From: Acorus gramineus
Lineage: Eukaryota > Streptophyta > Magnoliopsida > Acorales > Acoraceae
Direction of reading: 5' to 3'
Length of the DNA stretch: 64,000 bases
NCBI GenBank assembly: GCA_030737835.1
Contig: CM060848.1
Location: 14,697,254 to 14,761,253, forward strand
Part shown: positions 1 through 64,000 of the stretch, piece after piece
How the letters are laid out: each line of letters starts with the position of its first letter
How positions within the stretch are numbered: the first letter of the stretch is position 1
Notes under the pieces: model-generated
What the model saw: only the letters and a program-made list of their open reading frames with translations
The model's database searches: none
What the model was told of the DNA's origin: nothing
Position numbers and translations under genes: made by a program

Positions 1-2009
1 TTATACCATTCTTATATCACCCTTAACCCCCCATTCAAACGGGGTAAGGCCTAGAATTTGACCCGTTTAGGGATGGATAACGTTATGCGGAGTCATTTTT
101 CTAGCCCTGAATGCAGTGTGCGTTCATTTTAATTTTGTTTATTAAAATAGCATGTTTCATCTAAAGAAACTTTTATAAAATGTAAAATTATATTCCAATA
201 AATAGTGAAGACTCATTAATTTTTTAAGGAAATATAAGCATTTTATAACTTATAGCAAAGTTACAATTGATCCAAAGATGAAGAGATGGAGAGAACAACA
301 TAGGAGACATTACAAGAGATTTGCAACTTTCACAAAACAAATATACGATGAAAGATAGAAGATAAGAGGGAGAGCTTCTTCACATACCAAAAGCCTCCCA
401 AAAAAATGGCTCACGCAACTACACTACAAAGCAAAGCTCCCCCAGAATCAGGTGTATTTGTTCCGCTCCCGCTAAGGCACAACCCCAACCTTTGATAAAT
501 AACAGCGTGAACTCCCAAATGTTCTCAATATAATAGCGGTGACATCAAAGATGACACTATTTTCAAGTAAACCACACAACCCATAAAACCGCCAGAAGAA
601 CCGTCTGTGCCGCCCCTCGCGTCCTTGTTCCCTTGTGGTCAGTTTAGACTCATTAATTAAAAATGTAAAAATGATTGTGGTAAAAAAATGAGCATTAGTA
701 GGTTCATGTGGCTAACAAAGTATATGAGTATTTAACCCTTGTTTAAATCAAGTCCTCTTCCTAAGTGCAATGACATAAAAACCACATCTCCAATGCAATA
801 TGAGGGTCCTTTTGACATAGTACATGTTACATGTAGATTATTTAACAGCTTGTCTGGAAGGGCCAATTTCTGAGACTGTGAACAACTAACAAGAGAGTGT
901 TGTCTTCTTTAAATTCTTGTCCAGAGGACCACCTGCTTCACTTTCCAAACCCAATGGTCCTTTATCAGTATTATTAATCTGTCCTACAAAACAACTGTTC
1001 CATCTAGTTTTGTGTTCCTTCCTTGCATTTCCCCCAGATTTCTTGCCCCACATAAATCTTTAATAAAGGGTTTAAAAGTCCTCCCCCAGTCATTCATTTC
1101 TTGTAGGACCCCTTCATGTGTCACTTATTTAGATCAATATTTCTTGCAGTGGAAGTTAATGAGGGAAAAAAACAACTATACATGTGACCATATGTTTGGC
1201 ATGTCTCCATATGTGTAGTTTTATGACACCACACTAGCCCCCATACATGAAGTTTCAGTGATTCACATCATTAAAACAAAAAACATTTGAGTACATAATT
1301 TCTAAAATGTTTAACATATTTCATTTATAAACTTTTGATCTTGCATCAAAGCATGAGGACAGTAAACAAACAATTTTATATAATCTTTTGAAACTTGTGT
1401 ATGTTACACATCTCAAGTCATTCTTGAACAAATAGTCCAGTATCACATCATCACATATTAAAGAAATAAATAATAAACATGATTCATTGAATCCTCTGTA
1501 TAGTTCTTGACTCACTTTCCGTATAGTACATTTTATGGTGTAGCCATTTTAGGCACTTGTAGGAGACATGCATTTCTCTATATCTTCATAGATCCATAAA
1601 CCTCATTTGTTTCGCGATAAAAAGGTTGGATAGATAAATAATAGATTTAATTCTGAAGAAGAAAACATGTTTATTGAGTGTGTATGAGCTGTAATAAATA
1701 ATGATAACTATGCCTGTAGGAGATGTGTATAGTTTATTATCCTTGTCCATGAAAAAAATTGTACTTATATCTACCTTATTAACTAAAATTAAAAACAAAC
1801 TAAACAAAATTATTTACTCGTATAACTATCTTATGTCTGAATAAATTGTTCGGAGACTAAAGGAAAAGAACCAAATGAGGGGAAAGAATATCTACCAAAG
1901 ATCATTTTGAAGATTTATATATGGTTTGTTATATAGATAATAAAAAGGTGGGACATAATTAATCTCCAGCATGTAATTTGAAAATCCTGTTTGAAAAATT
2001 CATCTACAA
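1..2009. other. AT-rich intergenic DNA, no gene recognised
   Basis: No open frame here has protein-like composition or a recognisable motif. The stretch at about 250-650 is less AT-rich than its surroundings. Read on the minus strand it looks vaguely like the decayed end of a LINE reverse-transcriptase frame, but it is full of stops and I would not defend that call. The rest is low-complexity AT-rich sequence. Confidence 0.5.
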
Positions 2010-2688
2010 TTAATAAAAGGGATTTTTATTTTTAAATCCCTGTAAACTATATTATTTAGTGATTGATCCCTAATGCATATATTTTATTTAATGTTATCTA
2101 AATTTTTAAATTTAAATTTTAAACACATTTAAAATATCTAATATATTATTTCACAATTTTCAACCAAGAAAAAATCATTTAAATCAAAATTCAATAATAA
2201 AAAACCCTCAAAATTTGCTTATGTAATCATTTTTCTTCTGCATATGCATATGTAATCAATCCTAATTAGACAGTTAAGGATATAAGAGAATGCAATATCT
2301 GATTGGGTGGGTTTATGCGGTGTTGAATACCAATGAAATTGTCATTTAACACCTAACAATGCAAATGCAGACATATTTTAGATATTTCACCAAATATTTT
2401 GCATATAAGTTTCAAATATCAAAATACTTAAAAAATCATATAGTCATTTTATCCAGGGTAGTAAAATGAAATATGAAGAAGTGAGATACTGATCACTAAA
2501 TAATATAATTTACATAGATTTAAAAGTAAAAATCTAATTTTATAAACTAACGGACGGACGTTTGACACAAAAACTAATAATGAAATAGACGTTTGAAGTT
2601 GAAAATTCAAAAAAAAAAAAAAAAGGAGGGATTGATTACTAAATAATATAATTTGTAGGGACTTAAAAATAAAAATTCTTTAATAAAA
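2010..2688. mobile_element. Mutator-type MITE with 9-bp target-site duplication
   Basis: The element proper is 2019-2679 (661 bp). Its ends are long inverted repeats of about 55-58 bp: 2019-2078 pairs with the reverse complement of about 2624-2679, including the shared core TATTATTTAGT. The 9 bp TTAATAAAA occurs immediately outside both ends (2010-2018 and 2680-2688). A 9-bp target duplication with long inverted ends is the signature of Mutator-like elements. There is no transposase frame inside, so it is non-autonomous. A third partial copy of the terminal sequence lies internally at about 2485-2540. Confidence 0.82.
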
Positions 2689-3161
2689 AAGTGTCTCAAA
2701 TGGACTTCATAGATTGTGAGCCCTGCTAAAACATGGGAAGAAACCAAAATATGTCATGTATATTTAATGATAGATTGGGTGGAGAAAATTCAAATCAAAG
2801 TACAGTGATAAGCCACCAAGTGATTCAAGCTAAGAACACACATTAATTTAATAGTCCAAATGATTGGCCAGCATTTTGGGGCGAGGGCAGATGGTATGGA
2901 TGAATTTTGGCCGCTGTGGGATCAACATCTTAATGGGGTCGACCACATGCAACTCATGAGTCCTTGTGTATTTATGTTCCTCTCAAAGGAGGACCACATT
3001 GGAACCAGACAATGAAGATCCATCTCTCTTGCTCTCTCCATCTTTCCTTTGAATCCAACCAAACAAAGGTGCTTCATGAGGCTCACTCATGCATGTGTGG
3101 AATTCAAATGTCATTTCAAATAATTGGAACAACCTAGACACACCTCCCATTAGTGAATACC
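2689..3161. other. Intergenic, nothing recognised
   Basis: No coding frame, RNA gene or repeat with clear ends was seen here. Confidence 0.4.
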
Positions 3162-3274
3162 TACATCAAGGCTTGCTGACAACAAGACTGAAAAATTAGA
3201 AAAATAAAATAAAATTATTAATTAGTTTCGTGGGCGTATTTCCACCGCTAATCTATGGATCGGATAGAGGATTA

Positions 3275-3725
3275 GTGTTGAAATAGACTGAAATAAACTA
3301 GAATAAGGTTAAAAGACATATTTAGATTGATAAAATAAACTAGTAATTGGACGTCAATATAAGTTGAAAATTGAAATTGTGATGTCAATATAAGTTGAAA
3401 TTATGTTGTATAGTCATTTCACCTCCCCTGAAATTAGACTATTCTAAACAATAAAATAAATGAATTCTACTATCAAATCAATTGTCAATCACCTTTTATA
3501 AATTAAGGGACTCACAGGTTAAATCATTTTTTCACTTTCTATAAATCTTTATTCATATTTTATCTACAACTTATCTATGGTCAACCAAACAACAAAAACT
3601 TCATCATTACATTTTTCAACGAGAATAAATAAAAACACAGTCAAACAGAAAATCACTTATTCCACTGGAATAATAATTTATTCTTAGAAAAATCATAAAT
3701 CCTATAATAGCTTATGCATCTATCT
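3275..3725. repeat. Dispersed MITE-like repeat, family A, copy 1
   Basis: Shares an ordered set of blocks with copies at 4826-5205, 6530-6965, 57460-57835 and a weak one near 60935-61200. The blocks are: TCAAATCAATTGTCA, then CCTTTTATAAAT, then ACAACAAAAACTT, then TTTTCAACGAGAATAA, then a CACTTATTCCACTGGAATAA-like end. No coding capacity. Exact ends and target duplications could not be fixed by eye, so the transposon superfamily is open. Confidence 0.6.
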
Positions 3726-4124
3726 AAACAGCACCGAAATGTTATTGTATAAAAAACAGATTTTTTTTCTTAAGAGAAAAATTGATTTAGACATTAGTAA
3801 ATTTATTAAGATTACATCAAGACTTGCTGACAGCATCACTGAAAAAAGTGCAAAAACCCTACTTGAATTGGTTTCGTAGATTTTTTTTTGTCAGCTCTTC
3901 ATATACAATGTAATTTAGTTAATTCTTCAAGAGCCCTTGTACCAAAAATATCTTTTTTTCTTAATAGAAAAATTGATTTAGTCCTCAATAAATTGATTAA
4001 CACTACATCAAGGCTTGCTGATAGCAGAACTCAAAAAAATGATAGAAGCCTTAAATTGGTTTCATAGGCATTTTCCCACTGTCCTTCTCTGAAAAAATGA
4101 TAGTACCATAGTCTAGTTAACCCA

Positions 4125-4147
4125 CCCCCCCCCCCCCCCCCCCCCCC
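4125..4147 (+). repeat. Homopolymer C23
   Basis: Twenty-three consecutive C residues inside the ~190-bp repeat array. Length is likely unstable and is also error-prone in sequencing. Confidence 0.9.
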
Positions 4148-4825
4148 AACTCTTCTAGGGCTCTTGTACCAAAATAGGTCTTTTTTTTCTTAAGAGAAAA
4201 ATTGATGTAGTCCCAACTACATTTATTAAAATTGTATTTGCAACAAATTTGAAAAACAATTTTTTATTTAAATATTTTGATAATAGATTTTCAGATAGCA
4301 TGCTTTTGTTGGAATCCAAAAAAATTGAGGTTTAAAATGAAAAAATTGTTTTCCCTCTTTCTTTAAGAATTGGAATCATTATGGGCATGGAAATACGTTT
4401 GGAATAAATATAATTGAATATGATTCTTGTAAAAAATAAATTTTTTTTGTAAACAGTAGGACTATACAAGGGGTTACCATTTTTTTTTTAAACAGTCACA
4501 GAGAAAATGTATCACCAGCCAAACATTCACTGTTATGATTCTCATTTTAATGCAGAGTCATCATAGCTGACTTTGGTGACTTTGACGATGGTGCTCTGAA
4601 ATCAAAAGCTTCCCATCTCACAATCACATAAAGAACATGTTTTTTCTCAAATAAAATAATCATACATACATGGTACAATACAAAGAAATTAAAGGGCTCT
4701 CCCTTTTTTTTTTTAAATCTTTTTATATGTATATTATCTCTCATAAATGTAATCGACAGTCCAAGTACAGTCAACCGCCACTTCTTTTCCTCTCTTTACA
4801 CAATTTGGGTTACTTGGTGACCGAC

Positions 4826-5205
4826 CTAAAACAAAATATATATTTATTCATAAGAATAAATTATTATAGTTATATCATAATATATATTAATAAATTGATA
4901 TTAATATTTCAAATCCTTTTTAAATAATTATTCTACTCATTCTATTCTACTAGTATAATAATATAAATGAGATTTATATATCAAATCACTTATCACTATC
5001 CTCTTATAAATTAAAAGGCCCACATATCTCATTTTTTTACTTTTCATAAATAATTTGTTTTCATCTTATTCAAATTTTTCCGTAATCAATCAAAAAAAAA
5101 AAAAATTTATTATGTTTGTCAATAAAAATATACAAAAAAACATAACCAAACATACATAGCTTATTTCACTGGCATAACTATATGTACATAAATAGTAATT
5201 TATAT
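4826..5205. repeat. Dispersed MITE-like repeat, family A, copy 2
   Basis: Carries the family A block order: TATCAAATCACTTATCA, CCTCTTATAAATTA, an AATCAATCAAAAA variant, GTCAATAAAAATA, and a TTATTTCACTGGCATAACTA end. It is more diverged than the 6530 and 57460 copies. Confidence 0.5.
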
Positions 5206-6529
5206 GTTGATGCCCAAATCGAAACTTTTAGGCAGATTTGGTTAGGGTTTTGACAAACCTAAATGTAATTCATGTTGACTTTGATTGAGAATTCGGGTTA
5301 TGTGGGTCCAAACTTAACCTCATAGTTTAAGTGAAAATTTTAAATGTTCAATTTAAATTTTAGTACATGAGATGACATCTAAATCATCTAAATTATTATT
5401 ACACTAAAATCTACTACATTCCATAGCACATTCTCTCGTCATCCCCTCCCATTCTCATTTTGACTTTTTCCTCTACTAAGTCGATGAATATTGTTTATGA
5501 TAACAATTGTGGAATTAAAATTATCTATAACAGTAGTTCTTTTCTAACAGTAAAAATCAAATTAAGTCAACTTAAACTCAATCCGAACTCAATGCAGCTC
5601 AAAATAAACTTTAATGAAACCCAAATTCAAATTAAGTTCTGATTAACCTTGCCTTTGGGTTGGGCTCAGTTAGACCTCATTCAACTTGGAGTTAAGTTTG
5701 GATTTTCCGACTCATCCACAAAAGTTTTTCTACCATAAGTAATAAGTACCCTGCCATACCACTATCAGAACTGGCAATTAAAAATGTCAGTTTTGCATGC
5801 CATACTTTCATGGATTCCTAACAATATTTCAGGTCAATCTTTTCTACCGGTACCCTGTTTTTGGTGTCACTTTCAGATGTGAATTCACATGGAAAGGAAA
5901 AGAAAAGAAAAGAAAAGAAGAGAAAAGAGGGGGGGGGGGGGAGCACGATTTGAAGGCCAAAACAAATACAATTATAATTTATCATTGTCTCGTGACACCG
6001 ATTTGAGTACAGTTGCACTACTACTGTTTATGTACAGGACACAGTGATTAACATAAGTGGTTGTCTTGTACGAGTTAGTTCCTTTTTATAGTACTTTTTA
6101 CATATATATAAAAAATGAATTTTTTTTTTATAAAGAATTTTATGGTTAGAAAAATAGAAAATCTTTGTTGCATGGTGGAGACATTCATGGGTTATCCAAT
6201 GATGTATTTTTAAGGTTTGTTTGGTTTTCATCATTATTCCATAATTGGCTTTTTCATAATCTATGCATTCTTTTTTTCTTTTCTTTTTTCGTAGAGCTGT
6301 TTGGGTGCCCCTCTCCTCAAAATATTTTTTATTTGTCATTTTAGAATTATATATATGACAGTGTTCTTTTGTCTTAAATCGTATCCCTAATGATTAAAAT
6401 TAGAGCAGTTTAGAACATTTTTCTTGATATAAGATTAAAAGTGGAGTTAGTATAATATTATTCATATAAATAAGATATTCTTTCTGCAAAGTTTAGGTAA
6501 TTCGATTTTATGTATTTTATAAAATAACC
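5206..6529. other. Intergenic, no gene; purine-rich tract
   Basis: No supported gene. A purine-only tract, repeated AAAAG units followed by G runs, lies at about 5893-5943. The overlapping open frames through it are low-complexity. Confidence 0.45.
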
Positions 6530-6965
6530 CCCGTTTGATTCAAGAATAGGACCGGAATGAGTAGAAATTAGTCTAAATAATCTTAAAATGAGTGTTTGGA
6601 ATGCTGAAATAAATAAGAATCTGTATGCCATAATTAACTGGTATAAAGTGATATATGAATTCCAGTCATCTCCTGAAATTAAGTTATTCCAAGTTATTCA
6701 ATAAAAAAGAATATGTGTGCTCATTATCAAATCAACTGTCATTACCTCTTATAAATCAACTATCATCATTTTTTTATATTTTATAAATCTTTATACACAC
6801 TCAATTCACATTTTATCCAAACAACAAAAACTTTATTATTATTTTTATCAACGAGAATAATCCAAAACACAACAAAAATAAAAAATAAATCTATCCTTAT
6901 TTATATAATAGTAATAAATTTTATAATAACTTAATTCTCGATCCTTTGAATCCATGTTAAACCCC
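6530..6965. repeat. Dispersed MITE-like repeat, family A, copy 3
   Basis: Good match in block order to the 3275 and 57460 copies: CTCCTGAAATTA, ATCAAATCAACTGTCATTACC, CTCTTATAAATC, ACATTTTATCCAAACAACAAAAACTTTATTATTA split by small changes, then TCAACGAGAATAATCCAAAACACAAC. No coding content. Confidence 0.6.
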
Positions 6966-8058
6966 ATTTGAAAGCAATTGTTAAATAATTTTATTATGTA
7001 GAATCCGTTTCATATAATCGGTTTCAAATGTTTTCTTAATTAAACTTCAATTAGTTTCAATTTTTAATTTTTTGTGTTAACAGTTTTTATTTTAGAAAAA
7101 GCTGTTTATGTGTATTTATCTTATGAAAAACAATTTGAGGTACGTTGAAAATTGGTTCTAAACTGGACCTCTGTAATACATTCTTTATCTCTTACATGTT
7201 ACTTTATAATTACCAAAAGATTTTTTTTTTTCAAACAAGTTCTTGCATTAATGCCTTACACCAGTGCCACACATGAAGGTGATATACTGTTACCTGTGTT
7301 ATCAATGAAGAATGTAAAGGAAATTAAAGAATTTTTTATTTCCCTAATGATAGAAAAAAACAAATGCAAACGGCTATAATGCAAGTATATAATCATGAGC
7401 CACACTCAACACCCAATTATGTTGTCCATTGCAGTATATTTGCATATCACAATGTGATAGATCAAGCTAGGAGCATTGAATTGAATATTTTCAATTTTTT
7501 TAAAAATAATGTTAAGTATAGTCCATTTTTTAGCCTCAATTCAAGTTTACACATATTTTGAATTTTTTAAAAATAATATACTTCATCTAATGAGGTACAT
7601 GCTTTTAAAAAAAAATATAACATGTGTTCCAATGAATTATATAAATGTATTTATAAAAAAATATAAAAAATTTTATCGAAACATATATCTCAGTAATATG
7701 AGCATATCCTCCGATAATTTTCTATCAACGCATATGGAGCGGAATAAGAGCTAGAAAAAAACCGTGTAACAGCACACTTTTTTAAATATCATATGATTCA
7801 CCATATTATTAAAAATTCCATGTCAGATTACACTTAATAAAATGTGACACTAGTGTTCCAAATCTCTCAAGCTCGTAAAATGTCCACTTCGAAAACCAAT
7901 CAAATTCATCAAACAAAAATAAGCTCCAATTTGAAATTCTGTTCCACTGAAATTATTCTCAAAAAAAAAAAAAAAAAAACTACAATCCCAAAAATCCACC
8001 AAAAACAGTACTAAAAAAAAAAATGAATTCTCATGTTAAAGACCTCTAACAAGGCGAA
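6966..8058. other. Intergenic, likely includes 3' flank of the zinc-finger gene
   Basis: AT-rich. There are short MITE-like AT blocks at 7500-7760 (TCTAATGAGGTACATGCTTTTAAAA) that resemble dispersed family B. The last ~200 bases would hold the 3' UTR of the minus-strand zinc-finger gene. No gene is supported. Confidence 0.4.
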
Positions 8059-8781
8059 TTACAAGTGCAAATCCAAACTCACATGATCCTGAACTCTGGC
8101 CGCCACCGCCGCCGCCGACCCATACACGTGTTGAATCTGCGCCACCGAACCACCTCCACCACCACCCTCCGCCGCCACCGACCCACCAACCCTCCTCAGC
8201 CCGGACCCTTCCCCGCCTAAAAGCGGAAGCGGCATCCCCGCCGGGACCCGCCAGAGCCCGGGCAAGGGGCTCCCATTGATGGGCTGGGAGAACGAGCCCG
8301 GCCCACCGTAGAACCTTGTCGGGTCATTGAGCGGGCCGTGGTGGTGGCCGCCGAAGCGGTGGTGGTAATCAACGAGTCCATAGATCGGATGTCCAACATC
8401 ATAGTTGTGGTGGTTGTGGTGCGCCATCGCCATCTGGAGATGCGCGCGCTTCGCGTGCTGTCTCTCCCGCTTGTGCGCGTTCTGGTGCCCGCCGAGCGCC
8501 TGCGAAGTGGGGAAGTTGCGGCAGCAGTAGTGGCACTCGAACTTTCGCGTGCTCTCCCCAACGACAGCCGCAACCGCCGCCGCGTCGGCGGAGGAGGAGG
8601 AGGAGGAGGAGGAGTTCTTGGTGGGTGTTGGTGGCGGCGGCTGGTGATGGTCGACGATGATGTCGGAGGATTCGGATTTGTTGTTGAATTCAATGCCGAA
8701 GAGGCGAATGCCGGAGGTGTTGGAGGAGGGCGGTGGCGCGGGACGGAGGAAGGGGAGCTGAGAGAAGGCTTCGACGCTCAT
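8059..8781 (-). CDS. ZFP8: C2H2 zinc-finger transcription repressor, ZFP8/GIS type
   Basis: Single-exon gene, 240 residues from the first in-frame ATG at 8781. It has one plant Q-type finger (C83, C86, H99, H103; C-x2-C-x12-H-x3-H) carrying SQALGGHQNAHKRERQHAKR. An N-terminal patch FSQLPF is followed by IRLFGIEF. Runs of P, S, A, H and G follow, then NGSPLPGLWRVP, and the protein ends VSLDLHL, a DLNxx/LxLxL-type EAR repression motif. This architecture is that of the ZFP5/6/8-GIS family, nuclear regulators that link gibberellin and cytokinin signals to trichome initiation in Arabidopsis. The N-terminal and C-terminal blocks point to ZFP8 in particular. Upstream of 8781 the frame stays open only through a GA repeat to a TAG at 8836-8838 and contains no ATG. 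The coding region is far more GC-rich than its flanks. Family call is secure; exact orthology is inferred. Confidence 0.9.
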   Translation of the reverse strand: MSVEAFSQLPFLRPAPPPSSNTSGIRLFGIEFNNKSESSDIIVDHHQPPPPTPTKNSSSSSSSSADAAAVAAVVGESTRKFECHYCCRNFPTSQALGGHQNAHKRERQHAKRAHLQMAMAHHNHHNYDVGHPIYGLVDYHHRFGGHHHGPLNDPTRFYGGPGSFSQPINGSPLPGLWRVPAGMPLPLLGGEGSGLRRVGGSVAAEGGGGGGSVAQIQHVYGSAAAVAARVQDHVSLDLHL

Positions 8782-8792
8782 GAAGTCGCGCG

Positions 8793-8830
8793 TCTCTCTC
8801 TCACTCACTCTCTCTCTCTCTCTCTCTCTC
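8793..8830. repeat. ZFP8: CT/GA microsatellite at the zinc-finger start
   Basis: An interrupted CT repeat (GA on the coding strand) lies directly 5' of the ZFP8 start codon, in its leader. GA-rich leaders are common in plant genes. Here the repeat is in frame with the protein and falls where homologues have N-terminal codons. Confidence 0.85.
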
Positions 8831-9400
8831 GATGTCTATCTGATCTATAGAAGAGTTTGGGAGTTTGTTTGTGTTGGGCTAAGGAGAGGAGGCTAAATGA
8901 AGAGAGGGACTGACAGAATTGATGAAAGGGAGAGGGGGAGGGGGGGGGGGGGTGTTTTTTTTATGGGGAAGGTAAATAATAAGGTTATCTTGCTTTTGGT
9001 TGTCTCAAAAACTGAACAAGTACTACCATCTCTCATAACATGTAGTGAAAAGAGCAGAAGAGAGAACCACTTGTTTTTTTTGGGTGTGTGTGTGTGTGGG
9101 AGTGAGAGAGAGAGATGTGGATGTATGACAGGACTTCTGCACTGTATTATCTCTGTCTCTTTCTCTCTTTCTCTCTCCGAAAGAGACACACAAACAGAGT
9201 CACTCTCTACAACAAACAGGAGGAGGGACTGCTGCAGTGTGGGGACTGAGAGAGGGGAGGGTGGTGCAGGTGATGTGTTTCTTTATAGCAGTTGGCTTCT
9301 TTTTATATCGTTTGCAGTCCTTTTTTTCTTTGTGTTGTGTGAGTAGGGGAGAGGTGGTCCTGAAAATGTTGGGGGGTATTACCTGATTGGGGGGAGAGGG
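8831..9400 (-). promoter_or_regulatory. ZFP8: Presumed leader/promoter region of the zinc-finger gene
   Basis: Lies 5' of the minus-strand ZFP8 coding region. It contains GA/CT-rich blocks (about 8921-8940, 9104-9180), a G13 run at about 8940-8952 and a short GT repeat at 9084-9098. No clear TATA box was identified. The regulatory role is inferred from position and composition only. Confidence 0.4.
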
Positions 9401-10581
9401 TGGTGTTTACTTGTACCAGTACAGTCACCTTTTGCTTTTCTTGTTTATACTATAACTAAATATAAGGGCACCGATGCACAATCTGTTTTGCAGTCTCATT
9501 CTGTTATATATTTGTTTACGTTAGTGTATATTATATTATATATGAAAAAATTTAACATGTATATATGAATATGTATTTTATAAGTTAAACATATATTTTA
9601 AAAAAATAAAACATGCGCATGGACTAAAAAGGGTTGAGGGTAACATTTTCGAACATATATTGAGCATTTTGATCCTTATCCATGTTTAAAAACTAGTGAT
9701 TCTACTTTAGATCTGTCTTAATAAATTATTCAATGAGACGATTGAGTTAGATTGAGTGGATTGGTGGATCTTGCATTAGAGGAATTACTGCCAATTAAAT
9801 AGATAATTAGGATAAGAAAAAAGAATTCTATATGGATCACTTAATATTCAATTAACCAAGTTTAAATGTTAAAGATCAGAAGGGATAAAAATTTGTGAAA
9901 ATTGCTTCTCTTGTGAAACTCTCTTTTGAAGTTACAGACATACTAGTATTATGAGATGTTAATGATTTATTGTACATATATTTTAAATTGATATATATTA
10001 TAATTTGATAATACATTTCTAATATTAGAGTTCAATCCCAATATTATTTTGATATGATAATATTATGATGATGAATATCTTAATTTATTCATTGATATAT
10101 GAATTTTTTTTGTTATACATTTTTCTCATATTGTTATAGTTTTTTATTTGCATAAAATAACATTTTTAAATATTTTCATTAAATATAGTTGATAGGAATC
10201 AGTGAATAACTTGAATAAGTGGCATGTCCCGTAATTTTTATCCTTTCTTCCCCTGATTTTGCTTTTTAGTTATACTATTAATTAGCAGTTTATCTGCTGT
10301 TAAGATTTTAAACAATGGATGCATGATACTATAGCCTTTCTTCATCTAACATTGCTATATATAATGCGTATATTATTAGGAGTTAATTAGTGATGCAAAA
10401 TGATACACTGATACCTCTGTACTTTCTGCTGTGCCATGCTGCCATGCAAGTTTTTGACCTACATATTAGAGTGTAACACAATTCAAGAATATGTTTGTCA
10501 GTCTCAAAAAAAATCTCATGTTTGCCATTTGAAGGGAGAATTTAATTAAATAGGTACATTTGTGTGAAATCTTTACTTGTC
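9401..10581. other. AT-rich intergenic, nothing recognised
   Basis: No coding frame, RNA gene or bounded repeat was recognised. Confidence 0.45.
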
Positions 10582-10735
10582 TTCATCTTATCATTACTGC
10601 ACTTTTTACTTTTTTATACTGGTGTATAGATTTTTTTTATATATAAATGTAATTCTTTATTTGTCATCTTATCATTACCGCACATTTCACTTTTTTATCC
10701 TAGTGTATAGATTTGTTATATATATAAATGTATTT
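10582..10735 (+). repeat. Two-copy tandem repeat, 82-bp period
   Basis: TCATCTTATCATTAC and the following sequence start at 10582 and recur at 10664 with few changes, through TGTATAGATT and a TATATAAATGTA end in both units. Confidence 0.75.
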
Positions 10736-10806
10736 CCTCGTATAATTATATTATATTTAGGAAGAAAAACTAAAAGCATGCTAGAAAAAGAAAATAAAAA
10801 TTCAAC

Positions 10807-11446
10807 GGGCTGATATTTCAACCCCACAGAATATTCAACCCACCTCTTGAAAAAAAAAATACTGTTTTTTTATTTAAGAACAACCCACCCTTGTATCTCG
10901 TCGTCTTCTTCGTTTTCTGCCCGGTCCGCCCCCAATTACGTCTACTCCCTCCGCCACCACGTTGCCCTCCACCAACCTCTGATCCAGCTCCACCTCCTCG
11001 GTCCCCACCCTCCTGCACGGCCATCACATTCTCTCTTTCCCGTCAAGAGCGAGATCCCGGCGATGATGTCAACGGCGTATTGGTGGTCCTCCTCAGGATC
11101 TTAGAAGGGCACGGCATCGCCATCCACGGCCTCGACAGGATCTTGTGACACGGGGACAGAGACGTGTTGACGCTCTTGACGGCGACGGAGACGTCGCCGG
11201 GGTCTCGTTCTTGACGGGAGAGGAGATGTGGTGGCCGTGGAGAATGGGGACGGATGAGGAAGAGGCGGAGCTGGATCGGAGGTTGACGGAGGAGAGGCGG
11301 CAGAGCGACGTGGAGGCGGAGGGAGCGGACGTAGTCGGAAGCCATGTCGACAGAGAAGACAACGAGGTGGGTTCCTTTTAATAAAAAACATAAATTTTTT
11401 TTTTAAGGGGTGGGTTGAAGATATACAGGGGTTGAAATAACAGCCC
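10807..11446. mobile_element. GC-rich foldback element with ~280-bp arms
   Basis: The left arm (10807-~11090) is a diverged inverted copy of the right arm (~11150-11446). The ends GGGCTGATATTTCAACCCC and, reversed, GGGCTGTTATTTCAACCCC match, as do the next blocks (TTCAACCCACC, an A tract, then AACCCACC). Inside, both arms carry GC-rich, exon-like sequence. Translated in one orientation they give related peptides (NYVYSLRHHVAL in the left arm, DYVRSLRLHVAL in the right), so the arms look like an inverted duplication of a captured gene fragment, which I could not identify. No clean target duplication was found at the ends. Overlapping open frames here are fragments of this structure, not genes. 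Confidence 0.7.
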
Positions 11447-11468
11447 CCTTTAATTTTTAGCACATTTA

Positions 11469-11690
11469 AAAACACCGTACCTTAACAGTGACTCATTTTT
11501 AGTGTGATTTTTCCTACCACATATTTTTAAAACCATCACTTTAAAAACTTAAAAAAAAATATATATATTTTTTATATGATTACCACCACCCTTTCTCAAT
11601 CCCTCTCTAGAAAACACCGTACCTGAGCGTGATTCATTTTTAGTGTGATTTTTCATACCACACAAATTTTTAAAATCATCACTTTAAAAA
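11469..11690 (+). repeat. Direct repeat pair, ~80-bp units 142 bp apart
   Basis: AAACACCGTACCT and the following ~80 bases at 11469-11550 recur at 11611-11692 (AAAACACCGTACCTGAG...). Both share CATTTTTAGTGTGATTTTTC and ATCACTTTAAAAACT. Confidence 0.75.
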
Positions 11691-11699
11691 CTAAAAAAA

Positions 11700-12475
11700 A
11701 CTAATTTTTTTTTTTTAGTTTTTTTTTTTAAATGAATGTGCGATGACGCAAGAAGAACACAGTGAACAACGAGGAGGACACGGGGGGGGAGAGAGAGAGA
11801 GATCTTAAAGGCCATTTGACGCCCGATGGAGGGGGGCTAATAGGAGGAGAGGGAGGGGAAGGAGAGAGGGCTTGGGGGGTGGAAGAGGTAGAGGTTGGGG
11901 GAGAGAGAATCCACGTGGATTATTGCGTAATAAGTGCAATATTATGCATTTATTTACGCTATTAATTTAGGTAATTTTGAAAAGAAAAATTGCACAATGA
12001 TAATGGCAAGAAGAGCTTGAAAAAAATATAATCATTAATTTGAGGGTGTTTCATGTACTAAAAAAATCAAAGAACCTAAAATTTAAGGAATTAAAAAAAT
12101 ACTTTAAATTAATTTCCATGAATAAATATTTACAATATAACGTTTTTTTATTATTAAAAGTTGTGTTGGTTTTTTTCTATTTCCGGGGGTATGTGTTTCA
12201 TGGCCAAAAAAAAAAAAATCTGGGGATGGTTTTATTTTCTCACATTGCATGGATGTTATATCCAAAATAGCAATTCAATGATCCATGGAAAACAAAAAAT
12301 GAAAATTGTTCCTCGATCAGTACAGACACACTCACAGACCTGCCTTTCTTTTTTACCCCCTCACGCATGCAACTGACCCTAACTCGCAATTATTCCTCCC
12401 ATAACTGTTTCACACCCCTGCCCTCACAATAATGGTTTCCTCTTTCACCTCTCAGGCCCATCACCATCTCACACA

Positions 12476-12529
<54 letters not shown>

Positions 12530-15500
12530 CGCATGGGTTGTGATATTGATCTGGAGTCTGGACCTCTCAGCTTCAGTAGACCTGTTTTAGGGGTAGTTGC
12601 ATGAATGGGGGGTTCTCTTAAATGAAAGGTACTTTGGGTTGCCTTAATGTACCCCCACACACAAGACACACAAAGTACCTTAAGCATATATTTGATTAGT
12701 GACATAAGTTATTATATAATCACTTTCTCAATATAAATAAGTATATTGAAAGAATAAAATATTTTTTATTAATTGACTAATTTCTTAGTTATATATTCTC
12801 ATTGAAAGATAAAATAATAATTTTTTTATTATTTGATTTCTCATAGATAAAAGGTGTAAATAATGATTAATAAAATGTGAAAGATAATTTAAGTTTATTC
12901 ACCTTTATTTTAAATATATTCTTCTAACCAAACATAGGTTGATTGTCAAATATGTACCATACAATTGTTTTTTAAACTCGTATGGAAATGATCTAATCAT
13001 GATTGGATCCATCAAAGTTGGTTTGATGGACTGACATTAGTGAGTATGTGGACCACATTGATTAGGCACACTGAAATACTTTTTGATGGAAAAAAAAAAT
13101 GAATGATTTAGTTTGATTCATAAGTTACCCATTCATAAATCACTCAGTCAAATTCAAATTAATGCAAAAGGTCCATTTCATTTTGAATGTATATGTGTAT
13201 GAATATATAGATAACATATCTCCCAAGACAGCAACATTTCCTACATGCAAAGCCATCTTTACCATTAAAGCCTACATGTTGTTGTTGGGGGGGGGGGGGA
13301 CCATTGAATTTTTTTTCCCTTTTTTATTATCTGAAGACATATGTCTTTGATGGAAGGGAGTCTCTTTTTAAGAAGTCCCACCATTAACATGCCTCTTCTC
13401 ACTTTCAATTTCACACACACTCTCTTCGTGATAGGTCATTGTCTCTTGTCCTTGCACATATTCTCATCACACCTGAACGCGACGTCACCGCTGTAAATTT
13501 CGGTTTCAAAGTGTATGTGATTCACTATTGTTTTGTTATAGATGATATGTCTGTCTTAATCACTCCTCTCTTTTTTTTTCAACTTTGGAATCAATGAGGA
13601 TGTTGAAGAGTGTGTCTGTGTGTGTGTATGGTGCACATGTTTTTTTTTTTTTGAAAAGATATGGATGATTGAGTACTACTTGTGAAGGGGAAGGGGCCAC
13701 ATATGATGAAAACAACAAAAAAAAAATTAATGAAACAAAAATAACTAAACACATGAATTGAAGGAGATGGTTTTCTTTAAAAAAAAAATTTCCTGTACTA
13801 CTTCTACATGTAGCATCGTATCGATATCGATATGTTGCGGATAGGTCAAGCTCCATTAAAGGTCTGGTGGTCTTCTCTTGGCACGGGACCGATCGCCTTG
13901 TCGGGAGGAGATCCAAATCATTAGGACCACAAACAATGAGGGGAGAGCATCTCCTAAGATGAGGTAACTATGCTTGCATTTTTATCTTCCCATGTCAATA
14001 ATGAAAGTGATATTATATATGAAAACAGTTTTTTTTTTTTTTTTTTTTGTGGGGGGGTGTTAAGTCTTTAAAAGAAAAAAAAGGTCAAGATGATTGGGAT
14101 TTCATCTCTGTTTTATTAGGTCATGTGTATGTGTGATCACTCTCTTTTTGTTATATTTGAACCGCATATTCTTATTCATGGAATGGATATGATAGATACG
14201 GAGTTAGACTTTGGTGTGACATTCCCACTCAGAGTGTTAGTTGAAAGTCTTCCTCAACATCCCCATCTTTGTGTGCAACTCTAATTTGAAAGGTGAGGTC
14301 AACCTCCTACATGGTTCTTCCCCCCAAATGGGAAAAAAATTCAATGTGACCTTTTTTTTTGAAGAATTCCATGTATCGGATGTTCTTAATCTTGCTCTTT
14401 TTGGTGGAGAGGGGCCAAAAAAAAAACCCTATCAAGTAGTACTAGAATTAATGCCCAGAACATTTTATGGGGAATTCAAACCATAGTACCCACACCAGTT
14501 CTCACACAACTGGCTTTCACTCATTTTTTTTTCCATCAATTGAGACTACTGAGCAGAAAAAGAAGTTTTATCATGATTTCCCATGTTTTGATCTCTCTCG
14601 TACACGAGAGACCAACGGCACGAGGGGATAATCATGTCATGTGAATGAGATCTTAGGACCACATGTACATATTCATGGGTGAACTGAAATCTTGAGAGGG
14701 ATGTAAACAGCCACCATGGTTTACCATTACAAATATTAGCTAGTAGTAGTATTTACATATTCGAATCAAAACGCGCTTAACTGATATCATATAATTAGCA
14801 CCAGATGTCATGCCAGTTTAAAATCAGGGCATGATATATTAATTAGGTCATCCATAACTATGTGATAGGATGTCTATCCTTAGGTAATCAAAGGGAAACT
14901 TTTGGAATGTGGGACTAAATCATAGTTTCCTAGATGAAGCAAGCAAGAATTTGTAGGTGATAACTACTGATGACATTTTCTTTTATGGGGCAAGTATCAA
15001 ATTTGAGGAAAGTAAATGATACTGATTCATATGGTATACAATCTCAGAATCTCCATAAGGCAACCAAGGTGTGGACCTTAAGTGGTCCATATATATCTCT
15101 GGTCCTATATCTTGTAAGTTTTACTCCAAGAAGCTGCATATCCATACCACAAATTGAACCATTTCTAGTCCTTTGTGAAGTGAAATTCTAAGTCTTGAAA
15201 TGGAAAGCATTTGTCTCAACAATAGGTCTGATCATATCACACTAAACCACTTTGCCAATCTAACCACTTCCCTAACAATTTTTTCCCCTGTTTTTGGAGA
15301 TGATTACATCGCTGTTTATGCTCGTTAAGATTGAATCGGGCAAGTCGAAATAATTCCTTTCCTGCACATTTCATGTGATGGTGGGGTGGGAGGGCTTAAC
15401 TAACAATGACACTACTTCCCTTAAATTGGGTAGGTGAAGATGAGAAGAGATTCACATGAATATTGTTCTTACATTAACTTCAATCACTTAAATTGGTCCC

Positions 15501-17784
15501 CCCCCCCTCCCCCCATTTTTATTGTTAGTAGACATGATACATCAAGCAAAAAAAGGTCCCCCCCCCCTCCTTCTGTACGATTCGCCATCATCCACAACGA
15601 TCAATTTTTATGAATCAAAGCGATGAGGATGCAGTGAATTATCCCCGCTATCTGAATTTAGAGTGAAAACATACCAAAGTGTGTCCATTAAAAAGTTAAA
15701 AACATTCCATCAATTTTAACAATTACAGATGGAAAATCCCATCAGCACTCATAATCCTATCAGCACATATATGAAAAATTCCTGGAAAGGTTAGGTTAAG
15801 TTGGGACTAAATTCCAAGTGGTTAAATGATTTCCTTTCTTAGCTAATGCCATGAACACCCTATAAGACATCTAAGTAGGCTTGACTGGTGGTTCTTTGGT
15901 ACTTTGTCTGGAAAAGCAAGACCCACATGGATGGAAGGGAATTCAACAGTTGAAGCAACGCATTCACAACACATAGAAGAGTGAAGAAAAAAAAAGGTTC
16001 ATGCACTTTGGTAGGCCTGTCCTTATGATCAGATCTTCTTCAAGAATCCAGGATCTATGTCACCGTCCAACGGGGCATGAACACGACAGCCCAGGTGAGA
16101 GCACAAGCATGCCAACCAATGGGGAATTATTTTAACAGTAGCATTGGTTGATAAATTGCGATCCGTACAATAATTGCGCTGGCCATCGACCATTCAAGCA
16201 ATCAGGAAACTGGGCCTGAAAGCATACATTGGAAGAAAAGTTCACACTCGAAGGTGCCCTAGGAAAAGCTCATCGATAGCGATGAGTGTTCGTTTTCAAT
16301 CTGACTCGAAACATCTTTGTGGTCCATGTACAGATTTTTGAATATGAGCATTGCATATATATCAGTTGATAAAGATCAAAACCACTGTTATAAGTAGTAG
16401 GAACCTCTACTGGTTGAATCAAATCGCATCCATAGATAAATGTGTTCAATCCACCCATTGACAATGAAACAATATATACAATCCTGTTTGAATGGTTAGG
16501 TATATGTCATATTTCATCTACATGCCTAGGTGAGGATGAACAGGTGGGGGTCCAAAAAATTGCCAACTTCAGTGATTCGTGAAAGTGTTATATCACTCAA
16601 GTGATTGGATGTTAATTAGGTGATCTCTATATCATTCAAGTCATGATCTTGATGGTCATCACTTTTATCAACAAGGGAAAAAAATTGATTGAACCTCTTA
16701 CAAACTTTTTGAAATAGTGATAAAATTCCAACAAATTATTATGCATTCCCATCATCATGTTTTTAACTGAACCATGGTTAAAAGTAGGCCTGGGGTAAAA
16801 TTATAATTCAAGTGTTCTATTGGATTTTTTAGATTTGTACTCTTGAGTATATATACATATATAATGTTTAAATAGTTGACAATGTAACTGAGAGAGCTCA
16901 AAGTTTAACTAGACAAATTTGTATATTTTTATTTCAAATTTGTAAATAACAATTTCAAGAAGTTCACATTGGTTGGAACAATTTTTTTTCCTACATAGCT
17001 CTTTTTTATGGTGGTGGTGGAGGTGGAGGTGGGGGTGAGGGGTGAGGGGGACCATGCAATGAGGACTTGTTGGTAGATAACCTTTGTATTTGCTATAAAA
17101 ATGCCCATGTGAATGGATTGGTGGTTACACTTCACTGTTGGTTGGTTCATGTGGGTAGTTGTTCTTTTTTTTCTTTTTCCTTTTTTTTTCTGTTTTTTTC
17201 TTTTTTTTTTATTCTCACAGGATTCTGTGTGCAATGAAGATCACGTAGGCAAGTTTGGTTTTTGATTTGTTAGCATGAACAGGATGTTAAAACAGCCAGA
17301 GACACACACATACAGAGACATTCAGTGACCAATAGATTTCACTGTTGCTTGGGAGTTTAATCTCATACTGTTGTCTCGCTTTGGAGGCATCCAGCAATCT
17401 GAACTGAATGCTTTTTGAAACAGAATCAGAGAAGAAAAATAATGGGTCCACAGAATACTGATCACATGTAGAGGGAGAGAAAAATTCATTATTTTTCTGG
17501 ATTACAGATTATGCATAAATTTGACTGACCCTGGCTATACATCATGTATAAATTATTAGGAAAACAGTATATTATATATATAATATATATACAAGATATA
17601 TTACCAAATGTCCCTCTCAAAATACTTAATTACATATATGTTGTTGCACATGATGTTACATGTGTATAAGAAAAGGGGTTCAGGCCATGGGCTCCTACCA
17701 CTTCATATCTGTATTCGTACACTCAAACCTTCAGAGCCTTGCATAGGAGCAAACCTTCCTTGACTTTAATTTTTTTTCTAGTTT
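11700..17784. other. Long gene-free stretch
   Basis: No spliced or unspliced gene could be supported across this 6 kb. Seen: a CT then AT microsatellite (12478-12529), T/G runs (13288-13300, 14030-14057), repeated C8-11 tracts (15500-15520, 15558-15570) and a GGTGGTGGAGGTGG tract at about 17011-17045. Open frames of 60-120 codons here are low-complexity or lack protein-like composition. I checked by eye for common plant miRNA sequences and recognised none. Confidence 0.45.
12478..12529. repeat. Compound (CT)n(AT)n microsatellite
   Basis: A run of CT dinucleotides from about 12480 passes directly into an AT run ending near 12528. Confidence 0.9.
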
Positions 17785-18515
17785 GACAAATGATTAAAGT
17801 TTTGAGGATAAATTATCATAATTTTAGAGGATACAAAGTCTATCAACTTTGTTTATATTCACATTTATTAAAATTGTGATAAAAAGTTAGGATAATTATC
17901 ATTTCAGCTATTAGATAGAACAAAAAATCATCATTTTATTTTAAAATCAAGACAACTTTTCACACTTTATCCTTATTATTTTTTATATCAAATGAAATAA
18001 GTTGTCTCCCTCATTTATCTCCAAATTACTTCTTATTCCACCACTTATCCCCTTATCAAACTGGGGCAAGTGGTAGAATAAGAGGATATTTGCGTGAATA
18101 AATGGGGGGAGGACAACTTAACACGACTCATTTGATGTAAAAAATAATCTGCATAAAGTGTGGACAGTTGTCCGATTTTAAAATAAAAATGAAAATATCT
18201 TGTTCCATTTAAGGGCTAGTTTAACAAAATGTTAAGATATTAAAGATAAGTTGTCTTAATTTTAGGGGATAAAAAATCCATCTAATTTTGTTTATGTTCA
18301 TATTTATTAAAATTAGAACAAAAATGGAAATAAATGATATCCCAACCTTTAAAAGTGGAACAAAATATCATTTTTTTCATTTTAAAATTTCAGACAGCTG
18401 TTCGCAATTTATCTCAATTATTTTCTATATCAAATGAGAATAAATTGTCCTCTTACTCATTTATCTTTATAATTATTTTTTATTTCATCACTTATCACCT
18501 TGTCAAATCAGACCC
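17785..18515. mobile_element. Three-arm foldback/MITE-like repeat
   Basis: Three related arms are present. Arm 1 (~17785-18058) and arm 2 (~18066-18222) are inverted relative to each other around about 18062: ACTTATCCCC on one side faces GGGGCAAGTGG on the other, and TTTTAAAATCAAGACAACTTTTCACACTTTAT faces its diverged complement (see positions 17939-17970 and 18158-18185). Arm 3 (~18228-18512) is in the same direction as arm 1 and shares the AATTTTAG-GGATA, TTTGTTTAT and TATTAAAATT blocks. No transposase frame. Either a nested insertion or a rearranged foldback MITE. Confidence 0.65.
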
Positions 18516-18528
18516 CACAGCTAGAATA

Positions 18529-18604
18529 ACATTTATTAAGTGTCTAGTCACCGAAATGACATAGTTACATTTATTAAGTGTCTAGTCACCGAAATGACAT
18601 AGTT
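18529..18604 (+). repeat. Perfect 38-bp tandem duplication
   Basis: The 38-bp unit starting ACATTTATTAAGTGTCTAG at 18529 is repeated without change at 18567. Confidence 0.95.
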
Positions 18605-19204
18605 TTAACCATAGAAGCATTCGTGTCATAAAATCAATAATGGGGGAGTGGAGGTGTTGGTAGAAACATCATTTTCTGCCAGACTTTTACACCATCTATT
18701 AGTCCAACAGGAGGCCACTGTACTGTTTTTTTTTTTTTTTTTTTGTTGAGGTTGGTCTCCTCCCGACGAGTTTTTATTTTATTATTGTTCTTTCTATCTT
18801 TTCTTCTCACCCCAATTCAAACCTCGTCTTTATAATCTTACAAAAGCAATTACTAAGATTCAGTTTGGATATGAATTTTAGTAAATTTTGTATTTAAAAA
18901 GTTAAAAATTTTTAAATTTAAATCCAAACACATTTTGAGCGTTTAGCTTTTCAAATCATCATCTCTTTTTTTAAGACAAAAAAATCTTGCGATTGAAAAT
19001 TTTAATAAAATAACGATTTTCAAAAGCTGAGTTTGAAATACAAGATTTTAAGAATCTTAACGTTTCAACCTCACATCCAAGCGCAACCTAAAATTTATCA
19101 AAATAAAAATGAAAAATATTAAATTCAGTCATTTTTACCAACCAAAACTTAAATAACACATGTTCTCATTTTTTTTTAAATAGTAAACATTATCTAATGA
19201 GGTA
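18605..19204. other. Intergenic, nothing recognised
   Basis: AT-rich with a T18-type tract near 18727-18744. No gene was seen. Confidence 0.45.
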
Positions 19205-19420
19205 TACGTTTGTCCCATGTGGCCATAGCACAACGGTTCACGGCTTACCTTTGTTAAGGGTATGCCTTGGGTTTGAGTTTTGGCGCTGTGTCATACATTC
19301 TGTTTGTTATGCGAAATTTAAAAGAATTTTCTGTGAGACCAAGGACAAACAGACGAAGGTAGCTTTCTCAGCTTGACCGTAAGGTCAGCCACGGAGAGTT
19401 CCTCTAATATAAAAAAAAAT
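19205..19420 (+). mobile_element. tRNA-derived SINE, copy 1
   Basis: The head resembles RNA polymerase III box A (TAGCACAACGG, ~19227) and box B (GGGTTTGAGTTTTG, ~19270) at tRNA-like spacing. A body with GCGCTGTGT and AAAAGAATTTTCTGTGAGACC follows, and it ends in an A-rich tail (~19410-19420). A second diverged copy lies at 56857-57015, and its box B (GAGTTCAAATC) is closer to the tRNA consensus. Family name not assigned. Confidence 0.7.
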
Positions 19421-21757
19421 GTATATGCTTTAATAAAATGCGTATATCGCTCAATTTTGAATTAAATAAACTCATTTTTAGTAAGTGTAAGAAAATATTT
19501 AACAAGATATATATTTCACTGAATTTCTAATAAGGTCTATAATACTATATTTTTAACTGTAAAAAAAAATTTGAGTGTAACCGCGTCCAAAAAAAATATC
19601 CGATGACTTACGCTACACTCAGCTATGCTTTGTCATTTTTTTTTAGTACAAACGCAGGAATATGGGCCCAAAACATATGGGGCCCATAACATGATACAGT
19701 CCCCAAACATACGTCAACAAACTACTAGCCAATATGGTCCCAAAACAAAGATGGGCTAACAAAACCCGGGCACAAGGCCTTAGCTAACAAAAAGTTTCAA
19801 AGGCCTTAACCAACAAAATGGAAAAATTTTAACAATCAAAACTCAGATTAGACATGTTTTTATTTTTTTAAAATTAAAAACATCACCTAAGGAGGTATAT
19901 GCTTTAATAAAAAGTGTATATCGATCCATTTCGAGTTGAATAAACCCATTATTAGTAAGTGTAAGAAAAAAAAATTAACGAGATATATACATTATCTAAC
20001 GAGACATATGTTTCATTGAATCTGTAACAAAGTATATAGGACTGTAATTTAAACTTTAAAATAACTAAGTGTACCAGCACTCTAACAAAAATGATTGCAA
20101 ATCTACGATTTGAAAATTAGCGGCCTCCCGGCCGGAATTGGAGGAACGATGACTTTTGGAATGAAATAAAGGATGTTAATACACGTAGTTCATTTTGTAA
20201 TTCTATTTATAATTATCATATAACTAATACAGTATATGAAATCGTATAATACAATATATACTTCATTGTTTCAGTATATATATACTTCATTACAAAAAAT
20301 ATAACAATTCATGCATTTTATTTTTTTTTATAAAATTGCAATTCATTGCCTAAGTATATGCTTAAATTGGTATTGTAGGAGTAGTTGAATGAAAAAAAAA
20401 AAAGTATAATCGCAATGAATAATTCTCATGAAGATTTCCTCGTGATAGGGTTAATTGTTTTTTCATTTGCAAAATTACAAAATCTTCATTGTGAATTTAA
20501 AAAAAAAAAAATACAAAAACTAACCTGAAGCGTCCCTAATTCCAAGTCAATCACTTCATTGGACTTCTATGGATGTAGTTGAGTTGGGTAATTTAGTGAA
20601 TGGGCTGCAATTTGGGTTGATACAGAAAACTTCGGTTGGGCCAAGTTGGGGACAAATCTGTTTTGCAACCTCATCTACTGTTAGAACTTAGAAGTGGTCT
20701 CCAAATCATCTATACACTGTGATAATATCGTATACACTGCACTATTATAGTGTGTGAAATTTTTTTTTCATTTTTATAAAGAAAAGAATTACACTGGTGT
20801 ATTTCAGTGTATACTTTACTTTATTATAACAGTATATAGTTCAATGAATAAATATATAATTTTAAAAAAGGTAGGAGATACGAATTGGGCTGTATATAAG
20901 GTTGGACATATTATTTTATTATTTCCATAAGTCACTTTTGTAGTCTTTGATTGAATTTTTTCTTAAGGTTCATACTTGTCTAGTCTACTAAAATACATAT
21001 ATTTTTACAAAGAACAGAAGTCCATTTGTATATTTTTATTGGATATTTAAAACCATTTAATATGTTGCATTTAAGATTATGATCCTAAACCAAAACCATG
21101 TATAGCTGTTTTTTTTATGATAAATCATTAATAGCTTTAGATTTCATGTAAAAAAATGTTATGGATCATTCGTGTAGTCCTTTTTCAGCTGTTAACATCT
21201 TTTTATGTTTATAAAATTATGTTATTTACAAAATACATATTTTTATAAAAACCGAAATATATTTTCAAATGAAATAAATATGTATTTTATTATCTTTCTT
21301 ATTATATAATAATCTTTAATTGAAGGCATATTAGCCACTTGTTGTTGCTTGTCATTTTGAATGATGAGATTATTATTCACTGTTAGTCCACTCCAAGACC
21401 CAGGAAAAAGGACTACGGAATTCAGTAGGGTCGAACGGCCACAGCACAATTATTAGAGTTGAGTTACAAACAGTATTTTTTAGAGTTTTATATGCGACAA
21501 TAAAAAAAAAAATCATCCAATTATATATACATCAATAATTTTTTTATATATTTTATAAATGTATTTATGTAATTTATTAAAACATATGTTTTATTTTTTA
21601 TAAAAACATTTACATTATTAGATGAAATATACTCTTAAAAAAAATAAAAACACATGTAGATTGAGACGAAGAAAATGGCTGCATGTAACATTATCCCAGT
21701 TATTAATATTTGATGAGCCGGAAGGGGTTCAGTTTTTTTTTTTTTTGAAAATATGTT
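19421..21757. other. AT-rich intergenic with MITE family B fragments
   Basis: No gene is supported. Short blocks typical of dispersed family B recur (around 19860-20030 and 21530-21700): GGTATATGCTTTAATAAAA, TAACGAGATATA, ATGTTTTATTTTTTATAAAA. A perfect GGCCTCCCGGCCGG-type GC palindrome sits at about 20121-20135. Confidence 0.4.
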
Positions 21758-21960
21758 GCACTTAATTATTTTTACAGTCTCAAATGCAGTCGATTTATAT
21801 TTTTATTTTTTTAAATATCATATAACATATTAGATATTTACTCTTATAAAAAGTGAAATATATATTCTAGTTAATTTAATTATATTATTTACAAAAAATG
21901 TAAAATTTACTATGATATATATATAGTGAGTAGTGGGGGACTAACAAGATATATGAGACT
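21758..21960. repeat. Dispersed MITE-like repeat, family B
   Basis: Begins with TTTTTACAGTCTCAAATGCAGTC and continues with the family B order (ATATTAGATATTTACTCTTATAAAAAGTGAAATATAT-like blocks, then a TTTACAAAAAATG block). Other copies are at 23955-24125 and its duplicate, 25846-26095 and its duplicate, and 61208-61486. Confidence 0.5.
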
Positions 21961-23430
21961 TTGAGATTATAAAATGACTGGAGTATTGTACCAACACTTT
22001 TATTTTTCTCCATTCAATTCTATTAAACATTTTTTCCTTTTTTTTTTTTTTTGTGTGCCTTAAAACCCTAACAAGATTGGAAAAAAAACATAAGCATAGA
22101 ATAACCTAAAACTCATGCATGCTTATGAGAAGCCAAGTCTTGCACCTGAGAGTCTTCCCCTGTGGGCTCTCTTTTCTTCATCCTCAATTGACATATTTTT
22201 TTTGAGGTAAAATTGTCCTTTTGTATTCATATAAGAGGAGGGAACAAGAGAGGCCAAAACAGGAGCCCACAGAGCACATGAGATGCCACTGAGAGTCCAG
22301 CATGCTAGATCTTGTCTTCCAAGCTGGTTAGAAAACTATTAATTTACTCCATAATATCAATCCTCTATTGATATTATTATTGCTTAGAGCTCTAGTTATA
22401 TATAGCTTTACATGCATTACTCACAATTTTTTAAATTTTTTAAAGGTGTTTATATCATGAGGTATATATTTCATTGAATTATATGAGTTTATTTTTAGAA
22501 AAAGGTAAAAATTTATATGTTTCGCTTATGTAGGAATGTATTTAGCTCGTTGGACATAAACTAACAACAAAACACTTAAATATATAATATACACAAAACA
22601 AGCGCATTCAGACATTGATACTAAACTGAAAATATAATCAATCCAAAACTGTTATGAATCAGTTCTTTATATATATTTTTGATCAATCGATCATCTGCAA
22701 GTGATATATTTTCTGCAGCCAAGCCGAGGCACAGTTCAATAAAGATTCAAAGTGGAAGGAAAAGAACATTAGCTATAAGCAATGCCTAAGACAAAAGGAA
22801 TCCTTCTTGTTGAATAAATGGCAGGTAAAAATAATAGCCTGGCTGGACCAACTGCATTGCTAAAACAAAAGAGAGTCAGCCTTAATTATTTTATTATTGA
22901 TTAATTAATTAATTAATTACATCACAACATTAGGTCTTTAAAGAACAAATGATGCCAAAGAACAGGCTGGGGTCACTGCTTCACTAATTAATAATTATAG
23001 TTTATGGGTGAAAAGTCTATATCTAAGTTCCTTTTGAGGATAAACAATAAATTAATGAGGGCACCAATACTGCAGTGGTTGTCATATCTGTGTTGCTTAT
23101 ACTACTATAAACTTTGGTTTTAAAGAAAAAATAAAAATAACATAAAAGATGGCTTGAATGATTATTACCAACTCTGATGGATGCGCATGTATTCTTGTGC
23201 TTAAATATTGCTGGCTCATGATGTTATAACATGGTAGGGCCCTGGAATTTGTATGTTAAATGATGTGTCTCACCATGCTAGCCAAAACCTGGCTTTGGTC
23301 ATTATAAAGCTAATCTCAATGTACATGTATTATTGGAAGACACGAAGTCAAGCTCCACTGATGATAAGAATCAATTTAACTGATCCATGCTTACATACTT
23401 GGATGATGAATGAGGAATTTATTTTCTAAT
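21961..23430. other. Intergenic DNA upstream of the duplication
   Basis: No coding frame is supported. TTAA tetranucleotide repeat at about 22900-22918. GTGGGCTCT at 22163 faces GGAGCCCAC at 22261 as a short inverted repeat. 23430 is the unique left flank of the 5.8-kb tandem duplication. Confidence 0.45.
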
Positions 23431-23926
23431 CAAAGCTGAGCCATCACTTCTTTTTATGAAGTTTTATATTATTATGATGGATACTGATACACTCAATTAT
23501 TTTTGTAGTTTTAATCTAGTATATGTGTTCTTTATGTTAAAATAATATAAACTCAATTAGGAAAAATACAAGAAATATGGGTTCAAGAAATTAGGATTTG
23601 TTACATGAATCCCATATCCCCAGTGAAATATGTGCTTTTTATATAAGATGTACCATTTTTAAAATTACTGTGTGTATTGAAATATGAATTTCAATCGTGG
23701 CTCTTAACATTAATTTTTTTCCCCTTTGCAAATGCATCAATGTAACATTGATTTTCTGATTGAATATTAATCCCAATTGCCATCTAATTTTTAGAGTCTT
23801 GATTCGGCATCCTCATTAAAACACTTTGATTATTCTTTTATTCCTCGTAACCCCCTCAAAAAATCTAAGAATAAAAAATGGGCGCCGTTACACCCAGATT
23901 CATTTCCAGCTTCAATTCCAGCCCTA

Positions 23927-23956
23927 TATGCGTCGATAGAAATCTATCGACGCATA
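23927..23956. repeat. Perfect 14-bp hairpin palindrome
   Basis: TATGCGTCGATAGA (23927-23940) is the exact reverse complement of 23943-23956 with a 2-base centre. In copy 2 (about 29705-29733) one arm has changed (GCGTTGATAG), so the pairing is not conserved. Confidence 0.85.
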
Positions 23957-24125
23957 TGCTCACATTAACAAGACATATGCTTTAAAAGAATATTTTTATA
24001 TTTTTTATAAATACATTCATGCAATTCATTAGAGTATATATGCTTCATTTTTTATAAAAGCATGTATCTCATTAGATGATGTATACTATTTTTAAAAAAT
24101 TCAAAATACATATAGACTGGAATTG
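23955..24125. repeat. Dispersed MITE-like repeat, family B
   Basis: Blocks in order: ACAAGACATATGCTTT, TTTTTTATAAATACATTCATGCAATTC, a TATATGCTTCATTTTTTATAAAA block, ATGTATCTCATTAGATGATG and a TACATATAGACTGG end. Duplicated with the large repeat at about 29741-29895. Confidence 0.55.
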
Positions 24126-24314
24126 AGACCGAAAATGAAACTGTAGGTAAAAAAATCCATTAAAAAAAAATAGTAGAGGCAATGCAGCCACATATATTTA
24201 AAACAAAATTCATAATTTACATACGTATGGTATTCATTCTTAACTGAATAACTACTTACTATTTAAATAAAAATAAAGAAACAAAAGCCACATAAGAAGG
24301 CCTTCTTGGGCATC

Positions 24315-24334
24315 CACGTGGGGTCCATATAAAA
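24315..24334 (+). promoter_or_regulatory. G-box plus TATA-like element in a GC-rich block
   Basis: CACGTG at 24315-24320 is followed by TATAAAA at 24328-24334, leading into a GC-rich block (about 24340-24740). The same pair occurs in copy 2 at 30091-30096 and 30104-30110. The arrangement looks like a core promoter about 3 kb upstream of kinesin exon 1, but no confirmed transcript unit follows it. Confidence 0.4.
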
Positions 24335-24451
24335 GACGGTCCGTGTTGCACCGGGTCCATCATTTCGCAACAAAATTCTCGCGGGACAAGACAATCAGCT
24401 CTCTCAAATCCTCCAATCCCAAAAAAAACAGTACCAACCAAACGACAACCG

Positions 24452-24664
24452 ATGATCGGACGGTCAGGATCGATTCGTTCCAAAAACGGTAACCCCACCG
24501 AAGGTGACAGGAAGGCAAGCGGGGACGTTTTCTTTGCTGGGCGTACTCGATTGGATGAACGAGAGACCGTGCGCGTTTTCCGTTGGGGGCGGGTGTCATG
24601 TGATGGTGACCCTACACGTGCCCCACTTTTGCCCGCCAAGAACGGGAAACGTTGGGGGGATTGA
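24452..24664 (+). other. 70-codon open frame in the GC-rich block
   Basis: An ATG at 24452, about 120 bp after the TATA-like element, opens 70 codons of basic, R/G-rich peptide with no motif I recognise. In copy 2 the segment holding this ATG is replaced by different sequence (about 30212-30239), so the frame has no equivalent ATG there. That argues against a conserved protein. It may be part of a non-coding leader or chance. Another ACACGTGCCCC G-box-like site lies at about 24612. Confidence 0.15.
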
Positions 24665-25845
24665 TGATGTCATAGTTGAAAAGCCGTTTTTTAGGAGTTC
24701 TTTCTGTTATGGTGCCGTTGCGTTCGCTCGTTTTTAGTTACACAATAAATAAATGCCGTTTTTGTTTTTCCGGAGTTCGTTCAGTGTCGTTGCCTTGGCT
24801 TGTATAGGATGTAATGTAACCCCCAACAATAAAATTTTGGGTTAAAACATTTGTATCCATGTAAACATGGATAATCTTATATAAGCTCATATAAAAATTG
24901 GGACAGATATATGAATCTCTGAAAATTCATAAAAATCTAATTATTATCCTTGGGTTAAAATTTCATTCAAATTTAACAGAATATTTTATCACCGTGTAAT
25001 TGTATAAATATTATAGTCTCCATAATAATCATAAAAATAAATTAGTTCATGCAAATATCATATTATTTTTATAAGACTTTTTATGTTCCTTCATTTTCAT
25101 TGAGGTATTAATTGAAAATGGTTACAAATTTGAGGATAATTTAATTATTTCTTAATTATGGGTTAAAATTAAGTAGGGTAGGTTGAGTTACGATTAATTT
25201 TTGTTGAAACCAGGGATGTATATGGATTTTTGTGAGTTTTCAAGGACTTATACGTTTGCCCTAACTTTGACAAGGACTTATATAGGATTACCCATGTTTG
25301 TGAAGACTTTGGATGTCTTTAACCCTAAAATTTTTCATATTAATATATAAGTGCAAATGTAAATTTTTTTATTAATTAAAAATTATTTATGAAATTTTTA
25401 TTAATACACTTTGATATTAATGATAATTTTATCAACATGTAATGATATAAAATTTTTTTAACTTACACCAGTCCTCGTGTGTTACATGGGATAGTGTTTT
25501 CATTTAAAGAACACGTTTAAATCAAATTACATGGACTGAAATTCTTTTATTTACTAAATAGCCGGATTGACTATAATTTATTTAATTTTATTTAAACCAC
25601 AAAAAATACAGATAAAAATCACTTACTTAATTTTTTTTTAATTTTTTTTTAGTGAAATGTACTTAAATTTATTTTATCTAAGATAAAGAACATGATTGAA
25701 TGAGTTAAGAAGATAAGAAAAAATACAAAAGTAATATAAGATAAAGAAATGAGAAAAAGGTCATGCATGCCAGGTGACCCACAAGCCGCCCCGTCGCACA
25801 ACAACAACCATCAGTTTTCAATTAAAAAAGCTAAGTGACACTCAA

Positions 25846-26095
25846 TTTTTACAATCTCAAATGAAGTCTTATATGCCTCGTTATTTTCCTCAACTCACTG
25901 TATCGAGATTTCTACTTTATTAAAAAAATTATACATTTTTTATAAATAATATTATTCAATTCATTGGAATATATATTTTACTTTTTATAAAAGTATATGT
26001 CTCATTAAAATGGGTATATGATTTTAAAATTAATAAAAATATATGTAGTATGTGTTTTTTATTGTAAAATGGACCGTGTTTAACATTTTGCTTAC
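25846..26095. repeat. Dispersed MITE-like repeat, family B
   Basis: Starts near CACTCAATTTTTACAATCTC and ends near AAATGGACCGTGTTTAACATTTT. The two ends look like short imperfect inverted repeats of each other (ACAC..TC.ATTTT.ACA). Its copy-2 counterpart is about 31606-31860. Confidence 0.55.
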
Positions 26096-26099
26096 AAAA

Positions 26100-27362
26100 T
26101 TGGGTGAGTTTTATAATTGATTGCAATTAATGACTAAGATAGTGTTTGATAGTGGAATTACAAAACTGATATTCTGTAAATGCTAAGTTAAAACTGATTC
26201 TGCAAGAAGCTGCCTCCCCCCAACTTTCTTCAATCGCAGCTTTTAAGTACTATTGATCTGAAATCTATCTACAAAAATTTGCGATTGTAAAACTGTGTGG
26301 TTACACGATTGCAGAACTAGCTTCCTCCAAACGCAAAAGCTGTCAAATCGTAAAACCAAATGCTGCTTGAGATTTCTATAAAAAAATGCAATATTTTTTT
26401 AAGCCTTGTGTAATTTCTTCTTTTTTTATACTTTTTTTTTTTTTTTTACTATTTGTAACTTTTTATTTTTGTTATAAAAATCTATCTTTCTCTTAAAAAA
26501 CTTAATAACTTGTCATTTTATAAAAATAATTAAAAACTGATAATTTGAATAAAAGAATAAAAAATTGTGTCTCACGTCTAGTGTGTGTGTGTATATTTTG
26601 CATTATCCATTGTTTTGTTACGAGATACATTGTTATATAATTATATACGTTATGATATACTATATATACTATGTTATTCCATATGATATATCATCACCAG
26701 ATATATATATATTATATTTATTATATAATTTTTTTTTGCTTATTTAATGACTGCCTACCGTCGTGTCGTCATTATCCGTTGGTAGTTGACTTAAACGACT
26801 TTTTTGAGATAATAACAAATAAAATAAATAAAAAGATATAAAAGTAAAGAACATGACTCCAATAAATCTTTTCCAAAGTTATAAGTGCACGGTGGACCTT
26901 GGATAGCGAAGGGAGGTCGCCTTAATTGCCGCTTGATGCGTATGTTCTTGTCAAGAAAACAAAATCTCTCCCTCCCACCTACCTTACATGACTCACAAAC
27001 ACACGCAAAACAACTCGTCATCACCACCACCAACGAAGCACCCACCCAAAAGTGGCAAAAAGACCGTTCACCCAGTGACGGACTGACGGGGGGAGTACAA
27101 AAAAACAACAATACGCGATTCCCCAAAATCGAACAAAAACAAAAAATAAATCATTTTTTCGGATTCTTGAAAAAAAAAAAAAAAAATTCCCTTCAAAATG
27201 TGGCATCCCTTTTGCAAACCTTTTTAGGGCATCGCTTCTAAAGCAAGTTAGAATCATTTATTTATTTTTATTTTTATTTTTTATTTTTTTAAAAAAATCC
27301 TCCACAAAAAGCACTCCGCATTTTTCACCTCTCACAATTTCCGATCCGATCGGACGGCTTCC
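26100..27362 (+). promoter_or_regulatory. 5' flank of kinesin module, copy 1
   Basis: Intergenic DNA before the kinesin start codon at 27363, duplicated in copy 2 at about 31860-33188. AT-rich to about 26870, then more balanced with a short run of C-rich sequence, a 17-A tract (~27170-27186) and a T-rich stretch before the ATG. No convincing TATA box close to the ATG; the leader ends CCGATCCGATCGGACGGC. Promoter function is inferred from position. Confidence 0.5.
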
Positions 27363-27778
27363 ATGGCGTCCAGACAAGCTCCGAAGTCGAAGAAATCGAC
27401 GGCATTGAGACCTTCGAAGGCCGTCGGCGGCGGAGATGGAGTCGCTAATTCACCGTCCTCTTCCACTGCCTCGATCGACTGCCAGGGCTCGCCGGTTTCG
27501 TCGTCGGTGCGGGTCAGATCGCAGCCGCACCCGTTCGAGGAGAGGTCGAAGGAGAATGTCACGGTGACCGTCCGGTTTCGTCCGCTCAGGTTTGCTTCGA
27601 TCGGTTGTGTTTTTTTGTCGTGGTTTGAGATGTGGTTCTGTTTTTTGGTTTTTGGGATGATATTGTGTCTGGGGGTGTAGCCCGAGAGAGATCCGGCAAG
27701 GGGAGGAGATCGCGTGGTACGCGGATGGGGATACGGTCGTCCGCAGCGAGCACAATCCGTCGATCGCTTATGCTTATG
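27363..27778 (+). pseudogene. Duplicated 5' end of kinesin-7 gene (exons 1-2 only)
   Basis: Exon 1 is 27363-27589 and exon 2 is 27681-27778, with the donor GTACGTGG after it. Both are identical by eye to exons 1-2 of the complete gene in copy 2 and are open, with intact splice sites and upstream flank. The encoded part is the Ser/Lys-rich N-terminus, [10 protein letters not shown] and the first motor strand block up to SIAYAY. No exon 3 exists in copy 1; the duplication ends inside a LINE at 29200. Alone it is a truncated fragment. If transcribed, its exon 2 (donor phase 1) could splice in frame to exon 3 at 36460, giving the same protein, so it may instead be an alternative first-exon module. 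Confidence 0.85.
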
Positions 27779-28448
27779 GTACGTGGTACGTGGCGCTTTT
27801 TTTGGTCCTGGATTGGTTGTCTGATTGATCCTGTTTTTGTGTTTGGCCCAGTTTTCGATAATTTTAATTTGTTATGATCTGTGCATTGTTATTTTCTGGG
27901 TGTGGTTTTTGTTGCTTAAGGTAATGAAAGAGTTTATTAGTGATTTGCGGTTAGTTTGCTGTAATGGTAGCTGCAGGAAATTGTGGTCTTCGCTTGTTGT
28001 TTGATGATTGAAAAGTAGGGCGTCAACCGAAACCAAGCAAATTCGGATTCACTTGCTATCTTTATCCTTTTGATTGAATCAATCAAAATCAGGGTTGCTT
28101 ATGACGGTAAAAAATGATTTTTGGCAGATGAAGGCTAGTCGGGTCTACCATATTCATAGCAGGCTTGAAAAAGGCCAATAAAAGGAAGGCGAAGCATGAA
28201 TTTAGGGAATTTTTTTGTTATTGGAAAGGCGACGCATTAGTTTGTCTAGAATCAGTCTTGTTTAAGTTGTTGCTATTGAGTTCTTTGAAAGAGTGGTAAT
28301 TTAGCTTTGTTGTGGTTTATGAATGGGCCTTGTTTAGGAGACCTTGAGTGTCACAGATTTGGAATAGTAATAGTAGGGGAGATTCTTAATTTTCATAGTC
28401 CAAGTTGAATTAAGGTTTCTAATGTTACTCTATACATTAACTGGTTAG

Positions 28449-28486
<38 letters not shown>

Positions 28487-28493
28487 ACCCCCC
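28449..28493 (+). repeat. Poly-C tract C38-A-C6 in intron, copy 1
   Basis: Thirty-eight consecutive C, one A, then six C, followed within 20 bases by a T tract. The counterpart in copy 2 (34275-34297) is C23. Confidence 0.9.
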
Positions 28494-28949
28494 GAAAAGG
28501 AGGTCAATTTTTTTTTTTTTTAACGAAAAAATGGTGTTTCCCATACACAGCAACTGGTTATCTCCTTTTTTGGAATTAAGAGTTGCTGACCGGCAAACCA
28601 AAGTTCGGCTTTGTATTATTTGCCTTCAGTTTTTTAGAGTTCCTTTATGTCTTAGACTTTTTGTCGGCCTTTCTTGTTTTCAACATATTTTTTCAAATTT
28701 CCATCAACTTTAGAATCAATTTCTACAATATTTCGTACTTAGTTACCCTTTCAGAATTTTATTTTATTTATTTTTCAAATTGATCCATGGAAACCCTAGG
28801 CTTCGAGGATCATCTATAGCTACATGCCACCCTCTATCCAATTCTGTATAAGGTGGCCACTGACAAGGACCTAATATGTGATTCATTCATGTGTAACATC
28901 ATTTGCTGTCTAAGGTTTTGGTGCCTCCCGTTCTGACGCAGTCTAAACC

Positions 28950-29200
28950 AGGTGATAGAGGAGCTCATCTCACTATTGGCATCACTTCAAGAGATGCATT
29001 TGGATTTGGAAAAAGTAGACATGGTGATTAACATCTCCCCAACATGGATTCTCCATCAAATCCTTTTATGGACGGTTTACCGGATCCTTCTTGTGATACT
29101 ATCTCCTCTCGCTTCATTCCTCTTCTTTGGAGAGTCAACTCCCCTATGAAAATCCGGTGTTTTATTTGGTTCTTCACACATGACAAGGTTCTCACAAAAA
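28950..29200 (+). mobile_element. LINE reverse-transcriptase remnant, truncated at junction
   Basis: Translation at about 29044-29200 gives [17 protein letters not shown] followed by [10 protein letters not shown]. This is the zf-RVT region found after the reverse transcriptase of plant LINEs (W-x-PxK-x-F-x-W...LLT). The sequence stops at the duplication junction. The same stretch in copy 2 continues to a LINE 3' end at about 35640. Confidence 0.7.
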
Positions 29201-31834
29201 CAAAGCTGAGCCATCACTTCTTTTTATGAAGTTTTATATTATTATGAATTTATGATGGATACTGATACACTCAATTATTTTTGTAGTTTTAATCTAGTAT
29301 ATGTGTTCTTTATGTTAAAATAATATAAACTCAATTAGGAAAAATACAAGAAATATGGGTTCAAGAAATTAGGATTTGTTACATGAATCCCATATCCCCA
29401 GTGAAATATGTGCTTTTTATATAAGATGTACCATTTTTAAAATTACTGTGTGTATTGAAATATGAATTTCAATCGTGGCTCTTAACATTAATTTTTTTCC
29501 CCTTTGCAAATGCATCAATGTAACATTGATTTTCTGATTGAATATTAATCCCAATTGCCATCTAATTTTTAGAGTCTTGATTCGGCATCCTCATTAAAAC
29601 ACTTTGATTATTCTTTTATTCCTCGTAACCCCCTCAAAAAATCTAAGAATAAAAAATGGGCGCCGTTACACCCAGATTCATTTCCAGCTTCAATTCCAGC
29701 TCTATATGCGTTGATAGATTTCTATCGACGCATATGCTCACATTAACAAGACATATGTTTTAAAAAAATATTTTTACATTTTTTATAAATACATCCATGC
29801 AATTCATTAGAGTATATGCTTCATTTTTTATAAAAACATGTATCTCATTAGATGATGTATACTATTTTTAAAAAATTCAAAATACATATAGACTGGAATT
29901 GAGACTGAAAATGAAACTGTACGTAACATAATCCATTAAAAAAAAATAGTAGAGGCAATGCAGCCACATATATTTAAAACAAAATTCATAATTTACATAC
30001 GTATGGTATTCATTCTTAACTGAATAACTACTTACTATTTAAATAAAAATAAAGAAACAAAAGGCACATAAGAAGGCCTTCTTGGGCATCCACGTGGGGT
30101 CCATATAAAAGACGGTCCGTGTTGCACCGGGTCCATCATTTCGCAACAAAATTCTCGCGGGACAAGACAATCAGCTCTCTCAAATCCTCCAATCCCAAAA
30201 AAAACAGTGCCAACAACAACCCGCTTCGACCACCAACCAAAAACGGTAACCCCACCGAAGGTGACAGGAAGGCAAGCGGGGACGTTTTCTTTGCTGGGCG
30301 TACTCGATTGGATGAACGAGAGACCGTGCGCGTTTTCCGTTGGGGGCGGGTGTCATGTGATGGTGACCCTACACGTGCCCCACTTTTGCCCGCCAAGAAC
30401 GGGAAACGTTGGGGGGATTGATGATGTCATAGTTGAAAAGCCGTTTTTTAGGAGCTCTTTCTGTTATGGTGCCGTTGCGTTCGCTCGTTTTTAGTGACAC
30501 AATAATTAAATGCCGTTTTTGTTTTTCCGGAGTTCGTTCAGTGTCGTTGCCTTGGCTTGTATAGGATGTAATGTAACCCCAAACGATAAAATTTTGGGTC
30601 AAAGACATTTGTATCCATACAAACATGAATAGTTGTATATAAGTTCATGTGAAAGTTAAGATAGATATATGAGTATCTAAAATTCATAAAAATCTAATTA
30701 TTATCCTTGAAAATTTCATTCAAATTTAACAGAATATTTTTATCACCATGTAATTGTATAAATATTATAGTCTCCATAATAATCATAAAAATAAATTAGT
30801 TCATGCAAATATCATATTATTTTTATAAGACTTTTTATGTTCCTTCATTTCCATTGAGGTATTGATTGAAAATGGTTACAAATTTGAGGATAATTTAATT
30901 ATTTCTTAATTATGGGTTAAAATTAAGTAGGGTAGGTTGAGTTACGATTAATTTTTGTTGAAACCAGGGATGTATATGGATTTTTGTGAGTTTTCAAGGA
31001 CTTATACGTTTGCCCTAACTTTGATAAGGACTTATATAGGATTACCCATGTTTATGAAAACTTTGGATGTCTTTAACCCTAAAATTTTTCATATTAATAT
31101 ATAAGTGCAAATGTAAATTTTTTTATTAATTAAAAATTATTTATGAAATTTTTATTAATACACTTTGATATTAATGATAATTTTATCAACATGTAATGAT
31201 ATAAATTTTTTTTAACTTACACCAGTCCTCGTGTGTTACATGGGATAGTGTTTTCATTTAAAGAACACGTTTAAATCAAATTACATGGACTGAAATTCTT
31301 TTATTTACTAAATAGCCGGATTGACTATAATTTATTTAATTTTATTTAAACCACAAAAAATACAGATAAAAATCACTTACTTAATTTTTTTTAATTTTTT
31401 TTTAGTGAAATGCACTTAAATTTATTTTATCTAAGATAAAGAACATGATTGAATAAGTTGAGAAGATAAGAAAAAAATACAAAAGTAATATAAGATAAAG
31501 AAATGAGAAAAAGATCACGCACGCGCCTAAGTGACCCGCAAGCCACGGGCCGCCCCGTCGCACAACAATGACCATCAGTTTTCAATTAAAAAAGCTAAGT
31601 GACACTCAATTTTTACAATCTCAAATGAAGTCTTATATGCCTCGTTATTTTCCTCAACTCCCTATATCAAAATTTCTACTTTATTAAAAAATTTATACAT
31701 TTTCTATAAATGATATTATTCAATTCATTGGAATATATATTTTACCTTTTATAAAAATATATGTCTCATTAAAATGGGTATATGATTTTAAAATTAATAA
31801 AAATATATGTAGTCTGTGTTTTTTATTGTAAAAT

Positions 31835-31942
31835 GGACCGTATATAACATTTTGCTTACAAAATTGGGTGAGAGTTTGATAATTGATTGGACCGTATATA
31901 ACATTTTGCTTACAAAATTGGGTGAGAGTTTGATAATTGACT
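31835..31942 (+). repeat. 54-bp tandem duplication private to copy 2
   Basis: GGACCGTATATAACATTTTG starts at 31835 and again at 31889, each unit ending TTTGATAATTGA. Copy 1 has a single unit (from about 26070). It therefore arose after the 5.8-kb duplication, or was lost from copy 1. Confidence 0.9.
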
Positions 31943-33188
31943 GCAATCAATGACTAAGGTAGCGTTTAGTAGTGGGATTACAAAACTGATATTCTGTAAA
32001 TGCTAAGTTAAAACTGATTCTGCAAGAAGCTGCCTCCCCCCAACTTTCTTCAATCTCAGCTTTTAAGTACTATTGATCTGAAATCTATCTACAAAAATTT
32101 GCGATTGTAAAACTGTGTGGTTACACGATTGCTGAATTAGCTTCCTCCAAACGCAAAAACTGTCAAACCGCAAAACCAAATGCTGCCTAAGATTTATATA
32201 AAAAATGCAATAATTTTTAAGCCTGGTGTAATTTCTTCTGTTTTTATACTTTTTTTTTTTTTTTACTATTTGTAACTTTTTTATTTTTGTTATAAAAGAT
32301 CTATCTTTCTTTTAAAAAACGTAATAACTTGTCATTTTATAAAAATAATTAAAAACTGATAATTTGAATAAAAGAATAAAAAATTGTGTCTCACGTCTAG
32401 TGTGTGTGTGTATATTTTGCATTATCCATTGTTTTGTTACGAGATACATTGTTATATAATTATATACGTTATGATATACTATATATACTATGTTATTCCA
32501 TATGATATATCATCACCAGATATATATATTATATTTATTATATAATTTTTTTTCTTATTTAATGACTGCCTACCGTCGTGTCGTCATTATCCGTTGGTAG
32601 TTGACTTAAACGACTTTTTTGAGATAATAACAAATAAAATAAATAAAAAGATATAAAAGTAAAGAACATGACTCCAATAAATCTTTTCCAAAGTTATAAG
32701 TGCACGGTGGACCTTGGATAGCGAAGGGAGGTCGCCTTAATTGCCGCTTGATGCGTATGTTGTTGTCAAGAAAACAAAATCTCTCCCTCCCACCTACCTT
32801 ACATGACTCACAAACACACGCAAAACAACTCGTCATCACCACCACCAACGAAGCACCCACCCAAAAGTGGCAAAAAGACCGTTCACCCAGTGACGGACTG
32901 ACGGGGGGAGTACAAAAAAACAACAATACGCGATTCCCCAAAATCGAACAAAAACAAAAAAATAAATCATTTTTTCGGATTCTTGAAAAAAAAAAAAAAA
33001 AATTCCCTTCAAAATGTGGCATCCCTTTTGCAAACCTTTTTAGGGCATCGCTTCTAAAGCAAGTTAGAATCATTTATTTATTTTTATTTTTATTTTTTAT
33101 TTTTTATTTTTTTTTAAAAAAAATCCTCCACAAAAAGCACTCCGCATTTTTCACCTCTCACAATTTCCGATCCGATCGGACGGCTTCC

Positions 33189-36100
33189 ATGGCGTCCAGA
33201 CAAGCTCCGAAGTCGAAGAAATCGACGGCATTGAGACCTTCGAAGGCCGTCGGCGGCGGAGATGGAGTCGCTAATTCACCGTCCTCTTCCACTGCCTCGA
33301 TCGACTGCCAGGGCTCGCCGGTTTCGTCGTCGGTGCGGGTCAGATCGCAGCCGCACCCGTTCGAGGAGAGGTCGAAGGAGAATGTCACGGTGACCGTCCG
33401 GTTTCGTCCGCTCAGGTTTGCTTCGATCGGTTGTGTTTTTTTGTCGTGGTTTGAGATGCGGTTCTGTTTTTTGGTTTTTGGGATGATATTGTGTCTGGGG
33501 GTGTAGCCCGAGAGAGATCCGGCAAGGGGAGGAGATCGCGTGGTACGCGGATGGGGATACGGTCGTCCGCAGCGAGCACAATCCGTCGATCGCTTATGCT
33601 TATGGTACGTGGTACGTGGCGCTTTTTTTGGTCCTGGATTGGTTGTCTGATTGATCCTGTTTTTGTGTTTGGTCCAGTTTTCGATAATTTTAATTTGTTA
33701 TGATCTGTGCATTGTTATTTTCTGGGTGTGGTTTTTGTTGCTTAAGGTAATGAAAGAGTTTATTAGTGATTTGCGGTTAGTTTGCTGTAATGGTAGCTGC
33801 AGGAAATTGTGGTCTTCGCTTGTTGTTTGATGATTGAAAAGTAGGGCGTCAACCGAAACCAAGCAAATTGGGATTCACTTGCTATCTTTATCCTTTTGAT
33901 TGAATCAATCAAAATCAGGGTTGCTTGTGACGGTAAAAAATGATTTTTGGCAGATGAAGGCTAGTCGGGTCTACCATATTCATAGCAGGCTTGAAAAAGG
34001 CCAATAAAAGGAAGGCGAAGCATGAATTTAGGGAATTTTTTTGTTATTGGAAAGGCAATGCATTAGTTTGTCTAGAATCAGTCTTGTTTAAGTTGTTGCT
34101 ATTGAGTTCTTTGAAAGAGTGGTAATTTAGCTTTGTTGTGGTTTATGAATGGGCCTTGTTTAGGAGACCTTGAGTGTCACAGATTTGGAATAGTAGTAGT
34201 AGGGGAGATTCTTAATTTTCATAGTCCAAGTTGAATTAAGGTTTCTAATGTTACTCTATACATTAACTGGTTAGCCCCCCCCCCCCCCCCCCCCCCCGAA
34301 AAGGAGGTCAATTTTTTTTTTTTTTTAACGAAAAAATGGTGTTTCCCATACACAGCAACTGGTTATCTCCTTTTTTGGAATTAAGAGTTGCTGACCGGCA
34401 AACCAAAGTTCGGCTTTGTATTATTTGCCTTCAGTTTTTTAGAGTTCCTTTATGTCTTAGACTTTTTGTCGGCCTTTCTTGTTTTCAACATATTTTTTCA
34501 AATTTCCATCAACTTTAGAATCAATTTCTACAATATTTCGTACTTAGTTACCCTTTCAGAATTTTATTTTATTTATTTTTCAAATTGATCCATGGAAACC
34601 CTAGGCTTCGAGGATCATCTATAGCTACATGCCACCCTCTATCCAATTCTGTATAAGGTGGCCACTGACAAGGACCTAATATGTGATTCATTCATGTGTA
34701 ACATCATTTGCTGTCTAAGGTTTTGGTGCCTCCCGTTCTGACGCAGTCTAAACCAGGTGATAGAGGAGCTCATCTCACTATTGGCATCACTTCAAGAGAT
34801 GCATTTGGATTTGGAAAAAAGTAGACATGGTGATTAACATCTCCCCAACATGGATTCTCCATCAAATCCTTTTATGGACGGTTTACCGGATCCTTCTTGT
34901 GATACTATCTCCTCTCGCTTCATTCCTCTTCTTTGGAGAGTCAACTCCCCTATGAAAATCCGGTGTTTTATTTGGTTCTTCACACATGACAAGGTTCTCA
35001 CAAAAACAAAGCATGCAAAATGGATGAAGGAAATATTGTTTGCGATAGCCGATATGCAGTGAGGAAGAAACAAGAGATCATTTATTTTATGGCTGCCTCC
35101 ATAACATCTGTATTTGGTCCAAGGAGGAACCAGCAATTCAATTGAACTTAGAATTCAAAAATTTGAAAAAAATGTGGGAATGGTTCCAAAGGAGGAGAGA
35201 TGACCAGAGCACCAAAGAAAAATTCCAAGGCATCATCCCTCATTTCTTGGGGTATTTGGCTAGCTTGCAATGACTGTGTTTATCAAAGGAAAAGACCCTA
35301 TGAGGAAAATGTTTGGGCAGGGACTGCTGCTTCTCTTTGCACTTGGGTTGGGCAGTGATTGTGGCTTCTATTCATGCTTTGGTGAATGTGCTTCTAGTAG
35401 ATTATTTGTTCTCAATATCATGGCAAAAAAAAAAAAAAAATTGAAATGGGTTGTAATTTGTTGTGTTAAGGGGTTAGATATGTCCTTGTTTGTGGTAAGC
35501 CCTTCCATGGTTTTCCTTTTTGTTATCTTTTGTTTCCTCTTTTATTGGAAATCCCTTGTCTCCACTTGTTCGAGGGGCATCATCTAATAATATGTTGCCC
35601 CAATCTTCATTCAAAAAATAAAAATTTAAATTTAAATAAAAAAGAAGAAGAACCAGCCCTGCTGACCTCAGGTTTCGTCCATTCCTTGCTTCCTGACCTT
35701 TAAACAAAAAATTAACCTTATTCAAATTTTCTAATATTCTCTAAATTATCGAAGTTTGTATCCCAAAATTAGAATTTATTTGAGTTTTTTTGTATTACCA
35801 ATATGTGAACCCTGATTTTGAGTTTAATTTTGTGTTTTTTGGTGCTGAAGTAATTAGAGAAAGGAAGTGATAGGATCTTACGTCAGATTGGAAATATGTG
35901 GAGACACAAGTCCATTGTATGAGTTTTCTTCTACTTGTGACCACCTGAAATACTAAGAATTCAATTTAAGTGAACTCAACCTGTTCCCTGAGAGTTCAGG
36001 TGGGATTTATGGATCTTTCTATGCTCACAAATTGGTGCCTAATATCTTAACATGTCAATTTACTCGCTAAACCACTACACAAAAATATACCAATAATTTG

Positions 36101-39100
36101 GGTTGTGGATTGTCTTTATTGACAACAAGCTTTGGTTAAATGATTATCATTTTTCATTGCCTGAGCTAAATTATGGTGAAATACCTATTCACTGTATTCA
36201 GTATAAAATGTGAAAATATATCTGTCTCTTTGATGGTTCTAATATTCTATATGAAATCTCCTACCTTCAATTATATATATTGCAATCCTAGTTGTTCTCC
36301 TTGTATTAGGGCAGATGGTATCCAGTCACCATTTTTTCCTGCAAAAGTTGTGGAATTCATTAGATTGATGTGAAAGTAGTCTGTTTTGCAAAAATCCATT
36401 ATATCTTTCGAACACGAATAGTTTGTCTTCATTGCTGACCTGCAATTTTTTCATGCCAGATAGAGTTTTCGGGCCTACAACCACAACACGTCATGTCTAT
36501 GATGTTGCTGCTCAGCATGTTGTTAGTGGTGCAATGGAGGGCGTAAATGGTAAGTGATGTGCCTTTTTTTTTGTGATGAGTGCTTTTGTGTTTCTTTGGT
36601 GCAAGTGAGATTGATATGCATTATTTTTGACAAGTGTTTTGGTGCTCCTTTTGTGCAAAGGAGTTGAGATCTAACATGCATTGCCTATATGTCTTTTACT
36701 CTCTTTGAAATTGTATTTCTGTTTTTTGTACAATTAGTGACATCTTCTCATAAGAACTGGTATGATCCATGAACATGTTGAAAAGATTTGGATATATGTG
36801 ATGTGGTAATAAAATGATATGGATTATTACTGTATTCTGAGTATGGATGCTAGGATAGGATATGACGAAGTATCATCGTATGCAAAATATTTAGAAATCC
36901 CTTCTCTTTTTGTTCAGGGGCTTCTTTTTGAATAAGATTGCTTCTATCATTTTTCTCAAAAAAAAAAAACTGTTATCTCATGTCGTTTGCTGGAATTTGG
37001 AATAAACACAAAAAAAAAAATAACAGTTTTCTTCCAGGAGTGGGGTATTTTTTGCACCGGAGAGCCGTATTTTGTATTTGGGAGGCCGCATTTTCATTGA
37101 GAAGTAGTGTGTCTTTTGTTGGCCGTGCCTGACCCCTTTAGATTTTTGTCTAAAGGAGGCGGTCATGGGGCCATTCTTTTTATCCTGTACCTTTGAAATT
37201 TGGGCTTCGCCCTATTTATAATATGGGAGGTAGCCCACCATTCAATTAAAAAAAAAAGGGTTTTCTAAATGACAGTAGTAGCAGAATTCTAAATATTCCC
37301 ATTGGTTTGAGTGGTCAGACCATGTGGATTAGTTATAAAATGAAAATGAAATTTCATGGGAACTCCATGCTTTCTAGCTGTAACACCTGGGATGCCTTGC
37401 TTAATCTATAGCATATGGATGACTAACAAAAGTTAGTAGTTTGTCTTATTTTTGTTTATTTAATAAATATTTGAAGAAACATGCAATGAACCGTTCATAT
37501 CGACATAAATTCAATGTGATATTTTGTCAATAAATGCAAAATACTTATTTACATAATTTAAGCATTACTAATGGAAGGCTGGTGCATGCCTGGAGTTATG
37601 TTAATTTTCTAGAATGGTGTATTGGGTTTATGGAATCAAATTGTATAAATCGCGACCACAAGTTTGTGTAACAATCCAATGAATTGGAAAACAAATATTT
37701 TGAAAAAAGGTGGACAAATCTACCACTCTATATTAAACAACTTGGAATTTAATTCTCCAGATTTCTTCTTTATTTTTCCAACTCTCCCTTTACATTACAT
37801 TTTCCCTGTTACCATGTAGCATTTTTGGTTACATGTTATTTTCTTACTTTATTTTACAGAATCATGTAGCTGATATGATATTATCCTTTTGTAGGGACAA
37901 TCTTTGCTTATGGTTGTGACAAGTAGTGGGAATTACGTTAATTTTCTAGAATGGTGTATTGGTTTATGGAATCACCTTATATAAATCACGACCACAAGTT
38001 TGTGTTTAACAATTCAATGAATTGGAAAAAAAAAATATTTTGAAAAAAGGTGGACAAATCTACCACGATATATTAAACAACTTGGAATTTAAATGTCCAG
38101 ATTTCCTCTTTATTTTTCCAACTCTCCCTTTACATTACGTTTTCCCTGTTACCATGTAACATTTTTGGTTACATGTTATTTTCTTACTTTATTTTACAGA
38201 ATCATGTAGCTGATATGATATTATCCTTTTATAGGGACAATCTTTGCTTATGGTGTGACAAGTAGTGGGAAGACTCATACGATGCAAGTAAGCTCATTGT
38301 TCTTTCACTTTTTTGAAACCACACAGTTAATTTTCCTGTTTGGTTGTCAATATTTGTGGTGCAATGGACCTAGTTTTCTGGTGCTGTGGGTAAACCTTAG
38401 AGTGTGTGTGTGTGTTCATGTATGTTTAAATGTTGAGAAAATAGATTTTGGCTTTCCATTCTATAAATTATTTTTTTTATCACTTACGTAAAACAAGCTA
38501 GCTGAGTTGACTCCACTTGTCTTTGGTTTATCTACATATGAGACCAGATCTGAATGCTCGAGTGTGTGTGTGTGTTCTCATGTGTGTATAAATGCTGAGA
38601 AAATAGATTTTGTTTTTCCATTTTATAAAAAAAAATTTATCACTCATGTAAAACAAGCTAGCTGAGTTGACTCCACCTGTCTTTGGTTTATTCTACACAT
38701 GAGACCAGATCTGAATGCTCAGGCTTCACATTTATAATAATAATCCTTAAACTTGGGCTTTGGTCTGGATTATACTGAATTGAGCTCTGAACTCAAACAA
38801 GCTTGGTTGGCACATTGACAGCCCTTGGTTGCTAGCTGTTCACAAGTTTTATATGAGCCAGAGCTAAATTTTTGTCAAATATTTCAATAATGTCAAATAA
38901 CATGGTTTTTTAGTATGTTGATGGTATTTTGTTAGAGGTGGGTCTTGAAACGTATGGATGGGCTTAGATACACTGACACCTAGCATGTTTTGGTCTCAGA
39001 ATTAGAGGTGCAGAAGGAGAAGACTTCTTAAATTTTGTTTTGGGACTAAGAGATGGTTGAGCAAGAATACCTTGGTATATCAGGTGGAAAGACATTCAAC

Positions 39101-42100
39101 ATGCCATTATGGAAAGGAGGGATTTTTTTTTTTTGAGATAAAGATAGGAACTTTTATTAATTAAAAGCCCCCGAATAAGAGGAGACGAGGGATCTCCAGA
39201 CAAGCAAAAATAATAAAATTCGATTAGGATAAAAACTCTCAATAGAAAAAAAATACATAGAACTAATTCCTCACAAACCAAGAATGACCCATAATCGTGG
39301 AAGGATTATCCACTTGGAGAATTATCTCCACCCAATCCCTTAGCACATATGATGTTTGCTCCCAATTATTCTCCACATACACCCTCTTTTTTTTTTTTGA
39401 AGAGACCTTCATTCCGAGTCAACCAAATACACCAATATACCACATGAGGAATAAGCCACTAAAATTTAGCTTCATTACTACGATCGCTTTTCTTCCTTCG
39501 TTGACGGAAAATATTCCACCTCATCAATATTAAGGAAGCAAAAAGTCGAACCAAATAGCCTTCACAACCAGCTCCCAAATCGACATAATGAAAGGGCATC
39601 TAAAGAATTAATGGCTCCTATCCTCCTTGGCATCCCCGCATAGCAAACAAGTAGTATCACTATCATGAGCCCATTGATCAATTGACCTTGGTGAGGACTT
39701 TGTCTAAAGAAAGGAGCCACATGAAAGCCCTTATTTTTAAAGGCGCAAGAGCCCCCCAAATCAGATTGTGGACTTTAGCAGTTGGAATAGGAGAAATTTC
39801 GTTATTGATCTTCCTGTAAAGGGTTTTCACAGAGAATCCAAGTTGAGGGGCCAACTGCCATTTCACCATATCTTCATCTTCCAGATTTAAGTCGACACCT
39901 TGAAGAAAATAAGTGATAAAATATAGATGATGGGTACCCTGAATTATATGGGAGATATTAGATGATTGCAGATTACTGGACTTCAATGCTTGGCTGGAGG
40001 CTTTTCCATTATGGTACGCTTGGTCGGAAAGTAGTAGTTGATGAAATATAGATGATGGATTGATGGGTACCCTGAATTGGTTTGTCCATTTTAGTCTGTC
40101 AGGAAGAACAAGTGAATTTTGAGGGAAGAACCCTGTAGCTAATGGAGGTGATGGCAGAAGAGAAGGAAGTGCTGATTCAGTTTCACCCAACTGCAATATG
40201 TGAGAAGGTGATGATGATTTAAGGTGAATGGAGAATTGTAATCTCAGAGATATTACTGACAGGAATAGTGAAATTTTTATAGCACTTGTAATTGGGAATA
40301 CAAGTTAAACGGGAACAATGAAGAGTTCTTTTGGAGGATATTGAGCATTCTGATGCTATTTTTTCTTTAATGCATCATAATTTTTGCAATCTAAAATAAG
40401 CCATTTTTGGAATAAGCCATTTTTGTAATTCAACTTGATATATTATTCTAGTTCTGTTTTATCAAAAAAGATATTGTTGTTCTCTGTGACCTGTAAAATT
40501 TTGTTTCTTTCTTGCTTTTGTATGTATGCATGTACTCGTAAATCATAATATAATTTTTTTTTCCTTTTGCATTGATGCACAGAACCAAAAATAGTCAGTG
40601 TAGGGATTTATTGAGTAATCACTTTTCAAAACTAAATAAATACAATTGCAGGGTGATCAGAGGTCTCCTGGTGTTATTCCCTTGGCTGTGAAGGATGCAT
40701 TTAGTATCATACAGGAGGTAACTGGGTAACATTGGTATTTATAAGCCTTCAATTTTGCAAAGCTATATATTCAACGTATTACATTTCGTTGTTCCAGACT
40801 CCGAGCCGGGAGTTTCTCCTCCGCGTGTCATATTTGGAGATTTATAATGAGGTCTGTTCTGTTCTCGTTCTTTGTGTTTTTTCTTACTCATTGTTTATAT
40901 CCTGTAGAAATTAGCTGGTTATAGCCCTACTCTAGTTTACTTCCATACAATGTGAAAAATGTATTTGTAAGGTGTTTAAAATTTCTTGTCACGAGTTACA
41001 GAACTCCAGTTCTTGGTTTATCATGTCTTTCGTTTTAGAAAATTCAGTAGATCTGTTGTGAGGTCATTTAATCAGCTTCACAAAACTAGATTATTTTAGT
41101 TTCTCCCTGATCAGCTCTTTTTTTACAGACAATCAAATTCATAAATGCATGGTTGAGCAATGGTGTGACAACATTGATCAAACTTAAACCCTGGATTTTT
41201 GGTTACCAATATTTGCTTTTAATATTTCATTTTTGTTTCTGCCCATCAATATTAATTCTCATTTTAGTATACTTAATTAAAACCCAATGTTCTCTTGTCA
41301 ACTTTTCCATGGTTTATCTTTGGAAGAATTTCCAAATGAATGAACAAATGTGATTGTTTGTACCATCTATTTATTTACTTATTCATCCAAGTCTTTCCCA
41401 TTTCAGATCATTAATGATTTACTAAATCCAGCAGGCCAGAATCTTAGAGTCAGAGAGGATTATCAGGTTATACTTTCTCTTATTGCTCAGAAATTCCCTT
41501 TTTTTTAAATTATTTTCATATCATCTTAAAATCGGTTCATCATGTGTACATGTTACTCTGCTCACATGGACTTCTGCATTACAGGGAACTTTTGTTGAGG
41601 GAATCAAGGAGGAAGTTGTTCTGTCTCCTGCCCATGCCCTGTCACTCATAGCAGCTGGAGAAGGTAGCCTTTTTTATTCATATGATCTTTTTCTTTTTTG
41701 TTGGTTGTTCCTCACATTCACTACTGCAGTCCCAGGTGCCTTCCACACTCTTGAGTGCTTGATATTTCATGCATGTAGATGCTCCATTAAAGTGCTCAAA
41801 ATTCTTAGAGAAGTGGATTTTCCATTAGTTGCCTTTATTCGACCATTGATTTATTATTAATTACTGTAGTTAAAAAATGTGAAAACATTTTCCATCGTAC
41901 CCCACTATATAAATTTTTGTATGTGAAAATGTATTTTTAAATGTTACTTTGGATCATGTATCAAACTAAGTGTTTTCATCTAGTTGTGCTTCATAACCAT
42001 AAGCATCGCCACCATTGTTGCTGTCACCTTTGTGGTCATTGGAATTGTAGACAAATTTATTTTGGATTTTGATGGAATTTGGGGAATTTTTTTTTTTTTT

Positions 42101-45100
42101 TGGTGAGGGGAGAGGGGGGGGGGGGGGGTGTATTTATAGGTTTATGAATATTAAGGACTAATTTTTTTTGAAGAAAGGAGGTGAGGGTGAGTGGGTTGGC
42201 AGGAACACCTACAGCCCTCCTTCGATAGGGCCCACTCCCAATACCAAACGAAGTGTAAGCAACTTGAAATTCAACTACTGTTTGTTTAGGTGGGTTCTTG
42301 GTCTCCAACAGGTCCAACAATTACTCTTCAATAATTTTTTTAAGTTACCGGATTTGATTGGCTGATCTGACGTGATATCAGCGATATACCATGAGAAATT
42401 GATATATCGCTGACGTTAACAGTTTTTCGTAAAAAAAATGATAATACCACTGTTTTTATTAATTTTTGAGGAAAATCAATATATCAATCATGAATTTGAT
42501 ATATTGATTGATATTTTAAATTTTGACCTCACCCCACTGGGCCTTTTTGATTGTTGGGTTTCCATCTAGCCAACTTGGCTTTGATACCAAATGTATTGCC
42601 CTATGTTGCGTTGCCCCTAAGCAGGATCATGGATTTAAAATGTATCTTGATGCGTAAGAGTTGTGCTCAGATATAATAATTTATTATCTTTCTTTGCTAG
42701 GCGATGTGGGACTAAATCATGTCGTTGACCTCACCTCTCCCTATTCAACATGGTTTTTTTGGACTCTTGAACTTTCATCTCAGCTCAACCTCCCTCGTGG
42801 GCCCAACGTCCTTCTTGTGGTCCTGTACCCAATCCACGTAATAAAGAATATGCTTTGATAGTAAATCTTCCATTTTATGACTGATAAGCTGGGTTTTTTT
42901 TTTTTTTTGCGCTAAGGATCTCATAACAGATCCCTTTGTTGCTTGTCTATTGGTTTCCAAGAATTTGGCATCATGTATAGAGAGTTGATATCAAGTTGTC
43001 AGCCAGTCATAAAACTACATCTACCTTCTTGTGATGCTTTTAATTTCTTCAAGATGTGTTTCATGATGATCCCATCTTGATTTGCCGATTTTTTTTTTCT
43101 TTTTTGTTTTCACCTTTAGATGTTAATCTTATTATGTGTTTACTGATAATATTTTTTATGCAGTGTGATTGCTATTAGTCCTTTGATTATTTGCACAATT
43201 TTTAATGAATCAAGTTTCTTTCCTTATGCTGCTGCTGATGCAAATGGTTTTGGGTTTATGACAGAGCACAGACATGTGGGATCCAATAATTTTAATCTAC
43301 AAAGCAGCAGAAGCCATACAATATTTACACTGGTATATGAACTATGATGCGACCACTCTGTCTTTCTACTTGTATGCAAACAAAGAAATATTATGTGTGA
43401 TACAAAAAAAATTGAAAGATTTTATGTAACACTAAGATGTGGGAAAGATTTATTTCAGTTCCTTATTTTGGTATTTGTTTACCCAATCGAGAATATATAG
43501 GTTATATTGTTTCCTCAAAGCATGCAAGTAAGGTGGACTAATTAATTCTGTAATATATTGGATGTGAATCATTGTCCTGCAAATATTGGATTGTGTCATG
43601 ATTAGGGTCATTGTCAATTGAATAGCTCTAATTGGAGCCATTTGTTCTTCTAGAATAAGAAACATTCAAGTTTTCCCCATTTGGCATTTATTTTTCTTGT
43701 TTCTGTTTCATAGGTTTTGTTTATGTATAATACCTTCTCTCTGTTTTATTGCTAACAGACAATAGAGAGCAGCCCTTGTGGTGAATATGGTGATGGAGAA
43801 GCAGTAAACCTTTCACAGCTTGTATGTTATATTTACTTTTCCTTGCGCTCAGCACTCTCTAACCGCTTAGACTTGGCTTTATTTTGTTTTCTCTCTCTAT
43901 TGAGCAGATTGATTGTTCCATTATACATAATGGATCAGAGATTCCAATTTGTTTTTGTTCTTCCTTATTGTCAAATTATTTTGTGATTACTTATATAATT
44001 TTACTTATATCTGCAGAACCTCATCGATCTGGCAGGTTCAGAGAGCTCAAAAGCTGAAACTTCTGGTTTACGTAGAAAAGAGGGGTCATACATAAACAAG
44101 AGCCTATTAACACTTGGAACGGTAAGGCCTCAAGCATGGTTCTTTGTTTTTCTTGGTGTTGCACATGCTTAAATTGCAATATTGCAATAGTTTTTGTCTC
44201 ACGTTATCTTGTGATATTTAAAATTCCTTAAGGGCTTGTAATTACAAATATTTAACTAATGCTTTGGTAATATAATATGTAGTTGATGTACATATTACAT
44301 GATGAACTGGTGTATGAGCTGGTTGATGTACATATTACATGAAATCTATGATGGGCAACTGAACATATTTTGCATTGATGCCCTTCTTACTGCCATTTAA
44401 TATAAACAGATCCATCCACTCGCATTTACATGGCTGTTCATTGCATATTCATTTGTCTATATCAAACATATTTGGGTAAGGAGCTTATTTATAATTGAAC
44501 AAGATTGGAAACATATGAAATCTGAAAACTCCTGAAAGTTAATTATTGTGTTGTATAAGGATAGACACTTATGCGCTGTTGTTGGGGACAGCACCAATGC
44601 ACAGACATATGTTGACCCCTTTTTTTCTTGAAAAGAGGGTGGGAACAATTATGTGAATGAAAATTGCCATTCAAATAAAAGGCTACGAGGGATCTCCGTA
44701 ACAACAAAAATAGAAACCGAAAAAGGGAGATGGGAAAACTCCAGGAGGAGAAAACCTTTCAAATTAAGTTCTTAAATTGCATGCGTGTAAGGTGGGCCTA
44801 ATTTTATTTTTACAACTGGCCACATCTACACTTGTATTGATGTGGAATATGTTAGTCTTGCAGGTCATTGCAAAATTAACTGATGGAAAGGCCACACATA
44901 TTCCATACAGAGACTCAAAGTTAACTCGGCTCCTTCAATCTTCTCTAAGTGGTCAGGGACGTGTATCTGTAAGTTTTAGCATACAGAAACTTCTGAAACC
45001 GGGGCCAGACAGTGGAACAATTTCTAAACTGACTGCTGCTTTTCAATCCACAGCTTATTTGTACTGTTACCCCTTCCTCAAGCAATTCAGAAGAGACACA

Positions 45101-48100
45101 CAACACTATGAAGTTTGCACACCGTGCAAAACACATTGAAATTCAAGCTTCACAAAACAAAGTATGTAGGCAGTTTCCATTTATGGTCTTCAGGATACGG
45201 GATTGATATCATGACAAGGATGCCCATTATTGTTCTCTAAGAACAGCTCACACTACACACACACAGAAGTTTGTTTTCTATGAGACATTTTAATATATAG
45301 AAAAACTTGCAACCATGAGATGAATAATTATAAAAACCATGTTGAATAATGTAAAATATGCAAATTTGGCAATTTGTATGTGGTGAAGAGAATTGTGGCC
45401 ACATTGTAGGGCATTGTCCTTGAAATGAGTAGATACATATTCTACAGAATTACTGTTTCTTGTGATGAACTCTTATTGAAAAAATCATCACAATTAACAC
45501 GTGTTTCTGGTAGATGATTTGGACAAAGATCCATTCAGATTTTTTTCTGACTTCATTTTATTTTTCATGCTTTTCACTACTTTTTGCTTCACTCTATTTT
45601 GCTTATCAAGTTCTGTACCCAGTTTTCTTGTTATGAATTAACATGAATATGATATGTAATGCAGATTATTGATGAGAAATCTCTCATTAAAAAGTATCAG
45701 AATGAGATCCGCAGTTTAAGGGAAGAGCTAGAGCAGCTGAAAAGGGGAATTGTGACCATCACTCCTCTAAAAGATGTTGGTGATGATGATATTGTCATCT
45801 TGAAACAGAAGGTATTTCCAAGAATTTTTTGGAATTCCGGTAGTTTTTTCTTGGATTTTATGCTTTGAGGGGTAGGACTCATAGATTTCCATATCCCAAA
45901 ATATTTTATCAGAGAACTGTTTTGTTTATGTTCTTCAGGTGTAATTGGTTTTATTTAGCACAATCATCAAACTCCATGAGATCTTTAATTATATTCTCAG
46001 CAACTGTCTTTGAAGTGTATTGAAGTTTGAAGTTTGACATCAATTTTCAACATGGTGGTTACTTACACTGCTCCTTTAAATTGAAATTTTTTTTTTTAAC
46101 CGAGGTCATTCATCTTATTCATCTTCAACATTCTCTCTTTATACACACACACTACACGCGCGCGCGCGCGCACGCACACACACTAAGAGAATGGAATCGT
46201 ATCAGTCAGTAAGAAGGAAGTCCAAAAAAGAAACTGGGTAGCGGTAGAAGAGGCATCTACTGCAAACCTGGTCCCCAAAACCTCACTCCTCAATCAACCA
46301 TTTTCCTCCCACAAAGCCCGCTCTACTAGCCCCAGCACAACACAGTCCCCCTAGTTTCTGATGAAATTTCAAGAGCTCCAAACATTATCTTGAGGTTGAA
46401 TGTCCTTGCTTCATGGGAGCTGTGACCTATCAGAACTGGAGTCTTTAGTCTATGCAATGGTTTGATAATTTTATTTTTTACACTGCTGTCTTACATTGGG
46501 ATTTTTTTTTTAAAGTAAGGTCATCCTTTTTCAATATTTATCTAAGGTTGAAAGTCCTTTCTTCAAGAGAGCTGTGGCCTAGAAACTTGGATCTTTTGAA
46601 TCTTTGTAGTCTATGCTATAGTTTGATAATCTTATTATCTTTGGTTTTATTTTTGCCAAGTCACTTGCATGTCTCTTCATTTATTAATGCTATCATGTTT
46701 GAATTTATGTTTTGTTGACACAATGGAATATTAAGGGGTTAACCTACAGCCGGAAGAGAGTTTCATTAAATTGTATTTTTTCTATCCAACACACTGGTTT
46801 ATCCCTTTGTAGTTATATTTTTTAAGGATAACTTTTGCTCCATTATCTGTTCTGAAGAATTCTACTCTTGTCATTCTAAATTTAATTATTGGAAGGAAAT
46901 ATTTTTCTAAATTTAATTTAAATCTTTATGTAATTAAGCACGTGTCATTAATTTATATATTATTTATAGATTTGACACCACGTGATAATTATTGTAATGT
47001 TGAATTAAAAACTATCCTTTGTACCACCAGTTGGAAGATTTCATTACCTCTTATGGTTGTCACAAAGCCTTTCATCTCTCAATCAGAATTCTGAAATATC
47101 AATATCAAAATACAACAGTAGGCTTGGTGGCCTTCTGCTTGGAGGAATCCTTTCTTTTGGGCTTTTGTTATTTCCTTTTTCTTTTGCTTTGTTTTCCTCA
47201 TTTATTTTCCTTTCTTTGTTTTAGGAGATCGTCATCTCCATTTGTTTTAGGGGCATCAGTTTCTTCATGATTGTTCCAATCCTTCATTCAAAAATTAATA
47301 ATAAATATATATATATAAAATAGATATAACTGCACTAGTTCATTGTTTCCATTAGCAAGCATTTTTTAAAATGAAATCTGACTTAATTTAAAGTGCATGA
47401 TCTTAATCTGAACTGTATAGTAAATTTGGATAATAACAAAATGAATTTGACAATTAAAGGGAAAGTCTTTCAGGACATCAGATAAAATTGGAATGATATA
47501 GAGAAGATTAGCATGGCCTTGCACAAGGATGATGACACACAAATAAAAAAACTGTCTAATTTTGTCAAAAAAAGAACAATGGGAAAATCTTTGGATATGA
47601 ACAAGAGAACAGTGTTATTGAGTGGTGAAATGTGGGCAGAGTTGGGGTGTTTTGATCCTTTTATGTGTAATTTTTGAAATTCCCAATTTTTTATTTTATT
47701 TAATTCTTTGGACATGCTATGATATGAAAAGCTAGAAGATGGTCAAGTCAAGTTGCAGTCCAGGTTGGAGCAAGAAGAAGAAGCGAAAGCAGCATTACTC
47801 GCAAGGATACAGCGGTTAACAAAACTAATTTTGGTGTCCACCAAAGCAACACAGTCATCAAGTTTTCCGCAACGTCCTTGTTCGCGCAGAAGACATTCTT
47901 TTGGGGAAGAGGAGGTTTAGTATATTGAACTTCTCACACATTTCTTTTTCTCCTTTGAATTTTAAACTACACCACTTAAAGTTTGTCAATGAATAACAAC
48001 CTTCAAGTCTAATCTAATTATTAATTAATATTTTATTTAAATTAAATGATGTAAATTTTTTATTCTTCAATTGTAGCTTGACTGATGATTATCTTTTACA

Positions 48101-51100
48101 CAAACAGCTCGCTTATTTGCCATACAAAAGAAGAGACCTGATCATAGATAATGAAAGTGTTGACTTGTACGTGTCCATGGAAGGATATGGTGAGACCGTT
48201 GATGATACATCTAAGGAGGAGAAGAGAGGCCGCAAGCACGGACTACTAAATTGGTTCAAGCTGCGGGTACGCATTAATTAATTATTTGTTATTCTTAGGG
48301 GTGGTTGAACAAGGAGTTGTTTTACTCTCCATGCCGTCATCCATTAACTAAAGTTTTTGTTTTTCCTTATATTATCACATTTATATCCTCTGCTTGTAAT
48401 CTTATCTCACAAAGTGAATGCTAACAGCAGGATAATAGATAAAACATGCTGTCTGGGGCTACCTAATAGGGTGTGTAAATAAAAACTCTGAAGTAGGAGC
48501 AGCAGCACAAGATGTGTAAAGTTAATAGGCTATAATAGCTTCAATCAATAGTTGACTGAATATTTTTTGTGGCCAATTTGAGGAAGGACATGGGACATTT
48601 TGATGTTACCCTGACATTGGATGACGCGGGGTAACAGGTTCTAACTCTGGAATATATTGAGAAAAATTCCTTGATGATGGTGATTATGATGTGGTGATGA
48701 AGCCTCTTTGTCAACTCATAATACCAAAGCATGTTGCACATCAATCATATTAAGTTTTGAACTATAAGAACAGTTGCCTCCGCTAGTCTGCCAGGGGATG
48801 GCTTAATTCAAATAATAAAAAGAAAAAAAGAACAGTTGATCTGCCATCATTTCCCTTCTTGCCACTTGCCCATGTGAAAAGGGAATTTTACAGTAAAATC
48901 ATCATATTGTTTTTATTTTTGTGTTCTTATTCTTGAGTGATATTGTATAAATATTCTATCTTCTTTTCCGCTTTTAAAAATTGTTCATGTATCTTTCATG
49001 AATTCCAAGAGTTTCAAAATATGCATTGTTGGCCCGCAATGGAGACCATGTGAAGTTCCATTATTGATTATATTTTAGACATTGTTTAACATCATTTTCT
49101 TGCCCAACATAGTTGATATCGTCATGTTTGTGGTACTCGTCATATTCTTATTCTAGGTTTCCATATATGGCACTCTTTTTTTCTTGTTAGAATCCTGATT
49201 TCGTAGTTGTAAATGATAGTTATGGAACAAACTTTTTCTGCAATACCTTTGTTTATTCCTTCTAAACATGCTGGCAGTTATGCTGTGTCACATGACCAAA
49301 CTCATTGCTGGTGCATGTGACCCACATATAGCCTTATTAGATGCTGAAATTAACGGAAACTGCTTCCAATCTGCTGTAACTGCAATATTTTTCCTACTTG
49401 TGAAGAAGAGAGAAAAACTTTTATCTTTTATTTATATGTATGAACATACAATTCCCTTTTATTTTATTGATGAAACTATATGTGGGTCACATGCACCAGC
49501 AATGAGCTTGTACAATCTGTGAATTTAGATTCTAGAACTTAGAACTTTGTTGTTCTAATAACTGTAGAACTCCATTTCCAGAAACGTGATAGTGGTGGTG
49601 CAACATTGATAAGCAGTGATGGAGAAAAATCAAGTGGAATCAAGTCAGTTACCCCACGTTCAATTCCGCAAGCAGAAAGCATAAACTGTCCTACAGAACC
49701 CAGAAATTCAAATTCTTTAATTTCAGAAGGAACCCCTTCTGCAGATATTTTATCTGAGATTGCCTGTGATAAAGATGTTCCAGATGATAGTTTTTCTGCA
49801 CAAGAAACTCCTACGGTAAATTTTCATACCTATCTTCTTATTTTTAAACTGACATTTATCCTGTGTGGTGATTGTATATGGCCATGTGTACCAACCCCAT
49901 TTTTTAAATATATTTACCCTAAATACAAGTTGAAATCATTTTATTGCACAAGAGTTTATATTATACTTTCAATAAAAAAAATTATATGATTTTTAATACA
50001 AAATCATATATTGCAGTTATATTTTATATTAGCGTGCAAATATTGTGGTTTATTGTTGACTTCTGTTTATAATGTGTTGATGTGTACATTCTTTCAAAAA
50101 AAAAAAAAAACCGTGTTGATGTGTACTCTGGCATGCACTCTGTTCTTGCTTGTTGCATCCATTATGTATGTCATGCCAATCAATATTGCAGCTGAAGTCC
50201 ATGAAATATGTAGTGACACAAATGATATTTCGTTGCATATGAGAAAAACCTGAAAATCATCAATATATTTTCAAACAATGATATTCCGTCTAATATACAT
50301 ATGATGTGGTTGTGGCATGTATTGACGAAATATTGTTGTGGCTGTGAAGCTGTGACAATGTTGCCACATAATTTGGTAGTGATGTTGCAACATAAGGGGG
50401 CAATGGCCCACTACATACATGTTTAGAATAGGCAGTGCCTTGGACATGAAGAGTTTGTTCTCCCATGCACTATAACATTATGTGCAAATGTACGCGTGAT
50501 CATGATTTAAGCAATTTGATTAGTTTTTTTGTAGAGCATGATTTAAATTCACAGAAGAGAGTATGATTGATGGTGTAGGTCGGTCCGATGTGGTCAGTTA
50601 TAACTCAATATTTGAAGAATGGTGGTGTCCACCAATTGTATTAAGTTGTTAAAAAGATAGAATTTTCAACCTGATGTTTTTATGCGAAGCATTGCATGTA
50701 ACTATTTTCTCTCAACAATCGAATATGAGTAAATGGTCGCTGATTTAGTGGCTAGTAAAGTATATGGTTGTGAGAGACTACAGAGAGGTGCACTGCACTT
50801 TGCTTTATCAGAATATAGACTTTGATATTCCTGTATTAAACATGTATCTTGGGCCTTGGCTATAAGTGATGACATATCTAATATACATCAGATAGATGAC
50901 ACACCAATAGGGTGAAAAAAAAATTGATTGTGGGAAAATCCATACGCTATATGAACATGGGAGTGAACTAAATTGACAGGAGTAGATGACATGTAAAGAG
51001 AAATATCCCAACTGTATTGCCATCATAGAGCTGGTGCTATTTGATAAGTGATAAAGAAAACATTTTTTGTGAAAAATCTATACAAAATTCTCTAATCTTG

Positions 51101-53908
51101 GATTAAAGATGTGGCTGCAGAAGTGAAGCCAAAAATAGGAAGGCTGTAAAGTGTCACCCAACTGCTACTTTGTTTGTTGTTGTCTCTTATTATTTAGATT
51201 TGAATTTTCCTTAACTGTATCGAGTATTGTCTTTGAAATGTACGTAAAAATTCTATATTTCTATGTTTGGATCTTTTTTTGTTGCTTTTCTTACTTTTAG
51301 TTGATGAAATCAACCTCTCTGGTATAAAGTTCGCATGCCTCACACAGTAGTTGAGTTAGCATGAAAAATGTTAAATGGCATGATTAGACTTTAGAATAAA
51401 GTAGGTATTATATTTCTGATTTGGCACTTGACCGTCTTTTATATAATGTTTCCCACTATCAAATCTTCTTCAGCTGCCAATGTGGTTGGGAAGTGCTAAG
51501 TGCTAATCTGAAAAGTTCAAACAATGGCTAGAACATATGACTGTAAATGAGAATCTCATGATCCCACTTTCTGAAATTCACTCTTTTGTCATCTCTGCTT
51601 CTTGTTTCTGACGCAGGTAAATGACTGCACAGATAAATTTTTATGGATGATTTTTATTGGCATATTTTTAAGTAATATATATATCCATGATGAATGATAG
51701 TGCAGAAGAGGCAGTGTTCATATTCATTTGCTTCTTGGTTTTTTTTTTTTTTTTTTTAAGATCTTCTTGAGTTTATGTACAAGTATTGCTTATGTGTTTG
51801 CAGGTGAGCATCAAATCGGTAGATCATGTTGATCTACTTAAGGAGCAATTAAAAATTTTATCTGGAGAAGTAGCACTTCATTCTAGTGCTTTGAAGCGCC
51901 TTACAGAAGAGGCAGCCAGCAACCCTGAGAAGGAAGAGATTCATGTAATTTCTCAACGCAACATTATCGACATTGGTTAAATTTGGTAGAGTATATATCA
52001 GCTATATTGCTCATTGACCACAATTTCATGTACATGAAGATTGAGATGAGAAGAATTAATGATGAAATTCAAGTGAAAAACCAACAAATAGCATCCCTTG
52101 AAAAACAAATGGCTGACTCATTTCCGGTTACTCCGAATAAAGTGGATCAACTGGGCCTCTCTCCTGTAAGAATCAGTACCGTCTATATGCATTGGTGGCT
52201 TATTTCATTTTAAACTCTGCCAACCAATTTGCTTGTTTAACATGCAGTCCTATGCTGATCTGATGGCACAATTAAACGAGAAGTCTTTCGAACTTGAGGT
52301 GATATTCTTTCCTGATATTTTCTTATTCAGTTTGTAAAATCATGCATTTCACTGTCTATTAAAATGGTAAATTGCATTTCCATATGGCATGGTGTCATGT
52401 GATTTCCATCTCCCATTAGCATCCTTTTAAACTTTGCCAGAAAATATATTACATCCGTATTTTCTCAATGGGAACTGGGAATGCATGTGCATTTCCCCTC
52501 CCAAACAATTTTTTTTTTAAATAACATATATACTGTTCAGTTCAGTGATCACTCTCTGAAGATCTCTCTGACATTTTTCATCAGGTCAAAACTGCAGATA
52601 ATAGAGTAATACAAGATCAGTTGCACCAAAAGGTTGGTAGGCATCATTTTCACATAATGTTTTTTAATTTTCCAATTGAACCGGTATCTCTAAATAACCA
52701 CTAATTTTGCTATTTATTTTTTCCCAGACAAGTGAATGTGAAGCTTTGCTGGATACCATCGCTTCACTGAAACAACAGCTAGCAGATGCACCTGAATCGA
52801 AGGGTTCTGACACCATGCAGCATTCTTCTGGAGGGACTGACACCAAGGTGGAACAGTATCTGAGCAAAGAAGAGTTGCTGAGGCAAGCTCAGGTAGAGAA
52901 TATATTGTTTTCTATAAATTTCTTGATGCATCGACTCCTAGATTTTCTTTTCACTTGCGCGTTGTAAACTTGTAATCTTTATACATGGTTAACTTTTTTT
53001 TTTTTTTTGCATTGAGTTAATTAGCCATACAAGTTTCAAGCCCTAGACTAAAGGGAACTTTCATGGGTGAATCCTTTTTAAAACACCCGTCAATGAAATA
53101 TATTATCACTTTGTATGCTAATCCTTCTTTCTGATATATGTGGATCTATTAGCAATCCTCTCCTTAGGGCTTTATATGGACTAAATATGATATGATCTTC
53201 AAAACTCCACGAGTTTAAATCTAAATCCTTGATGAAAAGCTTCTCAATGCTCATCATGTTGATTTGTGCTTTTGCAGCGTGTTTATAAGGTCGTACTCTC
53301 TAAGTTGTAGTTATTGATATTAGTATGTGATTTTATAATAGGCATTTGAGATCGAAGAATTGAAGCAGGAATTATCCGAAGTGACTGAATCCAAGAAATA
53401 TCTCGAAAGCCGCAACCAAAAGTTAGCCGAAGAGTGCACGTATGCGAAAGGATTGGCCTCTGCTGCAGCTGTGGAGTTGAAGGCATTGTCAGAGGAAGTT
53501 GCGAAGCTAATGAATGACAACGAGAGGCTGACCGCCGAACTGGCAGCATCTACAAAGAGCTCAACACAACGAAGAACCAACAGCGGACCAAGAAATATCA
53601 ACAGAAGAGACATCAATGGCAGGCGACAAGACCAATTAGGTTCTCTCTCAGTCGTCAGAAAGGAAGCGACCTCTACAAACCATGATAGAGAGCGAGCCCT
53701 CGAGACTGCTCTCATGGAGAAGAACCAGAGAGAGGCTGAGCTCGAAAAGAAGGCGGATGAATTGAGGCAGCAAGAAATGGAGCTGCATAAGAAGGTGGAG
53801 GAATCCAGTCAGAGAGAGGCTTATCTCGAGAATGAACTTGCAAATATGTGGGTTCTGGTGGCAAAGCTGAAGAGATCTCAGGGGATTGATCAGGAAAATG
53901 GAGTTTGA
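33189..53908 (+). CDS. Kinesin-7 motor protein, KIN-7C/KIN-7K type (23 exons)
   Basis: Exons: 33189-33415, 33507-33604, 36460-36549, 38235-38287, 40652-40717, 40798-40851, 41407-41466, 41585-41663, 43265-43332, 43759-43821, 44017-44121, 44864-44968, 45054-45161, 45665-45811, 47732-47914, 48108-48266, 49582-49815, 51804-51944, 52040-52165, 52248-52298, 52585-52632, 52728-52892, 53342-53908. They sum to 2997 bp, in frame, 998 residues. The protein has a Ser/Lys-rich N-terminus. The motor domain is ~66-392, with P-loop GVTSSGKT 145-152, switch I NLQSSRSH 253-260 and switch II DLAGSE 290-295. A neck and long coiled coils follow. Motor phrases ([37 protein letters not shown]) and the tail ([37 protein letters not shown]) match the plant kinesin-7 group called KIN-7C/KIN-7K, some annotated as organelle-targeted. 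It is an ATP-driven microtubule motor; cargo unknown. The weakest boundary is the acceptor before 52040. Exons 1-2 lie in the tandem duplication. Confidence 0.93.
34275..34297 (+). repeat. Poly-C tract C23 in kinesin intron 2
   Basis: Counterpart of the C38-A-C6 tract of copy 1, here a pure C23 followed by GAAAAGGAGG and a T14 tract. Confidence 0.9.
34840..35640 (+). mobile_element. LINE 3' remnant in kinesin intron 2
   Basis: Contains the same zf-RVT-like frame as 29044-29200, then decayed sequence rich in stops. It ends with GGGGCATCATC, CTTCATTCAAAAAATAAAAA and an A/T-rich tail at about 35575-35640. A closely similar 3' end is at 47130-47310. Sense orientation relative to the kinesin. The duplication breakpoint (35007) lies inside it, so the LINE was inserted before the duplication. 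Confidence 0.7.
36930..37255 (+). mobile_element. Retroelement-like fragment in kinesin intron 3
   Basis: Two A-rich tracts flank an inverted motif: AACTGTTAT near 36969 faces ATAACAGTTTT near 37020. The following sequence ends CACCATTCAATTAAAAAAAAAA, resembling the 3' tail of a retroposon. Open frames through it have no recognised domain. Family not assigned. Confidence 0.35.
37596..38271 (+). repeat. ~337-bp tandem duplication spanning the exon 4 boundary
   Basis: Unit 1 (37596-37932) and unit 2 (37933-38271) match closely from TTA(T/C)GTTAATTTTCTAG through the branch and polypyrimidine region, the TAG acceptor and the first ~37 bases of exon 4. Unit 2 runs into the functional exon; unit 1 ends at GTGGGAA and is followed directly by the start of unit 2. 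Confidence 0.93.
37895..37932 (+). pseudogene. Broken duplicate of the kinesin P-loop exon
   Basis: Copy of the first 37 bases of exon 4 with one extra T (TATGGTTGTGAC instead of TATGGTGTGAC). The shift puts a TAG stop in frame where the P-loop serines should be. The TTTTGTAG acceptor in front of it is intact, but the exon end and its GTAAG donor are absent, so it cannot be spliced as a normal cassette. Confidence 0.88.
38400..38720 (+). repeat. Two-copy tandem repeat, ~160 bp, kinesin intron 4
   Basis: GAGTGTGTGTGTGTGTTC starts at 38400 and 38560. Both units share GAGAAAATAGATTTTG, GTAAAACAAGCTAGCTGAG and GAGACCAGATCTGAATGCTC. Confidence 0.92.
39119..40196 (-). mobile_element. LINE 3' fragment, antisense in kinesin intron 4
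   Basis: On the minus strand a frame at 39678-40196 reads [20 protein letters not shown] and later [20 protein letters not shown] followed by DKVLTKVN, the zf-RVT region of a plant LINE. Downstream on that strand decayed sequence continues to a tract that is poly-A on the minus strand (T13 on plus, ~39121-39135), a typical LINE 3' end. Only the 3' part is present. An internal near-repeat of GGGTACCCTGAATT occurs at ~39933 and ~40065. Confidence 0.75.
42565..42870 (-). mobile_element. LTR/TRIM-like fragment in kinesin intron 8
   Basis: Read on the minus strand, TTTGGTATCAAAGCC (~42572-42587) resembles a primer-binding site for initiator methionine tRNA, placed just after an LTR-like end in CA. 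Further into the LTR-like part, GTCCCACATCG (~42703-42713) is a motif common in plant TRIM/LTR repeats. No gag-pol coding is present. The far end and any target duplication could not be fixed. Confidence 0.5.
44619..44760 (-). mobile_element. Short LINE 3'-end fragment in kinesin intron 11
   Basis: Resembles the 3' end of the 39119-40196 LINE: a T-rich start (A-rich on minus), then ACGAGGGATCTCC and ACAACAAAAATA blocks in the same order. Probably a 5'-truncated insertion of the same family. Confidence 0.5.
46062..46650 (+). repeat. Diverged direct repeats in kinesin intron 14
   Basis: TTACACTGCT plus a T tract and AGGTCATC appear at ~46062-46115 and ~46478-46530. AGGTTGAATGTCC...GGGAGCTGTGACCTA at ~46393 recurs as AGGTTGAAAGTCC...AGAGCTGTGGCCTA at ~46546, each followed by a GTCTATGC/TTTGATAAT block. 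Origin unclear. Confidence 0.6.
46143..46183. repeat. CA/CG alternating microsatellite
   Basis: ACACACAC, then CGCGCGCGCGCGCGC, then ACGCACACACAC. A purine-pyrimidine alternating tract of the kind that can adopt Z-DNA. Confidence 0.9.
47130..47310 (+). mobile_element. LINE 3' end in kinesin intron 14
   Basis: TTAGGGGCATCAGTTTC, then TTGTTCCAATCCTTCATTC and an AAAATTAATAATAAATATAT tail. Same terminal pattern as the LINE ending at ~35640. The upstream part is T-rich and non-coding. Confidence 0.6.
47465..47563 (+). pseudogene. U6 spliceosomal snRNA pseudogene
   Basis: Aligns along nearly the full length of plant U6: a decayed 5' stem-loop (GTCTTTCAGGACATC), ATAAAATTGGAA, AGAGAAGATTAGCATGGCC, TGCACAAGGATGATGACAC, then a drifted 3' tail ending CTAATTTTGTC. 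The invariant ACAGAGA box reads ATAGAGA, and an extra GAT sits in the internal stem-loop region. No upstream sequence element (GTCCCACATCG) or TATA is placed at the distances a plant U6 promoter needs. It sits 155 bp after a LINE 3' end, suggesting LINE-mediated retroposition. Same strand as the host gene, intron 14. Confidence 0.9.
49301..49506. repeat. Perfect 31-bp inverted repeat, 144-bp loop
   Basis: 49301-49331 is the exact reverse complement of 49476-49506 (the arm begins CTCATTGCTGGTGCATG). It lies in kinesin intron 16, 75 bp before exon 17. The loop shows no coding sequence. No clear target duplication flanks it. It may be a small foldback MITE or the remnant of one. Confidence 0.93.
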
Positions 53909-54110
53909 GCAGTATTGAGCAATCGAGGGGGGGAAAATGCCGTTGGTCAATCGAGGTCGGTGAAAGAGTTCGTATGAGATTTGCATATTGCCTTGTGATT
54001 TTATGTAAGTAGAAGATTCTGAGTTTCCAGTTTTCAATCTTAGCCTGTAAAAAATTAGGACTTCTCCATTTTTTTTAGTTGGTCAGCAACCATTTTGGTT
54101 TATGCAACTT

Positions 54111-54357
54111 GTGTTCTGTTTAAAGTTGAATCTTGATTGGTGTGTTATATCATATTTTGAAGGGTTTATTATCTACCTTAAGATACAGGGTTGTCAAGAA
54201 ATAAAGAAGCGCTAAAATAAATATATCAAGTTGTGTGTTCTGTTTAAAGTTGAATCTTGATTGGTGTTATATCATATTTTGAAGGGTTTATTATCTACCT
54301 TAAAATACGGGGTTGTCAAGAAATAAAGAAGCGCTAAAATAAATATATTAAGTTGTG
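54111..54357 (+). repeat. 124-bp tandem duplication carrying a poly(A) signal
   Basis: Unit 1 starts GTGTTCTGTTTAAAG at 54111 and unit 2 at 54235, near-identical. Each contains AATAAA (54200-54205 and 54322-54327), about 290 and 415 bases after the kinesin stop codon. Either could be the kinesin polyadenylation signal. Confidence 0.9.
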
Positions 54358-56216
54358 AGTTACATTTAAAATTGTCAATGTATAAGATGTGGATTGGATA
54401 CCTTGATATTCATGTTCAATTTCTAAATCTTTTTAGACATGAATATTAATATTCGAATTTGAGTGTTTTCGTATTAAAAAAAAAAATGAATATTTTCCAC
54501 CATAATTAAAAAAGAAAATATGAACTTCAAATACATGCACTTGTCAGAATAATTTGGTGAGGTTATAGTATGTGAGATGGTGCAATATAAAAAAAGTATT
54601 GTAGAGTCAATTACATTGATGTGAAATGAATGTAATTGTTGCTTTTAAATATTTAAAATTTTTTGGCAAACAGACTGAGGATCTTTCTATAAAGTTTTAC
54701 ATGTGATGTAACCCATTATTTTACCAGAATATTTTTTATATATTTCATTTCTTTGCCACTTATCTCGCGTTGCCTAGTGTCCACTACTATCAATCATAGA
54801 TTTCTGAAGTTGATTAAAAGATTTGGATTAGGATGACTAGAACCTTGTATTCGGATGACTAGAACCTTGTGTTCCTTAGCCTTCTCTTACTGTCATATTG
54901 GATCTTTAAAGAGCCTCCTCCTTCTCATCCTTTTTTTTTGGGTGATATTTTCATCCCATGTTTGTTTTTGGAAATCCTAACGACCCAATCTCTTTCAGGT
55001 GGGGTTGCTTTTAGATAAGACTCCTGATCAATCACTCTTTATTTAGTTGTTTCTAGTTCTCATTTCATATTTGATATGCACCATCAACATTGTCTTTGTG
55101 GGAAAAAAAAATCATACTGTGATGGTCCCCCGATAGATTCCGACCTATTTTTTTGTCAGACATAGCCAGGGCCACATAAAGCATGCTGTTTGGAACCCGA
55201 TTTTTTAAAACTGATCATGACTAAATTCAATTTTGAAAAAAAAAAAATTTGAAAATAAAAACACTCATTTGCTTGAACTCATTTTAAATGGATTTTAGAT
55301 TTTGGATTATGAGTATTACTTAATAAAAAGAAAACACTTACTTATCTTTGAAAACTCAATTAACACGGTTGAAGTAGCTAATATATTTTTTTAATTGCAA
55401 ATCAAATGATAAACGGAGCTTTAGTTAAGTTTCTCATTTAAAAAGATTTTAGAGAGTGAGATGTTGCTCCAACACAACACATTATCTCCATCTACATTTT
55501 ATTTTAAAATTAATAATATTCATATAATCTCTCGTTTTCCTATAAAACCGAAAATGAATGTAATTAAATATTAATTGAATCAGATCAATATTAATAAAAA
55601 AAGATGTATAAATGTTTATAATTATATTTTAACTCATTTAAATATAAACCAAATATGTTCTATATTGGTTTCATTTTCAACGTTTTGATAAGAAATTATG
55701 GATTCTTCAATGGAAAACCCATTCATTTTAACATTGAAGATGCTCTTATGAGTTTATCTTTCTGCAGCAGTACTCTTCAAAGCTGCTGTCCCTGGATATA
55801 AAAACACACAGAAAGTAACAAAGCATGACAGAAGGATTGGGCAAAACCTACCTTTTGGCATCACATTTAGGCAGCTTTGTTCATATATATGATCATGCCA
55901 CCATTAAAGCACACACACAAATAGAGCCGAAAGTGCCTTTCCCAATCACTTTTTATCCAACGCTCATGATCAATCAATCATCTTTGCCTCTTTTTTTCCC
56001 AATAAGCTAAATCTTTTATAACGGATCTCCTATTTTTGTTGGGTCCATCACTCTGATATTTTTTTTTCCAATATTTATGTTGATGTACTTTTAAAGAATT
56101 TTGTATGGATACAAAATAATTTTTTTGTGTGAATATGTATAGAAAACTATTTTAAAAGTTTGGCTTAAGATTCTGCTTATCCCGCTTACACTTACAACCA
56201 ACCGTCTTTTAGTGAT
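54358..56216. other. Intergenic, no gene
   Basis: AT-rich. A short direct repeat GGATGACTAGAACCTTGT occurs at ~54832 and ~54856. No other structure recognised. Confidence 0.45.
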
Positions 56217-56665
56217 ATTTTGATTAGGAGTGGTAAACGAGCCGAACGAGTCGAGTTTTGACATATTCAAACTCAGTTCGTTTATAAACGAGTCAAATCG
56301 AGCTGAGCTCACGAGCCTCAACGAACCTAGCATTCTTCTTTATTTTAGAGTTTTTAATTGTTGAAAACAAAATTTTAGTCTAAATAAGCCAAGTTCATGA
56401 GCTTAAACGAGCATAACTTTGTATTGATTTAATATTCTGATTTTACAAAAGAGTTGAGTTAAGCTTCAACTAAGTTTTTTATAACACAAATGAGTCGAGT
56501 TTTAACACAAAATGAAGCTCGATCCAGGTCCCGAGTATAACCGAACTTTAAAAATTATTCAAGCTCACTCATTTGTCTAATTGAATGAGCCTGAACGAGC
56601 TCAAATCGAACCGAGCCCGAGCCGAGTCTGAGCGGCTTGGTTCGTTTACCGGCCCTAATTTTGAT
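56217..56665. mobile_element. hAT-type MITE with 8-bp target-site duplication
   Basis: Element 56225-56657 (433 bp). The ends TAGGAGTGGTAAACGAGCC and, reversed, TAGGGCCGGTAAACGAACC are terminal inverted repeats. ATTTTGAT flanks both ends (56217-56224 and 56658-56665). An 8-bp duplication fits the hAT superfamily. The interior repeats GAGC/CGAG-rich motifs (AACGAGCC, GAGCTGAGCTC, CCGAGCCCGAGCC) and has no transposase. Confidence 0.9.
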
Positions 56666-56856
56666 TTCCATTAAAGTGCAAATAATCTTTGTCATTTTAG
56701 TTATAAATCATTCTTCACATTTTTTTTGTCAAATGGGAGGAAATAATAATCAATGAATACTTCAATTAGATTACTGTTAATATCAATGATTATGGGAAAA
56801 TGCTGAAATACACTTAATTCTCTAATTTAACTTGATTTATAATGGGTATATAGGTT

Positions 56857-57015
56857 TGTTCCCAGTGACCATAACACAACGATTCAGTGTTTACCTGTGT
56901 TAAGGATAAGTCTTGAGTTCAAATCTTGACGCTGTGTTATATTTTATGTTTGTTAGACAAAATTCAAAAGAATCTAAAAGAATTTTATGTGACGAAAAAC
57001 CTCTTTGATAGAAAA
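56857..57015 (+). mobile_element. tRNA-derived SINE, copy 2
   Basis: Collinear with 19205-19420: a box A-like TAACACAACGA, box B-like GAGTTCAAATC at tRNA-like distance, then GACGCTGTGTTATA, TGTTTGTTAG and AAAGAATTTTATGTGACG, ending near an A/G-rich tail. Diverged from copy 1 at many positions, so neither insertion is recent. Confidence 0.7.
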
Positions 57016-57459
57016 AAAGAAAAAAGAAAAAAAAGGGTATACAGGTTATGGTATAGAAAATAACACAGATGGAATAAATTTCAAAATGAAATGATAGTTA
57101 CACCATTTTTTAGATGCAATAAAGGATGCACTGAAAGGTGCACGACGGTGCACAGGGTTACATCCATGAATAGATGCAAGTGCAATCAAGGGGTACTTCA
57201 TTTGGAACAAGTACCATCTTCTGATTGGATACAATTAATGAGCAATTATACCATTGACTTGATGCTACAAAGGGTGCATACGTGTGAGTCCATAGACAGG
57301 GACTCATCCTCCCCATTTTGTTAGCATATCAACACAATTTTAAATAGAGTCGAAGAAAACACTCCCCTCTTGGTTGTCCTTCCAATGTTAATGTAGAATA
57401 ATGATGTGGATATCTTGAAATAAAATAAAATAATTGATTTTGATTGGTTGGGAGAATTA
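57016..57459. other. Intergenic, nothing recognised
   Basis: Small overlapping open frames on both strands around 57046-57324 have no recognisable motif or supporting context. Confidence 0.4.
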
Positions 57460-57835
57460 GATACTCAAAGATAATCTATGTTTAGATAATTTATCATAAA
57501 GATGGATAGTCATTTAATGAAACAGACTGAATTAAAGTTATTTTAAATTATTTCATCCAAAGAATATGTAGGTCCACTGTTAAATCAATTGTCATCACCT
57601 CTTATAAATCACTTGTCAAATCAATTGTTATCATTTTTTCACTCTTTATAAATCATTATCTACACTTTATTCACATTTTATCTAGACAACAAAAACTTTA
57701 TTATTACATTTTTCAACGATAATAATTCAAAACACAACCAAACATAAAATCATTTTATCATTATCTATACCCACTTATGCTGGAATAACTATATACCTAA
57801 GAATAAGTCATATTCTGTATCTAAATGGGAGCTAA
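57460..57835. repeat. Dispersed MITE-like repeat, family A, copy 4
   Basis: Clear family A order: ATCAATTGTCATCACCTCTT, ATAAATCACTTGTCAAATC, CACATTTTATCTAGACAACA, AAAACTTTATTATTACATTT, TTCAACGATAATAA, CACTTATGCTGGAATAACTA. Best-preserved copy in the window. Confidence 0.65.
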
Positions 57836-59472
57836 AAGTTTAATTGCATCGAGTCAGGTTAGAAGCATGGGTAGACTTGCAATATTTCAAGGATATTAAA
57901 TTTACTTTCACTACTACATTTCACGTACATTCATTGTTGCTTCATTGAATCCTGGAAGAGTATTTTTACAATCTCGATATATCATATAATCTGGTGGAGG
58001 AATATAACGACTTAATGATAAAGAGATACACGTATTATATTTTTTTATTGTATTAACATTCAAAAAGTGTTTCAATTTTTGTCACTCAAATTCTCAAACA
58101 ATTACAAAATTGGTTTTGAAACTAATATATCCAATGAAATTTAGGGACTGAAAACTAATTAAAAATTAGAGAGACTCATTATAAAAATGATCTAATTATG
58201 AATAATTAACACACACACGGTATGTCGGTATCCACAAAAAAAGGGTGACGGGGTCCTCCACCTTGCAAGGAATAACAATTCATCAAACCAAACAGCGACA
58301 ACTTTTCCTCTTTATACCCACCGCCGGAAAATCCGAACATGGTCGGTCATACGTGTCGCTCCTTCATTAGTCAGCTCCCCGTCCCATGAATCTCAACCAT
58401 GCAAATCCCTGGCAGTACTCCCTGGCGGTATGTGAGGAATCGGGTTAGGTTATTCCCCCCCACGCAAGATGTGCATGAAAAAAAATATCTTTAATTTTAA
58501 TATATTATGTTAAATATATATAAATATTATAATTAAATTTTTAATACTAATTAAATAAATTATTTATAGAATTTATTATGAAATTTTACATAAAAAAATA
58601 TGTTGCAAGTGAAAATAAGTTTTTTTGTATATACAATCCTTAACCAACTTATATTGTAAAAATGGGTATATATACAAAAAAAAAAAAATCATTAAGATCT
58701 GGTGGACATAGATGATATTATTCAATGTATATAAAGATAAAAAAACTAAGAATTAAACTATTATCGAATTTTTTAAAAAATTTCATAACTTTTCAAGTAT
58801 AACTTCGATTTGAGTGATCAATATCTCATTTGAAAGATCTTTTTTATATATACTAATGATTGTAAAATATGTTTATCTAAAAATAAATATTTCATAATGA
58901 AGTGAGATCAAATATTGAAACTCATAATTGACTTGAAATTAATTATTTATTACATGATTATCTCAATTTAAATAAATTGAAAAATAATTAAAAAAATGAT
59001 GATGTTGCACGATCACTACCATTTATTCAATAAAAAAAACTTTAAAAATATTGAGGGTAATTTGGTAGATATGAATATGATATTATTCAATTTATGAATG
59101 GATAGATTTTTTTTATTTTTATCCCGATATAAACCTAGTAAAAATGTTTTTCAATTCTTAACTTTAATTTAAAATCAAACATAATTAATAACCAAGGGTA
59201 AATCCAGAAAATAAATAGATGCTCATTGAACAATTTGATTGTATAATTAATATATACAAATTAATTGAATCAAATATTATAATTAAATTAAATCCTAATT
59301 TTAATTTTAAAATATGATGTAATATCCCAGTCACTGTTTCTATTTCCAAGTCTGAAGCCAGTAGTATGTGAACGCGTTTGTCAAAAGCCGGAATCTCCCC
59401 CTCCCCACGTAAAGCCACCCCCATCTTACTTTTCTCTCACTTTTCTCCTCCCCCACCAAAGCTCACCCTCTC
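57836..59472. other. Intergenic DNA upstream of the small membrane-protein gene
   Basis: Mostly AT-rich with no gene. The last 120 bases are the proximal promoter of the gene at 59522. AACGCGTTT (~59371) and CCCACGTAAAG (~59403) resemble plant CGCG-box and ACGT-core elements, an observation by motif only. Confidence 0.45.
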
Positions 59473-59480
59473 TATAAAAA
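59473..59480 (+). promoter_or_regulatory. TATA box of the small membrane-protein gene
   Basis: TATAAAAA in the context CTCTCTATAAAAAACC, 49 bases before the ATG. With a normal TATA-to-start distance the 5' leader would be about 15-20 bases. This decides the start codon in favour of 59522. Confidence 0.8.
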
Positions 59481-59521
59481 ACCACTTCAAACCCACAAAA
59501 AGAATAATAAAAAAACACAAG

Positions 59522-59905
59522 ATGGATAACACAAACTACGATCCAAACAGCCGATACAACAATTCTCCAACTATTCCAATCCACCTGTTCTTCTTCTTGT
59601 TCACTCTCCTGGCCTTCATGGGTCTATCATGGTACGTGAACTATGAGTCTGTTTTGGAGGGTTTGATGAACCAACTCAAGCTGGCTATGGTTCTATCACC
59701 GTTGGTTCTGCTTTTGGTGGTCCACTTCATGTCCAGCGATGACCAGAGACGATCGCCTTTCGTTGGGGTTTTGCCGGAGAGGGAGGCCCTGCACAGGGCC
59801 GGTGGGTCGCCGTGGGGGGTCGGGCTGCTTCTCATGGTTCTGCTTTTGATGGTCTCCTATCAGTCTGAGGTCCATCACCGTTGGTTTCCTCTGTTGAGTA
59901 GGTGA
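59522..59905 (+). CDS. Small plant three-pass membrane protein, unknown function
   Basis: Single exon, 127 residues, ATG at 59522. A polar N-terminus (MDNTNYDPNSRYNN) precedes three hydrophobic segments: about 19-39 (HLFFFLFTLLAFMGLSWYV), 53-70 (LKLAMVLSPLVLLLVVHFM) and 98-113 (WGVGLLLMVLLLMVSY). Between the second and third is a conserved-looking loop with LPEREALHRAGGSPWGV, and the protein ends HHRWFPLLSR. I recognise this as the kind of short uncharacterised plant transmembrane protein found across angiosperms, but know no function. The frame is open further upstream, to 59378, but that extension has no ATG and contains the TATA box, so it is not coding. Confidence 0.85.
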   Translation: MDNTNYDPNSRYNNSPTIPIHLFFFLFTLLAFMGLSWYVNYESVLEGLMNQLKLAMVLSPLVLLLVVHFMSSDDQRRSPFVGVLPEREALHRAGGSPWGVGLLLMVLLLMVSYQSEVHHRWFPLLSR

Positions 59906-61207
59906 TGATCAGATGATGCATGTGTTTGATAGCTAGTGAAGGAACCCAAGGATCTCCAATTAATTAGAAATGGATAAATGTCCTAAATTATCTCTAAATT
60001 ACATATGTTTATTATATGATGGAACATATGTCATTTCTTTATAGATGATTAATATGGACTAATAGAATCCAGCAATGATTGGATCTTATCTCTTAGATGG
60101 AAGGATTTCTGTGTATATTCGAGTTTCTATTTTTGTGTTAAATCTATTTTATTTTGTATTGCAAGCAGTTTTGGTTCAGTGTAAGCTTTTGTTTAGTTTT
60201 ATACACTACATGTATATATATTTTGGTAAGCTTTTTGTTTAGTTTTATATGGTAACAAAACTGGTTCCTCTTTTTTTTTTTTAATAATTATTGGTTCACT
60301 AGTAAATTGGATAATAAACTGGAAACACTTTTTTTTGTGGTTTATTTTAATGACTGTTTGATTGGTGGTGGAGACTACTTTTTTTTTTTTTTTTTTACAC
60401 CCAATATAATCCTAACTTCAATCGTGTATCATTTGACCCATTAATTATCTGTTCGGACAGAATTCCAGTTTTACATTATATATAATTACATCACAATGAC
60501 TCATTTCGATATATCCACCTATGTACCTAATACCTCATGATATATATTAAATTAATGGGGTTCCAGTGTTACACGTTCCAATATTATCATCTCACAATCG
60601 AGCAATTATATGTTCATTCATTTCTCATATATCAATGAATGGATTATTTAATTTTAAAGGTTTTAAGTGGATTCCTGGCATAATTTAATCTTATCACAAT
60701 TTAAAAGTGACTCGTTTCATAGATTCACCGATAGATATTATATTTATTAAGGTTCCAATATTACTTTCCAATGTTATCATCTCACAATTGAGCAATTATA
60801 CATGTTCATTCCTCACGTATCAATACTAGTAAGTGGAATATTTTAAATTTTAGATTTTAAAATCGGATTTAAATAAATTGCAAAGATATTGAAAAACAAA
60901 CGCCTAAAACAATCCTATTTAATATATAACAAAAATATTAATTGAATTAGAGATAGACTTCACTTATCAAATGATTGAAAAAAGACTCACAAAATAACTT
61001 TGTTCAAATCAATTTAACTACAACAAATATATCATGCATTTCCATTGATCAAATTTAACAAAATAATAAAAAACATCTTTCACGTATGTTTTCTAACGAA
61101 AATAACTTAAAAGGCAACCACATGGAATATCACTTATTCCTCGTCTATGGAATAGTTGTGTATTGTGGAACAGTTTATGTCTCTTTTCAAATGATGGCTA
61201 AAAGAAC
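59906..61207. other. Intergenic, AT-rich, weak repeat remnants
   Basis: No gene. A near-repeat of GGTTCCAGTGTTAC-/ATTATCATCTCACAATCGAGCAATTATATG at ~60559-60612 recurs as GGTTCCAATATTAC and ATTATCATCTCACAATTGAGCAATTATACATG at ~60750-60803, about 190 bp later. A worn family A copy may lie at ~60935-61200. Confidence 0.45.
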
Positions 61208-61486
61208 TATGTTACATTCAGTACTTTTTACAGTCTCAAATACAGTCATATATACTTCATTAGCCCTTTCACTCACCGTCTAGAGGTATATACTCATTAT
61301 AATTCTTTTACATTTTTTATAAATTATATAATTCAATTCATTATAATATAAACTTCATCTTTTATAAAATATAAATCTCGTTACATGAGATATATGATTT
61401 TTAGAAAATAAAAACTCGTGCGAACTGCGATTTACACGGTAAAATAGAAGGTGTCCAACATTTTCCGGGCTAAAAGCCCAAACACT
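61208..61486. repeat. Dispersed MITE-like repeat, family B
   Basis: Starts ATGTTACATTCAGTAC-TTTTTACAGTCTCAAATACAGTC and ends GCGATTTACACGGTAAAATAGAAGGTGTCCAACATT. The interior has the TATACTTCATTAG, TTTTTTATAAATTATATAATTC and TAAATCTCGTTACATGAGATATATGA blocks. The ends are weak inverted repeats (ATGTT...AACAT). It lies 155 bp upstream of the RFC3 start. Confidence 0.6.
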
Positions 61487-61640
61487 TGGGCCTTCACCGT
61501 GGACGGCCCACATTGAGTTAGTGAATAAGCGGACGAACTGGGAGAACTTTTTGACTCGAGGGTTTTGTTTTGCCCCCCTTTCGTCCTCTTTTTGGCGCCA
61601 TTGCAGAAGCTTCAGGAGAGAGAGAGAGAGAGCAGATCAG
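61487..61640 (+). promoter_or_regulatory. RFC3: Proximal promoter and leader of RFC3
   Basis: A short, less AT-rich segment between a family B repeat and the RFC3 ATG. TTTTTGGCGCCATTGC at ~61591-61605 contains TTTGGCGCC, close to the E2F site TTTSSCGC that drives S-phase genes. A GA run (61615-61632) sits in the leader. The E2F reading is inference from motif and gene identity. Confidence 0.45.
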
Positions 61641-63081
61641 ATGGCGGAGACGACCTCTCCCATGGAGATCGACGGTCCACAACCCTCCAATCCCAACAAA
61701 GGCAAGTCCATCTTCACAGGATCTTCATCGTCCGACGGCGGCAAGTCCTCCACGCCGTTGGTGGAGAAATACCGCCCCCAGTCCCTCGCCGACGTCGCCG
61801 CCCACCGCGACATCATCGACACCAGTCAGTTCCGATCACCCCCCCACAAATCTTCCTCTCACTCTCCACCTCCTCCCCTTCCTTCTCTCACTTTTCTTGT
61901 TTGTGAAGTTGATCGGCTGACGAACGAGAATAGGTTGCCTCATCTGCTCCTGTACGGTCCGCCCGGGACGGGGAAGACGTCGACGATCCTGGCCGTCGCT
62001 CGGAAGCTGTACGGCGCGCAGTACTCGAACATGATTCTCGAGCTCAACGCGTCTGACGATCGCGGCATCGGCGTCGTCCGTCAGCAGATTCAGGACTTTG
62101 CGAGCACCCAATCCTTCTCCTTTGGGTATTTCCTCTACAGTTTGGGTTTTGAATTTATTGTTTGATGGTTTAGTGTATGTTTCCTTTTATTTAAATTTCC
62201 TGGCATTGTGTTCAAGGAGTTGTTCGTATGGCATTATTTATCTTATGAGCTCCTTATTTTTTGGTGCCAGTGAGAATATAATGGAAAAATGTTATACTTA
62301 GTCATTCTTGTAGTCACTTTTGTAGACCGCACAATCTTTAATTTTTCTTTGAAGTATGTACTTGTCTAATGAAGTAAATACTTGAATGGATTGAATGCAT
62401 ATATTTTTATGTTTTTTTTTCGTAATAGAGTGTATACTGACATAGAAAAGTATATACGTGAGGTGACGTGGTGTTTGTGGGAGTGACTGCAGAAGTGTTC
62501 GAATGTAACAACGCCCAAATATAATAGCGCATGCTAAGGGTTCCATTAAAATTGGTTGTGTATAGCAGTATGAACACATTCATGGGCGGTGATATATTGA
62601 GAATATTTGTTTATATGTGTTATTTGAGATGTTAATTGGGTCAAGATGTACCGTGGTTGTACCTTTTTGCTTGTGGTTACTCATCGGACATAATTTTTAA
62701 GCTGTCATTCTGTTTGGTTCTTTTCCCCTTTTATAGAACGAAAGCTTCTGTGAAGTTGGTATTGTTGGACGAGGCAGATGCAATGACAAAGGATGCGCAG
62801 TTCGCGTTGCGTAGAGGTGTGTAGAACTCCTGTTTTCAATGTTTATTATTTCGTTGAACTCATTTTATGAGTGCTTTGTCGATAATAAGAGTTTTTGTTC
62901 CTCCACCTTGTTTTGGTGTAGTGATTGAGAAGTACACAAAGGGGACTCGTTTTGCTCTCATTTGCAATCATGTGAACAAGATCATCCCAGCTCTGCAATC
63001 GAGGTGCACCCGGTTTCGTTTTGCTCCTCTTGATGCATCACACATCAAGGAACGCCTCCAATATGTTATAAAATCAGAGGG
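61641..63081 (+). CDS. RFC3: Replication factor C subunit 3 (clamp loader), 5' part
   Basis: Exons seen: 61641-61824, 61909-62125, 62737-62816, 62922-63081, joined in frame for 213 codons plus 2 bases; later exons lie beyond the window. The product is a small-subunit AAA+ ATPase of the RFC complex, which loads PCNA at primer-template junctions in the nucleus. After a variable ~35-residue N-terminus come EKYRPQSLADVAAHRDIIDT (RFC box), Walker A GPPGTGKT (78-85), ELNASDDRGI (106-115), Walker B LLDEAD (143-148), the sensor-1 region CNHVNKIIPALQSRCTRFRF and the SRC arginine-finger motif (187-189). Residue-by-residue resemblance is to plant RFC3 (RFC5 of animals), normally ~350-370 residues. All four introns use GT-AG; the first is only 84 bp. 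Confidence 0.93.
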
Positions 63082-64000
63082 GTAGGCTCTTCCATTTCAT
63101 CTTCCATGTGTTTCAACGTGTGGGTGTGTCTAATTGGGAGATGTTTGGTAATTTCCCCTTACCAATTAGTATTATTACCATCTACAATTTATAAGAGAAT
63201 TATTCTTGGACAAGCTGTTTTCCTGCTTCAATTATGTAGCACACTGTATTTATTCAATGCATGTTTAAACTAAACCATTTATCTTGCATGCTCTCTTTTA
63301 CATTAAAAAAAAGCCATTTTTGAAGAAATGTTTAAAGCCTTTGTACTTGAGGACATTCTTGGTTGGGAGATAGGCACACCACACTATTCAAAGATATTCA
63401 GTGTACTAGGAACTAAGAATTTTTGTCCCACAACAACATGCTTGGCAATTGGCATGCTTTTATTTTGTTTGAATTGTTTTATATGACATTTTTCCTTGCA
63501 TTGTGCAAAGTCATTAGAGATCTAAGTTTTAAGGACATGCACATGCTGTTTATTTGGCTTATTTTCCGACTCTCCTTGGTATATGGGTATTTGTTTATTC
63601 AGTGATATAATGCGTCTGGATATTCAGTTTTTATTAACACAAGTTATTATAATATCTTAGATAGCAAAAGAACTAGTTTCATTTATAGAACAATCACATA
63701 GTGCCCTAGAATTATTGCTGTGTCAGTCATTCTTGGTCCGAGGCTTTCATGGATCATTGACACGTCACAATATCCTATATGGGTCCCTTGTTCTCGACCC
63801 CAAATGTCCATGTCTTTGTAAATGGAGTTTCATGGGATGTGCAAAATTTGAACAATCTTGTAGAAACATATTATCTTTTCTGATACATTGAGCATTAACA
63901 CTTTTTTTTAAAAAAAAGGTACACTATGCTACCATGATTCCATTAATCATAAAACCGAAGTACATTAATCTGAAATTGGGGATGTGAAGAGATAATAAGA
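63082..64000 (+). other. RFC3: RFC3 intron 4, incomplete
   Basis: Follows the exon 4 donor (GG|GTAGGC, phase 2). I see no sequence encoding the expected next RFC3 segment before the window ends, so the intron is at least 919 bp. Confidence 0.6.

Follow-up and report, generated by a model that had tools for sequence, protein, structure and literature searches.

How does a plant gene behave when its promoter region and first exons stand twice in front of a single set of downstream exons? This question is raised by a 64-kb stretch of Acorus gramineus DNA (the window), in which a unit of about 5.8 kb carrying the promoter region and coding exons 1 and 2 of a kinesin gene is repeated in direct orientation (Table 1). 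The explanation favored here, which we hold to be fairly probable, is that the duplication is real and that copy 2 is the main start, with the anatomy, reading frames, splice-site letters and stop position read from the sequence, and the correctness of the assembly, the activity of both starts and the splicing inferred.

Table 1. Positions of the repeat, the kinesin exons and associated elements in the window
Feature	Position	Strand	Remarks
Copy 1 of tandem duplication	23431..29206	+	last six bases (CAAAGC) are the first six of copy 2
Copy 2 of tandem duplication	29201..35012	+	from sequence, alignment and self-comparison
Putative new joint between copies	29201..29206	+	CAAAGC microhomology
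Diverged middle of repeat	23923..26502 (copy-1 coordinates)	+	101 of 110 substitutions; holds MITE-like element
Near-identical part	26503..29206 (copy-1 coordinates)	+	exons 1-2 with proximal upstream region, beginning of intron 2 and LINE fragment
MITE-like element	about 24828-25331 (copy 1)		within diverged middle; many relatives in genome
Coding exon 1, copy 1	27363..27589	+	227 nt, phase out 2
Coding exon 2, copy 1	27681..27778	+	98 nt, phase out 1
Coding exon 1, copy 2	33189..33415	+	identical to copy 1
Coding exon 2, copy 2	33507..33604	+	identical to copy 1
LINE-type fragment (zf-RVT piece) across right breakpoint	34764..35088	+	relative L027; PF13966 below Pfam cutoff
Exons 3-14, kinesin motor part	36460..45811	+	single in window; open frame, all modelled introns GT-AG

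Boundaries and origin of the repeat

The hexamer CAAAGC is present at the left edge of the repeat, at the joint between the copies and at the right edge. It is preceded by T, A and A, and followed by TGAG, TGAG and ATGC, respectively. Comparison of the window with itself gave a paired alignment that starts at 23428/29198, three bases before the start of the repeat, and stops at 29206/35012. Since these limits match the ends of the repeat, no long homology flanks it, and with short identical bases at the joint the pair has the form of a microhomology-bounded tandem duplication. The preliminary description had reported direct tandem repeats with the hexamer and differing neighbors at three junctions, and had ascribed them to microhomology rather than to a crossover between long repeats. 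Both readings held, as did the start and the joint, but the right end of copy 2 moves from 35006 to 35012 once the microhomology is counted.

As for mechanism, two ends sharing six bases would have been joined, either by end joining or by template switching during replication, which are indistinguishable here. Among random breakpoint pairs from positions 20001-36000 of the window, 1679 of 400,000 (0.42%) shared at least six bases, a single number that treats the breakpoints of a false joint as random. The six-base microhomology argues for a genuine joint over an arbitrary placement of haplotypes in series. In a set of rice copy-number variants, 52.98% were assigned to non-homologous recombination, taken as a whole and not as the share with microhomology, and 0.48% to recombination between long repeats (PMC4812662). 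The kinesin repeat resembles the rice non-homologous variants in having few or no shared bases at its breakpoints; unlike it, the rice variants come from a different species and are deletions with respect to a reference (PMC4812662).

The LINE-type fragment that lies across the right edge matches PF13966 with E = 1.8e-4 (22.6 bits versus a cutoff of 27.5). Its relative L027, on contig C8, gave a single alignment with it (237 identical of 342 columns, 69%), gap-free at the right-edge CAAAGC (35007-35012). The sequence to the right of the edge matched the colinear place in L027 by itself (80% over 69 columns, E = 2.6e-12). At that place the stretch that follows the joint in copy 1 gave no match better than E = 0.2. 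Because L027 aligns straight through the right edge, this edge is probably ancestral and the joint at 29201 derived, as judged from one genomic place (L003 is the same place as L027). The new joint is located in what was formerly the second intron of the kinesin gene.

The kinesin gene

The joined exons 1-14 (441 aa) encode a complete kinesin motor domain (PF00225, E = 5.4e-105, profile positions 1-327 of 327), and further coiled-coil-like open frames run on to a stop at 53908. When a 420-aa query was compared by phmmer, the top two among the 60 matches listed of 154 were CENP-E proteins (E = 1e-79 and 1.6e-79), the closest of the relatives with solved structures, with kinesin-1 following at 1.4e-71. 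The gene is thus predicted to be CENP-E-like (kinesin-7-like), a class taken from best matches rather than from a tree; the plant names for such a kinesin are presumably KIN7D/MKRP. At another locus (L026, contig C7) the DNA is similar to exons 1-2, 3 and 4, with one exon 1-2 module in the 9.9 kb covered.

Exons 1 and 2 are open and letter-identical in the two copies, and so are the splice-site letters examined, although the exon identity has low power, as about one difference is expected in 325 nt at 0.34%.

Two further features of the introns were recorded. A tandem duplication of about 340 bp (37592-38271, 93.6% identical) in intron 3 takes in the exon 4 acceptor and the first bases of that exon, which places a decoy acceptor upstream of 38235. 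A second LINE-type fragment lies on the minus strand of a kinesin intron (39678-40304; zf-RVT, 26.4 bits versus a Pfam cutoff of 27.5).

Predicted transcripts and a known precedent

The copy-2 module adjoins exon 3 across a 2.9-kb intron. For transcripts starting in copy 1, joining exons 1-2 to exon 3 removes an intron of 8681 nt and gives the normal protein, as does joining copy-1 exon 1 to copy-2 exon 2 (5917-nt intron). When copy-1 exon 2 is joined to copy-2 exon 2 (5728-nt intron), 98 nt are repeated and the shifted frame ends within exon 3, with the stop at CDS position 508. Direct joining of exon 1 to exon 3 meets an immediate stop at CDS position 229. Exon 2 brings along an acceptor of its own, so that a transcript from copy 1 reaches another exon-2 acceptor ahead of exon 3. 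For exon 2 of copy 1 this is the closest acceptor, and it is the frameshifting one, which makes productive use of copy 1 uncertain.

It had been proposed beforehand that each copy holds intact exons 1-2, that the exon 2 donor is in phase 1 and joins exon 3 at 36460 in frame, that both modules can encode the same protein and that an exon 2-exon 2 join breaks the frame. The identical exons and the joins above bear this out. Left unstated was that the frame-breaking acceptor is the nearest one for copy-1 transcripts. The proposed choice between two equivalent promoters and aborted transcripts was sound in regard to the near-identical modules but incomplete, the join of copy-1 exon 1 to copy-2 exon 2 having been omitted.

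A close, experimentally shown precedent is PEP1 of Arabis alpina, in which a tandem repeat contains part of the promoter and exon 1. Both copies of exon 1 are spliced to one exon 2 from two starts with different expression, and in accession Paj the same protein is predicted from both (PMC3527215). As in PEP1, the kinesin gene has a partial tandem duplication inside one plant gene, with part of the promoter and the first exon repeated and the other exons shared, and its exon copies are separated by 5.8 kb versus 6.3 kb in PEP1 (PMC3527215). The kinesin arrangement, with its upstream region and exon 1 doubled, its later exons common to both copies and either copy in frame, belongs to a class that PEP1 already represents. 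Unlike PEP1, whose repeat is limited to exon 1 and neighboring sequence and whose inner copy has no known acceptor, the kinesin gene repeats exon 2 together with its acceptor, and a frameshifting repeat exon is therefore possible. In addition, the upstream regions have diverged in PEP1, whereas their proximal parts are alike in the kinesin gene, and the two PEP1 starts were shown by 5' RACE, whereas those of the kinesin gene are predicted from sequence. Among open papers, with the hits partly surveyed and judged by their titles, no report of this kinesin duplication was found.

The most serious alternative accepts the duplication as real but holds that copy 1 is silent or gives dead-end transcripts only, all kinesin coming from copy 2. 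We consider it possible, if somewhat improbable. The order of the acceptors favors it, the copy-2 exon 2 acceptor being met well before exon 3 and leading to the early stop. Nevertheless, the coding exons and splice-site letters are intact in both modules, and the proximal upstream region (26503-27362) is nearly identical, with 2 substitutions in 856 columns and four indels of 1-10 bases. Shortly before the start codon, the copies are distinguished by a 10-base indel after 27283 and a substitution at 27290, which could serve to separate the two starts if the 5' UTR extends that far. PEP1 demonstrates that splicing can pass over an inner copy (PMC3527215). Skipping is also made plausible by the pyrimidine-poor acceptor tract of exon 2 (43% of 23 bases, versus 70% for exon 3), a weak argument because the figure for exon 5 of this gene is as low as 39%.

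In the favored explanation, copy 2, beside exon 3, would provide the main start for productive transcripts, and copy 1 is probably transcribed too, because its proximal upstream sequence is nearly the same as that of copy 2. Both starts would be expected to fire. Splicing of copy-1 RNA could pass over the second module entirely, which would leave the protein unchanged, or could enter the second exon 2, with an early stop and likely nonsense-mediated decay. We think that copy 1 may yield a mixture of normal and dead-end mRNAs, and the chance that it contributes any normal mRNA appears about even. Removal of the 91-nt first intron may rely on its own nearby donor.

Divergence between the copies

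Global alignment of copy 1 with copy 2 gave 5720 aligned columns with 110 substitutions and 25 indels. With segment limits picked after looking at the data, there were 0 substitutions in 492 columns of the first segment, 101 in 2550 of the middle (4.0%) and 9 in 2678 of the last (0.34%), so that the middle is about 12 times as diverged as the last. This uneven identity, absent from the preliminary description, also fits two haplotypes, and owing to it the copies have no one simple age. At two plant substitution rates, 7e-9 and 2.5e-9 per site per year, the last segment alone would give 0.24-0.67 million years.

In the alignment, an insertion of 56 bases doubles a 54-bp repeat unit in copy 2, and copy 1 is 22 bases longer in a C-rich tract. 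The 54-bp-unit tandem duplication, at 31834-31940, is confined to copy 2. Uninterrupted poly-C in intron 2 measures 38 bases in copy 1 (28449-28486) and 23 in copy 2 (34275-34297).

At one end of the MITE-like element, a patch of 94 bp (24824-24917 in copy 1, 30581-30675 in copy 2) differs by 18 substitutions. Counting only columns in which at least 14 of 18 MITE relatives agree, 14 changes outside the patch were common to both copies and 5 were private. Within the patch, over its securely aligned portion (24847-24917), 6 were common and 8 private. Conversion within the element through a hairpin was rejected as the source of the patch, the left ends being closer to each other (score 122) than to their own right ends (60 and 51). 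Conversion of the copy-2 patch from another present-day element was not supported: its best other match is copy 1 (85%), the next is at 83%, and no close donor was found among the 40 of 95 genome candidates scored. CpG change was discarded as the main cause of divergence. Of 77 transitions, 21 lie at CG, compared with 336 of 1996 C/G positions of copy 1 in CG (17%), and such change may add some of the divergence, not most.

We read the mosaic as the result of a recent duplication whose middle was derived from, or exchanged with, a diverged haplotype. The opposite course, an old duplication with both ends later homogenized by gene conversion, would account for the crowding of 101 of the 110 substitutions into 44.6% of columns (binomial P = 9e-26, with limits chosen post hoc) and for the 18 within one 94-bp patch. 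It is unlikely nonetheless, as both outer ends are near-identical and two separate conversions would be required, whereas a single exchange of the middle with a diverged haplotype would be simpler.

Copy number and the possibility of an assembly error

The 399-Mb assembly was searched with parts of the repeat. The query 27000-29200 had two full-length places, and three other matches were short and 67-82% identical (all five candidates scored). The query 23431-26500 also had two full-length places, the remainder being repeats (40 of 8868 candidates scored). A third full-length copy was not found with either query. For the right flank, 35013-37590, there was one full-length place and 39 other matches were short (40 of 111 candidates scored). 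Within these scored candidates, a separate alternate haplotype was not seen in the assembly.

Less likely again than repeated gene conversion is an assembly error in which the two haplotypes of a single promoter-exon 1-2 region, having diverged, were placed in series, a 'heterotype' false duplication. The mosaic, in which the central 2.6 kb differ by 4.0%, agrees with differences between alleles. Against this stand the six-base microhomology, with its low frequency by chance, the absence of N letters from the 64-kb window, the lack of another full-length copy of either repeat part in the assembly, and the size of the 5.8-kb unit, which is shorter than the usual long read; none of these is decisive. 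False duplications are one of the commonest assembly errors and can pass for exon duplications, and the heterotype form arises at sites of haplotype divergence, according to one account (PMC8081667). The haplotypes-in-series reading keeps weight for this reason.

Tandem repeats in the background and neighboring frames

Short tandem duplications are ordinary in this genome. Eight adjacent tandem pairs with units of 72-282 bp were found in 7 of 12 stretches of 10 kb (contigs C1, C3, C5 and C7; 120 kb), taken at fixed positions and of a length unable to reveal a 5.8-kb pair. The same filter, which misses some window pairs that Tandem Repeats Finder lists, returned four tandem pairs in the window, the 5.8-kb one included. 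Short tandem duplications in the window lie at 38400-38720 (unit 160 bp), 10583-10736 (81 bp), 54110-54361 (122 bp) and 18529-18604 (38 bp).

Two neighboring reading frames were also noted. The frame at 61443-62165 on the plus strand encodes an AAA ATPase that resembles a replication factor C subunit. The frame at 8059-8835 on the minus strand encodes a C2H2 zinc-finger protein (zf-C2H2_6, 23.8 bits versus a cutoff of 25).

Meaning of the duplication

In the preferred account, a fairly recent 5.8-kb tandem duplication would have doubled the first two exons of the kinesin gene together with its promoter region; the likelihoods given to the alternatives overlap with that of this explanation. Very improbable is a dampening role, in which the outer start would mostly yield exon-2-repeated mRNA that is destroyed, the splicing choice over the 98-nt exon would set the kinesin dose, and outer transcription through the inner promoter would lower or time the inner start.

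The case is of moderate interest because its class is already known from PEP1. If real, the duplication would be a natural test of how a plant cell handles two almost identical promoter-exon modules in one gene. The 98-nt repeat would provide a built-in frame check, with the outcome of splicing readable from RNA.
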